Part shown: positions 1 to 41,405 of the stretch, piece after piece
How positions within the stretch are numbered: the first letter of the stretch is position 1
Layout: each line of letters starts with the position of its first letter
Virus record (IMG/VR): IMGVR_UViG_3300020704_000002
Location: 1 to 41,405 of that record
Direction: 5' to 3' (one strand)
Origin: a virus
DNA: 41,405 nucleotides
Position numbers and translations under genes: made by a program
Notes under the pieces: generated by a model
The model's input: the letters and a program-made list of their open reading frames with translations, nothing else
What the model was told of the DNA's origin: nothing
Databases searched by the model: none

Positions 1-3
1 AAC

Positions 4-11
4 TATTTATA
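4..11 (-). promoter_or_regulatory. T4-type late promoter octamer TATAAATA
   Basis: Minus-strand TATAAATA overlaps the stop codon of the next gene and points out of the window to the left. This octamer is the -10 element used by the T4 gp55 late sigma factor. It is short enough to occur by chance in AT-rich DNA, but a matching pair sits before the adhesin gene. Confidence 0.5.
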
Positions 12-543
12 TAAATGCTGGCGTTTCTCTATTTTTCCATTTATGTAAATGAATTTTTCCCTCGCGAACATATTTTTGATAACTTGCTATTGAATTATTT
101 TTAATGATATATTGTGGAGGCATTGCAAGTGTAGGCTCTGTAAAACTTTTTTGTTGAATATTATTAGGAACATTAGTATATAACATATCAACAAGACCAA
201 TCTGTTCACATTTATGAATTTTTCCATATCTGTAAGTATATTCTTTGCATAATTCTGATAATAATTCAGCTAACCACATATAATTTTCTGAAGATTGTCT
301 TGCCCAAATGACAGAAGGATGGTTTATGTGAGTAGCTTTATATAATATAGCATCTCTATCGTCATCAAGTTTCCAGCGTTTGATTTTACGACCTGAAGAT
401 GCATGGACATACTCAACACCATCTAATACGCGATGAGCGGTAGATAGTAACTGACAAGATTCTTTTATTTGAGAAACTACGTGTCTATTTGTATGCCATA
501 GTGCACAAATTGTTGGATTGTGATTAGTATAAAAGATATTCAT
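7..543 (-). CDS. conserved phage protein, unknown function (MNIF..HVV..HR family)
   Basis: 178 residues. The pattern MNIFYTNHNPTICALWHTNRHVV near the N-terminus, then THINHPSVIWARQSSENYMWL and YRYGK, matches a family widespread in myoviruses and marine phages that has no settled function. It is sometimes loosely annotated as a pyrimidine-dimer glycosylase, which I cannot support. The start has AGGA 5 bases upstream, and an early-type promoter lies 32 bases before the ATG. The family recognition is from memory of sequence patterns. Confidence 0.75.
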   Translation of the reverse strand: MNIFYTNHNPTICALWHTNRHVVSQIKESCQLLSTAHRVLDGVEYVHASSGRKIKRWKLDDDRDAILYKATHINHPSVIWARQSSENYMWLAELLSELCKEYTYRYGKIHKCEQIGLVDMLYTNVPNNIQQKSFTEPTLAMPPQYIIKNNSIASYQKYVREGKIHLHKWKNRETPAFI

Positions 544-574
544 AAAATTCCTAAAAATTTAAAAGTATAGATAT

Positions 575-603
575 ATTATATCTTAAATGTATTTTAAAAA
601 CAA
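575..603 (-). promoter_or_regulatory. early sigma70-type promoter
   Basis: Minus strand AAAAAGTGC-TTGTTT, 17-bp spacer, TATAAT; same layout as the repeated early promoters at 28-41 kb. It drives the gene ending at 7. The plus-strand HNH gene begins at its upstream edge. Confidence 0.75.
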
Positions 604-612
604 GCACTTTTT

Positions 613-933
613 ATGAATGAAAGAATCAAAGCTCCAGAACCTAGGGAAATGTACCAAAGGATAAAATCCAGTGCTAAGAAAAGAGGAATTCCTTTTGATA
701 TGACAGTTTATGATTTTTATTTAATAGATTTTCCAATCACATGTCCTATTTTAAATATTCCTTTAAAATGGAATAGAGGAACTCCTCAAGATAATAGTTA
801 TAGTTTTGATAGAATTGATTCATCTAAAGGATATGTTCTAGATAATTTAGAAGTTATATCCTTTAGAGCCAATCGAGCAAAAAATAATTTAACTGAAGAA
901 GAATTAAAGAAATTGGGGTTATATTATTCTTAA
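613..933 (+). CDS. HNH-type endonuclease, likely free-standing homing endonuclease
   Basis: 106 residues. The C-terminal half carries the conserved block FDRIDSSKGYVLDNLEVIS followed by RANRAKNN, typical of small phage HNH nucleases; the N-terminus has EMYQRIKSSAKKRGIPF and CPILNIPL. It is the only plus-strand gene in the first 11 kb, sits in a gap between convergent and divergent neighbours, and overlaps the end of the tail assembly gene by 4 bases, all signs of a mobile insertion. No clear ribosome binding site precedes the first ATG; the ATG at codon 13 has AGGG just upstream and is an alternative start. Confidence 0.75.
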   Translation: MNERIKAPEPREMYQRIKSSAKKRGIPFDMTVYDFYLIDFPITCPILNIPLKWNRGTPQDNSYSFDRIDSSKGYVLDNLEVISFRANRAKNNLTEEELKKLGLYYS

Positions 934-1355
934 ATCGGTTGATTTGGCCAAACTGTTTCGAGTGGAAATCCTGATTGGAGAGTAATGTCCCTCAATTGTT
1001 GTCTATAAACTTTCCATTCATCTTTCTTTTCTTCTGATAATGGAGAATCTAAGCCCTGTGTCCAATCAGAATTAGATAATAATATCTGTCTTTGATTGTA
1101 TATTGAAAGTTTGCAGTTGTCTGTTGATATTAAAGATTTTATTTCTTCAACATTTTTCACACCAAGAACATTATTTTTTCTTTCATCAACTTTTGAACAA
1201 TTTTGAAATGATTCTAATACTTGATTTAATCTATCTCCAGTAACAAAATTTTCATTTTCTATCGGCAATATTACTTTAAATGTGTTATTAGTTTCCTCAA
1301 ATATAATTTCCAATTCCCCATATTCTGGATAATAATTTATTATTTTATATGACAT
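930..1355 (-). CDS. tail fiber assembly / tail assembly chaperone protein
   Basis: 141 residues. The C-terminal third (about residues 85-141) has RQILLSNSDWTQ, DSPLSEEKKDEWKVYRQQLRD and FPLETVWPNQP, the hallmark of the phage tail assembly chaperone family (Phage_TAC/APC-like, also fused to fibre assembly proteins). The N-terminal part is not recognised. Location downstream of the adhesin and glycosyltransferase fits a role in maturing the host-recognition tip. AGGA precedes the start at good distance. Confidence 0.8.
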   Translation of the reverse strand: MSYKIINYYPEYGELEIIFEETNNTFKVILPIENENFVTGDRLNQVLESFQNCSKVDERKNNVLGVKNVEEIKSLISTDNCKLSIYNQRQILLSNSDWTQGLDSPLSEEKKDEWKVYRQQLRDITLQSGFPLETVWPNQPI

Positions 1356-1363
1356 ATTTTTCC

Positions 1364-1567
1364 TTAATTATTTTCTTTAAAATCCCAAGCTTCATCTGAT
1401 TTTGCCTCAACTCTTCCCCATTTTCCTATTGGGCAATATGAATAGCTCCATCTAATTTTAGCCTCAATAATACACCCACATTCTGAACACATTAACATTT
1501 TTTTACTTTGACAATTATCGCATATTACTTTTCTTTCTTTTGCATCTTCTGAGCTTGCGAATAACAT
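1364..1567 (-). CDS. small zinc-ribbon protein
   Basis: 67 residues. Cysteines at CDNC, CSECGC and a later CPIGKW suggest a treble-clef or ribbon metal site; the CPIGKW ending resembles short phage proteins near structural genes. It lies between the glycosyltransferase and tail assembly genes and is probably co-transcribed with them. Role unknown. Confidence 0.65.
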   Translation of the reverse strand: MLFASSEDAKERKVICDNCQSKKMLMCSECGCIIEAKIRWSYSYCPIGKWGRVEAKSDEAWDFKENN

Positions 1568-1570
1568 TGT

Positions 1571-2293
1571 TTAAATCATTCCTGTAAATGTATAAGGACC
1601 TGTATGGGACAAATTAACCCATGGTGCTCCATATATTGTATAACCATTTTCTTTTGCTAATTTACAAAAATAATAATCTTCTGATAATAGAGTTTTTGTT
1701 TTTTCGCAAATACAAGTATTAAAATATTGATATAATAAAAATGTTGGCGCATTAATCGCCAATTGATCTGGAGTTAGTCCATCAAAAAAATATGTATCAA
1801 CCTTATCCATCAAATTAAGAAATACTTCTTTTTTAATTAACATAAATCCAGTTCCTCCGTGCTCAATATTTAATAATGAATTTTCATCTAAATCCATATT
1901 ATTTACACCGCATACAAAATCCCCTGTAAAATTTTTCAGATAGTAAGATTCTACATTTTGTTTTACAGCTTCTGAAACCTTTGTCCAATTTATACCTTTT
2001 TTTGGATAAATCCCACACATAATGTCTTTATCTATTGTCATCATCGTAACGATATCTTTAGGATCAAACCCGATATCCGAATCAATAAACATTAAGTGGG
2101 TTGCATCAGAATCTAAAAATGCTTTTACTATTTGATTCCTTGCTCTTGTTATTAAAGCATCATTTGTGACATAATGATACATCAACTCTAGCCCATTTGT
2201 ATGAAATATTCCAGGAACTTGCATTAACGAATTAGAATAATTTATATTACACATTCCACCATAAACTGGTGTACCAATCATAACTTTTTTCAT
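1571..2293 (-). CDS. glycosyltransferase-like protein
   Basis: 240 residues. The N-terminus MKKVMIGTPVYGG and the ALITRARNQIV segment, followed by HLMFIDSDIGFDP (the metal- and sugar-nucleotide-binding DxD region) and a GTGFMLIKKEVF segment, are typical of phage GT-A fold glycosyltransferases. Substrate unknown; the gene follows the adhesin directly, so modification of a virion or host surface component is an inference. Confidence 0.75.
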   Translation of the reverse strand: MKKVMIGTPVYGGMCNINYSNSLMQVPGIFHTNGLELMYHYVTNDALITRARNQIVKAFLDSDATHLMFIDSDIGFDPKDIVTMMTIDKDIMCGIYPKKGINWTKVSEAVKQNVESYYLKNFTGDFVCGVNNMDLDENSLLNIEHGGTGFMLIKKEVFLNLMDKVDTYFFDGLTPDQLAINAPTFLLYQYFNTCICEKTKTLLSEDYYFCKLAKENGYTIYGAPWVNLSHTGPYTFTGMI

Positions 2294-2297
2294 ATTT

Positions 2298-2975
2298 TTA
2301 CCATGCTATTAAAACTGCTCCACCACCTGCGCCTGCGCCTGCACCAGCTCCACCAGCTCCACCAACACCATATCCTGTGCCATTAGACCCACCTGCTCCA
2401 CCATACCAATTACCTCCACCACCGCCTCCACCGCCAGACGGAGACCCACCTGCTCCACCACCTTTATTGCCACACCCACCTGGACCTCCACCACCACCAG
2501 TTGCTGTGTATCCAGCAAAAGAAGAGTTACCACCAGCGCCACCGGAATATCCGCCAGTACAAGTTCCATAATATGGACCACCACCACCGCCTGCCCCAAC
2601 AGAAACAGCTATGGCTGAGTATGGAGCAACTCCTATTCCAATATTTTGGTATTTTCCACCAGATCCGCCCCCAGACCCTTGGTAACCATCACCACAAAAA
2701 CATAAAGCACCACCACCACCACCAGCGCCAAAAATTGATGCAACAATATATCCAACACCCCTAGGAACATAAAATGTAAAATTTCCAGGAGACAAATAAT
2801 TTGCCTGTGTAGTTGCAGTTTTACCAAAAAAATTTGCAAATGATATGGATCCAGAAGATAACCCTGCAAGCGTTCGTACATCATAATCGTTTAATGTTCC
2901 AGGAGTTGTAGCAGTTATATGTAATTCTGTATTTATACTAGAAAATGCAATTGCTCCTGATGATTGTAAAGTCAT
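2298..2975 (-). CDS. glycine-rich tail fibre adhesin
   Basis: 225 residues. Residues 1-55 (MTLQSSGAIAFSSINTEL, then VRTLAGLSSGSISFANFFGKT) match the short N-terminal module common to phage tail proteins. From about residue 60, YVPRGVGYIVASIFGAGGGGG and many GGGG runs with TATGGGG match the glycine-rich domain of phage adhesins, which form poly-glycine II sandwiches in T-even gp38-type tips. It is probably the host receptor-binding protein. A double T4-type late promoter lies just upstream. Two long ORFs in other frames here are composition shadows. Confidence 0.8.
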   Translation of the reverse strand: MTLQSSGAIAFSSINTELHITATTPGTLNDYDVRTLAGLSSGSISFANFFGKTATTQANYLSPGNFTFYVPRGVGYIVASIFGAGGGGGALCFCGDGYQGSGGGSGGKYQNIGIGVAPYSAIAVSVGAGGGGGPYYGTCTGGYSGGAGGNSSFAGYTATGGGGGPGGCGNKGGGAGGSPSGGGGGGGGNWYGGAGGSNGTGYGVGGAGGAGAGAGAGGGAVLIAW

Positions 2976-3010
2976 ATATATATTCCAATATTAAATTATT
3001 TAAGTTATAG

Positions 3011-3027
3011 TATTTATACTATTTATA
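3011..3027 (-). promoter_or_regulatory. two overlapping T4-type late promoters
   Basis: Minus strand carries TATAAATA twice, 9 bases apart (3020-3027 and 3011-3018), 36-52 bases upstream of the adhesin ATG. Duplicate exact octamers before a structural gene strongly suggest late transcription by a gp55-like sigma. Confidence 0.75.
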
Positions 3028-3130
3028 CCATTTTTGATAGAAAATATCCAAACATAAATGTAATTATTAACGAATTTACAATATATAATAATTCTATAAT
3101 TATTTTTCTGGTATTACTTATTATCTGCAT
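3023..3130 (-). CDS. possible 35-residue membrane protein
   Basis: MQIISNTRKIII start, one hydrophobic segment, ending GYFLSKMV. It fills the gap between the adhesin and the kinase gene, and its end overlaps the late promoter. No good ribosome binding site is visible, so this is uncertain. Confidence 0.3.
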   Translation of the reverse strand: MQIISNTRKIIIELLYIVNSLIITFMFGYFLSKMV

Positions 3131-3168
3131 AATGATTTTAAGTTGTAGATTAAAATTAATGTTGTCAA

Positions 3169-3594
3169 TTATAAATCTTTAAATGTATCATTTAATTTTT
3201 GACAAACTAATGCAACTTCTTCTTTGACTGTAAATCCTGGAAGTATTTCTACATCGCATTTAATTGGTTTTTCAAATAAATTATTAGTATTTTGATATAT
3301 AGAAGTTTCTATTCTATTAACCCATACTGTAAAGTCAGCATCAAATATATCACGTGTTTCTTGAAAAGGTGCAATAAAATCAACAATCACATATTTTGAT
3401 TCATTCGAGGAACTGTTTGCTAAATCGCGCATTCGTTCGCTTTGACGAATTCGTCCATTATGACTAAAATCCCAATCATTAAATTGTTCTCTTACTGTAT
3501 CTGCATTAAACCAAAGACATTTTAATTTTTTCTGTAATGCTTTTGCTAATGCAGTTTTACCAGATCCAGGCAACCCCATTATTAATATTTTCAT
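3169..3594 (-). CDS. adenylylsulfate-kinase-like P-loop kinase
   Basis: 141 residues. Walker A GLPGSGKT at residues 7-14, then FNADTVREQFNDWDFS and RIRQSERMRDLA, and VDFIAPFQETRDIF, which line up with CysC-type APS kinases. It is shorter than bacterial CysC (about 200 residues) because the C-terminal helices are reduced. Similar genes occur in several large phages, where the true substrate is unclear. It overlaps the upstream kinase by 4 bases (ATGA). Confidence 0.75.
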   Translation of the reverse strand: MKILIMGLPGSGKTALAKALQKKLKCLWFNADTVREQFNDWDFSHNGRIRQSERMRDLANSSSNESKYVIVDFIAPFQETRDIFDADFTVWVNRIETSIYQNTNNLFEKPIKCDVEILPGFTVKEEVALVCQKLNDTFKDL

Positions 3595-4058
3595 TTTTCA
3601 AACCTAATTGAATCAAAACCTTCTAGAAGTTCAGGTTTTTCATAACCATCTTTCATTTGTGATATAACACGTTGAGATATAATTTTACCTTTTCGACTTT
3701 TCAATCTTCGATTATGTTCTTTTTCTTGTGGTAAATCAAACACAATAGCTATCTTTAAATAATTGTCAGGGATTTGTTTTAACTTTAAAGCACGAGAAGC
3801 TTTATTAATATTTGTTTGATCCCAAACGATATGCTTTTGATCATTTACTGCTGATGCTATTTCTGCATCCATTAGATTTTTAGCAATGTTATAATATTCT
3901 GCAAAAACCTCATTATATGTTTTGTTCAAATTTTTAGCATAGTTATCGATATGTTTATCTGTTGATACAATAGCTACTGTAGAATCAAATTTTTGCTTTT
4001 CCACCCAAGTAGATTTGCCAGAAGCAGGCAATCCGACCAGCATGTATAATTTGGGCAT
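3591..4058 (-). CDS. AAA_33-type nucleoside/polynucleotide kinase-like protein
   Basis: 155 residues. Walker A GLPASGKS at residues 9-16, a VSTDKHID acceptor-side motif, WDQTNINKASRALKL and a basic RRLKSRKGK lid resemble the kinase half of T4 polynucleotide kinase and other AAA_33 kinases. There is no phosphatase domain. Starts by TAATG overlap with the upstream gene. The exact substrate is not determinable here. Confidence 0.7.
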   Translation of the reverse strand: MPKLYMLVGLPASGKSTWVEKQKFDSTVAIVSTDKHIDNYAKNLNKTYNEVFAEYYNIAKNLMDAEIASAVNDQKHIVWDQTNINKASRALKLKQIPDNYLKIAIVFDLPQEKEHNRRLKSRKGKIISQRVISQMKDGYEKPELLEGFDSIRFEK

Positions 4059-4288
4059 TATTTTTTTTCCTCGATTAAATTTTTGTTAGTTTCTTCTACA
4101 TATTGATCAAGTTTATTATTAACAATTTTTGTTAACTTGTTAACAATTTCACCAGATTTTGATATGGTATTATTAAATTGTTCACTTTTTACTACATTTT
4201 CTGCAAGATAACCGCCAACCATTAAATATGAAGTTTTTTCTGTAGGTATAATAGTAGAAATACCGATAGATATAACAAATATAATCAC
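4058..4288 (-). CDS. small protein with N-terminal membrane segment
   Basis: 76 residues from a GTG at 4288; residues 1-13 are hydrophobic, then a YLMVGGYLAENVV segment and a polar helix rich in asparagine and lysine. The same frame stays open upstream to 4312 and reads IKKILKID before the GTG, so the true start may be further up at a non-standard codon. Function unknown. Confidence 0.6.
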   Translation of the reverse strand: MIIFVISIGISTIIPTEKTSYLMVGGYLAENVVKSEQFNNTISKSGEIVNKLTKIVNNKLDQYVEETNKNLIEEKK

Positions 4289-4296
4289 ATCAATCT

Positions 4297-4431
4297 TTAG
4301 AATTTTTTTAATAGTTTATCAAAAAAACCTAAAATAACTAAACAACATATACTTATAATTTCAAAAGCATGAGCTATTCTATTAATATTAGAGAAAACAG
4401 TAATTGCATAAATCAATAAAGCTAAGTTTAT
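4297..4431 (-). CDS. 44-codon membrane protein without a standard start codon
   Basis: The frame reads INLALLIYAITVFSNINRIA and later LVILGFFDKLLKKF, two hydrophobic stretches with a basic tail. It begins at ATA (4431-4429) preceded by AGGGGA at ribosome-binding distance; no ATG, GTG or TTG lies at that position (a TTG is at 4416). It overlaps the ends of both neighbours. Either ATG mutated to ATA, or an internal TTG is used. Confidence 0.45.
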   Translation of the reverse strand: MNLALLIYAITVFSNINRIAHAFEIISICCLVILGFFDKLLKKF

Positions 4432-4703
4432 TTTAGATCATCCCCTAAAAAATCGTCATTAACATCACCTAAAAATTGGTCGATGTATTCTAATCCTTCT
4501 AACAAATCTTCTTCAGAAATTTTAGGAAAAATTGTTTTCATTACGGAAAGATTAAATTGTTCTAATTGGTCAAATGTAAAATCTGAACAATCATCACTAA
4601 CATGCCATAGTGATAATATTTGATTTTCTTTAGTTTCTCCAGAATTTGAATTCCAAAACGTGTACCAATTACTATTACTCCAGCGCGAATATGACACAAT
4701 CAT
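4428..4703 (-). CDS. hypothetical protein
   Basis: 91 residues, aromatic-rich N-terminus (YSRWSNSNWYTFWNS) and an acidic C-terminus ending GDDLK. No recognised family. Part of the minus-strand operon. Confidence 0.6.
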   Translation of the reverse strand: MIVSYSRWSNSNWYTFWNSNSGETKENQILSLWHVSDDCSDFTFDQLEQFNLSVMKTIFPKISEEDLLEGLEYIDQFLGDVNDDFLGDDLK

Positions 4704-4730
4704 TCTCCATTAAATTTAAACTCAAATATA

Positions 4731-5111
4731 TTATACTATATCTTCAACTATTTCGTCAAGCATTATATTAATCATTTGGTGTCGTAGTTGGTTTAAAACA
4801 TCGTTAGAGTAAATGAAAGGAATTTGTTGATAATTATCAGGACATCTTTCAACATTTCTTCTAATGCATTCTTGTTCGTAGGAATTTGCAAATTTTGGAT
4901 TTAACCAGAAATTATAATGTTCGGTGGTATGATCAAATAATTCTATAAGGTAAACTTCTCTAGAATCGGTATCAAAATATATTTGGACATCAAATTCCGA
5001 ATAATCTTGAAAATCTAAAATATAACAATTTTTACCAAAACAACTCCAGCAAAATTTTGCACCACTAGAAATCCTATAATCAATTATTTCTAAAGCTTCT
5101 TGTACTTTCAC
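4731..5111 (-). CDS. hypothetical protein
   Basis: 126 residues, GTG start at 5111 overlapping the stop of the next upstream gene (GTGA), so probably translationally coupled. Contains scattered cysteines (FCWSCFGKNCY) and no motif I recognise. Confidence 0.6.
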   Translation of the reverse strand: MKVQEALEIIDYRISSGAKFCWSCFGKNCYILDFQDYSEFDVQIYFDTDSREVYLIELFDHTTEHYNFWLNPKFANSYEQECIRRNVERCPDNYQQIPFIYSNDVLNQLRHQMINIMLDEIVEDIV

Positions 5112-5266
5112 GAAAATATCTCAATAATATATGTAATCAATGCGTTATATTGAACGAATAAATTATTATACCAATCTAAAATTGCGCTAAAAATTCTACA
5201 AAACATCATTTTTAATAATAACATTACTATAACAAATAGTACAAATGTTTCTTCATCTTGATTCAT
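5108..5266 (-). CDS. 52-residue membrane protein
   Basis: MNQDEETFVLFVIVMLLLKMMF start; acidic N-terminus, one strong hydrophobic segment and a second moderately hydrophobic helix. It fits exactly between its neighbours: TAATG overlap at the start and GTGA at the stop. Unknown role. Confidence 0.65.
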   Translation of the reverse strand: MNQDEETFVLFVIVMLLLKMMFCRIFSAILDWYNNLFVQYNALITYIIEIFS

Positions 5267-5460
5267 TATGCGCATTTTTTATCGTAAATACGTTCGCCCA
5301 TATAATATGTTTTTGTTGTAATACAACCATCTTTAGTGACAAAAACTTCTGGTTGGTTTTTTGGAATTGAATTTGCAATTACTACAGCATAGGTATAAAA
5401 CACACTACCAATTAATACAACCATAACAAATAAACAAACCAATGAAATAGATTTTAACAA
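5266..5460 (-). CDS. membrane-anchored small protein with two periplasmic cysteines
   Basis: 64 residues; hydrophobic residues 5-30 form a signal anchor, followed by GCITTKTYYMGERIYDKKC, where two cysteines could form a disulfide outside the inner membrane. The gene ending at 10367 has a comparable plan. Confidence 0.6.
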   Translation of the reverse strand: MLKSISLVCLFVMVVLIGSVFYTYAVVIANSIPKNQPEVFVTKDGCITTKTYYMGERIYDKKCA

Positions 5461-5870
5461 ATTACTTCTCTCTTAAATGTTGATAAATCGCTATTAGAAT
5501 AATCATAAAAATTTAGCGAAATTGTAGAATACCCTTCATTAATTTTAACTTCGATAACTGGAGCAACATCATCAAAATATGCAGAAATTCTGTTGAAGTT
5601 CTTTTGATTTTTAGTTAATTTTTCAGCTTTCTTTTTAGAAGATCTAACATTTCCGAATTCCGGATTAACCCATGTTAGTTTATTTGGATCATTTGATAAA
5701 TCAAGGATATTTCCAGTAGAATCAACAACATAATCGCCATTAGGAGGACTCCAAGATTTCTTTTCTAACTCTACCAATTCTTCTTTTAAAGAAGATAAAA
5801 GAGTTGTTTTTTCTTTAATAAGTTCTTGTGTTTCTTGTATCTTTTTATTTAATTCTTCAAATTTTTCCAT
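5454..5870 (-). CDS. hypothetical protein with N-terminal coiled coil
   Basis: 138 residues. Residues 1-38 form a heptad-rich helix (KFEELNKKIQETQELIKEKT); the rest is mixed with a lysine-rich KKKAEKLTKNQK patch. Start overlaps the stop of the upstream gene by one base. Unknown role. Confidence 0.6.
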   Translation of the reverse strand: MEKFEELNKKIQETQELIKEKTTLLSSLKEELVELEKKSWSPPNGDYVVDSTGNILDLSNDPNKLTWVNPEFGNVRSSKKKAEKLTKNQKNFNRISAYFDDVAPVIEVKINEGYSTISLNFYDYSNSDLSTFKREVIC

Positions 5871-6130
5871 TAAAACTCCAAATATATTGGATGCGTTTCA
5901 CCAGAACTATTGCTATTAAAATCAACCCAAAGAGATTTTCTTGACATACAAAATCCAACTTCTAATTCTGAATAAATTTTTGGATCAAGAATTAATATGA
6001 CATCATCATATAATTGTTGAAGAACTTCTTTTGTTAATTCTAAACCAAAATATCTTGTGATGATAATTGTTTCTATCTTATTTATTGTATCAATGTCATT
6101 CGTTATTGAATGGCTTGTTTCAATTTTCAT
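5870..6130 (-). CDS. hypothetical protein
   Basis: 86 residues, overlaps its upstream neighbour by 4 bases. Ends with FNSNSSGETHPIYLEF; the central part looks like alternating helix and strand. No family recognised. Confidence 0.55.
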   Translation of the reverse strand: MKIETSHSITNDIDTINKIETIIITRYFGLELTKEVLQQLYDDVILILDPKIYSELEVGFCMSRKSLWVDFNSNSSGETHPIYLEF

Positions 6131-6396
6131 TTTACAAAATAAAGAATACTTAATATAACAATTATAATAGCTTCAAGAAATGAAAATACTAGGCAAGCTA
6201 TAATTCTGTCAGCTAATTGTCTAATTGTGTCAAATAATTCTTCTTTTGTATTTGTATAAACTGTATGCAATTCCCTATATTGCTGTTTTAGAGAATCTAC
6301 TCTATTTTCATGATCTTCACATTTAACCCACTTTCCATCGTTAGATTGTTCCATTGGACCAAAATATCCAAAACCTTGTGTATACCGTTTAATCAT
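6127..6396 (-). CDS. C-terminally anchored small phage membrane protein
   Basis: 89 residues from the ATG at 6396, chosen over an upstream TTG because TTTTGGAG sits 7 bases before it and it overlaps the upstream stop. MIKRYTQGFGYFGPM, GKWVKCEDHEN, a coiled-coil middle and a C-terminal membrane helix. The gene at 8096 has the same plan (GHWV.. motif, polar helix, C-terminal helix), so the two are likely paralogues of a common phage tail-anchored family. Confidence 0.65.
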   Translation of the reverse strand: MIKRYTQGFGYFGPMEQSNDGKWVKCEDHENRVDSLKQQYRELHTVYTNTKEELFDTIRQLADRIIACLVFSFLEAIIIVILSILYFVK

Positions 6397-6712
6397 TTTT
6401 ATCTCCAAAATATTCTGTAATTATTTTTCTACAAATATCTATGCCATGTTGTCTACCAACTCTATAATGCTCTGCCTTAGAATACATAGGATCTAAAACA
6501 AAATCTGATTCATGAACAGGTTTTTTTGCAATGTTATATTCGGTTTCTATTAACTCTAGACATTTGGAAATAATATCATCAGAATATTCTTTAATTTTTT
6601 CTGCTCTTGGACATGGAACATATAATGTTTGTACTACAGAATCAAATTCTTCAAGAACGCCATGCCACAATGCCATATCTAAAAGATTTTCATTTATTTC
6701 TGATTTTTTCAT
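6389..6712 (-). CDS. hypothetical protein
   Basis: 107 residues, helical, with CPRAEKIKEY near the middle and HYRVGRQHGIDICRKII near the end. Overlaps neighbours at both ends, so translation is probably coupled. No family recognised. Confidence 0.55.
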   Translation of the reverse strand: MKKSEINENLLDMALWHGVLEEFDSVVQTLYVPCPRAEKIKEYSDDIISKCLELIETEYNIAKKPVHESDFVLDPMYSKAEHYRVGRQHGIDICRKIITEYFGDKND

Positions 6713-6999
6713 ACAACCACATTAAATTGTTTTAATTCATTTTCCAATCGATCATGGAAAGATTTTTCGCCATCGTCTCCAGATAATAACCAATCAATTC
6801 TTTGTGCATATACTTCTGCCAATCTTAAAATATCAACTGCCATTTTGAATTGATATATAGTTTCATCAGAATAATCTCTGCCTCGTTTATCGCCATACTC
6901 ATCAATTTCTTCTGATTTATTGTGGTAAATAAAATCTTCAATTGAATCTGCTATTTGACCAATTTTATATTGGTCATAATCAAATTGCCCGCCAGACAT
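6709..6999 (-). CDS. conserved small phage protein (MSGG.FDY family)
   Basis: 96 residues from the ATG at 6999, which follows a strong GGAGGAAAAATA and overlaps the upstream stop (TAATG). The opening MSGGQFDYDQYKIGQIADSI is a pattern seen repeatedly in phages, function unknown; the rest is helical. Confidence 0.7.
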   Translation of the reverse strand: MSGGQFDYDQYKIGQIADSIEDFIYHNKSEEIDEYGDKRGRDYSDETIYQFKMAVDILRLAEVYAQRIDWLLSGDDGEKSFHDRLENELKQFNVVV

Positions 7000-7166
7000 T
7001 ATTTTTCCTCCAAATAGCATTTGCGCATTATATAATAATGTTCAACAACAAGAACGATTATACCTGCCATTACAAATAAAATCAACCATTGGTCAACGAA
7101 ACAAAACATAGAAACTACTAATATAAATAACACAACATCAAGAATACCAACAAAAAACTTTTTCAC
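6999..7166 (-). CDS. 55-residue membrane protein
   Basis: GTG start with TTTTGGAGA upstream. MKKFFVGILDVVLFILVVSM opens two closely spaced hydrophobic helices, ending YYIMRKCYLEEK; the last codons contain the ribosome binding site of the next gene. First gene after the promoter at 7197-7225. Confidence 0.65.
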   Translation of the reverse strand: MKKFFVGILDVVLFILVVSMFCFVDQWLILFVMAGIIVLVVEHYYIMRKCYLEEK

Positions 7167-7196
7167 AATTTTCTCCAAAAATTTAAAATATAAATT

Positions 7197-7225
7197 ATTA
7201 TACCTTAATCATATTAAAATAACAA
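7197..7225 (-). promoter_or_regulatory. early sigma70-type promoter
   Basis: Minus AAAAGTGC-TTGTTA, 17 bp, TATAAT, then a 31-base leader to the GTG at 7166. Same design as the early promoter set, so genes from 7166 down to at least 3169 can be read as an early operon. Confidence 0.8.
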
Positions 7226-7232
7226 GCACTTT

Positions 7233-7409
7233 TTATCTATTTCTTAATCTATTTAACATTGCTTTATTGTCTTCTTCTTCTAGAAGAGAGTAAAGTATTT
7301 TTGTTGAAATTTCTATAAATTCTTCCATCTCTGTTTCTGATAACAAAGTTACTTTTTGAATTGTATACAATTCGTGATACCGTTTAATTAAAACATCATG
7401 AACATTCAT
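7233..7409 (-). CDS. 58-residue hypothetical protein
   Basis: MNVHDVLIKRYHELYTIQKV opening, acidic helix, ends LNRLRNR. It starts inside the last codons of the upstream gene in another frame. Unknown. Confidence 0.5.
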   Translation of the reverse strand: MNVHDVLIKRYHELYTIQKVTLLSETEMEEFIEISTKILYSLLEEEDNKAMLNRLRNR

Positions 7410-7590
7410 ATTCTAAAACCCCATCGTTATAATTTTTTTTAGTTTCTGGTTCTGGATGTTTTGCAATTTTCCAGTTAGAAAATGCATCATCATGTAAATT
7501 TAAAGGTGTTATTGGATTCTTGCGAAGATAATCTATTTTCGCACAATAATCCTCGCAAGCTTTTCCGCGAATGAAATAATTTTTTTGCAT
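7396..7590 (-). CDS. hypothetical protein
   Basis: 64 residues; MQKNYFIRGKACEDYCAKIDY then a NPITPLNLHDDAF segment. TAGGAG precedes the start. No family recognised. Confidence 0.55.
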   Translation of the reverse strand: MQKNYFIRGKACEDYCAKIDYLRKNPITPLNLHDDAFSNWKIAKHPEPETKKNYNDGVLEYECS

Positions 7591-7617
7591 AATGTCTCCT
7601 AGTTAAAGGAGTATATA

Positions 7618-7941
7618 TTAATCCCAATTATATTCTTTTTCAAAATAGGAAAACATTTCTTCTTCCGTGTATATTTCGTAGTTTCTTTCTGCATCTACTC
7701 CTCGTACAATAACAAAAGGAGTCATATCTTCATAGAGAAAATAATCAATATCATCAAGCAAAATTTTGTCTGTAAATAATGCTGACATCAAAGCATTAAC
7801 TTCAACATAATACGATTCAATATATTCGTTATCAAAAAATGCATCTCGAATAGAACTAGGAACAGATTTAATAAAGGTATCTCTATTTTCTTTTTCTCGC
7901 AATAGAGTTGAAAAAAGATCTTTAAATGTATCAAATTTCAA
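7618..7941 (-). CDS. hypothetical acidic protein
   Basis: 107 residues from a TTG at 7941 with TTTTTTGGAG 7 bases upstream, overlapping the upstream stop (TTGA). Helical and acidic, no motif recognised. Confidence 0.6.
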   Translation of the reverse strand: MKFDTFKDLFSTLLREKENRDTFIKSVPSSIRDAFFDNEYIESYYVEVNALMSALFTDKILLDDIDYFLYEDMTPFVIVRGVDAERNYEIYTEEEMFSYFEKEYNWD

Positions 7942-8093
7942 AATTTTGCTCCAAAAAATAAATCTGCTACAATTAATAACAAAGCAAAAATTATAGTTGC
8001 GGATATATATTGGATCTTTTCTAATCTTACTTTTAATTCGTTTATGTCATTCTGTAGAGCAATAATAAAACGATCTTTATCTAGAAAATTCAT
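7938..8093 (-). CDS. 51-residue tail-anchored membrane protein
   Basis: MNFLDKDRFIIALQNDINEL, a short coiled coil, then a C-terminal hydrophobic helix ending LIVADLFFGAKF. Codons GGA GCA near the end carry the ribosome binding site of the next gene. Confidence 0.6.
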   Translation of the reverse strand: MNFLDKDRFIIALQNDINELKVRLEKIQYISATIIFALLLIVADLFFGAKF

Positions 8094-8095
8094 AT

Positions 8096-8362
8096 TTAAA
8101 TCCAATTTAAAATTGAAATTCCAACAATCAAAAATAAAACTGCTGATAATCCAGCAATAATATTTTGTTGCTTAGATAGCTGATCTTCGTATTCTGCTCT
8201 GATTTTATCATCGCTACAACACGATGATTCCCATTTACGCTCTGCTGATTTATTAGCATCCAGTAAAGCCAGAGAATAGGACTCAAACGTAACCCAATGC
8301 CCAAATTCGTTTAATTCCATTTCTGGAATACCATTTTTACCATTCCACCGTTGTATTTTCAT
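8096..8362 (-). CDS. C-terminally anchored small phage membrane protein
   Basis: 88 residues. MKIQRWNGKNGIPEMELNEF, GHWVTFESYSLALLDANKSA, polar coiled helix, then a C-terminal membrane helix (GLSAVLFLIVGISILNWI). Same plan as the 6127-6396 gene, a likely divergent paralogue. Confidence 0.65.
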   Translation of the reverse strand: MKIQRWNGKNGIPEMELNEFGHWVTFESYSLALLDANKSAERKWESSCCSDDKIRAEYEDQLSKQQNIIAGLSAVLFLIVGISILNWI

Positions 8363-8364
8363 CT

Positions 8365-8595
8365 TTAATACCTTAATGTAATATCTTCAAAAAAATCTGC
8401 AGAAGAAATTTTTAATTTTTTGCAAGTAAATTCTTCTTTGGAATAATATTCTAGAAATAGGAGGAACTCGCGCATATGAGCTTCGTCTAATTTCACTTGT
8501 TGTGCTAATATAACATTATCTCGATGAAAAACCCAGCTAGGTAATTGTGGTGCTGATTCATCTAAAATAATATGTTTACTGATTTCTAATATCAT
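8365..8595 (-). CDS. hypothetical protein
   Basis: 76 residues, no motif recognised; ends ADFFEDITLRY. Adjacent to its neighbours without room for a promoter. Confidence 0.55.
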   Translation of the reverse strand: MILEISKHIILDESAPQLPSWVFHRDNVILAQQVKLDEAHMREFLLFLEYYSKEEFTCKKLKISSADFFEDITLRY

Positions 8596-8607
8596 TGTTA
8601 TTTCCTA

Positions 8608-9066
8608 TTACCATGAACTTCTATAACTAAATTCCCATATATAACCTTCACCTGATTGATTTATTAAATACATTAATCTATCTCTGGTTCTTTTTAATGA
8701 GTCGATAAAATAGTCATCAATTTCTGTAGAACCAAAAAAGAATCCACTAGTTGGGGGTAATAATTCAGGAATTTTTTTTGGTTTCTTAATACATGTTTTT
8801 ATAACCTTTAAAAGTTCCTGTAACTTTTCTATAGGAACATCGTATTCTCTACAATCATCTATACCGTATTGAACATTTTTCACAAACCAATTATGTATCG
8901 CGTTCGCCTTTCTCCAATACATTGCCTCAGTAACTATATATTGAAGATTCCCCATCCCATCCCGAATATCTTTTGTTATTTCTTGAAGTTGTTTACTTAC
9001 TTCTTTTGTATCTTCACTATATTCCGAAACATATCGTTTCGCATGTAAATATGAATCTAAACCCAT
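8608..9066 (-). CDS. conserved phage protein (MGLD.YL..RYVS family)
   Basis: 152 residues from the ATG at 9066, which has GGGAGG 6 bases upstream. MGLDSYLHAKRYVSEYS, YWRKANAIHNWFVKNVQ, LLPPTSGFFFGSTEIDDYF and a terminal SYRSSW are hallmarks of a phage family that is common but uncharacterised. Full length for the family. Confidence 0.75.
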   Translation of the reverse strand: MGLDSYLHAKRYVSEYSEDTKEVSKQLQEITKDIRDGMGNLQYIVTEAMYWRKANAIHNWFVKNVQYGIDDCREYDVPIEKLQELLKVIKTCIKKPKKIPELLPPTSGFFFGSTEIDDYFIDSLKRTRDRLMYLINQSGEGYIWEFSYRSSW

Positions 9067-9083
9067 CACACACCTCCCATAAT

Positions 9084-9536
9084 CTATCCTAAAAAAACAA
9101 AATGATTACATCTTCCAGCAAAAATTTGATAAAGTTTATATTTGTCATTATCTGTAATATAAGATGCATTATCTACCCATATAATATCAAAATCTGATCT
9201 TCCTCTAAGTTTAAGATCATCAGGACGTATATCTCCAATACTAAAAGCTGTTGGTGTTCTATAGGAAGGATTAAAAAAATTTAATTTTGATTGTAAATCT
9301 CTAGCCAGATTTGACTTAGTTGATATTACAATATCATTCTTACCAGCATTTCTAGCAATCAACATTGTTTTACCACACTGTCTTCCTGGATTATATTCTA
9401 CAGTTTGATACTCACACGAAAAGTGTATTTCTGATAAGTAACTTTTAGCAGAAACCATTCGTTCTTGGGTTAGTATATTAAGTTTAATCATACTTGAAAC
9501 AATATCATGTAACATATTAGGTATTTCGTTTCTCAT
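9084..9536 (-). CDS. P-loop NTPase-like protein, short
   Basis: 150 residues. GRQCGKT (about residues 51-57) reads as a Walker A loop and DFDIIWVDNAS (about 115-125) as a Walker B strand, separated by an STKSNLARDL segment. It contains only the first half of a helicase/terminase-like core and ends soon after Walker B, so it is either a small stand-alone ATPase or a truncated one. Confidence 0.6.
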   Translation of the reverse strand: MRNEIPNMLHDIVSSMIKLNILTQERMVSAKSYLSEIHFSCEYQTVEYNPGRQCGKTMLIARNAGKNDIVISTKSNLARDLQSKLNFFNPSYRTPTAFSIGDIRPDDLKLRGRSDFDIIWVDNASYITDNDKYKLYQIFAGRCNHFVFLG

Positions 9537-9548
9537 TATATTTCCTTT

Positions 9549-9824
9549 TTATAAATTACAAACGTATTCAGTTATTGTGTGTTGTTTTCTTCCTTGCCCT
9601 TTAATTTCTTCTCTAAACTCGCCTGTTGATAATGAACCCAAGTTAGATAAACTTAGTTCTAATTGTTTAGAATGGAAACAAGCATTTTGATAATTTTTAG
9701 TTTCTATATCATATTCAAATTGGTCATTAGTTCTATAAATTGATCTAATTTCAAGTTCTGCCATTGAGTCTGCATATACAGAGTTAACAAATAATAATAT
9801 CATAACAAATAATAGTTTATTCAC
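9549..9824 (-). CDS. secreted/periplasmic small protein
   Basis: 91 residues. MNKLLFVMILLFVNSVYA is a clear signal peptide with likely cleavage after VYA; the mature part of about 73 residues has two cysteines (NACF and YVCNL) that could form a disulfide. Function unknown. Confidence 0.65.
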   Translation of the reverse strand: MNKLLFVMILLFVNSVYADSMAELEIRSIYRTNDQFEYDIETKNYQNACFHSKQLELSLSNLGSLSTGEFREEIKGQGRKQHTITEYVCNL

Positions 9825-9835
9825 AATAAATTCCT

Positions 9836-10141
9836 CTAAATTTTAATTTTTTCCATTCTATATAAATTAATTTCTGCTAATATTTTGTTAGTTTCTGCAA
9901 TAGAAGTATATGAACCATGATCCCATTCTAAATCATATTCGTAAATCTGATTCCTTGATGTTTTATCTTTTGAATCGAGTGCAATCAAACGATTGGGTTC
10001 ATCAACAATAAAGTCAAATTCATTAGGATAATAGTCTTCGTTATTATCCCATTTGATCATGTATTTGCCAGTATCATAATGGGCTTTTACTTTCTTTGCC
10101 CATTTCAATACATTGTTCCATCTAGCTTCGTATACGTTCAT
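9836..10141 (-). CDS. hypothetical protein
   Basis: 101 residues with WNNVLKWAKKVKAHYDTGKY near the start and many charged residues. No family recognised. Confidence 0.55.
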   Translation of the reverse strand: MNVYEARWNNVLKWAKKVKAHYDTGKYMIKWDNNEDYYPNEFDFIVDEPNRLIALDSKDKTSRNQIYEYDLEWDHGSYTSIAETNKILAEINLYRMEKIKI

Positions 10142-10149
10142 CTAATATC

Positions 10150-10329
10150 TCACAAATCTTGCAAAAACTTATAGAATTCATCAGCAAGTGCCTGTTCACC
10201 TTTCCACTCTAAAAAGTCATGAATACAACTACCAGTCATATAGTTTTGAGGACCATACCATTCATCCGCGTCTGGATTAACAGTTTTTATGAATTTCTTC
10301 AAATCGTTTAAATTGATTGTTGTATTCAT
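10150..10329 (-). CDS. hypothetical protein
   Basis: 59 residues from the ATG at 10329 with GTGGAG 6 bases upstream; the longer frame upstream lacks a good start. DEWYGPQNYMTGSCIHDFLE is the most conserved-looking segment. Unknown. Confidence 0.55.
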   Translation of the reverse strand: MNTTINLNDLKKFIKTVNPDADEWYGPQNYMTGSCIHDFLEWKGEQALADEFYKFLQDL

Positions 10330-10366
10330 TTTATCTCCACGTTTAAATATCTTGTTCAATAGAGGG

Positions 10367-10597
10367 TTACAGAACATATTCTCTACCATCCTTACACAAA
10401 TATGTAGTTTTTGCAGGAATTTCTGTGAAACTTCCACCAAGGTTTGGGTTATATATTAATATTGATTCGGTTTTATCGATTACTGCACATTCATTATCTA
10501 ATATAAACCTTTCTTTGTCTTTGATTTGAAGCCATGCCCCATACACGATTCCCAACATGATAATAGCAGCAGTTGCCCAAAAATATTTCTCTTTCAT
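10367..10597 (-). CDS. membrane-anchored protein with periplasmic cysteines
   Basis: 76 residues: short basic start, hydrophobic residues 6-24, then a polar domain with cysteines at NECAV and YLCKDG. Same plan as the gene at 5266-5460. It is the first gene behind the promoter at 10627. Confidence 0.6.
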   Translation of the reverse strand: MKEKYFWATAAIIMLGIVYGAWLQIKDKERFILDNECAVIDKTESILIYNPNLGGSFTEIPAKTTYLCKDGREYVL

Positions 10598-10626
10598 TTT
10601 AAATCTCTTTCAATTAAGTATAAGTT

Positions 10627-10655
10627 ATTATAACTATTATAGGAATATATGTCAA
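10627..10655 (-). promoter_or_regulatory. early sigma70-type promoter
   Basis: Minus AAAAGTGC-TTGACA, 17 bp, TATAAT, followed by the usual AACTTATACTTAATTG leader. It starts the operon running left from 10597 and sits directly after the tmRNA terminator. Confidence 0.85.
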
Positions 10656-10663
10656 GCACTTTT

Positions 10664-10692
10664 AAATGAAAAATGGGAGCCGAAGCTCCCAT
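10664..10692 (-). terminator. rho-independent terminator of tmRNA
   Basis: Minus strand ATGGGAGC-TTCG-GCTCCCAT stem-loop followed by a T run. An 8-bp stem with a UUCG tetraloop is a strong intrinsic terminator. Confidence 0.9.
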
Positions 10693-11090
10693 CTATAACT
10701 TGTTCTGTTGCCAAGTAAGTCAAACTCCGACAGTCTCTGTTTTTACGCAGCTAAAGTCAAATTGAAGTATTCGTCATTTGCAGATACTTAGTTTATGCCG
10801 ATTAGGTCGGTCATCTTACCTGTTGCCTTCTCCACTATTTCACCCTGTCGAAACCTGTCATCCCCATCAGAAACACAATAAGCCTCCGGACTCAAACCAG
10901 CTTGGTTTAAAGGATGTGCCTCACTCATTGTGTTTTTGGTGGAGATGTCGACATATGATAGTCGAGTCCAGAATGCCTTCGCTTTAAAGGAATTACAACA
11001 ATAAAATGTATACTGTTACATTAACTAGGATTGCGTCGCAAGAGTTACCGCCAGTCAGGGTGCTCAATACACATTTTATTGTTGTAAACG
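10672..11090 (-). ncRNA. ssrA: permuted two-piece tmRNA
   Basis: On the minus strand the 3' (acceptor) half comes first and ends CATCTCC-A-CCA at 10937; a 71-nt intervening segment (10936-10866) follows; the 5' half begins GGGGATGACAGGTTTCGACA at 10865. GGGGATG and CATCTCC pair over 7 bp with a G3.U70 wobble and an A73 discriminator, the alanine identity set. A T-stem TCGAC/GTCGA lies next to the acceptor. The tag frame follows and a terminator closes the gene. A 17-bp helix (10993-11009 with 11071-11087) lies in the acceptor half. Mature 5' boundary of the acceptor piece is unknown. Trans-translation rescue of stalled ribosomes is the known role of the family. Confidence 0.85.
10743..10781 (-). 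other. tmRNA tag reading frame ANDEYFNLTLAA
   Basis: From resume codon GCA (10781) the frame reads A-N-D-E-Y-F-N-L-T-L-A-A then TAA. ANDE start and LAA end match proteobacterial degradation tags; the 12-residue length and the YFNLT middle differ from the tags I know. Confidence 0.85.
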
Positions 11091-11117
11091 TATTACTCAA
11101 TGTGAAATTTAAAAATG

Positions 11118-11125
11118 TATAAATA
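11118..11125 (+). promoter_or_regulatory. T4-type late promoter for the homing endonuclease
   Basis: Plus strand TATAAATA, 69 bases before the likely ATG of the GIY-YIG gene. Phage homing endonuclease genes often have their own late promoter. Confidence 0.65.
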
Positions 11126-11129
11126 AGTT

Positions 11130-11159
11130 GTAGTTCACGAGATTGCAGTCTCCAACTAC
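11130..11159 (+). other. hairpin in the homing endonuclease leader
   Basis: GTAGTT/AACTAC and inner GAGA/TCTC pair around a 6-base loop, in the leader between the late promoter and the start. In T4, leader hairpins limit translation of homing genes from early readthrough; here the hairpin is 34 bases upstream of the ATG, so that role is only a suggestion. Confidence 0.5.
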
Positions 11160-11193
11160 TCTAATCATTCTACTATTAATTACAGGAATCAAT

Positions 11194-12012
11194 ATGACCA
11201 GCATAGATATTTATACCCCAATTGCCCCTACATATCTCTATATCAAACAACACTCAGTTACTGGTCTAAAATACTTAGGCAAAACAACTAGAGATCCATA
11301 TAAGTATAAGGGGTCAGGTTCATATTGGTCAAATCATATTAAAAAACATGGTAAAGAGCATATAGTCACCTTATGGGTATCTGAGTTATATTATGATACA
11401 TCTATTGTTTACTATGCCTTGCAACTATCAAAAGAATATAATATAGTTGAATCATCTGAATGGGCAAATTTAATACCTGAAGACGGTTTATATGGTGGAT
11501 CAGTAAAAGGGAGAGTATCACCCAATAAAGGTAAAAATTTTTCTGAAGAAACTAAACAAAAAATGTCTGATTCTAAAAAAGGTAAACCTCGCACTGATGA
11601 AACTAAACAAAAAATATCAAAATCAAATAAAGGTAAAAAATGTTCTGATGAAACTAAACAAAAAATATCAAATGCTAAAAAAGGAAGATCCTCGGGTAGA
11701 ATTTGTTCTGATGAAACTAAACAAAAAATATCAAATGCTAAAAAGGGAATACCTTCAAATAATATTTATTCTGATGAAACTAAACAAAAAATGTCAGATG
11801 CGCAAAAGGGAAGAGTTCACTCTAGCGAAACTAAACAAAAAATGTCAGAATCCAGAAAAGGTAGAATAATTTCCAATGAAACTAGAAAAAAATTATCCGA
11901 AACTAATAAAAATAAACCCAAATCAAAAACTATATGTCCTCATTGCAGTAAAATAGGTAGTATTAGTAATATGATTCGGTGGCATTTTGATAATTGCAAA
12001 CTTAAAATATAA
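11194..12012 (+). CDS. GIY-YIG homing endonuclease with NUMOD3 repeats
   Basis: 272 residues from the ATG at 11194 (CAGGA 7 bases upstream), rather than an upstream TTG in the leader hairpin. YLYIKQHSVTGLKYLGKTT opens the GIY-YIG nuclease; YKYKGSGSYWSNHIKKHG and VESSEWANLIPEDG complete the domain seen in T4 Seg proteins. About eight lysine-rich repeats of the ETKQKMSDSKKGK type (NUMOD3, DNA binding) follow, and a terminal CPHCSKIG with WHFDNC zinc finger. It is a free-standing mobile gene inserted next to the tmRNA in the opposite orientation. Confidence 0.9.
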   Translation: MTSIDIYTPIAPTYLYIKQHSVTGLKYLGKTTRDPYKYKGSGSYWSNHIKKHGKEHIVTLWVSELYYDTSIVYYALQLSKEYNIVESSEWANLIPEDGLYGGSVKGRVSPNKGKNFSEETKQKMSDSKKGKPRTDETKQKISKSNKGKKCSDETKQKISNAKKGRSSGRICSDETKQKISNAKKGIPSNNIYSDETKQKMSDAQKGRVHSSETKQKMSESRKGRIISNETRKKLSETNKNKPKSKTICPHCSKIGSISNMIRWHFDNCKLKI

Positions 12013-12025
12013 ATAATATTTAAAA

Positions 12026-12117
12026 ATACATTTAGCGGTAAGAGTGAGTCGTACCAAACCACCAATCAATTCAACATTTCTGTGTAATTCTCTCACTGCC
12101 CTTTCGGGTAAATGTAT
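12026..12117. repeat. structured element bounded by a 9-bp inverted repeat
   Basis: ATACATTTA at the left pairs with TAAATGTAT at the right; inside, AGTGAG pairs with CTCACT and CCC-TTTC-GGG forms a small hairpin. It lies just after the homing endonuclease, on the far side of the insertion from the tmRNA. It could be a structured RNA or a displaced part of the tmRNA locus; no gene is seen in it. Confidence 0.45.
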
Positions 12118-12126
12118 TAATTCTAT

Positions 12127-12396
12127 TTAGTATTCATCAACGGAATGCCCAACCAATTTATCTAATTTAAATTGAATTTGTTCAGCATTTTTCTCCGCTG
12201 TTACAGCCCAATAATTTGCTGCAGAAGCTCTTGTAGCAGCATCTAAGGCAGTTAATTTAGCTTCTAATGCAGTAGTTTGGAGAGCCACCACAGGAGTTTT
12301 TAATTCATCAACTTGACTTTGTAATGATGCTACATCTTTAGTTGATGCACAAGCTGTTAAATAAATTAAAAATACTGCTAATACTAATTTTTTCAT
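12127..12396 (-). CDS. Lpp-like outer-membrane lipoprotein
   Basis: 89 residues. MKKLVLAVFLIYLTACAST has a signal peptide ending in lipobox LTAC, so the mature protein would start with lipidated Cys16. The rest is an alanine-rich helix (VASLQSQVDELK onward) like Lpp/OprI and alanine-zipper proteins, but without the terminal lysine that links Lpp to peptidoglycan. Possible roles are superinfection exclusion or envelope change; this is inference. Confidence 0.75.
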   Translation of the reverse strand: MKKLVLAVFLIYLTACASTKDVASLQSQVDELKTPVVALQTTALEAKLTALDAATRASAANYWAVTAEKNAEQIQFKLDKLVGHSVDEY

Positions 12397-12437
12397 TTAT
12401 GATTTCCTATATTAAAAACTTTATTTATTCAAAAATT

Positions 12438-12596
12438 TTATCCGCACAGTAATCTAGTATCATTTACAGATACGTTATGTTCTAATGCTTTTGTAGTGCA
12501 TTCCAATTTACTATGCTCTTCATAGACAATTGCTCCAATAAAAATACCTACAATAATAACCATAAAAATCCCACCAATCAAAGTATCTTTATCCAT
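12438..12596 (-). CDS. 52-residue membrane protein with two cysteines
   Basis: MDKDTLIGGIFMVIIVGIFI opens a signal anchor, followed by LECTTKALEH and RLLCG. Same anchor-plus-two-cysteine plan as the genes at 5266 and 10367. Confidence 0.6.
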   Translation of the reverse strand: MDKDTLIGGIFMVIIVGIFIGAIVYEEHSKLECTTKALEHNVSVNDTRLLCG

Positions 12597-12598
12597 GT

Positions 12599-12769
12599 TT
12601 ACTCACAGTAAAAGTTAATTTCAATATCAGGATTCATGTGTTTCAAATCCTGCGTTATTTTAGCACCAAGTGCCTGACACAAAGGTACTTTTAGATTCGG
12701 CACAATAATAGAATCTACGTTATGATTATACAGCGACTTCAGACTATAGATCAATACTAATGTTACCAT
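12599..12769 (-). CDS. 56-residue hypothetical protein
   Basis: MVTLVLIYSLKSLYNHNVDS opening, then VPLCQALGAKIT and a terminal NFYCE. Overlaps the upstream gene by 7 bases. Unknown. Confidence 0.55.
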   Translation of the reverse strand: MVTLVLIYSLKSLYNHNVDSIIVPNLKVPLCQALGAKITQDLKHMNPDIEINFYCE

Positions 12770-13053
12770 TTTATCCATCCCTTTGGTTTTTCTGGTTTAA
12801 CCATCTGATTAACATATTCGATACCATTCATACCATCAACAGTAATTGTCACCTTGGCATAATGTAGATCCATATCATGATCAGGGTGGAATTTATCTTT
12901 ATGATATTCAGGATCATGAAATATATCCCAAAGTTCTTGAAACTCTTCTTTAGTCAAATCAATAGAGTTCAATAACATCCATTCTTTCTGCGCCAGAGTA
13001 TTTAACTCGGCGAGTAATGGTGAATCAAATACTTTTTTATATATCGGAGTCAT
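12763..13053 (-). CDS. hypothetical protein
   Basis: 96 residues. DIFHDPEYHKDKFHPDHDMD is histidine- and aspartate-rich and might bind metal; ends KPKGWIKW. No family recognised. Confidence 0.55.
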   Translation of the reverse strand: MTPIYKKVFDSPLLAELNTLAQKEWMLLNSIDLTKEEFQELWDIFHDPEYHKDKFHPDHDMDLHYAKVTITVDGMNGIEYVNQMVKPEKPKGWIKW

Positions 13054-13054
13054 G

Positions 13055-13273
13055 TTAACTCTCCAATATAGATTTAAGGTCAGAGATTATTTGTGTATCA
13101 GATACAACAAATAGGTTTACATTATCCAAATAGAACCTAATATCAGAAATGATTGCTAGTAACTGTACATTCAATAATATTGATTGTTCATGGTTAAGAT
13201 CAACATTAACCTCATCTCTTGTCAAAGAGTTAAGATCATCGTCTAATAAAAACTTATTAATTATTTCATTCAT
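13055..13273 (-). CDS. hypothetical protein
   Basis: 72 residues, leucine- and aspartate-rich helical protein. Start overlaps the upstream stop by 4 bases. Unknown. Confidence 0.5.
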   Translation of the reverse strand: MNEIINKFLLDDDLNSLTRDEVNVDLNHEQSILLNVQLLAIISDIRFYLDNVNLFVVSDTQIISDLKSILES

Positions 13274-13470
13274 TTTAAGTCAGCCACACTTTCGTAAAAA
13301 CAATTCATTAAAAAATGGTATAAGTCTAACGGATTATCTTCGGTAAACTCATTTTCTACTGATTCTCTAATTAGCATATAGAGTTCAATAATGTGTAAAT
13401 GATGCCAAGGTCCTTGTTTTACTTGCTTTTTGAATATTCGTTTTAAGAACCACCTTTCAAATCTATTCAT
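13270..13470 (-). CDS. conserved small phage protein (MNRFERW family)
   Basis: 66 residues. MNRFERWFLKRIFKKQVKQG, ELYMLIRE and EFTEDNPLDLYHFL match a small helical protein common in phages of enterobacteria and relatives. Function unknown. Confidence 0.65.
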   Translation of the reverse strand: MNRFERWFLKRIFKKQVKQGPWHHLHIIELYMLIRESVENEFTEDNPLDLYHFLMNCFYESVADLK

Positions 13471-13480
13471 TATTTAATCC

Positions 13481-13771
13481 TCAAAATGGAATACAATCTG
13501 GGTCACCACAAAGATAAGGTTGATACCCACCAACATATTGTACATTTTCTTGTGTTTTACATACACTACATCTTGGTTTATTCCATTCCTGATATGCCTC
13601 TTCAAATAATTCAGGTTCGGCAATTACAGACCAATGACCAGAACAATCCGAACTATAGGATAATTCTTCCCATACTACATCAGTAAATCTTCTAAACTTT
13701 GATGATTTAAACTCTGGATCATCAAATTCAATTTCTTCATATACTCGTTTTCCAACGCTTGATATTTTCAT
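13481..13771 (-). CDS. hypothetical protein with C-terminal zinc-binding motif
   Basis: 96 residues; the tail PRCSVCKTQENVQYVGG then LCGDPDC has four cysteines placed as CxxC and CxxxxC, a likely zinc site. Confidence 0.55.
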   Translation of the reverse strand: MKISSVGKRVYEEIEFDDPEFKSSKFRRFTDVVWEELSYSSDCSGHWSVIAEPELFEEAYQEWNKPRCSVCKTQENVQYVGGYQPYLCGDPDCIPF

Positions 13772-13989
13772 TATTCAATTCCAAAATAGTCTTTAACCCT
13801 AAGATCAATAGTATCCGCTAAGTAATCATCCAAAGCATACTGTACTTCATCACGAACTACTTCTAATGTTTCCTTAATAATCAACTCAGCAAACTCCTGT
13901 AGGACTGGGCCAAGTGATTCAAGAGGTGTCTTGTTGGCCGCGATATTTTTTCGTGCTTGCATATAAATTTTTGCAACTAACTCGTTCAT
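13771..13989 (-). CDS. small protein of the FAELIVKE type
   Basis: 72 residues. MNELVAKIYMQARKNI and EFAELIIKETLEVVRDEV match a short module also found at 16798, 19292 and 25805. Such genes are numerous in large phages of Gram-negatives; function unknown. Confidence 0.6.
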   Translation of the reverse strand: MNELVAKIYMQARKNIAANKTPLESLGPVLQEFAELIIKETLEVVRDEVQYALDDYLADTIDLRVKDYFGIE

Positions 13990-14002
13990 TCTTCAACTCC
14001 AA

Positions 14003-14596
14003 TCAATTAAATTCAATCCAACCAGTCATAATATACTTAGATCCAGATAAAGGAGGATTCCCTCTATGTGTCCAAGGATAATTTGGCGGAAATATAAGCA
14101 ATTTTCCCATTTTAGGTTTAATTCTTTTAGAAAGATATAAAAATTCTGTTTCACCACCATCCTCAATATCATTTAAATATAAAAGATATACACCTATTCT
14201 ATTAGAAGCGATCCTGCTTGTATCTTCACAATGCCAAGAATGATACCCTTGAGTTGGTTCTGTTTTTTGTATTTTATATTCAAAAATTGTACGATTACCA
14301 TACGATGACAAAGTGCTATATTTTTTTGAATAATCTTTGTAGCAAAAATTCCAAAATGTATTATTAAATTCTTTTAAAGAATCTCCAAGATAATCAATTG
14401 AAAATGCAATTTCTTTTGTTGATTGTTCTGTTAAATAAATTGCTGAATCTGATCTTAGAGATTCTTCATTATTTCTATAAAATACCCTATTATTATCTGA
14501 ACACCATTTAAATGTATTGATTAAATTTTTACAAAATTGTTCTGAGAAAAAATTATCATATATTCCAATAAAATTATCATATTCTACATTTTGCAT
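14003..14596 (-). CDS. 2-oxoglutarate-Fe(II) oxygenase, prolyl-4-hydroxylase type
   Basis: 197 residues. The double-stranded beta-helix core shows YHSWHCEDTSR (first metal ligands), GGETEFLYLSKRIKPKMG, LLIFPPNYPWTHRG (distal His) and KYIMTGWIEF. This matches the phage P4H-like oxygenases. Substrate unknown, possibly a phage or host protein. Overlaps the upstream gene by 20 bases in another frame. Confidence 0.85.
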   Translation of the reverse strand: MQNVEYDNFIGIYDNFFSEQFCKNLINTFKWCSDNNRVFYRNNEESLRSDSAIYLTEQSTKEIAFSIDYLGDSLKEFNNTFWNFCYKDYSKKYSTLSSYGNRTIFEYKIQKTEPTQGYHSWHCEDTSRIASNRIGVYLLYLNDIEDGGETEFLYLSKRIKPKMGKLLIFPPNYPWTHRGNPPLSGSKYIMTGWIEFN

Positions 14597-14828
14597 TAGT
14601 TAATTCCCTTGTCAATTCATCAATTTTTTCTTGTAAACCATATTCACGGTCTAAAAGTATCTCAATTTCTTCTTCTAATTCTTCAATTGAACACGCATAA
14701 TTATATTTGCAATCATTAAGATCTTTTATATCATCTAACAATTCATAAATTTTGTTTACCAATTGTTCAGGAAAATCTCCAAAATGAAGCATTTCTTCTA
14801 AACTAAAATTGCTTGGAAATTGTTCCAT
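14577..14828 (-). CDS. coiled-coil small protein
   Basis: 83 residues; the second half (SIEELEEEIEILLDREYGLQ) is a strong coiled coil. First gene behind the promoter at 14860, so it leads the oxygenase unit. Confidence 0.6.
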   Translation of the reverse strand: MEQFPSNFSLEEMLHFGDFPEQLVNKIYELLDDIKDLNDCKYNYACSIEELEEEIEILLDREYGLQEKIDELTRELTNAKCRI

Positions 14829-14859
14829 GTCATTTCTCTCAATTAATTAAGTATAAGCT

Positions 14860-14888
14860 ATTATAACCGATTAAGATTTAAAGATCAA
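14860..14888 (-). promoter_or_regulatory. early sigma70-type promoter
   Basis: Minus AAAAAGTGC-TTGATC, 17 bp, TATAAT, with leader GAGAGAAATGACATG. It lies just left of the IS200/IS605 element and remains intact. Confidence 0.8.
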
Positions 14889-14930
14889 GCACTTTTTTTA
14901 TAAATTATTTCATAATTTTTATATCTTTTC

Positions 14931-14974
14931 GGCAATTCATCCCTATACCTTTAGGTTTAGGGATGAATTGCCGT
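14931..14974. repeat. left-end hairpin of the IS, also a possible tnpA terminator
   Basis: A perfect 16-bp inverted repeat around a 12-base centre. It directly follows the tnpA stop codon, so it may serve both as transposase binding site and as transcript end. Confidence 0.8.
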
Positions 14975-15361
14975 TCAATTTCCTTGGTTTTCAATATAAT
15001 TTTTGATTGTTTCTTCTGACGCATTTCCAATACTACAACAAAAATATCCTGATGACCATAAAATATTATTATACCAATAATCTCGTCTTAAGTCAACCCC
15101 AAATTTTTGCCAAACATGATATGTTGAATATTGTTTAATAATTTTTACAATCAACGATATTGATTGCATAGGTTTGATCTTGAGTAATATATGTATATGG
15201 TTTTTTTCATCGCCATTGATTGCTATTATTTCACAATGAATTTTCTTCAATTCTTGTTCTATTATTGAAATTGTATATTCCATTATATCAGGTCTAAGAA
15301 TTGGTTTTCTATATTTTGTTACTATTATCAAATGATAATTTAAATCTGTTTTGTTTGTCAT
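14975..15361 (-). CDS. tnpA: IS200-type Y1 transposase TnpA
   Basis: 128 residues. LIIVTKYRKPILRPDI near the start, the HUH motif in KNHIHILLKI, and the catalytic tyrosine in ETIKNYIENQ are all present, so it looks active. It nicks and rejoins single-stranded ends at the hairpin tips. Size is slightly short but within the family range. Divergent from tnpB with a 55-base shared promoter region that holds an inverted repeat (TTTTACTAAA / TTTAGTAAAA). Confidence 0.9.
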   Translation of the reverse strand: MTNKTDLNYHLIIVTKYRKPILRPDIMEYTISIIEQELKKIHCEIIAINGDEKNHIHILLKIKPMQSISLIVKIIKQYSTYHVWQKFGVDLRRDYWYNNILWSSGYFCCSIGNASEETIKNYIENQGN

Positions 15362-15416
15362 AGCGAAAATTTGATTTTACTAAATAATAGTATATATAAT
15401 AACTTTTAGTAAAACA

Positions 15417-16601
15417 ATGTTTATTAGACAAAATTACAGAATTTATCCAAATAAAGAGCAATCAGCTACACTTAACCAATGGTTAGGTCAAGCCAGATTT
15501 ATCTGGAATTACATGTTGTCTAAAAATATTGAATCGTATAATGATACAAAAAATTTCATATTTAAATATAATATGAATAATATGTTACCAGAACTAAAAG
15601 ATTCTGTTGATTATAATTGGTTAAAAGAAATTCCTTCGCAATGTTTACAACAAAAATGTCAAGATTTAGATACAGCTTTAAAATCATCATTTAAAAGTAA
15701 AACAAATAGAAAAGGTTTTCCGAAATTTAAATCAAAAAAGATTGATGAATCGGGTATAAGATTCCCTTCATTTAAATTTGAAGGTAATCGTATAGTTTTA
15801 CCTAAAATGAAATCTGGTATAAAAATCAAACTCCATAGAGAATTATTAGGCAAAAAAGGTTCTTTAACATTATCTAAAGATAAAATTGGTAATTATTTCG
15901 TTTCAATTTTGGTAGAAATTTCTGATGATTATTTTTCAAAACCTATAACAGAAATAAAATCTGCTATTGGTATAGATGTTGGTTTAAAAGAATTTGCAAT
16001 AACATCTGATGCAGAAATAATCAATAACCCAAAATTTTACCGTAAAGCTGAAAAGAAAATAAAAAAATCTCAAAAATCATTATCAAGAAAAAATAAAGGA
16101 TCTTCTAATAGAGAAAAATCCAGAAAAAAATTAGCAAAAATACATTTAAAAGTAAAAAACCAAAGAAAAGATTTTAGCAAACAAAACGCATATTCGATAG
16201 TCAAGAATAACGATTTGATTGCTGTTGAAACATTAAATATCCAAGGAATGATTAAAAATCATAAACTTGCTAAATCCATTGCTGATGTGAGTTGGTATCA
16301 ATTTCATCAAGATTTACAATGGCAGTGTAAAAAGCAAGGTAAAGAATTTGTAAAAATCAATCAATGGATACCTTCAAGTAAAAAATGTTCTTGTTGTGGT
16401 AACATAAAATCAGACTTAACATTATCCGATAGAATATATGAATGTTCTTGTGGATTAAAATTAGATCGAGATTTAAATGCTTCAATTAACATTTTAAATG
16501 AAGGGTTAAAATTTTACAATACCGTAGGAACTACGGAAATTAACGCTTGTGGAAATATGATTCAAGGTATTGAATCAGCCCAAGAAGCCATAATCCTTTA
16601 G
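15417..16601 (+). CDS. tnpB: TnpB RNA-guided nuclease
   Basis: 394 residues. N-terminal RIYPNKEQSATLNQWLGQAR, RuvC-I AIGIDVGLKEFAI (Asp), RuvC-II LIAVETLNIQGM (Glu), zinc finger KCSCCGNIKS with a CSCG partner, RuvC-III LDRDLNASINI (Asp). All catalytic residues are present. TnpB proteins use an RNA from the element's right end (omega RNA) to cut DNA, which favours retention of the element; the guide would overlap the 3' end of this gene and the flank after about 16610. Confidence 0.9.
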   Translation: MFIRQNYRIYPNKEQSATLNQWLGQARFIWNYMLSKNIESYNDTKNFIFKYNMNNMLPELKDSVDYNWLKEIPSQCLQQKCQDLDTALKSSFKSKTNRKGFPKFKSKKIDESGIRFPSFKFEGNRIVLPKMKSGIKIKLHRELLGKKGSLTLSKDKIGNYFVSILVEISDDYFSKPITEIKSAIGIDVGLKEFAITSDAEIINNPKFYRKAEKKIKKSQKSLSRKNKGSSNREKSRKKLAKIHLKVKNQRKDFSKQNAYSIVKNNDLIAVETLNIQGMIKNHKLAKSIADVSWYQFHQDLQWQCKKQGKEFVKINQWIPSSKKCSCCGNIKSDLTLSDRIYECSCGLKLDRDLNASINILNEGLKFYNTVGTTEINACGNMIQGIESAQEAIIL

Positions 16602-16603
16602 GG

Positions 16604-16783
16604 TTATGGTAGTTCACAAACTTCTCCAGCATCTTTTGTGATTTGTAAAATCATTTCTTTACCAATAACAAAATTGATTGTGGTGTGTTCAATGTTAGCA
16701 GGGTAAAATGCTAAAGCCAATTTACTTTGATATTCAGGAGCATTGGGGTGGTAATGGTCAGCCATCAATTCATTTAAGGTCAT
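16604..16783 (-). pseudogene. small gene probably truncated by the IS at its 3' end
   Basis: The frame reads MTLNELMADHYHPNAPEYQS to GEVCELP and stops inside the IS right-end hairpin. If the IS (about 14930-16610) is removed, the frame continues CEL-KDIKIMK and stops, ending just before the early promoter at 14860. The original protein was therefore probably about 64 residues; most of it is intact and might still work. Confidence 0.55.
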
Positions 16784-16797
16784 TTAATTTTCCTGTT

Positions 16798-17079
16798 TTA
16801 TAAATTTCTGCTATTTCCCAAGCATAACCATATAGTTTCATCATTTACTCCAAAATGTTGTTTAATCTGTTGAGCCATATCCCAATACTCTGGTCTAACT
16901 CCAGTTTGGCTAGGCGCAAAATCAATCCAGTCTGTCCCCTTTGCTATAATCTGTTCAGCGCATTCATTTACAATCAACTCGGCAAACTTTGTTGGGTCTA
17001 ATACAGTTTCACAATATGAATAATCACCAACCGTTATATAACTTCTAAGAGCTAATTCTTTAATTAATTCACTATTCAT
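16798..17079 (-). CDS. small protein of the FAELIVKE type
   Basis: 93 residues. MNSELIKELALRSYI and DPTKFAELIVNECAEQI match the module also seen at 13771, 19292 and 25805; ends with IKQHFGVNDETIWL. Function unknown. Confidence 0.65.
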   Translation of the reverse strand: MNSELIKELALRSYITVGDYSYCETVLDPTKFAELIVNECAEQIIAKGTDWIDFAPSQTGVRPEYWDMAQQIKQHFGVNDETIWLCLGNSRNL

Positions 17080-17360
17080 TTATTCTTCCCATAATGTTTG
17101 AGCAAACCTGTATAAGCAGGTTGATTCTTTCTTTTATTATAATAAGACTTAGGTTTTGGCATGAGTTTAGCATATTTTTCAACAAGAACCCTATCAAAAT
17201 TATACCCTCTTATTTCAGTATTGGATGATGAATATGTTATAGTATGAACCCCTTCATTACATATTATAGTATATATTTTACCAGGTTCTGTAATTTTAAA
17301 TCTCATATTACAATTATAACATATACCATCTCTATTAGATATAGTTAATGTTGTACTCAT
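17076..17360 (-). CDS. hypothetical protein with CxxC
   Basis: 94 residues from the ATG at 17360, which overlaps the upstream stop (TAATG). CYNCNMRFKITEPGKIY near the start; basic C-terminus KSYYNKRKNQPAYTGLLKHY. Unknown. Confidence 0.55.
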   Translation of the reverse strand: MSTTLTISNRDGICYNCNMRFKITEPGKIYTIICNEGVHTITYSSSNTEIRGYNFDRVLVEKYAKLMPKPKSYYNKRKNQPAYTGLLKHYGKNK

Positions 17361-17554
17361 TACCACTTTTCTATAACAGTTGAAAATGTTCCTTCAATAT
17401 CTCCCATCTTACATTCAAATTCTACAGTAAGAACAGAAGAATCTAAACTATTATATGATTGTCTTAAGAAAAAGCTATCCATTTTATGGGGTATTTTAGA
17501 TAATACATTTTGAATAATGTCTAATTGCCCAACATCTAATCTAATTTCATTCAT
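17360..17554 (-). CDS. hypothetical protein
   Basis: 64 residues from the ATG at 17554 with AGAGGT upstream. MNEIRLDVGQLDIIQNVLSK opening, beta-rich end. Overlaps its upstream neighbour by 8 bases. Confidence 0.55.
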   Translation of the reverse strand: MNEIRLDVGQLDIIQNVLSKIPHKMDSFFLRQSYNSLDSSVLTVEFECKMGDIEGTFSTVIEKW

Positions 17555-17891
17555 ATTTACCTCTGATTTTATGTTCTCTTTCAGCATATATTATGCCATC
17601 AGAATAACCATCTCGATAATCTTCACTTAGATCGCAGATTTTTAAATGATTATCTACTTGATCAAGATCAATAGGATCGCGTTTTGGTGGTGCTAGGTAT
17701 AGTGGTATCGAATTGCCGTAATCTACCTTATATAAATTACCGTAAGTTTTGTCTTTCCAAGCCACAGGTTCTTGCTCGGGTCTAGCAAGGAGTTCCTCTA
17801 CTTCGTTTATAAATTCACACGCTTCATCATCTGGCGTAATTGTTTCAATTATTTGAGCAGCTTTCTTTAACAACTCTCGTTCTTTACTCAT
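17547..17891 (-). CDS. Ea22-like accessory protein
   Basis: 114 residues. MSKERELLKKAAQIIETI, EELLARPEQEPVAWKD and PLYLAPPKRDPIDLDQV are modules of the Ea22/Ead family that phages shuffle freely. Function unknown. Confidence 0.7.
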   Translation of the reverse strand: MSKERELLKKAAQIIETITPDDEACEFINEVEELLARPEQEPVAWKDKTYGNLYKVDYGNSIPLYLAPPKRDPIDLDQVDNHLKICDLSEDYRDGYSDGIIYAEREHKIRGKYE

Positions 17892-17893
17892 CG

Positions 17894-18244
17894 CTATGCT
17901 CCTATACCGTGATGTTTTTCTATCGCTGTAGTATAAATCTTAGAAAATATAGGGAAATATACTAACGTTTTAGTTTCTTTAACTTCTCTGACAATCTTTT
18001 TTGGTATATTCATCCAAATATTGTTTCTTAAAATTGAATAACATGTCTCTCTTTCAATAATTCATTCAAAAGTTTGCCAACTATCATAATAATGGGAATT
18101 TGGTATAAAATGTTTTGGGGCTCTTGATGACTTATGATACATTTTAGCAAACTCAGCACCACCCAAATTGGGCTCGTATGAATTATAATTATCATTATCT
18201 CCATCATACGGATAAAACTCAACTTCACCACAATAATCTAACAT
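17894..18244 (-). pseudogene. Ea22-like gene with an in-frame TGA
   Basis: The ATG at 18244 (TAATG overlap) opens MLDYCGEVEFYPYDGDND and runs to SWQTFE, then TGA at 18064-18062. The same frame continues without a start, IIERETCYSILRNNIW, then MNIPKKIVREVKETKTLVYF and ends AIEKHHGIGA at 17894. That tail is the usual C-terminus of Ea22-type proteins, so the two parts belong to one gene split by a nonsense codon. A restart at the ATG at 18013 is possible. Confidence 0.6.
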
Positions 18245-18474
18245 TATAGTATATCTCTTTTACTTTTCAAATAGTTTCTGAATATAGTTAATGCATCCCT
18301 TACTGTTATGACAGGAGCAGTATCGAATGATGTTTGGTAGCATTTATCATGGATTTGTTTTATAACATCTTCTAATTCTACGGGCTCTCGTTTTGGTGGT
18401 GTAAAACTTATAGTTGGCCGTTTTAGTTCAGCCAATGCTGTTTCTAATGCTTCAATAAGTTTATCTTTATTCAT
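18244..18474 (-). CDS. Ea22-like accessory protein
   Basis: 76 residues from the ATG at 18474 with GGAGGTGGGGA upstream, overlapping the stop of the next gene. Contains TPPKREPVELEDVIKQI, the proline-lysine module shared with neighbours. Confidence 0.65.
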   Translation of the reverse strand: MNKDKLIEALETALAELKRPTISFTPPKREPVELEDVIKQIHDKCYQTSFDTAPVITVRDALTIFRNYLKSKRDIL

Positions 18475-18896
18475 TCCCCACCTCCAATGCCGTGTGCTTT
18501 TTCTATAATCCGCACTAACTGTACAAACCCTTTCCATTCTTTCTTTAATAATATCTCGCAGATAGCTTCATCACTTAAAGGCTCACGTTTTAAATCTTGC
18601 TCGGCTTGTGCATAACCTTTTTTAAATTCTTTTAAACCTTGTCGTGGCGTTAAAGGCTCGGGTTCTGACTCAACCATTACAGAAGCTCTACCCGCTTCAT
18701 AAGCATCATAGACATTACTAACGGAAACACCGTTAGGCATAACAGCAGCCATAGAAACTGAAGTTTGTTTATCTGTTGTAGGCTCTGGCTCAGGTTGGGC
18801 TAGGAGTTCTTCGGTTTTATCATATAACTCGCTAAAATCATCCGTATCTCGTGCTCCTTTGTACCATCTATAAAGTAACTCTCTTTCTTTACTCAT
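18471..18896 (-). CDS. Ea22-like accessory protein
   Basis: 141 residues. MSKERELLYRWYKGARD, EELLAQPEPEP, a GYAQAEQDLKREPLSDEAI module and the terminal RIIEKAHGIGGGE are diagnostic of Ea22/Ead mosaic proteins. It shares its N-terminus with the 17547 gene and its C-terminus with those at 17894 and 26932, showing module exchange inside this window. Confidence 0.75.
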   Translation of the reverse strand: MSKERELLYRWYKGARDTDDFSELYDKTEELLAQPEPEPTTDKQTSVSMAAVMPNGVSVSNVYDAYEAGRASVMVESEPEPLTPRQGLKEFKKGYAQAEQDLKREPLSDEAICEILLKKEWKGFVQLVRIIEKAHGIGGGE

Positions 18897-19203
18897 CTGT
18901 ATTTTCTCTATATAAAGGTCTAATGTTAAATGCTACATCATATACACCATGAGCAATTTCTTCTGATGTAGTGACATTATCGAATATAACCTCAACAGGA
19001 GTACCATATTTCGCTAAATCATACATCCAAGCAACAGGTCTTTTCTCAGGATATGTAAGACGTTTTTCAATTACATTTGCTTGCAGTATTTGTATTTTTT
19101 TGGACATACCAGTTCGTAAATTTCGTGCTATACATCCCAATAAATCTCGATCATAAAAACTTAAATGGTCTTTTTCTAACAACTCGTGTTTAAAATAATT
19201 CAT
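18889..19203 (-). CDS. hypothetical protein with PVAWM module
   Basis: 104 residues from the ATG at 19203 (AGGA 8 bases upstream); the longer frame overlaps a membrane gene. KRPVAWMYDLAKYGTPVEVI resembles the DUF551/Ea22-type substrate-like module. Function unknown. Confidence 0.6.
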   Translation of the reverse strand: MNYFKHELLEKDHLSFYDRDLLGCIARNLRTGMSKKIQILQANVIEKRLTYPEKRPVAWMYDLAKYGTPVEVIFDNVTTSEEIAHGVYDVAFNIRPLYRENTDE

Positions 19204-19205
19204 CT

Positions 19206-19295
19206 TTAATCCTGTGAAATATGAAAAACTAACATTGATATAGCAATACCAATAAGAACACCAGCCAAAAATATCGGTATAATGTCTAAAATCAT
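19206..19295 (-). CDS. 29-residue membrane peptide
   Basis: MILDIIPIFLAGVLIGIAIS and a short polar end HISQD. Overlaps the upstream gene by ATGA, and its end carries the ribosome binding site of the next gene, so it fits the operon exactly. Confidence 0.6.
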   Translation of the reverse strand: MILDIIPIFLAGVLIGIAISMLVFHISQD

Positions 19296-19597
19296 GTTTT
19301 AATCGTAAAATGTTCTTTAATTTTATCTGCGCACAACCATGCAACTTCTCCTAGATCATCTTCTGCCTTATCATAAAATTCTAATGGTATAAGTTTACCA
19401 CCATTGGAAACATCATGTCCTGTATGGTTGCAGATTTTAATGCATTCTTTAACAATCAACTCGGCAAACTTTTCCACGGATATCATTCGATTCTCGAGCG
19501 GAACTCTATACCCATCTGGAGCATAGACAGTATATAAATGCACCATATAACCGTGCAAGCAACTTTCCATAGCAAGTTCTTCAATCTTTTTGTTCAT
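19292..19597 (-). CDS. small protein of the FAELIVKE type
   Basis: 101 residues from the ATG at 19597. MNKKIEELAMESCLHGYM, EKFAELIVKECIKICNHTGH and AWLCADKIKEHF match the module at 16798 and 25805 and place a cysteine-histidine pair after the core. Confidence 0.65.
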   Translation of the reverse strand: MNKKIEELAMESCLHGYMVHLYTVYAPDGYRVPLENRMISVEKFAELIVKECIKICNHTGHDVSNGGKLIPLEFYDKAEDDLGEVAWLCADKIKEHFTIKT

Positions 19598-19934
19598 CAC
19601 TGGGTTCCTTTAATTTCTTTTCAAGTTTCTTAATATCACTTTTAAGATTATAAATCTCAGATTCTTTCCAATCTAATTTTGATCTCATATCTGCTAGTTT
19701 ATCAAAATCATTAGGATCTGTCAAACTTAAATCTTCTTCTGGATATATCATAAACTTATTATCATCCCAATCAAATCCTTTGTTTGCCCATTTTATATCC
19801 ATACACGGTGTACCAGCAATTGCTCCTGCCTTTTGAATTGGAATACAAACACGAATGGATTCTGGATTACGATTAGTTTGTTCACACATTATAATATCAC
19901 GTTCTATGATATCATATAACTGTTTTAGGTTCAT
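19581..19934 (-). CDS. conserved phage protein, unknown function
   Basis: 117 residues. MNLKQLYDIIERDIIMCEQ, VCIPIQKAGAIAGTPCMDIK and KGFDWDDNKFMIYPEEDLS look like a conserved small phage domain, followed by a coiled-coil tail rich in lysine and glutamate. Confidence 0.6.
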   Translation of the reverse strand: MNLKQLYDIIERDIIMCEQTNRNPESIRVCIPIQKAGAIAGTPCMDIKWANKGFDWDDNKFMIYPEEDLSLTDPNDFDKLADMRSKLDWKESEIYNLKSDIKKLEKKLKEPSDEQKD

Positions 19935-19935
19935 G

Positions 19936-20094
19936 CTACCATCCTTTATTTCGTTCTTCTATTCTAGCACAGTTAGAACATTTAAAAATATAGTATAATC
20001 CGTTAGGTCTACCATCAATAGATTTTGCGCCAGTGCTACTGAGTTCCCAGTTGTGCCAGCATCCGTGCCATAAGAATTGTAAAATTTTAATCAT
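19936..20094 (-). CDS. small zinc-finger-like protein
   Basis: 52 residues from the ATG at 20094. MIKILQFLWHGCWHNWELSS and FKCSNCARIEERNKG give a C, H, CxxC arrangement typical of a small phage metal-binding protein. A 13-codon frame just upstream ends in an ATGATTAA overlap with this start, so translation may be coupled. Confidence 0.55.
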   Translation of the reverse strand: MIKILQFLWHGCWHNWELSSTGAKSIDGRPNGLYYIFKCSNCARIEERNKGW

Positions 20095-20142
20095 TATCGT
20101 TTTCGTTATGTTGTTCAATTATAGTCATTTTTCAGATTTTCT

Positions 20143-20343
20143 TTAATCTTTTCGTGAATTTTTCATTATCTCCATGCAGTTTTCAAGTTGAATTTTTAAT
20201 TCTGCATTACGTTTTTCTACATTTTCAGGTAGCATGTATTCTTTATATTCATCACTTCGTTCTAAATTTTGATCTACCATTTTACATGGACAATATGGTT
20301 CGTTATACATCGGTCCCAGACATGCACACATTTTATTAATCAT
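20143..20343 (-). CDS. cysteine-rich small phage protein
   Basis: 66 residues. MINKMCACLGPMYNEPYCPC has four cysteines in a compact cluster, probably a metal site; the rest is a polar helix. Function unknown. Confidence 0.55.
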   Translation of the reverse strand: MINKMCACLGPMYNEPYCPCKMVDQNLERSDEYKEYMLPENVEKRNAELKIQLENCMEIMKNSRKD

Positions 20344-20350
20344 TTTAATC

Positions 20351-20556
20351 CTATTTTACTGTATTTTTATGACCACAAGGAGGACAACTAATAAATCTTA
20401 TAGTATCTACGCCACCAGTATAGTCGCTTTCTTTTCGCGTTTGTATATCTGCTGGAACGTATTCTAACATAGCTCCACAATTTTTACAAACTGTTTGTTT
20501 AACAACACTAGGATATGGTAGTCTGCTTTCATCAATTTTAATATAATTTTATCCAT
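20351..20556 (-). pseudogene. zinc-ribbon gene with a -1 frameshift
   Basis: The ATG at 20556 (TAATG overlap) gives MDKIILK, but the coding frame then lies one base off: IDESRLPYPSVVKQTVCKNC to SCPPCGHKNTVK, a clear CxxC..CxxC ribbon, ending at 20351. One more A in the AAAA run at about 20536-20539 would join the two parts into a 68-residue protein. Mutation, sequence error or slippage. Confidence 0.65.
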
Positions 20557-20882
20557 TACGCTGTAATCCAATCCAAATCTTCTTCAAAAATTAATGATTC
20601 TGAACCATCATAATCTTCTATACGAAATTTTTGACCTACAGGAACCCATTCTATAACCAACTGATAATATCCACCAAAATACCCATTTTCGTACTTTTCT
20701 TTAAGATATAGTAAAATGTCTTCATGAAGAATGCCATCTTCAACTGCTTTCACAACAACGGGATCAAAAACTGATTCTAATGAATCATCATCATCACCAA
20801 TCCATGTAGACCAACCAGCACCAAAACCTGGACTTACAAGAACTGCTACTTTACCCTTTCTAATTACTTTATTCACACACAC
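20556..20882 (-). CDS. conserved phage protein (KVAVLVSPGFGAGWSTW family)
   Basis: 108 residues. KVAVLVSPGFGAGWSTW near the start, FDPVVVKAVEDG and FRIEDYDGSESLIFEEDL near the end are hallmarks of a small protein found in many unrelated phages; function unknown. Confidence 0.75.
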   Translation of the reverse strand: MCVNKVIRKGKVAVLVSPGFGAGWSTWIGDDDDSLESVFDPVVVKAVEDGILHEDILLYLKEKYENGYFGGYYQLVIEWVPVGQKFRIEDYDGSESLIFEEDLDWITA

Positions 20883-20885
20883 CTA

Positions 20886-21143
20886 CTAAGCAGGAAAGTT
20901 ATTTTCTATATCAAAAATCAAGTTATCAACCATATCTAAAAAACTTTCAGAAGAAAATTCTTCATATAAAAGCCAAACTTCAGCATCAGGAAATTTTCTC
21001 ATAGAATCACAAAATGGTATACGATTACAAACTTGATCATCAACCCAGTTTTGTAACTTCTCATAGATTTCTAGCTCACCAGAATCAACTCCACAAAAAT
21101 GGTATCTGATCGCTATTTGAATTGCTTTTTCTCTTGTAGTCAT
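20886..21143 (-). CDS. hypothetical protein
   Basis: 85 residues, MTTREKAIQIAIRYHFCGVD opening, aromatic and acidic. First gene behind the promoter at 21176. Confidence 0.55.
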   Translation of the reverse strand: MTTREKAIQIAIRYHFCGVDSGELEIYEKLQNWVDDQVCNRIPFCDSMRKFPDAEVWLLYEEFSSESFLDMVDNLIFDIENNFPA

Positions 21144-21175
21144 TTTGTATTCTTATTAAATTTTAAGTATGAGTT

Positions 21176-21204
21176 ATTATACCTAACCTTATAAAAAAGG
21201 TCAA
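21176..21204 (-). promoter_or_regulatory. early sigma70-type promoter
   Basis: Minus AAAAGTGC-TTGACC, 17 bp, TATAAT, leader with AACTCATACTTAA. It sits directly after the stop of the upstream membrane gene. Confidence 0.85.
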
Positions 21205-21210
21205 GCACTT

Positions 21211-21351
21211 TTATTCATCATCTGCAAAATATTCTTTTTTGATTATTTGTTGGTTATCGCACCAAGCAATAAATTCTATAACCAAGCCAACTAAAGTAAT
21301 AAAACAAAACCCTAAAGGGATAAATACAGCTAATATTATAAACCATTCCAT
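21211..21351 (-). CDS. 46-residue membrane protein
   Basis: MEWFIILAVFIPLGFCFITL opens one long hydrophobic helix, then WCDNQQIIKKEYFADDE. Two adjacent ATGs (21354 and 21351) are possible; AGGA is better placed for the second. Overlaps the upstream gene's stop. Confidence 0.6.
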   Translation of the reverse strand: MEWFIILAVFIPLGFCFITLVGLVIEFIAWCDNQQIIKKEYFADDE

Positions 21352-21824
21352 CATATTTCCTTTTTGTGAGAATTAGGCATACCCTCTAAATAAAATTGTT
21401 CAGCATCAGATATTGTTTCAAAATAAAATGACCAATATCCATATTGACTAAAATAACACCAACTCCAATCATTATCAGTTAATGATTCATACAACCCACC
21501 AAAACCAAAAGTTTCAATACAATACTTAATCATATCCTGTAGTGTTACATAAATTTCTTTGTTAAGTGGCTTCACTACACGAATAATTTCCCAACCGTTC
21601 ATTAGAAGATAATTTTGGGCTTGTTGTTTTCCGTATGAAGAAATTCCTTTTGAATAATTTTCCATATCTTTAGGTAAAGTGATTCCTATTACATCAGGCA
21701 AAGGAATAAATTCATCCCATCTTTTATCTTTAGGTAAGTTTTCAACCTCAGTATATTTTTTTGATGTTTCTTCTAATATGGGGAAAGTACATTCAAAATA
21801 TTCAGGTGGGTTTAATTTATTCAT
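21351..21824 (-). CDS. hypothetical protein
   Basis: 157 residues. An aromatic C-terminal part (DWSWCYFSQYGYWSFYFETI) and a central helix; no family recognised. One-base overlap with the upstream start region. Confidence 0.55.
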   Translation of the reverse strand: MNKLNPPEYFECTFPILEETSKKYTEVENLPKDKRWDEFIPLPDVIGITLPKDMENYSKGISSYGKQQAQNYLLMNGWEIIRVVKPLNKEIYVTLQDMIKYCIETFGFGGLYESLTDNDWSWCYFSQYGYWSFYFETISDAEQFYLEGMPNSHKKEI

Positions 21825-22045
21825 TATAATTTGCCATAAAAGATTTCTCTAACCTCAAGGAATTTTTCTTTAAGGTCTTCTGGATTATGTTTCATATCAA
21901 ATTCATCTAATTGTTGTAGAAGTATTATTGCTTCTGCAACTAATGCTTCAGATTTTAATGGAAGATCATCTTCGGTTGCAAGGAGAGATTTGAGTAATAG
22001 TTTTATCGATTTTCTAGCAACTAAATTTTGGTTGGGTTTATTCAC
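21824..22045 (-). CDS. hypothetical protein
   Basis: 73 residues, all-helical, leucine-rich (SIKLLLKSLLATEDDLPLKS). Overlaps both neighbours by one to four bases. Confidence 0.5.
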   Translation of the reverse strand: MNKPNQNLVARKSIKLLLKSLLATEDDLPLKSEALVAEAIILLQQLDEFDMKHNPEDLKEKFLEVREIFYGKL

Positions 22046-22290
22046 AACAATTTCTCTATTTCAACAATAGTACATTTTATATCTAAAAGTTTTCCTCTTA
22101 GATTATGCCTTTCTATGTACATTAAGTTTATAATATCATCGTATAAAACATTATTATGTTTAGAAAAATTCCATTCTGATCCATAAGCTTTCATTATAAA
22201 ATGACGAGAATTATCAATTATTTGATCAAAGAATGCTATTTCATTTTCCAGTTCTTGTTTTTTTCGTAAAAATTTTTCTAATTTGCTCAT
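22042..22290 (-). CDS. coiled-coil small protein
   Basis: 82 residues with MSKLEKFLRKKQELENEIAF and a terminal helix KCTIVEIEKLL; likely an antiparallel coiled coil. Four-base overlaps on both sides. Confidence 0.55.
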   Translation of the reverse strand: MSKLEKFLRKKQELENEIAFFDQIIDNSRHFIMKAYGSEWNFSKHNNVLYDDIINLMYIERHNLRGKLLDIKCTIVEIEKLL

Positions 22291-22640
22291 CGCTTGAATG
22301 CCTCAATTTCTTCGTTAGTTAATGGTTCAAACTCGTTGATATTTAAAAATGCACCATAAGTAACACTAATATCTCCATCTTCTTTGTGTTTAATTAAAAT
22401 TCCATGTTCAGGTATATTGTCATACCATTGTTTTTTTATAACAGATTGAATTTTTTTATATATATCTCTATTTTGCAATCCAATATCTTCTAAAGTTCTA
22501 CAACATCTTTGTAGTAAATCATCACGAATTTCTATTTCAGATTTTTGTTGCTCAATCATTTTCCTCATAGTATCCAAATTCGATTTTAATGATTCTATCA
22601 TAGTATCTTTAGTTTTCCATTGTTCTTGGTCAGTAAACAT
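22287..22640 (-). CDS. hypothetical protein with N-terminal coiled coil
   Basis: 117 residues; residues 10-60 form a long heptad helix with CCRTLEDIG, followed by a small domain ending EFEPLTNEEIEAFKR. Unknown. Confidence 0.55.
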   Translation of the reverse strand: MFTDQEQWKTKDTMIESLKSNLDTMRKMIEQQKSEIEIRDDLLQRCCRTLEDIGLQNRDIYKKIQSVIKKQWYDNIPEHGILIKHKEDGDISVTYGAFLNINEFEPLTNEEIEAFKR

Positions 22641-22642
22641 AA

Positions 22643-22900
22643 TTAATCCAAATAAAAAGTTTCAATAAGAAATCCACCTTGATCATTCATCCAACCACCA
22701 TTAGGTTCTAACTCTCTGATAGTATATGAGTCACCGACTAGAACTTCCATTCTGTAAATATCACTAGTATCACCACCTATTTCTACAATGATCGTACAAC
22801 CATTTTTTAACACACCAGAATACCTAAATCGGTATTTGTAATAAGAGGAAAATGTTACTACTACATCACCATATTTTTCTATAAATTCATCGTATAACAT
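22643..22900 (-). CDS. hypothetical protein
   Basis: 85 residues, beta-rich (VVVTFSSYYKYRFRYSGVLK), first gene behind the promoter at 22927. No family recognised. Confidence 0.55.
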   Translation of the reverse strand: MLYDEFIEKYGDVVVTFSSYYKYRFRYSGVLKNGCTIIVEIGGDTSDIYRMEVLVGDSYTIRELEPNGGWMNDQGGFLIETFYLD

Positions 22901-22926
22901 ATGTATCCTATTAAATTGTATATTCT

Positions 22927-22955
22927 ATTATAACTCGATGTATGAAATTAGTCAA
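22927..22955 (-). promoter_or_regulatory. early sigma70-type promoter, copy 1
   Basis: Minus GC-TTGACT, 17 bp, TATAAT. Its -35 overlaps the stop codon of the repeat protein gene (ATTGCTTGA). About 75 bases here are nearly identical to the promoter at 23717. Confidence 0.85.
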
Positions 22956-23686
22956 GCAATAGGTTCAAAGTATGGAATAATTAAATCGCCATACCGTTTT
23001 AATTGTCCATTATCATAATATTCCGATTCGTATATTTCCCAACCTCCATCAGAATCATCAATTCTAATCAGATTGTTGTTCTGGTCATATTGATATTTTG
23101 ACCAGTCCCCATCAGAATAATCAATTCTGGTTTGATTGCCATTTTGATCGTATTGTGTTGTTACCCAATATCCAGAAGAATAATCATATCTTATTTCATT
23201 ATTATTCTGATCATATTGATATTTTATCCAGTCTCCATTACAAGAATCAACTCTAATTCGATTGCCGTTTTCATCGTATTGATAAGTTTTCCAAAACCCA
23301 GTAGATTTATCAACTCTAATTCGATTGCCGTTTTCATCGTATTGATAAGTTTTCCAAAACCCAGTAGATTTATCAACTCTAATCAGGTTATTATTCTGGT
23401 CATATTGATATTTTATCCAGTCTCCATTACAAGAATCAACTCTAATTCGATTGCCGTTTTCATCGTATTGATAAGTTTCCCAAAACCCAGTAGATTTATC
23501 AACTCTAATCAGGTTATTATTGCTATCAAAGGTTCTATCTTTTAACCATTTTACAAAATTAATATAATCGCCTTGAACCTCCCCTAAACGATCCAAAGGA
23601 AATCCAAACAATTTATTTCTTTCACAGAAATCAATTCCCTCTTTACAAGCTTTTACTTTAAGTAACATCTCTCTATTCAATTTCAT
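22952..23686 (-). CDS. 21-residue-repeat (YD-like) protein, copy A
   Basis: 244 residues. A conserved head (CKEGIDFCERNKLFGFPLDR, residues 14-33), then eight repeats of 21 residues of the form DENGNRIRVDSxNGDWxKYQY, then a cap YDNGQLKRYGDLIIPYFEPI. The repeats resemble RHS-type YD and other phage tandem strand repeats, predicted to form a solenoid. Related proteins are widespread in phages without known function. It is a tandem paralogue of the next gene, promoter included. Confidence 0.7.
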   Translation of the reverse strand: MKLNREMLLKVKACKEGIDFCERNKLFGFPLDRLGEVQGDYINFVKWLKDRTFDSNNNLIRVDKSTGFWETYQYDENGNRIRVDSCNGDWIKYQYDQNNNLIRVDKSTGFWKTYQYDENGNRIRVDKSTGFWKTYQYDENGNRIRVDSCNGDWIKYQYDQNNNEIRYDYSSGYWVTTQYDQNGNQTRIDYSDGDWSKYQYDQNNNLIRIDDSDGGWEIYESEYYDNGQLKRYGDLIIPYFEPIA

Positions 23687-23716
23687 AACATTATCTCATT
23701 TTAAAAAGTATATTCT

Positions 23717-23745
23717 ATTATAACTCGATGTATGAAATTAGTCAA
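23717..23745 (-). promoter_or_regulatory. early sigma70-type promoter, copy 2
   Basis: Minus GC-TTGACT, 17 bp, TATAAT, overlapping the stop of copy B. Nearly identical to the promoter at 22927 over promoter and gene end, showing the duplication unit. Confidence 0.85.
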
Positions 23746-24728
23746 GCAATAGGTTCAAAGTATGGAATAATTAAATCATCATATCTTTTTAATTGTCCAT
23801 TGTCATAAAATTCCGATTCATGTGTTTCAGACTTTCCAAAAGAATTCTGATGTCCAATCAAGTTATTATTCTGATCGTATTGTCTTGTTTCCAAATACCC
23901 CGAAGAATGATCAACTCTAATCAAGTTATTGTTCTGATCGTATTGTGTTGTTACCCAATATCCAGAAGAAGTATCATCTCTAATCAAGTTATTATTCTGA
24001 TCGTATTCTTTTGTTTCCCAATATCCAGAAGAAGTATCAGTTCTGATGATATTATTGTTCTGATCATATTCTTTTGTTTCCCAATACCCCGAAGAATGAT
24101 CAACTCTAATCAAGTTATTGTTCTGATCATATTCTTTTGTTTGCCAATAACCATTAGAGTCAGAATATTTAATCAGGTTATTGTTCTGGTCGTATTGTCT
24201 TATTTCCCAATACCCAGTAGATTTAACAATTCTTATCGCGTTATTGTTTTGGTCATATTCTTTTGTTTCCCAATACCCAGTAGATTTAACAATTCTTATC
24301 GCATTATTGTTTTGGTCATATTCTTTTGTTTCCCAATAACCATTAGAGTCAGAATATTTAATCAGGTTATTATTCTGATCATATTCTTTTGTTTCCCAAT
24401 AACCATTAGAGTCAGAATATTTAATCAGGTTATTATTCTGATCATATTCTTTTGTTATCTTATACCCATAATAATTTTCAAACTTAATCAGGTTATTATT
24501 CTGATCATATTCTTTTGTTTCCCAATATCCAGAAGAAGTATCAGTTCTGATGATATTATTGTTTTGATCAAAATTTTTACACTTTAACCATTTTACAAAA
24601 TACTCATAATCGCCTTGAACTTCATCTAAACGATCTAATGGAAATCCAAATAATTTATTCCGTTCACAGAAATCGATCCCCTCAGCACACGCATTAGCTC
24701 GTTCTAACATATCTTTATTTAATTTCAT
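23742..24728 (-). CDS. 21-residue-repeat (YD-like) protein, copy B
   Basis: 328 residues. Same head (CAEGIDFCERNKLFGFPLDR) and cap as copy A but twelve repeats of the form DQNNNLIKYSDSNGYWETKE. Repeat number and sequence differ between copies, so units have expanded and been converted within each gene. The plus-strand ORFs opposite both copies are artefacts of the repeats. Confidence 0.7.
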   Translation of the reverse strand: MKLNKDMLERANACAEGIDFCERNKLFGFPLDRLDEVQGDYEYFVKWLKCKNFDQNNNIIRTDTSSGYWETKEYDQNNNLIKFENYYGYKITKEYDQNNNLIKYSDSNGYWETKEYDQNNNLIKYSDSNGYWETKEYDQNNNAIRIVKSTGYWETKEYDQNNNAIRIVKSTGYWEIRQYDQNNNLIKYSDSNGYWQTKEYDQNNNLIRVDHSSGYWETKEYDQNNNIIRTDTSSGYWETKEYDQNNNLIRDDTSSGYWVTTQYDQNNNLIRVDHSSGYLETRQYDQNNNLIGHQNSFGKSETHESEFYDNGQLKRYDDLIIPYFEPIA

Positions 24729-24817
24729 ATTATTTTCTCACTTGTATCTGCTTCAATTTTATCTAATCTGGTTTCCAGATATACAGAAAGAAATAAACTC
24801 TCTTCACCATTAAACAT
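24725..24817 (-). CDS. 30-residue hypothetical peptide
   Basis: MFNGEESLFLSVYLETRLDK then a polar end, with AGGA 6 bases upstream and an ATGA overlap with copy B. First gene behind the promoter at 24847; might be a leader that couples to the repeat protein. Confidence 0.5.
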   Translation of the reverse strand: MFNGEESLFLSVYLETRLDKIEADTSEKII

Positions 24818-24846
24818 TTCATATCCTAAAATTAAAAGTATAACTT

Positions 24847-24875
24847 ATTATACTTTGTTGTATGCTATTAGTCAA
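24847..24875 (-). promoter_or_regulatory. early sigma70-type promoter
   Basis: Minus TTC-TTGACT, 17 bp, TATAAT, AAGTTATACTTT leader. Drives the peptide and copy B. Confidence 0.85.
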
Positions 24876-24890
24876 GAACTTTAGGTGGTA

Positions 24891-25094
24891 TCATATTATA
24901 ATCCACCCATAACTATCCCAAGAGTCTTCGTCAGAATAACATTTAAGAATTTTTGAAAGTGCTATTTCTGGAGTATCCCCAGAACAACGCATATACCACA
25001 TATTCTTTTCAGAATCTATAAATTCTATTTCTGCTCTCCAATCGCTATCACATTTTTCTGATAGTGTTATTTTATCTATTTTAGATGTAGCCAT
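24891..25094 (-). CDS. hypothetical protein
   Basis: 67 residues from the ATG at 25094 with GAGGA upstream. MATSKIDKITLSEKCDSDWR and GDTPEIALSKILKCYSDED; no family recognised. Overlaps the upstream gene by 14 bases. Confidence 0.55.
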   Translation of the reverse strand: MATSKIDKITLSEKCDSDWRAEIEFIDSEKNMWYMRCSGDTPEIALSKILKCYSDEDSWDSYGWIII

Positions 25095-25314
25095 AACAAT
25101 CGTCCTCTTTATTTTCGTAATAAGAAAAAGATCCACATAAACATTCTGTTTCACAATAAGCATGGCAAATACAGGTTCTAGTCAATTCACCATTACTTAA
25201 ATCTAACCAATATCCAACCTTACCGAATCTTTCACTATCCAATACCAAAATTGGATATCTTGGGTCTTCATATGATAAGTCTGCTTCAACACCTAATTCT
25301 TTATTAAGAAGCAT
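25081..25314 (-). CDS. cysteine-rich hypothetical protein
   Basis: 77 residues from the ATG at 25314 (AAGGG 8 bases upstream), directly after the upstream stop. CICHAYCETECLCG gives five cysteines and a histidine in 14 residues, probably a metal cluster. Confidence 0.55.
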   Translation of the reverse strand: MLLNKELGVEADLSYEDPRYPILVLDSERFGKVGYWLDLSNGELTRTCICHAYCETECLCGSFSYYENKEDDCYGYI

Positions 25315-25315
25315 C

Positions 25316-25558
25316 TTAAACACCCTTTTCATATTCATGAAACCATTTTAAAAATTCTTTAGTACAAGATAAGCATATCCATACTAATCCGTTATGCTCA
25401 GAACCAGCACCATTACCCCACATATCTCTACCACCTGTATTGCCTCTATATGATATTTCAGTATATCCCCATTCTCGACCGCTAGTATCTCTAGTATCTT
25501 TTTCAGAACCGCATCTATCACAACAAACTTTTTCTACAGTAACTTTTGTTATGCCCAT
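25316..25558 (-). CDS. zinc-ribbon phage protein
   Basis: 80 residues. VCCDRCGSEKDTRD and WICLSCTKEFLKWF form a CxxC..CxxC ribbon around a glycine-rich loop (YRGNTGGRDMWGNG). Small ribbons of this type are common in phages; role unknown. Confidence 0.65.
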   Translation of the reverse strand: MGITKVTVEKVCCDRCGSEKDTRDTSGREWGYTEISYRGNTGGRDMWGNGAGSEHNGLVWICLSCTKEFLKWFHEYEKGV

Positions 25559-25794
25559 TTAAATGCCTCGTCTGCAATACCATTGGAAACAGTTACCCAG
25601 TTTTTACGAAAAAACTCTCCAATTTGTTTAATTGTTATAGACCCATCATCATGTTCAACACATCGCTCATATCGTCCAGTTTCTTTGAATTTTCTGGTTT
25701 TCCAATCATTTTGAACAATATCCTGTTCATCAATAACATATGATTTATAATATGTTAATAGAGCGTTCTTTTCTTCTTTTAATAATTCAATTAT
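25549..25794 (-). CDS. hypothetical protein with an ATA at the start position
   Basis: 81 residues if begun at ATA (25794), which has AGGA 8 bases upstream; a stop lies two codons before. Reads IIELLKEEKNALLTYYKSYV and later ITIKQIGEFFRKNWVTV. There is no ATG, GTG or TTG near the expected start. Likely a gene whose ATG became ATA, or rare ATA initiation. Confidence 0.5.
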   Translation of the reverse strand: MIELLKEEKNALLTYYKSYVIDEQDIVQNDWKTRKFKETGRYERCVEHDDGSITIKQIGEFFRKNWVTVSNGIADEAFKWA

Positions 25795-25804
25795 CTTTTA
25801 ATTC

Positions 25805-26077
25805 CTATTCTATCCAAGTTCTATCTTTTAAGTTTTCAATTTTTGCTATTTCAAAATGATTTAAAATATCCGCCATTGCACTTTCCCTAGCTCTTTTATA
25901 ATCACCAAGACCACTATCACCTAGAGCAATTTTAGCACATTCTTTAACAATCTTTTCAACAAATATATCTAATTCTTTTTTTGTTAATGTCATATAAAGT
26001 GTTCCTGGAGCATCATATACCCATTCTATATGTCTTCCAAGGATATTTGAAAGTATTTCAGCAAATTTAATATTCAT
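25805..26077 (-). CDS. small protein of the FAELIVKE type, divergent
   Basis: 90 residues. MNIKFAEILSNILGRHIEWV and DIFVEKIVKECAKIALGDSG keep the core of the module; C-terminal ARESAMADILNHFEI helix. Confidence 0.6.
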   Translation of the reverse strand: MNIKFAEILSNILGRHIEWVYDAPGTLYMTLTKKELDIFVEKIVKECAKIALGDSGLGDYKRARESAMADILNHFEIAKIENLKDRTWIE

Positions 26078-26166
26078 TCTACTATATCTCTTCGTTCATG
26101 ATTACTTCGTTCATCAGCCATAACTTGTGTAGATAAAAATAATGCTATAATTAATAATTTTTTCAT
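26074..26166 (-). CDS. 30-residue secreted peptide
   Basis: MKKLLIIALFLSTQVMA is a near-ideal signal peptide with cleavage after VMA, leaving the 13-residue DERSNHERRDIVE. AGGA lies upstream at good distance and the stop overlaps the next start (ATGA). Function unknown. Confidence 0.6.
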   Translation of the reverse strand: MKKLLIIALFLSTQVMADERSNHERRDIVE

Positions 26167-26189
26167 GTAGTTTCCTAGGGGAGAGTTGT

Positions 26190-26288
26190 TTAATCTTTTC
26201 TAATAAAAGAAAAATGGATAAGGAATCGGACAATCTTACAAAAGATAAAATATATCAGGAGAATTTTTAATAAGAAGAACATAGACAT
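26190..26288 (-). CDS. 32-residue hydrophobic peptide
   Basis: MSMFFLLKILLIYFIFCKIV then RFLIHFSFIRKD. Likely membrane-inserted; begins just after the upstream stop. No clear ribosome binding site, so moderate doubt. Confidence 0.4.
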   Translation of the reverse strand: MSMFFLLKILLIYFIFCKIVRFLIHFSFIRKD

Positions 26289-26290
26289 TT

Positions 26291-26449
26291 TCATTTATGT
26301 TTAATAGAAAGACAATCTATTTCATCATATAATTTATATCTTCCTGCATCAATCTTTTGTTCTAAGACTTTTTCACAGGAAGTTTTATCTTGGAAGTATT
26401 GAGTGGTAAGAGTACCGTCGAACATTAACGCTAATAATACAAAAGTCAT
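26291..26449 (-). CDS. 52-residue hypothetical protein
   Basis: MTFVLLALMFDGTLTTQYFQ start suggests a signal-like segment; the rest has two cysteines (KTSCEKVL and EIDCLSI). AAGAGAGATAAAA ribosome binding site; first gene behind the promoter at 26480. Confidence 0.55.
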   Translation of the reverse strand: MTFVLLALMFDGTLTTQYFQDKTSCEKVLEQKIDAGRYKLYDEIDCLSIKHK

Positions 26450-26479
26450 TTTTATCTCTCTTTAGTTTTAATATGACTT

Positions 26480-26508
26480 ATTATAACTAATCTAGCGAAA
26501 GATGTCAA
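26480..26508 (-). promoter_or_regulatory. early sigma70-type promoter
   Basis: Minus AAGTGG-TTGACA, 17 bp, TATAAT, leader AAGTCATATTAA. It overlaps the 3' end of the HD hydrolase gene. Confidence 0.8.
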
Positions 26509-26947
26509 CCACTTCTTTTAATTCAGCATAAAATTCTTTATACCGTTCTTGACGATGTTTATCGATTTCGGTCACAGATACTAATCGACTCAAATCCATA
26601 TTGTGATGTAGATCAGCCATTTTAACAATTACTGCATCTTTGTTCGCTTTTACCTTATCTTTGTATTCCTCATAAGACTCACCATCAACTTTTGTTAATG
26701 CAACAATACCTCGTATAACCCTCTCAGAAAAACCTAAAGAACGTAATTTCTTTTCTGTAACCATGGTATCTTCTATAAGATCGTGTCCCAGAGCGATGAT
26801 TTTTAGATCGTCATCTTTCGTATCCAGAAGTTCCATAACTGCTAAGGGATGAAGATAATAAGGTTTTCCAGATTTATCGACTTGTCCGCGATGAGCTTCT
26901 ACCATCACCATAATCATTAATTCTTTGAAATCTACTTTCGCTTCCAT
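26492..26947 (-). CDS. SpoT/MESH1-like HD hydrolase
   Basis: 151 residues. AHRGQVDKSGKPYYLHPLAV gives the first histidines, ALGHDLIEDT the HD and ED pairs, and VKMADLHHNMDLSRL the late aspartate; GESYEEYKDKV is also family-like. This is the full set for the (p)ppGpp hydrolase fold of SpoT and MESH1, with no synthetase or regulatory domain. It may remove the host alarmone or act on another nucleotide such as NADPH, as MESH1 does; the substrate is inference. Confidence 0.8.
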   Translation of the reverse strand: MEAKVDFKELMIMVMVEAHRGQVDKSGKPYYLHPLAVMELLDTKDDDLKIIALGHDLIEDTMVTEKKLRSLGFSERVIRGIVALTKVDGESYEEYKDKVKANKDAVIVKMADLHHNMDLSRLVSVTEIDKHRQERYKEFYAELKEVVDIFR

Positions 26948-27141
26948 AATTCACCTATCCCATGTGCTTTTTCTATTTTTCTAGCATACTCTTTATAAGC
27001 AAATACAGATGTTGTGTATGTGCAGTCATAAAGATCATCGGTTGCAAGTGTGCTTAGTTCTTCATCACTCAAAGGCTCTCGTTTTGGTGGTGATGTGCGT
27101 AAATCCTCATAATAAGAAGTTATATGATCTTGTTCAGTCAT
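26932..27141 (-). CDS. Ea22-like tail-module protein
   Basis: 69 residues consisting almost only of the PPKREPLSDEELSTL module and the KIEKAHGIGELWKRK ending. Shows the Ea22 C-terminal part as a stand-alone gene. Confidence 0.65.
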   Translation of the reverse strand: MTEQDHITSYYEDLRTSPPKREPLSDEELSTLATDDLYDCTYTTSVFAYKEYARKIEKAHGIGELWKRK

Positions 27142-27468
27142 TTATTCTTCACCTCGCAATTCGCTATATTCTTTCTTAAAAATCCACTTAACTCTCGCTA
27201 CTTCATCGAAATATTGACTAGTTACCTCACTTTTAATCCACCCGACTTGCGTCCCAATAGATACACCAAAATGAATTGCCCGATCTTCTGTCGTAACAAT
27301 ATCAGGTGTAGCCCACGAATACAATTTTATAAAATTAGCTGGATCATTTACATAGATAGAACACGCAAGATCAATAACTCTATTTCTACGGTAAAATCTA
27401 TTTTTCTCTAACATTAAAGGGGATAAAAAGTTTATTCTCTCCTTTGCTTCTTCAATATACTTTCTCAT
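27142..27468 (-). CDS. hypothetical protein
   Basis: 108 residues, basic helices at both ends (KNRFYRRNRVIDLACSIYVN). No family recognised. Confidence 0.55.
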   Translation of the reverse strand: MRKYIEEAKERINFLSPLMLEKNRFYRRNRVIDLACSIYVNDPANFIKLYSWATPDIVTTEDRAIHFGVSIGTQVGWIKSEVTSQYFDEVARVKWIFKKEYSELRGEE

Positions 27469-27662
27469 TATTGATCCTCAACCAATACAGCATACCCAAC
27501 ACGATTTCCATAAAAATCTTGAATGACTTGTTTGGTATTGCCATGATACAAAAGTTCTTTGGAAACAGATTCTAATATCCTTGCTATTTCACAATGAAGA
27601 TTGGTATCACATCCTTGAAATACGTCATTTTCGCAAGTTATTTCTAATACAAATTTTTTCAT
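27468..27662 (-). CDS. hypothetical protein
   Basis: 64 residues from the ATG at 27662, which overlaps the upstream stop (ATGA). Small alpha-beta protein, three cysteines. Unknown. Confidence 0.55.
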   Translation of the reverse strand: MKKFVLEITCENDVFQGCDTNLHCEIARILESVSKELLYHGNTKQVIQDFYGNRVGYAVLVEDQ

Positions 27663-27847
27663 TCTACAATTTCCCATGGCTCAAAACCAGTATGAGAAGA
27701 CTCAAGGATAAAGATTGGAACCCGCTGCCCATGATCGCCTATAATAACAACTAAATCCTCATTAATCACACTTACAACATCATAGACTTTACTGGGTGTT
27801 AAATACGCTGGACATAATTCTTTTTTATCTGTACATTTGATTTTCAT
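27659..27847 (-). CDS. small beta-rich phage protein
   Basis: 62 residues; LTPSKVYDVVSVINEDLVVI and EPWEIV resemble small SH3-like phage proteins. Unknown role. Confidence 0.55.
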   Translation of the reverse strand: MKIKCTDKKELCPAYLTPSKVYDVVSVINEDLVVIIGDHGQRVPIFILESSHTGFEPWEIVE

Positions 27848-28045
27848 TTAACAACCAGTTATTTGGGTATAGCTTACTGCACTTTGCCATAAACACCAAC
27901 AATCCATTATATGAGATCCTGAATTTACGTTCATGTAATTATCTCCTGCATTAAAAAATTCTATTAAAGTTTCTTCGTCCACTAGAGAAATGCATTTACC
28001 ATAAGATTCAATAAACACTAATTGATTTTCAGATAAATTAATCAT
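27848..28045 (-). CDS. hypothetical protein
   Basis: 65 residues from the ATG at 28045, overlapping the upstream stop (ATGA). Ends with a cysteine-tryptophan cluster (MDCWCLWQSAVSYTQITGC). Confidence 0.5.
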   Translation of the reverse strand: MINLSENQLVFIESYGKCISLVDEETLIEFFNAGDNYMNVNSGSHIMDCWCLWQSAVSYTQITGC

Positions 28046-28332
28046 AATTGTACCCAACCAACAGAATCACATAAGAAATCTATACCATTAACTTCTACTA
28101 CATCACCAACGCTCACAGAACGATGAAGTCCATAACTAGCTTCTCTTTCCTCTTGTCTAGAAGGATTGTTGGTAAGGTCAAAAGCTTCCTCAGGATTACT
28201 TTTATCAGATTCAAAAGAAGGAATAACCGAATACGTGTGAAGATAATCTTTAACTAATTTTACTCTATCTTCGGTTTGATAGATATCCATACGAATCCAT
28301 GGAGGCGATAATTTCACAGTTAAATCAGTCAT
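28042..28332 (-). CDS. YodL-like conserved phage protein
   Basis: 96 residues. EEAFDLTNNPSRQEEREASY, RSVSVGDVVEVNG and CDSVGWVQL match a common phage protein with a YodL-like C-terminal domain. Function unknown. First gene behind the promoter at 28366. Confidence 0.75.
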   Translation of the reverse strand: MTDLTVKLSPPWIRMDIYQTEDRVKLVKDYLHTYSVIPSFESDKSNPEEAFDLTNNPSRQEEREASYGLHRSVSVGDVVEVNGIDFLCDSVGWVQL

Positions 28333-28365
28333 TTTTAAATCTCTCTTAATTAATTAGTATGACTT

Positions 28366-28394
28366 ATTATAACTAAATCAGAATAAAGAATCAA
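28366..28394 (-). promoter_or_regulatory. early sigma70-type promoter
   Basis: Minus CAAGTGC-TTGATT, 17 bp, TATAAT, leader with TTAAGAGAGATTT. Confidence 0.85.
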
Positions 28395-28418
28395 GCACTT
28401 GATCACTTTTGATTTTCT

Positions 28419-28664
28419 TCAAACCTTGCAAGCTTCGTCATATTCGCGGCAACGGTCTTCAAAATCCTTTTCCCATGCTTCGAATTCTTTTTGACGCTGT
28501 TCTTGCATCGCAGGAGTTAATTCGTATGCGATCCAATCTAGGATCGATTCGCGGTCGTTTGACGCGATGTGGCGTGGACGGATTCCGTTTACATCCTTGT
28601 ACCAGTCGCTGAAGACAGCGTGTAGGTCTTCTGTGTTCATTGCTTGATAAGTTTCTATTGACAT
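28419..28664 (-). CDS. conserved small phage protein
   Basis: 81 residues. MSIETYQAMNTEDLHAVFSD, WYKDVNGIRPRHIA and ESILDWIAYEL match a small phage protein family. It is clearly richer in G and C than its neighbours, which suggests recent transfer. Confidence 0.65.
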   Translation of the reverse strand: MSIETYQAMNTEDLHAVFSDWYKDVNGIRPRHIASNDRESILDWIAYELTPAMQEQRQKEFEAWEKDFEDRCREYDEACKV

Positions 28665-28690
28665 GTTCTGCTCCTAGTTAGTATGTGTAT

Positions 28691-28719
28691 ATTATAGAGT
28701 CTTTATTTGCCTTTGTCAA
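28691..28719 (-). promoter_or_regulatory. consensus sigma70 promoter
   Basis: Minus GGGG-TTGACA, 17 bp, TATAAT, leader with TAGGAGCAGAAC. It lacks the upstream AAAGTGC and uses a standard Shine-Dalgarno instead of GAGAGAG, so it differs from the early set. Confidence 0.85.
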
Positions 28720-28858
28720 CCCCTAAATTCCTTTTTTTTAATTCTTCAAACTTTGCAATCGATTTCGCTGCACGGTTGTTTTCCCATATTCCTAATAAAC
28801 AGAAAACGATAGTAATTGCAGGACCGATAATAAGAACAAACAAGAAAAAATAAGTCAT
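28703..28858 (-). CDS. 51-residue membrane protein
   Basis: MTYFFLFVLIIGPAITIVFC anchor, then a basic cytosolic helix ending GVDKGK. AAGGAG fits the second of two adjacent ATGs. Its 3' end contains the promoter at 28691. Confidence 0.6.
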   Translation of the reverse strand: MTYFFLFVLIIGPAITIVFCLLGIWENNRAAKSIAKFEELKKRNLGVDKGK

Positions 28859-28868
28859 CATTTACTCC

Positions 28869-29030
28869 TTAATAAGGTCCTTGTTTGCGAGTGATTGAAA
28901 TAATGTAGCAGTTAAGATCATATACTTTTAATGCCTTTGCTTCTGCATCTGCGAAGTTCTCTGCTTCTAATATGAAAGTTATGTAATCTGGGTAATCATC
29001 ACAATCTAAAATTACAGTGTATTCATTCAT
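28869..29030 (-). CDS. 53-residue hypothetical protein
   Basis: MNEYTVILDCDDYPDYITFI and LEAENFADAEAKALKVYDL, a small alpha-beta fold like other short phage proteins. GAGAGAAA ribosome binding site behind the promoter at 29062. Confidence 0.6.
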   Translation of the reverse strand: MNEYTVILDCDDYPDYITFILEAENFADAEAKALKVYDLNCYIISITRKQGPY

Positions 29031-29061
29031 CACATTTCTCTCTTTTCATTTAGTATGACTT

Positions 29062-29090
29062 ATTATAATAAATCTAATGGAAAGTGTCAA
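29062..29090 (-). promoter_or_regulatory. early sigma70-type promoter
   Basis: Minus AAAAAGTGC-TTGACA, 17 bp, TATAAT. The upstream gene ends inside it (AAA AGT GCT TGA). Confidence 0.85.
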
Positions 29091-29278
29091 GCACTTTTTA
29101 ATTGTTCTAGTATCTCAGGAATTCTGTTAAGAGCATATTCTCGTTTGCTGATTATTGACTTTTGTTCTTGGTCTGAGCGTTTACCAGTTTGACTATAAAG
29201 CAAATGACACACACTTAATTCAAAGTTAAGGGATCGTTTCAACTCTAACATCTCTTTATGCAATTCTCGTTTGTTCAT
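29087..29278 (-). CDS. hypothetical protein
   Basis: 63 residues from the ATG at 29278, chosen over a longer frame because the preceding bases appear to code for another protein. MNKRELHKEMLELKRSLNFE helix; the last residues KSA are encoded by the promoter motif. Confidence 0.55.
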   Translation of the reverse strand: MNKRELHKEMLELKRSLNFELSVCHLLYSQTGKRSDQEQKSIISKREYALNRIPEILEQLKSA

Positions 29279-29279
29279 T

Positions 29280-29468
29280 TTAAATATGATCCCATAATCT
29301 TGAATACTTTCGTTCATTAATAATTTCAAAATTTTTTAGATTTCCATCATTATCTAATAATACGTTAACTCCGTAATAAACCCTCATAAACTGTTCATAA
29401 CTACCAACGTCATCAAGAAACTTTGATTACCATTCCTTCCAAGTATTAAATACAATTTGTTCGTTCAT
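29280..29468 (-). pseudogene. small gene with an in-frame TAA at codon 14
   Basis: MNEQIVFNTWKEW, TAA (29429-29427), then SKFLDDVGSYEQFMRVYYGV and NEIINERKYSRLWDHI-type sequence to 29280. The frame, the overlap with the upstream stop and the position before the next start all fit one 62-codon gene interrupted by a nonsense codon. Confidence 0.6.
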
Positions 29469-29469
29469 G

Positions 29470-29667
29470 TTATTCTCCATCCTTATCAAAACATCTGCAT
29501 TGAAAATCAATATCACCGATAGGAGTTCCGTTGTCTTCATAAGATTCTGGCTTAGAATAAAATTCTATTACATTCACATCAAAATCAACTTGCTCAAGTG
29601 ATATCTCAACATCATACTTGCCTAGTAATGCTTTTAATTCTTCTTGAAATTGGTCTTGTCTAGTCAT
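29470..29667 (-). CDS. hypothetical protein, paralogue of the 32448 gene
   Basis: 65 residues. MTRQDQFQEELKALLGKYDV and DIDFQCRCFDKDGE correspond to MTRQEQFKEELKILLEKYDV and GIDFICNYFDYAGE in the gene at 32448. Unknown function. First gene behind the promoter at 29702. Confidence 0.65.
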   Translation of the reverse strand: MTRQDQFQEELKALLGKYDVEISLEQVDFDVNVIEFYSKPESYEDNGTPIGDIDFQCRCFDKDGE

Positions 29668-29701
29668 TTCAAATCTCTCTCTTTATTAATTAGTATGACT
29701 T

Positions 29702-29730
29702 ATTATAATAAATCTAACGAAAGATGTCAA
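29702..29730 (-). promoter_or_regulatory. early sigma70-type promoter
   Basis: Minus AAAAGTGC-TTGACA, 17 bp, TATAAT, leader AAAGAGAGAGATTTGAA. Confidence 0.9.
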
Positions 29731-29736
29731 GCACTT

Positions 29737-29910
29737 TTAATCTATTCCAAAAGCAATTTCAGCAAATTTGATATACTTATCTTGAATATCAGCAATACTT
29801 TGCCATGCAGATTCACACCATTCAATATCCCAACCTTATTCGGTATGTTCATATTCAAACATTTTATAAGCGACTTCTCTTTTTTTGTGTTCATTAATAT
29901 TTTTAGTCAT
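29737..29910 (-). pseudogene. paralogue of the 33811 gene with an in-frame TAA
   Basis: Reads MTKNINEHKKREVAYKMFEY, EHTE, TAA (29838-29836), then GWDIEWCESAWQSIADIQDK and YIKFAEIAFGID. The intact paralogue at 33811 reads HEHTDLGWDIEWCESAWKNI, with a leucine where this copy has the stop. Probably inactivated, unless read through. Confidence 0.75.
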
Positions 29911-29922
29911 TTTCATCTCTCT

Positions 29923-30102
29923 TTACGCTGTTAAGACATCATACGGAACTGAAGATAAATCGACATTAACTTCGACAGCACCTTCGCCTTCAAGGAAAAG
30001 ATACCATCCTTCCGGATGAACTTCATCTTCACCAGCAAACATTATTCCACCAGTGTGGTAAGAAACTGAACAGCCTTTTAAATCTTCTAATTTTATCAAC
30101 AT
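29923..30102 (-). CDS. 59-residue hypothetical protein
   Basis: MLIKLEDLKGCSVSYHTGGI and EVHPEGWYLFLEGEGAVEVN; small beta-rich protein with higher GC than neighbours. GGAGAGAA ribosome binding site. Confidence 0.6.
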   Translation of the reverse strand: MLIKLEDLKGCSVSYHTGGIMFAGEDEVHPEGWYLFLEGEGAVEVNVDLSSVPYDVLTA

Positions 30103-30127
30103 TTTATTCTCTCCGGAATGGTATATT

Positions 30128-30373
30128 TTAATACAAAAAAACTTTATTTGAGATTAATTTATCTCGATACGATACAATAACATGTTCTTTTATGTTATCC
30201 GATTCGGGGACAACAAGATACTGCATTTTCTCTAATCCATATTCCCAGAAGACAGTATCGAGCAACATGTTCCAAGTTTTTTCTGAGATACCACCAAATT
30301 TGCTTTTTCGTAATTTTATTTCTTTGCCTGTCATCATCTTGTCTAAGATAACCTTTGCCGTTGAATATTTCAT
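30128..30373 (-). CDS. hypothetical protein
   Basis: 81 residues, MKYSTAKVILDKMMTGKEIK opening, then a WNMLLDTVFWEYGLEKMQYL segment. The start at 30373 follows AAGAGAGATGAAA behind the promoter at 30405. Confidence 0.6.
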   Translation of the reverse strand: MKYSTAKVILDKMMTGKEIKLRKSKFGGISEKTWNMLLDTVFWEYGLEKMQYLVVPESDNIKEHVIVSYRDKLISNKVFLY

Positions 30374-30404
30374 TTTCATCTCTCTTTATTAATTAGTATG
30401 ATTT

Positions 30405-30433
30405 ATTATATCTAATCTAATGGAAAGAATCAA
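30405..30433 (-). promoter_or_regulatory. early sigma70-type promoter with doubled upstream motif
   Basis: Minus AAAGTACAGCAAAGTGC-TTGATT, 17 bp, TATAAT. The AAAGT motif occurs twice, 10 bp apart. Confidence 0.85.
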
Positions 30434-30448
30434 GCACTTTGCTGTACT

Positions 30449-30667
30449 TTAAAACCTTGGTTTCCCATCAAGAAGTTCTTTTATTTCTTTTGATACAATT
30501 TCGTATCCATAACCAACGTTCTGATCGAATTCACTTCCTTGATACCTTGATTGTATTCTAAGATCAAGTTCGGTAAGATATTGTTCTATCAATTTCACTT
30601 TAGTATAATCATTCATCTTAATACCCATCCCCATATACTTGTTATAAACCTCATAAACTTTAATCAT
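30449..30667 (-). CDS. hypothetical protein
   Basis: 72 residues, MIKVYEVYNKYMGMGIKMND opening, helical. An internal ATG at 30616 is an alternative start; the outer ATG is favoured by the AAGAGAGATAA leader. Confidence 0.55.
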   Translation of the reverse strand: MIKVYEVYNKYMGMGIKMNDYTKVKLIEQYLTELDLRIQSRYQGSEFDQNVGYGYEIVSKEIKELLDGKPRF

Positions 30668-30699
30668 TGCTTATCTCTCTTAATTTCAAAGTATGATTA

Positions 30700-30728
30700 A
30701 TTATACCTTAACGAATAGAAAGAATCAA
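30700..30728 (-). promoter_or_regulatory. early sigma70-type promoter
   Basis: Minus CAAAGTGC-TTGATT, 17 bp, TATAAT. Confidence 0.85.
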
Positions 30729-30767
30729 GCACTTTGTTGAAAGTTTTTTGAAAAGAAAGGACGCGGG

Positions 30768-30795
30768 AAAAAAAGACCGGATGTTTATTCCGGTC
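30768..30795 (-). terminator. rho-independent terminator
   Basis: Minus GACCGGA-ATAAACA-TCCGGTC followed by seven T. It only works in minus orientation and closes the transcript that comes from the ATPase gene and the RNA region below. Confidence 0.9.
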
Positions 30796-31223
30796 AGATA
30801 TCACATCAGGAGAGATGTTAGGATTGAACGATAAACTAGTGGAGAGAGGTCACTGTTAGTTGTTTATCATTCAGTAAAGGAATAGGTTATTTGTTAAATT
30901 TCCCGTCTGCAAGAGGAAATTATTGCTTCTACAACCAAACACCCTAAAAAGCCTTACATGGCTTCCGGAAAAAAAACGGAGGTAAATCATCAACAAGGAG
31001 AGAGTCTTTTTAATGATTTACCAGAGGGGATGTAAACATCCCAATATGAGTCAAATTAGACTCAAAACGAGACCACTGCACCTCGTGAGAGAGAACAAGA
31101 TACAATGGCTCAGGTTTTGCAAGAAAACATCTGGAGAGAGTCAGGTGTCCTCTTGCTATAAAAACTGGAGCAAATATCATAAGGAGAGAGACTTAATCAA
31201 TAGCTCAACAGTTAATTATTCAG
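30796..31223 (-). ncRNA. multi-hairpin RNA with CUCUCUC loops (putative anti-RBS regulator)
   Basis: 428 nt without a credible gene between the ATPase stop and the terminator. In minus orientation it folds into hairpins showing pyrimidine loops: 31168-31206 (loop UCUCUCUC), 31120-31155 (15-bp stem, one mismatch, loop ACUCUCUC), 31077-31104 (9 bp, UUCUCUCUCA), 30981-31022 (10 bp, loop with ACUCUCUC), 30825-30873 (12 bp outer stem, ACCUCUCUC), 30803-30818 (5 bp, UCUCCU). G.U pairs hold several stems only on this strand. The loops are complementary to the GAGAGAG ribosome binding sites of the early genes. Confidence 0.65.
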
Positions 31224-32183
31224 TTACTTTAGCATAACAGTTTTTGCTAATTTTTTCCAATCATTTCTATTCATGGTATAAAGAACAGCCAATTTTTCAA
31301 CAGCCCTTAGAGATAATTCTTTCATTTTATCAGAATTTTCCTCAATAAAGTTAATCAATATTTGATCTTCTTCAGGAGAAATGCCTTTATCCCTAAGCAT
31401 ACCTTTATTAACTGTTTGTTTAATTTTCGTAATAAATTCCCGTTTGGTTTTAATTTTCATGTCCAACACTAGAGAACGTGATTCAAGAGCCGAAAGGTGA
31501 GGAGCATATTTTGTGTTACCATTCGCCATTTCAGAGAAATTAAGGTTAGTCAAGAAAATAATATTGCCTTCATATTGAAAGTATCTAGGAATTTGTTCAC
31601 CAAAGTCATCAAAGAATTCTTTCTCAGAACCCCAACCAATTGTCCTAGATGGTTTTAATTCTAATGCAGCTTTTAATAAATTCAAAGCAATTTCATCACC
31701 AAAGATGGCATCAGAATCATCAATAACAATTGTTTGACCAAGTAATTTATTTTCCCATAAGAGACGGAAAAGACCAGTGGCTTTAAGAAAACCTCTATGA
31801 AAGATATAACCAAACTCCGAACCATTATTGATTTGGTTTAAGATTTTATTTACTTCATACGACTTACCTAATCCTGGAGCACCAGAACAAATAAGACTGT
31901 TCACTTTATTGGCTGCCACTGCTTCTACAAGTGTATCAAGGGTTGTATAGGTATCTTCAATCCTTTGATTAAGGTCTGCATCTGATTCTTCAATCATAGG
32001 AGAATCAATTTCCAGATCAACAGAAAATTTAAACACACCACGTTTCAGGGCATTTTGTTGATTACAGATGTGATTAGGATAGGTTGTTTGGTATTTAGAG
32101 ACAACATCATTAATTTGTCGTCTAGTGATATAACCAAGTTCAGCAACTTCAGGAAACATTTCAACAGCATTCAATTCAAACAT
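31224..32183 (-). CDS. AAA+ family ATPase
   Basis: 319 residues. N-terminal helix-turn-like part (YITRRQINDVVSKYQTTYPN), Walker A SGAPGLGKS (about residues 100-108), Walker B QTIVIDDSDAIF, sensor-like IIFLTNLNFSE, and an arginine-bearing HLSALESRSLVLD segment. Similar single-domain ATPases occur in phages without a fixed role. It follows a strong early promoter and its transcript leads into the multi-hairpin RNA. Confidence 0.8.
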   Translation of the reverse strand: MFELNAVEMFPEVAELGYITRRQINDVVSKYQTTYPNHICNQQNALKRGVFKFSVDLEIDSPMIEESDADLNQRIEDTYTTLDTLVEAVAANKVNSLICSGAPGLGKSYEVNKILNQINNGSEFGYIFHRGFLKATGLFRLLWENKLLGQTIVIDDSDAIFGDEIALNLLKAALELKPSRTIGWGSEKEFFDDFGEQIPRYFQYEGNIIFLTNLNFSEMANGNTKYAPHLSALESRSLVLDMKIKTKREFITKIKQTVNKGMLRDKGISPEEDQILINFIEENSDKMKELSLRAVEKLAVLYTMNRNDWKKLAKTVMLK

Positions 32184-32214
32184 AAATTATTTCTCTCTCA
32201 ATTTAGTATATCTT

Positions 32215-32243
32215 ATTATAATATTATTGATTTAAAGTGTCAA
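32215..32243 (-). promoter_or_regulatory. early sigma70-type promoter
   Basis: Minus AAAGTGCAACAAAGTGC-TTGACA, 17 bp, TATAAT, GAGAGAGAAAT leader. Drives the ATPase and probably the RNA after it. AAAGTGC is doubled 10 bp apart. Confidence 0.9.
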
Positions 32244-32258
32244 GCACTTTGTTGCACT

Positions 32259-32432
32259 TTATGCGAGTTCTTCTACTGAAAGAATATCAACATTACCTAA
32301 TCTGAATAATGCAATCTCTTTTGCTTCTTCAGCAGTAAATGCCTTAACATAATCATATTTTACTTCAATTTCTTTTTTAAAGAAGTAATCAAATTGTTCG
32401 TATTCAACTTCGTAATTTTTAATTTGATTCAT
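32259..32432 (-). CDS. 57-residue hypothetical protein
   Basis: MNQIKNYEVEYEQFDYFFKK and KAFTAEEAKEIALFRLGNVD, a small alpha-beta protein like many phage early proteins. GGGAGCAAAAAG ribosome binding site; second gene of the unit started at 32679. Confidence 0.6.
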   Translation of the reverse strand: MNQIKNYEVEYEQFDYFFKKEIEVKYDYVKAFTAEEAKEIALFRLGNVDILSVEELA

Positions 32433-32447
32433 TTTTCTTTTTGCTCC

Positions 32448-32645
32448 CTATTCACCGGCATAATCAAAATAATTACAAATAAAATCAATACCAGTGCCTT
32501 CAACCGGAACGTAGATATCACTCCATTCTGGAGCAGAGTAAAATTGTACTCCACTAACACCTTTCTCGCACGGAGTTGAAATTGCAACATCATACTTTTC
32601 TAATAAGATTTTTAATTCTTCTTTAAATTGTTCTTGTCTAGTCAT
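32448..32645 (-). CDS. hypothetical protein, paralogue of the 29470 gene
   Basis: 65 residues from the ATG at 32645, behind TAGAGAGAGAATTAAA. MTRQEQFKEELKILLEKYDV shared with the paralogue. Unknown function. Confidence 0.65.
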   Translation of the reverse strand: MTRQEQFKEELKILLEKYDVAISTPCEKGVSGVQFYSAPEWSDIYVPVEGTGIDFICNYFDYAGE

Positions 32646-32678
32646 TTTAATTCTCTCTCTATCAATTAAGTATAAGTT

Positions 32679-32707
32679 ATTATAATCTAAGTGCTTAGAA
32701 GAATCAA
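32679..32707 (-). promoter_or_regulatory. early sigma70-type promoter
   Basis: Minus CAACAAAGTGC-TTGATT, 17 bp, TATAAT. It follows the tRNA-Thr directly. Confidence 0.85.
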
Positions 32708-32728
32708 GCACTTTGTTGCTCTTTTATT

Positions 32729-32804
32729 TGGAGCCACTGAGAGAACTCGAATCCCCAACCTTCTGATTACAAATCAGACGCACTACCAATTGTGCTACAG
32801 TGGC
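32729..32804 (-). tRNA. tRNA-Thr (anticodon UGU)
   Basis: 76 nt including an encoded CCA. Acceptor GCCACTG/CAGTGGC, anticodon arm TCTGA-TTTGTAA-TCAGA, T-loop TTCGAGT. All arms pair well, so it looks functional. It reads ACA and other ACN codons that are common in AT-rich genes. Confidence 0.9.
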
Positions 32805-32813
32805 AAATTAAAT

Positions 32814-32965
32814 AAGTTATTGTTCTCAATCGGAGTCGAACCGATGTTTCTCAACTAGAGTGTCCTAGCCCAAACTAGACGACAGAAATAAATCTCCGAT
32901 GGGATTTGAACCCATGTTTCTCAATTAGAGCGTCCTAAGCCTCTAGACGATAAGAGCAATAACTT
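32814..32965 (-). ncRNA. double tRNA-like RNA with exchanged acceptor stems
   Basis: Two tRNA-like bodies in one 152-nt unit. Outer stem: AAGTTATTGCTCTTA pairs with TGAGAACAATAACTT (15 bp, one mismatch). Each body has a D-arm of Glu type (GTCTAG..AGGAC), a mini-arm CTC-TARTT-GAG instead of a 5-bp anticodon arm, and a perfect T-arm (ATGGG-TTCAAAT-CCCAT; ATCGG-TTCGACT-CCGAT). The bodies are joined by hairpin CGGAGA-TTTA-TTTCTG. Neither body can close its own acceptor stem; each strand pairs with the other's. Confidence 0.7.
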
Positions 32966-32974
32966 ATTTAAATT

Positions 32975-33003
32975 ATTATACTTTAATCAGATGTATTTGT
33001 TAA
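32975..33003 (-). promoter_or_regulatory. early sigma70-type promoter
   Basis: Minus AAAAGTGG-TTAACA, 17 bp, TATAAT. It reads straight into the double tRNA-like RNA and tRNA-Thr. Confidence 0.8.
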
Positions 33004-33094
33004 CCACTTTTTTACATCTTTTATAAACTTTTTTCGATTCGAACACTTTCGGTTTGTTATATTTCCAAGCATGTTTAGCGGTTAAGTTATTCAT
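32987..33094 (-). CDS. 35-residue basic phage protein
   Basis: MNNLTAKHAWKYNKPKVFES then KKVYKRCKKVVNKYI. The AKHA.K.N...VF..KK pattern matches a very small basic protein found in many large phages. AAAGAGAGAA ribosome binding site. The 3' end contains the promoter at 32975. Confidence 0.65.
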   Translation of the reverse strand: MNNLTAKHAWKYNKPKVFESKKVYKRCKKVVNKYI

Positions 33095-33125
33095 TTCAGT
33101 TCTCTCTTTGGGTATTGCTGTTTAA

Positions 33126-33287
33126 TTATACAACTTCTCTTTCTATATAATAGAATTCAGACTCATACCTCCACTGTGTAAAAGTATATGCGGTCTGCTC
33201 ATCTTCAAAAGTACCTGCGATTTTTGGTTCTTCCATGTAAGAATCATCATAATACATTACATTATAAACATATTTCTCTTTATTCAT
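33126..33287 (-). CDS. 53-residue acidic hypothetical protein
   Basis: MNKEKYVYNVMYYDDSYMEE, rich in tyrosine and acidic residues. GATAGAGAGAATT ribosome binding site behind the promoter at 33323. Confidence 0.55.
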   Translation of the reverse strand: MNKEKYVYNVMYYDDSYMEEPKIAGTFEDEQTAYTFTQWRYESEFYYIEREVV

Positions 33288-33322
33288 ATTATATAATTCT
33301 CTCTATCAATTAAGTATAAGTT

Positions 33323-33351
33323 ATTATATATAAGATAGAGAGAAATATCAA
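33323..33351 (-). promoter_or_regulatory. early sigma70-type promoter
   Basis: Minus CAAAGTGC-TTGATA, 17 bp, TATAAT. Its spacer (TTTCTCTCTATC) is an inverted copy of the ribosome binding site (GATAGAGAGAA); the same arrangement recurs at 34916. Confidence 0.85.
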
Positions 33352-33378
33352 GCACTTTGTTTAAAAAAATTAGAGAGC

Positions 33379-33499
33379 AAATTTGAGGACTCTTACCCCA
33401 TAAATAGATTTATGTAGGACAGCTAGGTTAATCCGTAGCCAAGTTGGGAAATGCTAGTAACATTTTCCTAACTACATCGATTTATACAAAATCAAATTT
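33379..33499 (-). ncRNA. structured RNA element 1, next to tRNA-Gly
   Basis: AAATTT ends pair (33379-33384 with 33494-33499), directly followed inside by hairpin GGGG-TAAGAGT-CCTC (7-base loop, like a T-arm next to an acceptor stem). Further stems: CATAAA/TTTATG and GTTAGGAAAATG/CATTTCCCAAC. It abuts the CCA of tRNA-Gly. No gene is seen. It shares its 17-base end with element 2. Confidence 0.5.
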
Positions 33500-33575
33500 T
33501 GGAGCGGACGATCGGGTATGATCCGACAACATTCTGATTGGAAATCAGACACTCTACCAATTGAGTTACGTCCGC
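33500..33575 (-). tRNA. tRNA-Gly (anticodon UCC)
   Basis: 76 nt with encoded CCA. Acceptor GCGGACG/CGTCCGC, anticodon arm TCTGA-TTTCCAA-TCAGA, T-stem GTCGG/CCGAT. The T-loop is ATCATAC instead of the usual TTCRANY; the tmRNA T-loop has a similar ATCATA core. Otherwise intact. Confidence 0.85.
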
Positions 33576-33593
33576 ATAATTTTGGTATCTCAG

Positions 33594-33731
33594 TGAGGAC
33601 TCTTACCCCATCTTTTAATCCAAGCCTAGACACCAACTTGGAGATGCTTTCTAATGGTTGATCAGACCAACATTTGAAGTTCCTACAGGATTCGAACCCA
33701 TAATACCACAGTCAAAGTGTAGTATGTTAAT
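33594..33731 (-). ncRNA. structured RNA element 2 with a half tRNA-Gln
   Basis: Right after the promoter at 33732 lies an anticodon-like arm (CTACA-CTTTGAC-TGTGG, anticodon UUG), a T-arm (ATGGG-TTCGAAT-CCTGT) and AGGAACT-TCA, i.e. the 3' half of a tRNA-Gln with no 5' half in front. Then stems AATGTTG/CAACCATT and CATCTCCAAG/CTTGG..AGATG, and the hairpin GGGG-TAAGAGT-CCTC shared with element 1. Either a decayed tRNA or a permuted or split one; unresolved. Confidence 0.5.
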
Positions 33732-33760
33732 ATTATACAGTCGGTTTTACCTTTTGTCAA
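33732..33760 (-). promoter_or_regulatory. consensus sigma70 promoter
   Basis: Minus AGGG-TTGACA, 17 bp, TATAAT, no upstream AAAGTGC. It starts the tRNA-Gly unit. Confidence 0.85.
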
Positions 33761-33801
33761 CCCTTTTTAAATTTCTTTTTATCTGATACCTGTAATACCA
33801 T

Positions 33802-33824
33802 ATTGTTCTTCTAAGAAGAACAAT
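33802..33824. repeat. perfect 10-bp inverted repeat at a gene end
   Basis: ATTGTTCTTC-TAA-GAAGAACAAT spans the stop codon of the 33811 gene. It may act as a weak terminator or protect the mRNA end; no T run follows. Confidence 0.6.
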
Positions 33825-34071
33825 GTTCTTCTGCCCATTCAACTCCTTCCCAGAACATTTTTTGCTGTTCTATTTTCAAGGTATCCATTTTTGCATCCAT
33901 TACCTCATAACTCATTTGCACAGGTAATGCAATTTCAGCAAATTTGATATACTTATTTTGTATATCATGAATATTTTTCCAGGCAGATTCACACCATTCG
34001 ATATCCCAACCTAAATCAGTATGTTCATGTAAAAACATTTGATAAGCGACTTGTTCGATTCTTTTTGACAT
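33811..34071 (-). CDS. hypothetical protein, intact paralogue of the 29737 gene
   Basis: 86 residues. MSKRIEQVAYQMFLHEHTDL, GWDIEWCESAWKNIHDIQNK and KFAEIALPVQM; C-terminal FWEGVEWAEEHCSS. Function unknown; compare the stop-containing copy. Confidence 0.65.
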   Translation of the reverse strand: MSKRIEQVAYQMFLHEHTDLGWDIEWCESAWKNIHDIQNKYIKFAEIALPVQMSYEVMDAKMDTLKIEQQKMFWEGVEWAEEHCSS

Positions 34072-34100
34072 TTCTTTTCTCGTTTTGTTAGTATGTGTAT

Positions 34101-34129
34101 ATTATACTATCAGTATTACCAAATATCAA
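34101..34129 (-). promoter_or_regulatory. sigma70-type promoter
   Basis: Minus ATGG-TTGATA, 17 bp, TATAAT. Leader resembles the 28691 promoter (ATACACATACTAAC) rather than the GAGAGAG set. Confidence 0.8.
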
Positions 34130-34377
34130 CCATTGATTAAACTATTTTCAACAAGTTTAACATCTTTATGCATCACGTAATATGAATCTGGAAATTCACT
34201 AAACGAAATCGCATAAACTTTTGACACACTTTTTTCTTCATTTATCAACACATCATAATTGTCAACTCTAACATTGGCAATGGTATCGATAATTGGTTCA
34301 GAACCACCAAAATCATATTCAACTTCTAAACCTTTAACACTGTTAATATCTTGTTTCATCATTTCTAATACAGTCAT
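34126..34377 (-). CDS. hypothetical protein
   Basis: 83 residues, MTVLEMMKQDINSVKGLEVE opening and beta-rich remainder. GAGAGAGAATTAAA ribosome binding site. The -35 of the next promoter overlaps its stop. Confidence 0.6.
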   Translation of the reverse strand: MTVLEMMKQDINSVKGLEVEYDFGGSEPIIDTIANVRVDNYDVLINEEKSVSKVYAISFSEFPDSYYVMHKDVKLVENSLING

Positions 34378-34409
34378 TTTAATTCTCTCTCAATTTCAAA
34401 GTATAAGTT

Positions 34410-34438
34410 ATTATACCTTAACGATTAGAAAGAATCAA
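34410..34438 (-). promoter_or_regulatory. early sigma70-type promoter
   Basis: Minus CAACAAAGTGC-TTGATT, 17 bp, TATAAT; follows the tRNA-Thr-like gene as 32679 follows tRNA-Thr. Confidence 0.85.
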
Positions 34439-34459
34439 GCACTTTGTTGCAGTTTTATT

Positions 34460-34534
34460 TGGAGCCACTCCGCAGAATCAAACTGCGATCTAGAGATTAC
34501 AAGTCAATTGTATTATCATTATACATAGAGTGGC
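34460..34534 (-). tRNA. degenerate tRNA-Thr-like gene
   Basis: Acceptor GCCACTC/GAGTGGC plus T-CCA, D-arm and T-arm (CGCAG-TTTGATT-CTGCG) pair well and CTTGTAA would be the anticodon loop (UGU), but the anticodon stem ATTGA/TCTCT has two mismatches. The downstream flank is nearly the same as at tRNA-Thr 32729, so it is a diverged duplicate, probably not a normal tRNA. Confidence 0.65.
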
Positions 34535-34537
34535 AAA

Positions 34538-34698
34538 TTAAATTATAAAGACTGTAGGAATTGAACCTAACATAGAGACAGACCAAACCACAACCAGTGG
34601 TTATTTTTAAGTAGGAGAATTGAACTCCTTCGCAGGTCCTAGGGCTCCGCTTTAACCAAAATAATCCTAAAAATAAAATATCAATCTTTATAATTTAA
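34538..34698 (-). ncRNA. second compound tRNA-like RNA
   Basis: Outer stem TTTAAATTATAAAGATTG-type strand (34698-34682) pairs with its partner (34554-34538) over 17 bp with one G.U. A T-arm TAGG-TTCAATT-CCTA abuts it directly. Inside: hairpin AACCAC-TGGTT-GTGGTT, a 9-bp stem TTATTTTTA/TAAAAATAA, and a second T-arm AGGAG-TTCAATT-CTCCT. Same placement, right before a tRNA-Thr-like gene, as the element at 32814. Confidence 0.6.
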
Positions 34699-34699
34699 A

Positions 34700-34766
34700 T
34701 TGCCCTCTTCGACTATGTATCCATAATCCTATCGACTTTAGGCTTTGCCGTTTTCCTAATTTTGGA
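34700..34766 (-). ncRNA. hairpin element upstream of the compound RNA
   Basis: GATTATG-GATA-CATAGTC (7 bp, tetraloop) inside GCCT/GGGC, preceded by GGC-AAA-GCC. A compact structured stretch without a gene, on the same transcript as the compound RNA. Identity unknown. Confidence 0.4.
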
Positions 34767-34768
34767 TG

Positions 34769-34882
34769 TTAATTTCCTATTAAAGAAACTAATATAACAG
34801 TCGCAATAAATAACTGCCCGATTATATTCATTGGTAAAGTTACAACAAATTCTTTTGGCTGTCTTACTTTATAATCTTTCAT
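34769..34882 (-). CDS. 37-residue membrane protein
   Basis: MKDYKVRQPKEFVVTLPMNI then a hydrophobic C-terminal helix ending LVSLIGN. GATAGAGAGAGAAAT ribosome binding site behind the promoter at 34916. Confidence 0.6.
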   Translation of the reverse strand: MKDYKVRQPKEFVVTLPMNIIGQLFIATVILVSLIGN

Positions 34883-34915
34883 TTTATTTCTCTCTCTATC
34901 AATTAAGTATAAGTT

Positions 34916-34944
34916 ATTATATATAAGATAGAGAGAAATATCAA
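34916..34944 (-). promoter_or_regulatory. early sigma70-type promoter
   Basis: Minus AGAAGTGC-TTGATA, 17 bp, TATAAT; same spacer as 33323. Confidence 0.85.
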
Positions 34945-34972
34945 GCACTTCTGTATTTAATATAAAGATAAT

Positions 34973-35443
34973 TTATGCTGCTTCTTCCTCTTCGTAAAGT
35001 GCCATATTTTCAGAGATGGCAAAACAATCATCAATTTCTTTGGGGATATTTTCTTCCACCCAATTAGAATCACCTTGGATACAGTATTCATCGTCCTCAC
35101 CATCCTTGAATGCCCCACAGAAGCCAATACCGCCTTCGTAATAAAAAGCTGTAACAGTAAACCCAAGTTCCTCAAGTTTTTGGTATCCTTCTATTGGAGG
35201 GCTCCAAGCTGAATCAAAATACACCCCGACTGAAGTATCTGTTTGTTCATAAATATATGCTTCTACAATGTCCCATTTGGTTCCCCAATTTTCCACTACG
35301 AAGCCATATTCCGATTCACAATCAGCTGGGATAGGTATAAATTCACGAAGGAAACTATCGTTCTCTAAGGCTGCCACAGCTCTTTGGATCATAATTGGAT
35401 CATCATGTTCTAAACGTAAATCATTTGAGCACCAATTAGGCAT
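34973..35443 (-). CDS. MPNWCSN-family protein (DUF1281/Api92-like, ferredoxin-like fold)
   Basis: 156 residues. MPNWCSNDLRLEHDD, FLREFIPIPADCE, ENWGTKWDIVEAYI and FDSAWSPPIEGYQKL are the family signature, found on many phages and plasmids. The AWSPP turn and the C-terminal acidic tail are intact. Function unknown. AAGGAGAATAAG ribosome binding site. Confidence 0.85.
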   Translation of the reverse strand: MPNWCSNDLRLEHDDPIMIQRAVAALENDSFLREFIPIPADCESEYGFVVENWGTKWDIVEAYIYEQTDTSVGVYFDSAWSPPIEGYQKLEELGFTVTAFYYEGGIGFCGAFKDGEDDEYCIQGDSNWVEENIPKEIDDCFAISENMALYEEEEAA

Positions 35444-35444
35444 C

Positions 35445-35555
35445 TTATTCTCCTTTCAATTTAGATTCAACAAAGTCAACCACATCAACAACTGTTAAGG
35501 TAAATAACCAGAACAAACAACCTAAAACTACGAAGTATTGGATAAATTCTAACAT
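35445..35555 (-). CDS. 36-residue membrane protein
   Basis: MLEFIQYFVVLGCLFWLFTL, one membrane helix with an acidic-basic tail. Its last codons hold the ribosome binding site of the MPNWCSN gene, so the two are coupled. Confidence 0.6.
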   Translation of the reverse strand: MLEFIQYFVVLGCLFWLFTLTVVDVVDFVESKLKGE

Positions 35556-35584
35556 TTTATTTCTCTCTCAATTAAGTATAAGTT

Positions 35585-35613
35585 ATTATAATCTAAGTGC
35601 TTAGAAGAATCAA
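35585..35613 (-). promoter_or_regulatory. early sigma70-type promoter
   Basis: Minus TAAAGTGC-TTGATT, 17 bp, TATAAT. Spacer is identical to that at 32679. Confidence 0.85.
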
Positions 35614-35618
35614 GCACT

Positions 35619-35819
35619 TTAAGCAAATATTTCTTTACTAAGAATTTCTTCTTCTACAGTTTTGTGACAAGCATTTAACATCAACAATGCTACTTGGGTC
35701 GCAATACATCTTTCTTGTCCAGAAAGTGTCTTAGTATATTCAAGAACTTCATCGATGCTTTGGGTTGAAAATAAATCAAATTTTGGAATTGGATTTGGAA
35801 CAGGTCTATTATCAATCAT
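35619..35819 (-). CDS. hypothetical protein
   Basis: 66 residues; MIDNRPVPNPIPKFDLFSTQ then a helical part LSGQERCIATQVALLMLNAC. Behind promoter 35848 with a long GAGAGAGAG ribosome binding site. Confidence 0.6.
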   Translation of the reverse strand: MIDNRPVPNPIPKFDLFSTQSIDEVLEYTKTLSGQERCIATQVALLMLNACHKTVEEEILSKEIFA

Positions 35820-35847
35820 TTTTTTCTCTCTCTATTAAGTATAAGTT

Positions 35848-35876
35848 ATTATAACCGATACAGATTTAAAGATCAA
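35848..35876 (-). promoter_or_regulatory. early sigma70-type promoter
   Basis: Minus GAAAGTGC-TTGATC, 17 bp, TATAAT. The upstream gene's stop (TGA) lies in its -35. Confidence 0.85.
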
Positions 35877-36115
35877 GCACTTTCAATAATATCTAATTGG
35901 ATATTAACACCATCATATCTACCACCGATACCTAGGATCGTTTCAGTACGATTTTTGTATTCTAAACCAATCAATAAATTGTTTACATTTATGTTAAATT
36001 TACCATTCTGGCCTGTACCCTCGCGGATTTGTTTGACAGTGGTGTAAAATGATCCACCGATATCAGCCAATACGATTTTCACTTTAGTGCTAGGTTTAAA
36101 TTTAAATTCTTTCAT
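35873..36115 (-). CDS. hypothetical protein
   Basis: 80 residues, beta-rich (VKIVLADIGGSFYTTVKQIR), C-terminal ESA encoded within the promoter motif. Second gene of the 36322 unit. Confidence 0.55.
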   Translation of the reverse strand: MKEFKFKPSTKVKIVLADIGGSFYTTVKQIREGTGQNGKFNINVNNLLIGLEYKNRTETILGIGGRYDGVNIQLDIIESA

Positions 36116-36126
36116 TACGATTCTCT

Positions 36127-36288
36127 CTAAAGGCTTGCAGGATTAAATTCGACATCAGCTAAAACTACAGTTACATCATAACATTTTTTAGATTTGAACA
36201 ATTGAGCAGCAATTATTTGGGCTTCATATGAAGCAGCTTCTACAGTTGTTTTTCTTCCTTTATAAAAGGCGATATAAGTTCTTCTCAT
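36127..36288 (-). CDS. 53-residue phage protein
   Basis: MRRTYIAFYKGRKTTVEAAS and YEAQIIAAQLFKSKKCYDVT then VVLADVEF match a small phage protein of the YVAFYKGK..YEAQ..A type. Function unknown. GAGAGAGAAATAAA ribosome binding site. Confidence 0.65.
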   Translation of the reverse strand: MRRTYIAFYKGRKTTVEAASYEAQIIAAQLFKSKKCYDVTVVLADVEFNPASL

Positions 36289-36321
36289 TTTATTTCTCTC
36301 TCTATCAATTAAGTATAAGTT

Positions 36322-36350
36322 ATTATAACCGATATAGATTTAAAAATCAA
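36322..36350 (-). promoter_or_regulatory. early sigma70-type promoter
   Basis: Minus AAAGTGC-TTGATT, 17 bp, TATAAT. Confidence 0.85.
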
Positions 36351-36362
36351 GCACTTTAAGAA

Positions 36363-36572
36363 TTATTTTGTTGAATAATGAACAGGTCTTTCGTATGATC
36401 CTGTTGATGATCTATACACACTTACATATCTAAAGTCTTCAGTAATAAAGCTCTCGGTTTGATCACGGTCTATGTTCAACCCTAATGGCCAAACCTCAAC
36501 CAATCCTTCTGATTCTAATGCATCATTAAGGGTCGGGAACCAATTATTTTTTACTTCATATCTTCTTTTCAT
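36363..36572 (-). CDS. hypothetical protein
   Basis: 69 residues from the ATG at 36572 with GGAGAGGAAAG upstream. MKRRYEVKNNWFPTLNDALE; ends SSTGSYERPVHYSTK. Unknown. Confidence 0.55.
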   Translation of the reverse strand: MKRRYEVKNNWFPTLNDALESEGLVEVWPLGLNIDRDQTESFITEDFRYVSVYRSSTGSYERPVHYSTK

Positions 36573-36600
36573 CTTTCCTCTCCAATTCAAATTATAAGTT

Positions 36601-36629
36601 ATTATAAATTAATAGGAAAATAATGTCAA
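36601..36629 (-). promoter_or_regulatory. early sigma70-type promoter with 10-bp repeats upstream
   Basis: Minus GAAGTGC-TTGACA, 17 bp, TATAAT, preceded by three more helically phased copies of GAAGTGC. Confidence 0.85.
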
Positions 36630-36630
36630 G

Positions 36631-36667
36631 CACTTCGTAGCACTTCGTAGCACTTCGTAGCACTTCT
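36631..36667 (-). repeat. 10-bp tandem repeat of the promoter upstream motif
   Basis: CTACGAAGTG repeated three times plus a partial copy on the minus strand, one per DNA turn, ending in the promoter. It suggests that the AAGTGC motif is a protein contact site. Confidence 0.8.
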
Positions 36668-37008
36668 TAAATCTTATACAGAGCAGAATACCAACTTGTG
36701 CATTGCTCGGTATACAAACCCACAGCTTCTAATGCTTCGCTCATCTTATTAATAAGTTCATAATTATAATTATCATAACTGAAATAATCACCTACAGATC
36801 CACCATCATGACAGATGATTAATTCTGAATGAGTACCATAATCTTCTTTTCGTTCTCTCCATTGTTCAGGGGAATAAAAGGTTGTACATCCACCTGTATC
36901 GATTATTTTTTCTTCCATTACTTCCATAATGGTTTTATATGCAAGTTTCCCAACATCGGAAAGGTGTTCTGGCATTTGAGTATCTTCGGGTGAATAATTA
37001 TTAAACAT
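36667..37008 (-). CDS. conserved phage protein (HLSDVG..TGGC..FYSP family)
   Basis: 113 residues from the ATG at 37008. PEHLSDVGKLAYKTIMEVME, TGGCTTFYSPEQWRER, LIICHDGGSVG and CTSWYSALYK match a phage protein family of unknown function. AAGAGAGAAAAT ribosome binding site. Confidence 0.7.
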   Translation of the reverse strand: MFNNYSPEDTQMPEHLSDVGKLAYKTIMEVMEEKIIDTGGCTTFYSPEQWRERKEDYGTHSELIICHDGGSVGDYFSYDNYNYELINKMSEALEAVGLYTEQCTSWYSALYKI

Positions 37009-37041
37009 TTTATTTTCTCTCTTTTCAATTAAGTATGAGTT

Positions 37042-37070
37042 ATTATAACCTTGTTGCTGGGAAATGTCAA
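37042..37070 (-). promoter_or_regulatory. early sigma70-type promoter, variant
   Basis: Minus AAATGC-TTGACA, 17 bp, TATAAT. Upstream GGGAAATGC replaces AAAGTGC. Confidence 0.8.
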
Positions 37071-37092
37071 GCATTTCCCAGCAAGGGCGTGG

Positions 37093-37746
37093 CTATGCAG
37101 CCTCTAACATTAATCGGAATACTTTTTTCATTTTACGTCCATGTTGAGGATAAGCAATAACGTCTATATCCTTCGAATAACACGCTCTACAGCTCGAACA
37201 TTTTCCCTCACGGTCATAGGCTTCGCAAACAAAAACACCTGCTGGTGCACTCTCAGCATCCGGAATGATTACCGATCCATGAATCCCTGGAGTAAATTCG
37301 CCAGTAATTGAATCAGAAGAGAATCTTACCTTAACATTAGGTAAGGCATCCATTTCGGCAATTACTTTTGCGAATTTTGCAAATTTACCCATCCTTGTTG
37401 GCAACCAATATTGTGTGTTTGGAGTTGCTTTCATTACACTTAATATCTTTTTAGCAAGCTTTAAAGAATACATATCACCACTATCAAAAAACCTGAACCA
37501 CTTTGCATTTTTCATCTCAGCAGTCATATCAGAGACCCATTCAGGACGTCTCCAATCTTCTTTATTCTCAGCTCTTGGTTCTTTTACGTTTGGGAATGCA
37601 TAGTTACCAGTGGTGGCATAACAACCTGAACAAGCTGGAACCAACTCACCGTCCTCGTTTAATGATCCAGGGCAAGTTTCAAGAGCTTGTAAGCTCCAAC
37701 TTTTCACGTTATCAAGTTTAGAAGTTTTAGAAATTCTTACAGTCAT
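37093..37746 (-). CDS. GP88-family phage protein
   Basis: 217 residues. CPGSLNEDGELVPACSGCYA, NYAFPNVKEPRAENKEDWRR, WFRFFDSGDMYS, WLPTRMGKFAKF and CSSCRACYS correspond to the phage gene product 88 family (PF17338 as I recall). The conserved cysteines suggest a metal or iron-sulfur site; biochemical function unknown. Full length. Single-gene early unit. Confidence 0.85.
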   Translation of the reverse strand: MTVRISKTSKLDNVKSWSLQALETCPGSLNEDGELVPACSGCYATTGNYAFPNVKEPRAENKEDWRRPEWVSDMTAEMKNAKWFRFFDSGDMYSLKLAKKILSVMKATPNTQYWLPTRMGKFAKFAKVIAEMDALPNVKVRFSSDSITGEFTPGIHGSVIIPDAESAPAGVFVCEAYDREGKCSSCRACYSKDIDVIAYPQHGRKMKKVFRLMLEAA

Positions 37747-37778
37747 TTTAATTCTCTCTCAATTAATTAGTATAAGAT

Positions 37779-37807
37779 ATTATAACATATTAGGTTTCAA
37801 AGGTCAA
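37779..37807 (-). promoter_or_regulatory. early sigma70-type promoter
   Basis: Minus ACGAAGTGC-TTGACC, 17 bp, TATAAT. Identical spacer to 38263. Confidence 0.85.
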
Positions 37808-37829
37808 GCACTTCGTTGCCAAGTATATC

Positions 37830-38000
37830 CTATAAAATTACTTTTTCAGACAACATGATAAATTGTTTGAGCCCAAAATCGTCAATAATCCAACCACAAA
37901 ACGGGTCTGGGGAAGAATAATGATCTTGTGGGTCAATCACCTCATACCATTTTTCTGGGGTGATTGACAGGGAGATTGAAGTTGCGGTTTTAACTTTCAT
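37830..38000 (-). CDS. 56-residue hypothetical protein
   Basis: MKVKTATSISLSITPEKWYE and DPFCGWIIDDFGLKQFIMLS. TAATG overlap with the upstream gene. Confidence 0.6.
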   Translation of the reverse strand: MKVKTATSISLSITPEKWYEVIDPQDHYSSPDPFCGWIIDDFGLKQFIMLSEKVIL

Positions 38001-38230
38001 TAGGTGAAGATGTTGTATTGAGCTTCAAGGTTTGCGAACTCAGCTTCAAGGATGACCATTTGTTGCTTAGATAAGTTTAGGCGATCTATAAAATAAGCCA
38101 GTGAGGTGGTCGCTGCTTCTAAAGTATAAAGATAATTTATATCAGATCCATAAGTGTCGTACTTAGATCTTTCTTGAGCCACTTTAACAGTTAGATCAAC
38201 AAGGGCGAAGACGGAATCAGTTTTAATCAT
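38000..38230 (-). CDS. helical hypothetical protein
   Basis: 76 residues, MIKTDSVFALVDLTVKVAQE opening and two long helices. Behind promoter 38263. Confidence 0.55.
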   Translation of the reverse strand: MIKTDSVFALVDLTVKVAQERSKYDTYGSDINYLYTLEAATTSLAYFIDRLNLSKQQMVILEAEFANLEAQYNIFT

Positions 38231-38262
38231 TTTAATTCTCTCTCAATTAATTAGTATAAGAT

Positions 38263-38291
38263 ATTATAACATATTAGGTTTCAAAGGTCAA
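38263..38291 (-). promoter_or_regulatory. early sigma70-type promoter
   Basis: Minus GAAGTGC-TTGACC, 17 bp, TATAAT. Confidence 0.85.
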
Positions 38292-38502
38292 GCACTTCTA
38301 ACGGTCGCTTCGAAAAATAATTCACTTAATTTTTGGATAAGTTCTTCTTTACTTAAATCAATTAAATAACTATTGTTTTTTCCTCTTAAATTAAGGTAAG
38401 TTTTATCTTTTTTCATTGAACTTTCAACTACAAAATGTTCATGTTCACTTAGGAAAAAAGTGAACGACCCACCGCCATCACGTGGTAAAGTAATTTTTTC
38501 AT
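38288..38502 (-). pseudogene. early gene with a one-base frameshift after the start
   Basis: The ATG at 38502 sits behind a perfect GAGAGAGAAATAAA leader but gives only MKKLLYHVMAVGRSLFS. One base off, the frame reads KITLPRDGGGSFTFFLSEHE through KDKTYLNLRGKNNSYLIDLS to ATVRSA, ending in the promoter motif. Seven instead of six A after ATG would restore a 71-residue protein. Confidence 0.7.
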
Positions 38503-38533
38503 TTTATTTCTCTCTCTTTATTAAGTATAAATT

Positions 38534-38562
38534 ATTATACTAAAGACCCATCCTTAGGTCAA
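38534..38562 (-). promoter_or_regulatory. early sigma70-type promoter
   Basis: Minus AAAAGTGC-TTGACC, 17 bp, TATAAT. Confidence 0.85.
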
Positions 38563-38573
38563 GCACTTTTAGA

Positions 38574-38789
38574 TTAAATTTCTATTAGAAGTTTTCTTAT
38601 CGCAGAAATTTCTTGGCTATCCCATTCTTTAGAATATTTTTTCTCAGGAAAATGTATAAGGATTAAATACTGAATATTTTCTAAAGTATATTTTAAGGTA
38701 TCGATGTTAATTTTACCATCATTATAGTCATCTCCAGCGAAAAGGACTTGAACCAACAAAGAATTAAATAAGGCTTGTTTTTTTGACAT
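38574..38789 (-). CDS. hypothetical protein
   Basis: 71 residues, MSKKQALFNSLLVQVLFAGD opening, helical. GGAGAGAAAA ribosome binding site. Confidence 0.55.
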   Translation of the reverse strand: MSKKQALFNSLLVQVLFAGDDYNDGKINIDTLKYTLENIQYLILIHFPEKKYSKEWDSQEISAIRKLLIEI

Positions 38790-38818
38790 TTTTCTCTCCG
38801 ATCAATTAATTATGATTC

Positions 38819-38847
38819 ATTATACCTTAAGGAGAGAGAGAATACAA
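38819..38847 (-). promoter_or_regulatory. early sigma70-type promoter
   Basis: Minus AAAAGTGC-TTGTAT, 17 bp, TATAAT. The spacer holds CTCTCTCTCC, complementary to the GAGAG ribosome binding site. Confidence 0.85.
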
Positions 38848-38857
38848 GCACTTTTTT

Positions 38858-39277
38858 TTATTTTCCGATGTTTATTGACCGAACAAGTTCCATTCTGTAT
38901 TCATTATTCGGTCCTTCAAAATTTACAATCACATCATCAATTTCAGCACCAATCCGAATGTATTCAATATTCAGGTCAGGATAATTAAATGTTAAATTAT
39001 AAAACAAATCGTCAAAGAAACTTACAGCTGGGAAAGCCACATCACCAGGATACCATTTTTCCCGCGTCGCCTGAAATAACAATTCATAATAACCATTTTC
39101 AGCAACATGAAACAATGTTTTACCAGTTAGATTAAAAGAATTTTGTTCAAGATCCATTACCTTTAATTGTACTTCATCAGGAAGTTCGGCGAATTTATCT
39201 TCATATTCATAACCAAATTCTTCCATTTGGACAGCACCACCGTAAATCCTTACAGCCACGTCAGATAAATAAGCCAT
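38858..39277 (-). CDS. conserved early phage protein (YLSDVA.RIYG family)
   Basis: 139 residues. MAYLSDVAVRIYGGAVQMEE opening and C-terminal YIRIGAEIDDVIVNFEG resemble a phage early protein family of unknown function. Second gene of the 39505 unit. Confidence 0.6.
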   Translation of the reverse strand: MAYLSDVAVRIYGGAVQMEEFGYEYEDKFAELPDEVQLKVMDLEQNSFNLTGKTLFHVAENGYYELLFQATREKWYPGDVAFPAVSFFDDLFYNLTFNYPDLNIEYIRIGAEIDDVIVNFEGPNNEYRMELVRSINIGK

Positions 39278-39279
39278 AA

Positions 39280-39474
39280 TTAAACTCCTGCAAAGGTATT
39301 AGAGATAGAAAAGCGAGGAGCATCACCACCAACGGGTTTACCTCTAGATTCCTTAGCACGACATGTTGATTTAATTTTAATTTGTTTAGCAGGAACTTCT
39401 TTAATTGAATTGCCATTTAGAACGAATTCTAGAGTGTCGTTTAGAAGTTTTTGTCTCAATTCTGTTTTAGTCAT
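39280..39474 (-). CDS. basic small phage protein
   Basis: 64 residues. MTKTELRQKLLNDTLEFVLN then PAKQIKIKSTCRAKESRGKP and a terminal FAGV. The DTLxFVLxG opening followed by a basic tail is common in T4-like early regions. Confidence 0.6.
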   Translation of the reverse strand: MTKTELRQKLLNDTLEFVLNGNSIKEVPAKQIKIKSTCRAKESRGKPVGGDAPRFSISNTFAGV

Positions 39475-39504
39475 TTTTTCTCTCTCAATTAATTAGTATA
39501 AGTT

Positions 39505-39533
39505 ATTATAACCGATGTAGTTTTATAATACAA
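39505..39533 (-). promoter_or_regulatory. early sigma70-type promoter
   Basis: Minus AAAGTGC-TTGTAT, 17 bp, TATAAT. This promoter, spacer included, is repeated at 40010, 40424 and 40661. Confidence 0.9.
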
Positions 39534-39541
39534 GCACTTTA

Positions 39542-39979
39542 TTAATATTCTTCGTCTGGATCAAAGTATTCATCATCTTCGTCCTCAGGCTCCCATGCAG
39601 TGTCTATACAAACGTTTCCGAAGTCAAATATACCACTCTCGGCGATTACAGAAAACGGAGCGTAGAAGTCGTGTACGACGCCATCAGTTACATTTTTTTG
39701 ATCTTCCTGAGAAATATCTTTAGTTGCGATTATACCTAATAAACCAGCATCTACACCATAAGTATTGCCTAAATTATCTTGATATTCGCCATCACCATAA
39801 GCTGTCATCGCTAAAAAAAACCTACGACCGTCCGATAAATTAAAAGCACCGTTAATTAAATTATTACCTTTAATTGTTAAATCGCAAACTTCTTTCCACT
39901 CATCATGCATCACATAACTTAGGTCGCCGATATAATATTCGCCAGAATTAAATTCAGCAGAAACTTTTTCATATCTCAT
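39542..39979 (-). CDS. conserved phage protein (YYIGDLSYV..TAYGDG family)
   Basis: 145 residues. SGEYYIGDLSYVMHDEWKEV, DGRRFFLAMTAYGDGEYQDN and YGVDAGLLGII are a well-spread phage pattern; very acidic C-terminus (DEDDEYFDPDEEY), which could mimic DNA. Function unknown. Confidence 0.75.
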   Translation of the reverse strand: MRYEKVSAEFNSGEYYIGDLSYVMHDEWKEVCDLTIKGNNLINGAFNLSDGRRFFLAMTAYGDGEYQDNLGNTYGVDAGLLGIIATKDISQEDQKNVTDGVVHDFYAPFSVIAESGIFDFGNVCIDTAWEPEDEDDEYFDPDEEY

Positions 39980-40009
39980 TTTATTTCTCTCAATTAATTA
40001 GTATAAGTT

Positions 40010-40038
40010 ATTATAACCGATGTAGTTTTATAATACAA
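40010..40038 (-). promoter_or_regulatory. early sigma70-type promoter
   Basis: Minus AAAAGTGC-TTGTAT, 17 bp, TATAAT; same spacer as 39505. Confidence 0.9.
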
Positions 40039-40090
40039 GCACTTTTTAGGACACAGGATTTTCCCGCGTCCCATCAAGTTAAGTAATAGG

Positions 40091-40390
40091 TTAACATTCT
40101 TCTACTTCAGCTTCAACCTTAAATTTTCTTACCCAATCGTAAATTTGGGAATCGTTAAGTAATTCAATACCTTGAACTATAAATTTAGCGATAGACGAAT
40201 TTAACTTAGTTCGTTGAGCGTATTCGGTTGAAATTTCATTTTCATCGTCGTAAACATATAACCATATTCCGTAAGCATCAACAAGTATGATACCGATATT
40301 TTCATCTACGGCATAATAAGGATCAGAACCATCTTCAAAACTAGAAGCACCTAAATAAGCTTCATCCCAACCTTTAGTAAATTTTATCAT
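40091..40390 (-). CDS. hypothetical protein
   Basis: 99 residues, MIKFTKGWDEAYLGASSFED opening, beta-rich, acidic. Single-gene early unit. Confidence 0.6.
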   Translation of the reverse strand: MIKFTKGWDEAYLGASSFEDGSDPYYAVDENIGIILVDAYGIWLYVYDDENEISTEYAQRTKLNSSIAKFIVQGIELLNDSQIYDWVRKFKVEAEVEEC

Positions 40391-40423
40391 TTTTATTTCT
40401 CTCTCAATTAATTAGTATAAGTT

Positions 40424-40452
40424 ATTATAACCGATGTAGTTTTATAATACAA
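40424..40452 (-). promoter_or_regulatory. early sigma70-type promoter
   Basis: Minus TAAGTGC-TTGTAT, 17 bp, TATAAT; same spacer as 39505. Confidence 0.9.
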
Positions 40453-40456
40453 GCAC

Positions 40457-40627
40457 TTAATAATATATTATCAAATTATTTTCGGTTGGGTCTATTTCTA
40501 TATCAAAAGCTGGTGTTAATATAACATCCTTTATTCTAGATTCGCTTATAAATATTTCGTTGTTTAGATCTACACCTTGGGCTTCCGCTTGTAATAATAA
40601 ATCTAATAAATCTTTAGCTGTAATCAT
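40457..40627 (-). CDS. 56-residue hypothetical protein
   Basis: MITAKDLLDLLLQAEAQGVD and NEIFISESRIKDVILTPAFD; ends in the next promoter. It resembles the short DLLDxL..L.DLDxEI type proteins of phage early regions. Confidence 0.65.
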   Translation of the reverse strand: MITAKDLLDLLLQAEAQGVDLNNEIFISESRIKDVILTPAFDIEIDPTENNLIIYY

Positions 40628-40660
40628 TTTTATTTCTCTCTTTATTAATTAGTATAAGTT

Positions 40661-40689
40661 ATTATAACCGATGTAGTTTTATAATACAA
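40661..40689 (-). promoter_or_regulatory. early sigma70-type promoter, last leftward one
   Basis: Minus AAAAAGTGC-TTGTAT, 17 bp, TATAAT; same spacer as 39505. Starts the leftward early transcription of the whole region. Confidence 0.9.
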
Positions 40690-40752
40690 GCACTTTTTTA
40701 CATTTATTCCTAATCTATTTTTTTCCCGTGTCGCATTTTTTAAAAAAAGTGA

Positions 40753-40781
40753 TTGACAAACATGCTCAGATTTTATATAAT
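40753..40781 (+). promoter_or_regulatory. rightward early promoter 1
   Basis: Plus AAAAAAGTGA-TTGACA, 17 bp, TATAAT, then AAGTCATAATAATAAG. Mirror version of the leftward set, divergent from 40661. Confidence 0.85.
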
Positions 40782-40794
40782 AAGTCATAATAAT

Positions 40795-40900
40795 AAGAAA
40801 GCGGAAAAAACCGTATGAAGGCTGTGAAGCTGGTCCCCAACTAGCTGGCCACTTCGTTTTAAATTTAAAACTTAATTTACTCATAAATTACTTTCCATAA
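40795..40900 (+). other. leader of the rightward transcript
   Basis: No long gene. It holds a nine-codon frame (MKAVKLVPN, from 40815) and a stem GAAG(C)TGG/CCACTTC. A minus-strand ORF across this stretch runs through both promoters and is not believed. Confidence 0.35.
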
Positions 40901-40937
40901 GATTACATAAGTAATCACTTAGATTACATATGTAATC
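40901..40937. repeat. two 16-bp palindromic operator-like sites
   Basis: GATTACATAAGTAATC and GATTACATATGTAATC (the second a perfect palindrome), 5 bp apart, between the two rightward promoters. Typical size and spacing for a dimeric repressor or activator. Confidence 0.7.
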
Positions 40938-40948
40938 GGATACTTTGA

Positions 40949-40972
40949 TCGGAAATCCGAGGAATTTTTTTT
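40949..40972 (+). terminator. weak terminator or attenuator
   Basis: TCGG-AAAT-CCGA stem followed after three bases by a run of eight T, just before the second rightward promoter. Confidence 0.45.
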
Positions 40973-40982
40973 AAAAAAGTGA

Positions 40983-41011
40983 TTGACAAATCTTTAGGAA
41001 TCAGGTATGAT
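40983..41011 (+). promoter_or_regulatory. rightward early promoter 2
   Basis: Plus AAAAAAGTGA-TTGACA, 17 bp, TATGAT. Confidence 0.8.
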
Positions 41012-41094
41012 TAAGGTGTAAATGTAAAGTTTTCTGAGGTTTTCTTGAGGATAAGTTGCGCCTTATAGAAAGGTCGATTAGTTAGGAGTTAATT

Positions 41095-41118
41095 ATGGAT
41101 TGGTATGTCGTTACTTAA
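41095..41118 (+). CDS. seven-residue mini-ORF with a strong ribosome binding site
   Basis: TTAGGAGTTAATT then MDWYVVT and TAA. The Shine-Dalgarno is the best in this region, yet the frame is only seven codons. It could be a leader peptide or a remnant start. Confidence 0.35.
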   Translation: MDWYVVT

Positions 41119-41124
41119 CATAAG

Positions 41125-41250
41125 TATTTGGATACTTTGGATAAGTAATCACTTAGATTCCATAAGTAATTCATTAGCTAATAAGTTAGGACTTAGTTAC
41201 GATAAGTTAGGACTTAGATTCCATAAGTATTTACATACTTTGAATAAGTC
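41125..41250. repeat. cluster of degenerate direct repeats
   Basis: AAGTAATCACTTAGATT recurs from 40909 (two mismatches over 28 bases); TAAGTTAGGACTTAG occurs twice 22 bases apart; CATAAGTA occurs repeatedly and GGATACTTTG twice. No credible gene. It may be a replication or regulatory iteron array. Confidence 0.6.
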
Positions 41251-41276
41251 CTGGATTATAGCGTTTCGGGTTTTGA

Positions 41277-41320
41277 AAATAGCGAAGCAAATAGCGAAGC
41301 AAATAGCGAAACAAATAGCG
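41277..41320 (+). repeat. 12-bp tandem repeat
   Basis: AAATAGCGAAGC repeated 3.7 times, with extra ATAGCG copies at about 41259 and 41348. No gene is evident around it. Confidence 0.8.
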
Positions 41321-41389
41321 TTTTCCGTTTTAAGCGGACTTCGTAAAATAGCGTTTTCCCCTCTGGGAATTCGGGTTCGAAAATAATGC

Positions 41390-41405
41390 TTGACGAACTA
41401 ATGTT
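41390..41405 (+). promoter_or_regulatory. probable start of a third rightward promoter, cut by the window edge
   Basis: AATGC-TTGACG matches the -35 half of the early promoters; the -10 would lie beyond the window. Confidence 0.4.

Follow-up and report, generated by a model that had tools for sequence, protein, structure and literature searches.

A non-coding region of about 455 nt in a large, uncultured phage is predicted to fold on the minus strand into a row of hairpins with CUCUCUC-type loops, and nearly all early leaders of the same phage carry GAGAGAG or GAGAGA, the complement of these loops. The best explanation of this sequence pattern, which we regard as probable, is that the region encodes a multivalent antisense RNA that would mask the ribosome-binding sites of the early regulon.

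The window, i.e., the whole stretch of DNA analyzed, is a virus record of 41,405 bases with 31% G+C, and its genes are located almost throughout on the minus strand. T4-like features of the phage include an nrdC.10-type ATPase, a phage tmRNA and several tRNAs. The tmRNA (10667-11038, minus strand) matched the permuted tmRNA models of betaproteobacteria, which may give a clue to the host group. Among the few plus-strand genes was an IS605 OrfB/TnpB-like gene with a Cas12f1-like TNB domain (15417-16601), beside which no guide RNA family was detected. The P-loop ATPase (T4 nrdC.10 type, PHROG 1250; 31224-32183, minus strand), which matches T4-like and giant phages at 30-38% identity and has a leader with GAGAGAGA, lies upstream of the multi-hairpin RNA (30768-31223, minus strand). 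Approximately 455 bases separate the ATPase stop (31224) from the next early promoter (30734), and we agree with the first-pass annotation that they contain no credible gene. A coding reading was considered and rejected: overlapping frames occur on both strands, here and in the second phage described below, and none was gene-like in position or leader.

We found that the minus strand of this region (31223-30768) had a minimum free energy of -143.1 kcal/mol versus -95.0 +/- 5.6 for dinucleotide-shuffled controls (z -8.6). The corresponding values for the plus strand were -128.5 versus -95.7 +/- 6.4 (z -5.2), so the minus strand, on which the hairpins had been proposed, exceeded both its shuffled controls and the opposite strand. 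Six pyrimidine-loop hairpins were predicted on the minus strand, where at least six had originally been proposed, five with CUCUCUC and one with a degenerate loop, and their stems ranged from 4 to 18 bp. Hairpin 1 (31180-31195) has the form UAAG-[UCUCUCUC]-CUUA, and its 17-nt core is also found in the second phage. Hairpins 2 and 3, the two examples cited by the annotation, are both real: the former (31156-31119) has 14 bp with two G.U pairs and loop ACUCUCUC, and the latter (31112-31068), the longest of all, has 18 bp with five G.U pairs and loop UCUCUCUC. They are followed by hairpin 4 (30981-31022; 16 bp, loop ACUCUCUC), hairpin 5 (30838-30854; loop ACCUCUCUC) and hairpin 6 (30803-30818; loop UCUCCU). 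CUCUCUC is located in 8-9-nt loops with an unpaired probability of 0.82-1.0 at all five sites, and both the 8-nt loop size and the closing pair, mostly G-C, are nearly constant. With the flanks of these sites shuffled, only 3-18% of trials placed CUCUCUC in a hairpin loop. Elsewhere on the minus strand of the window CUCUCUC occurs just once, at 38840, where it lies outside any loop, in the spacer TCTCTCTCTCC of an early promoter (38853-38825, minus strand). The region ends in an intrinsic terminator (30768-30795, minus strand), composed of a GACCGG stem (30795-30775) followed by T7, as had been noted. Based on these features, the existence of the RNA and the display of its loops are well supported by sequence.

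Going upstream from the RNA, the first strong promoter is that of the ATPase itself, an early promoter with 12 of 12 consensus positions (TTGACA-17-TATAAT; 32215-32243, minus strand). Between this promoter and the RNA, only weak promoter-like sites were observed, all within the ATPase gene, and no clear promoter or processing site specific to the RNA was found upstream of it. The RNA is therefore likely to be carried in the 3' portion of the ATPase transcript; the proposal of a phage RNA holds for the folded region but probably not for a free-standing gene. The only strong upstream promoter belongs to the early class, so RNA and targets would be produced in one phase, and the initial suggestion that the RNA appears late in infection is not supported. 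The region had no Rfam family match at the gathering threshold, and no nucleotide similarity to it was found in annotated phage records.

The proposed targets are 23 promoter-leader cassettes at 28340-40700 (minus strand). The repeated cassette is AAGTGCTTGA-N19-TATAAT-N5-ATACT, followed by a short A+T-rich leader, GAGAGAG or GAGAGA, and ATG; an example of such a leader is AATTGAGAGAGAAATAAAATG. These genes are assigned to an early class on the basis of their strong sigma-70-type promoters, and the assignment is thus a presumptive one. The annotation had described the motif in nearly every early leader and, consistent with this, 22 of 23 AAGTGCTTGA-type promoters at 28.4-40.7 kb lead to GAGAGA shortly before ATG, versus 2 of 7 elsewhere in the window. 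When ORF starts were counted instead, 19 of the 34 starts in the early region were preceded by GAGAGA, compared with 2 of the 68 in the rest of the window. Early-region leaders paired with the UCUCUCUC loop at a mean of -7.3 kcal/mol; the mean was -2.2 for leaders elsewhere and -1.9 when the early leaders were shuffled. A typical early leader paired to the loop at -12.1 and to the anti-Shine-Dalgarno (anti-SD) tail of 16S rRNA at only -5.5, so GAGAGAG is a mediocre SD sequence but a good match to the loop.

Two additional features of these promoters were observed. Spacers at 34950-34885 and 33357-33295 (minus strand) hold TTTCTCTCTATC, an inverted repeat of the downstream leader GATAGAGAGA; at the DNA level, this repeat extends over both promoter and leader. 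Besides, a second promoter class, GGTTGA ... TATAATAT..ACATACTA, is found at 28719, 33760 and 34129 (minus strand); its leaders lack GAGAGA, and the genes behind it are possibly a set exempt from the RNA.

Relatives with the same promoter cassette (G002-G004, G007, G008 and G010) had no such RNA on their fragments. Their leaders were mostly of the GGAG type, and GAGAGAG occurred in none of them. Leaders of these relatives paired better with the anti-SD (-5.8 to -7.2 versus -4.9) and worse with the loop (-2.9 to -6.3 versus -7.5 to -8.1), suggesting that leader and loop are matched to each other and not to 16S rRNA. Leaders were thus best matched to loops where the RNA was present, an observation that supports but does not prove the relationship, as the relatives are genome fragments in which absence of the RNA is unproven. 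Together with the concentration of the motif in early leaders, the lack of GAGAGAG in promoter-led leaders of these relatives favors the model of many copies of one antisense loop that had been put forward.

A promoter-cassette scan over 2.9 million viral contigs identified a diverged relative, IMGVR_UViG_3300042400_000624 (G001, 21.8 kb), whose small orthologues were 33-85% identical to those of the window phage. Leaders of the GAGAGA/GAGAGAG type followed 7 of its 12 promoters. A second RNA (G001/L128 3200-3570) was located downstream of a gene with a GAGAGA-type leader, on the same strand as the leaders, and the genes flanking it had no match in the window. It is predicted to form four hairpins, three with stems of 4, 17 and 13 bp and another whose stem is long and interrupted, and its loops (ACUCUCUC, CCUCUCUC, UCUCUCUC and ACUCUCUC) have the H-CUCUCUC form seen in the window RNA. 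All four CUCUCUC sites were in loops and unpaired, the fold was stronger on the sense strand (z -9.2 versus -4.2 for antisense), and 16 G.U pairs were found on the sense strand versus 4 on the antisense strand. The two RNAs share little beyond the loops and innermost closing pairs, and their stems are mostly unrelated. The longest common run is a 17-nt hairpin, TAAGTCTCTCTCCTTAT, which hints at common descent. It appears that the loops remained unchanged while most stems turned over and kept pairing; the conservation of loop motifs that the annotation had called for is thus observed between diverged phages. Because the 7-mer shared by loop and target does not differ between the two phages, covariation of loop with target could not be seen, and a near-identical contig (L002), which carries the same RNA, provides no covariation either.

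For the two RNAs pooled, 9 of 9 CUCUCUC sites were in hairpin loops, whereas approximately one was expected, and sites with shuffled flanks were looped in only 3-27% of cases. These two RNAs also ranked first when all loop 6-mers at about 120 loci were screened without bias. No further RNA of such design was found at 80 loci identified via a shared small protein, and the scans of 2.9 million viral contigs yielded two separate instances only. IMG/VR pattern scans for paired or triple CUCUCUC gave, among the matches listed, mostly GC-rich or tandem-repeat noise; among these same matches, four CUCUC hairpins remained after a folding filter only in the window phage, its near-identical twin and G001. 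Two complete IMG/VR pattern scans with the folding filter detected only these two phage groups, which suggests that the design is rare, or that other forms differ in motifs or spacings.

How might such an RNA act? Transcription from the early ATPase promoter (32243) would generate it as the 3' part of the mRNA, ending at the terminator at 30775. Each of its five or six hairpins would present an unpaired CUCUCUC-type loop able to form about 7 bp with GAGAGAG or GAGAGA of the phage's own early leaders; as in trans-acting antisense sRNAs, an unpaired seed is complementary to several leaders. Since the GAGAGAG element covers the SD position, pairing would exclude the 30S subunit, and the loop-leader duplex might be exposed to RNase III. 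As the RNA built up alongside the early mRNAs, translation of the whole early regulon would be damped or turned off, and the transcript of the RNA would itself be a target, through its GAGAGAGA leader, resulting in negative feedback. Sequence directly shows that the minus strand is predicted to fold and to display its loops, that the target motif is concentrated in early leaders, and that a diverged phage has a second such RNA. The RNA is presumably made and stable, its loops likely pair with early leaders in trans, and the outcome would, on balance, be repression rather than protection or storage.

A positive role of the same pairing, in which the loops would shield early leaders from an endonuclease or store early mRNAs, rests on the same sequence evidence as repression. 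Nucleases of T4-type phages act at ribosome-binding sites (RegB, PMC3014915), so protection by a paired RNA is conceivable. However, a duplex over the SD would block ribosomes as well, and the leaders mostly lack GGAG, the RegB cut site. A RegB family search of these fragments gave no match, and control genomes likewise gave none. We consider a protective or storage role unlikely.

The main alternative to pairing is that the CUCUCUC hairpins serve as a decoy for a host or phage pyrimidine-binding protein, with the complementarity to leaders being incidental. CsrB/RsmZ RNAs, which titrate proteins, have many hairpins with one repeated loop motif, and their GGA loops bind CsrA/RsmA. Identical loops on varied stems, as observed here, are the layout of such RNAs too, and the near-constancy of loop size (8 nt) and of the closing pair (mostly G-C) would suit protein binding as well. 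However, the sense-strand loops of the phage RNA are CUCUCUC and lack GGA, which occurs only on the weaker-folding plus strand. Moreover, a decoy leaves unexplained why 22 of 23 early leaders carry the complement of the loop at the cost of ribosome pairing, and why this complement is fixed only in RNA-bearing phages. It is therefore also improbable.

The location of the RNA, directly 3' of a coding gene and ahead of a terminator, would also suit common stability hairpins of a 3' UTR, or pyrimidine repeats that arose by chance, neither of them acting in trans. Such readings are very doubtful in view of the 9 of 9 looped sites, the unbiased screen, the recurrence in the diverged phage and the fit to the leaders. 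Finally, a plus-strand RNA acting through GGAGAGAG loops as a CsrA or anti-SD (ribosome) decoy was ruled out as scarcely credible: although GGA is present in 5 of 6 plus-strand motif sites and this strand also folds better than shuffled sequence (z -5.2), the minus strand folds clearly better in both phages, the GAGAGA nucleotides are partly paired on the plus strand, the terminator and strong promoters are on the minus strand, and G.U pairs in the second phage are mostly on the sense strand (16 versus 4).

Multivalent antisense masking has partial parallels among known systems, and CU-rich anti-SD loops are already known in bacterial sRNAs. The LhrC1-5 sRNAs of Listeria also use redundant CU-rich sites on one RNA to pair with target SDs and block translation (PMC4132741), and the five CUCUCUC loops and GAGAGAG leaders of the phage follow the same principle. 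However, LhrC is bacterial, has three sites with the motif CUCCC(...)UUUU, only one of which is in an ordinary stem-loop while the others are single-stranded or in the terminator, and acts on selected cellular mRNAs rather than on an entire phage regulon whose leaders have a matching motif. Similarly, RNAIII of Staphylococcus aureus folds into multiple hairpins, whose C-rich loops dock on the SDs of several mRNAs (PMC2837412), but it is a host quorum-sensing effector that uses UCCC-type loops and extended duplexes and has no sequence relation to the phage RNA. Neither LhrC homology in sequence or structure nor an RNAIII covariance match was detected, as Rfam gave no family for the region at the gathering threshold. 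The phage RNA thus works like LhrC or RNAIII, yet is a member of neither. The c4 RNA of phages P1/P7 is a phage antisense RNA that acts at a ribosome-binding region, with complementarity probably in loops (review PMC12197685); however, it has a single target (ant) and an immunity function, and is neither repeated-loop nor regulon-wide. Besides, ncRNA004 of Pseudomonas phage PA5oct (an lncRNA annotated from RNA-seq; MK797984, L125 1040-1658), located upstream of a related ATPase gene, was folded as a candidate counterpart and rejected, as it had no CUCUC loops. To our knowledge, none of these relatives repeats one loop five or six times and fits it to an entire temporal class. No description of such a multi-loop anti-leader design was found in the literature on phages, and neither there nor elsewhere did we find a described RNA with one loop in five to six copies matched to nearly every promoter-led leader of a temporal class.

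The counterpart in T4 is a protein. Soon after infection, the RegB endoribonuclease disables a group of early phage mRNAs by acting at their SD (PMC3014915), but it is a nuclease that cuts GGAG, whereas here an RNA has loops complementary to GAGAGAG. In a 2010 review of post-transcriptional control in T4, no trans-acting regulatory RNA had been characterized from this phage, and related genomes were suggested as a possible source of candidates (PMC3014915). There is about an even chance that in the window phage a single RNA, rather than a RegB-like protein, is the global post-transcriptional switch of early genes, with leaders rewritten from the ribosome-optimal GGAG to GAGAGAG so as to fit the loops, and with each early mRNA titrated by the multivalent RNA of its own phase, so that negative feedback is built in. 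One RNA could then shut down or tune the whole early gene set at once. If true, the early shut-off for which T4 relies in part on RegB could also be reached with RNA alone. It would further be a clear example of coevolution between leaders and their regulator, and the RNA would offer a natural multivalent scaffold for repression.
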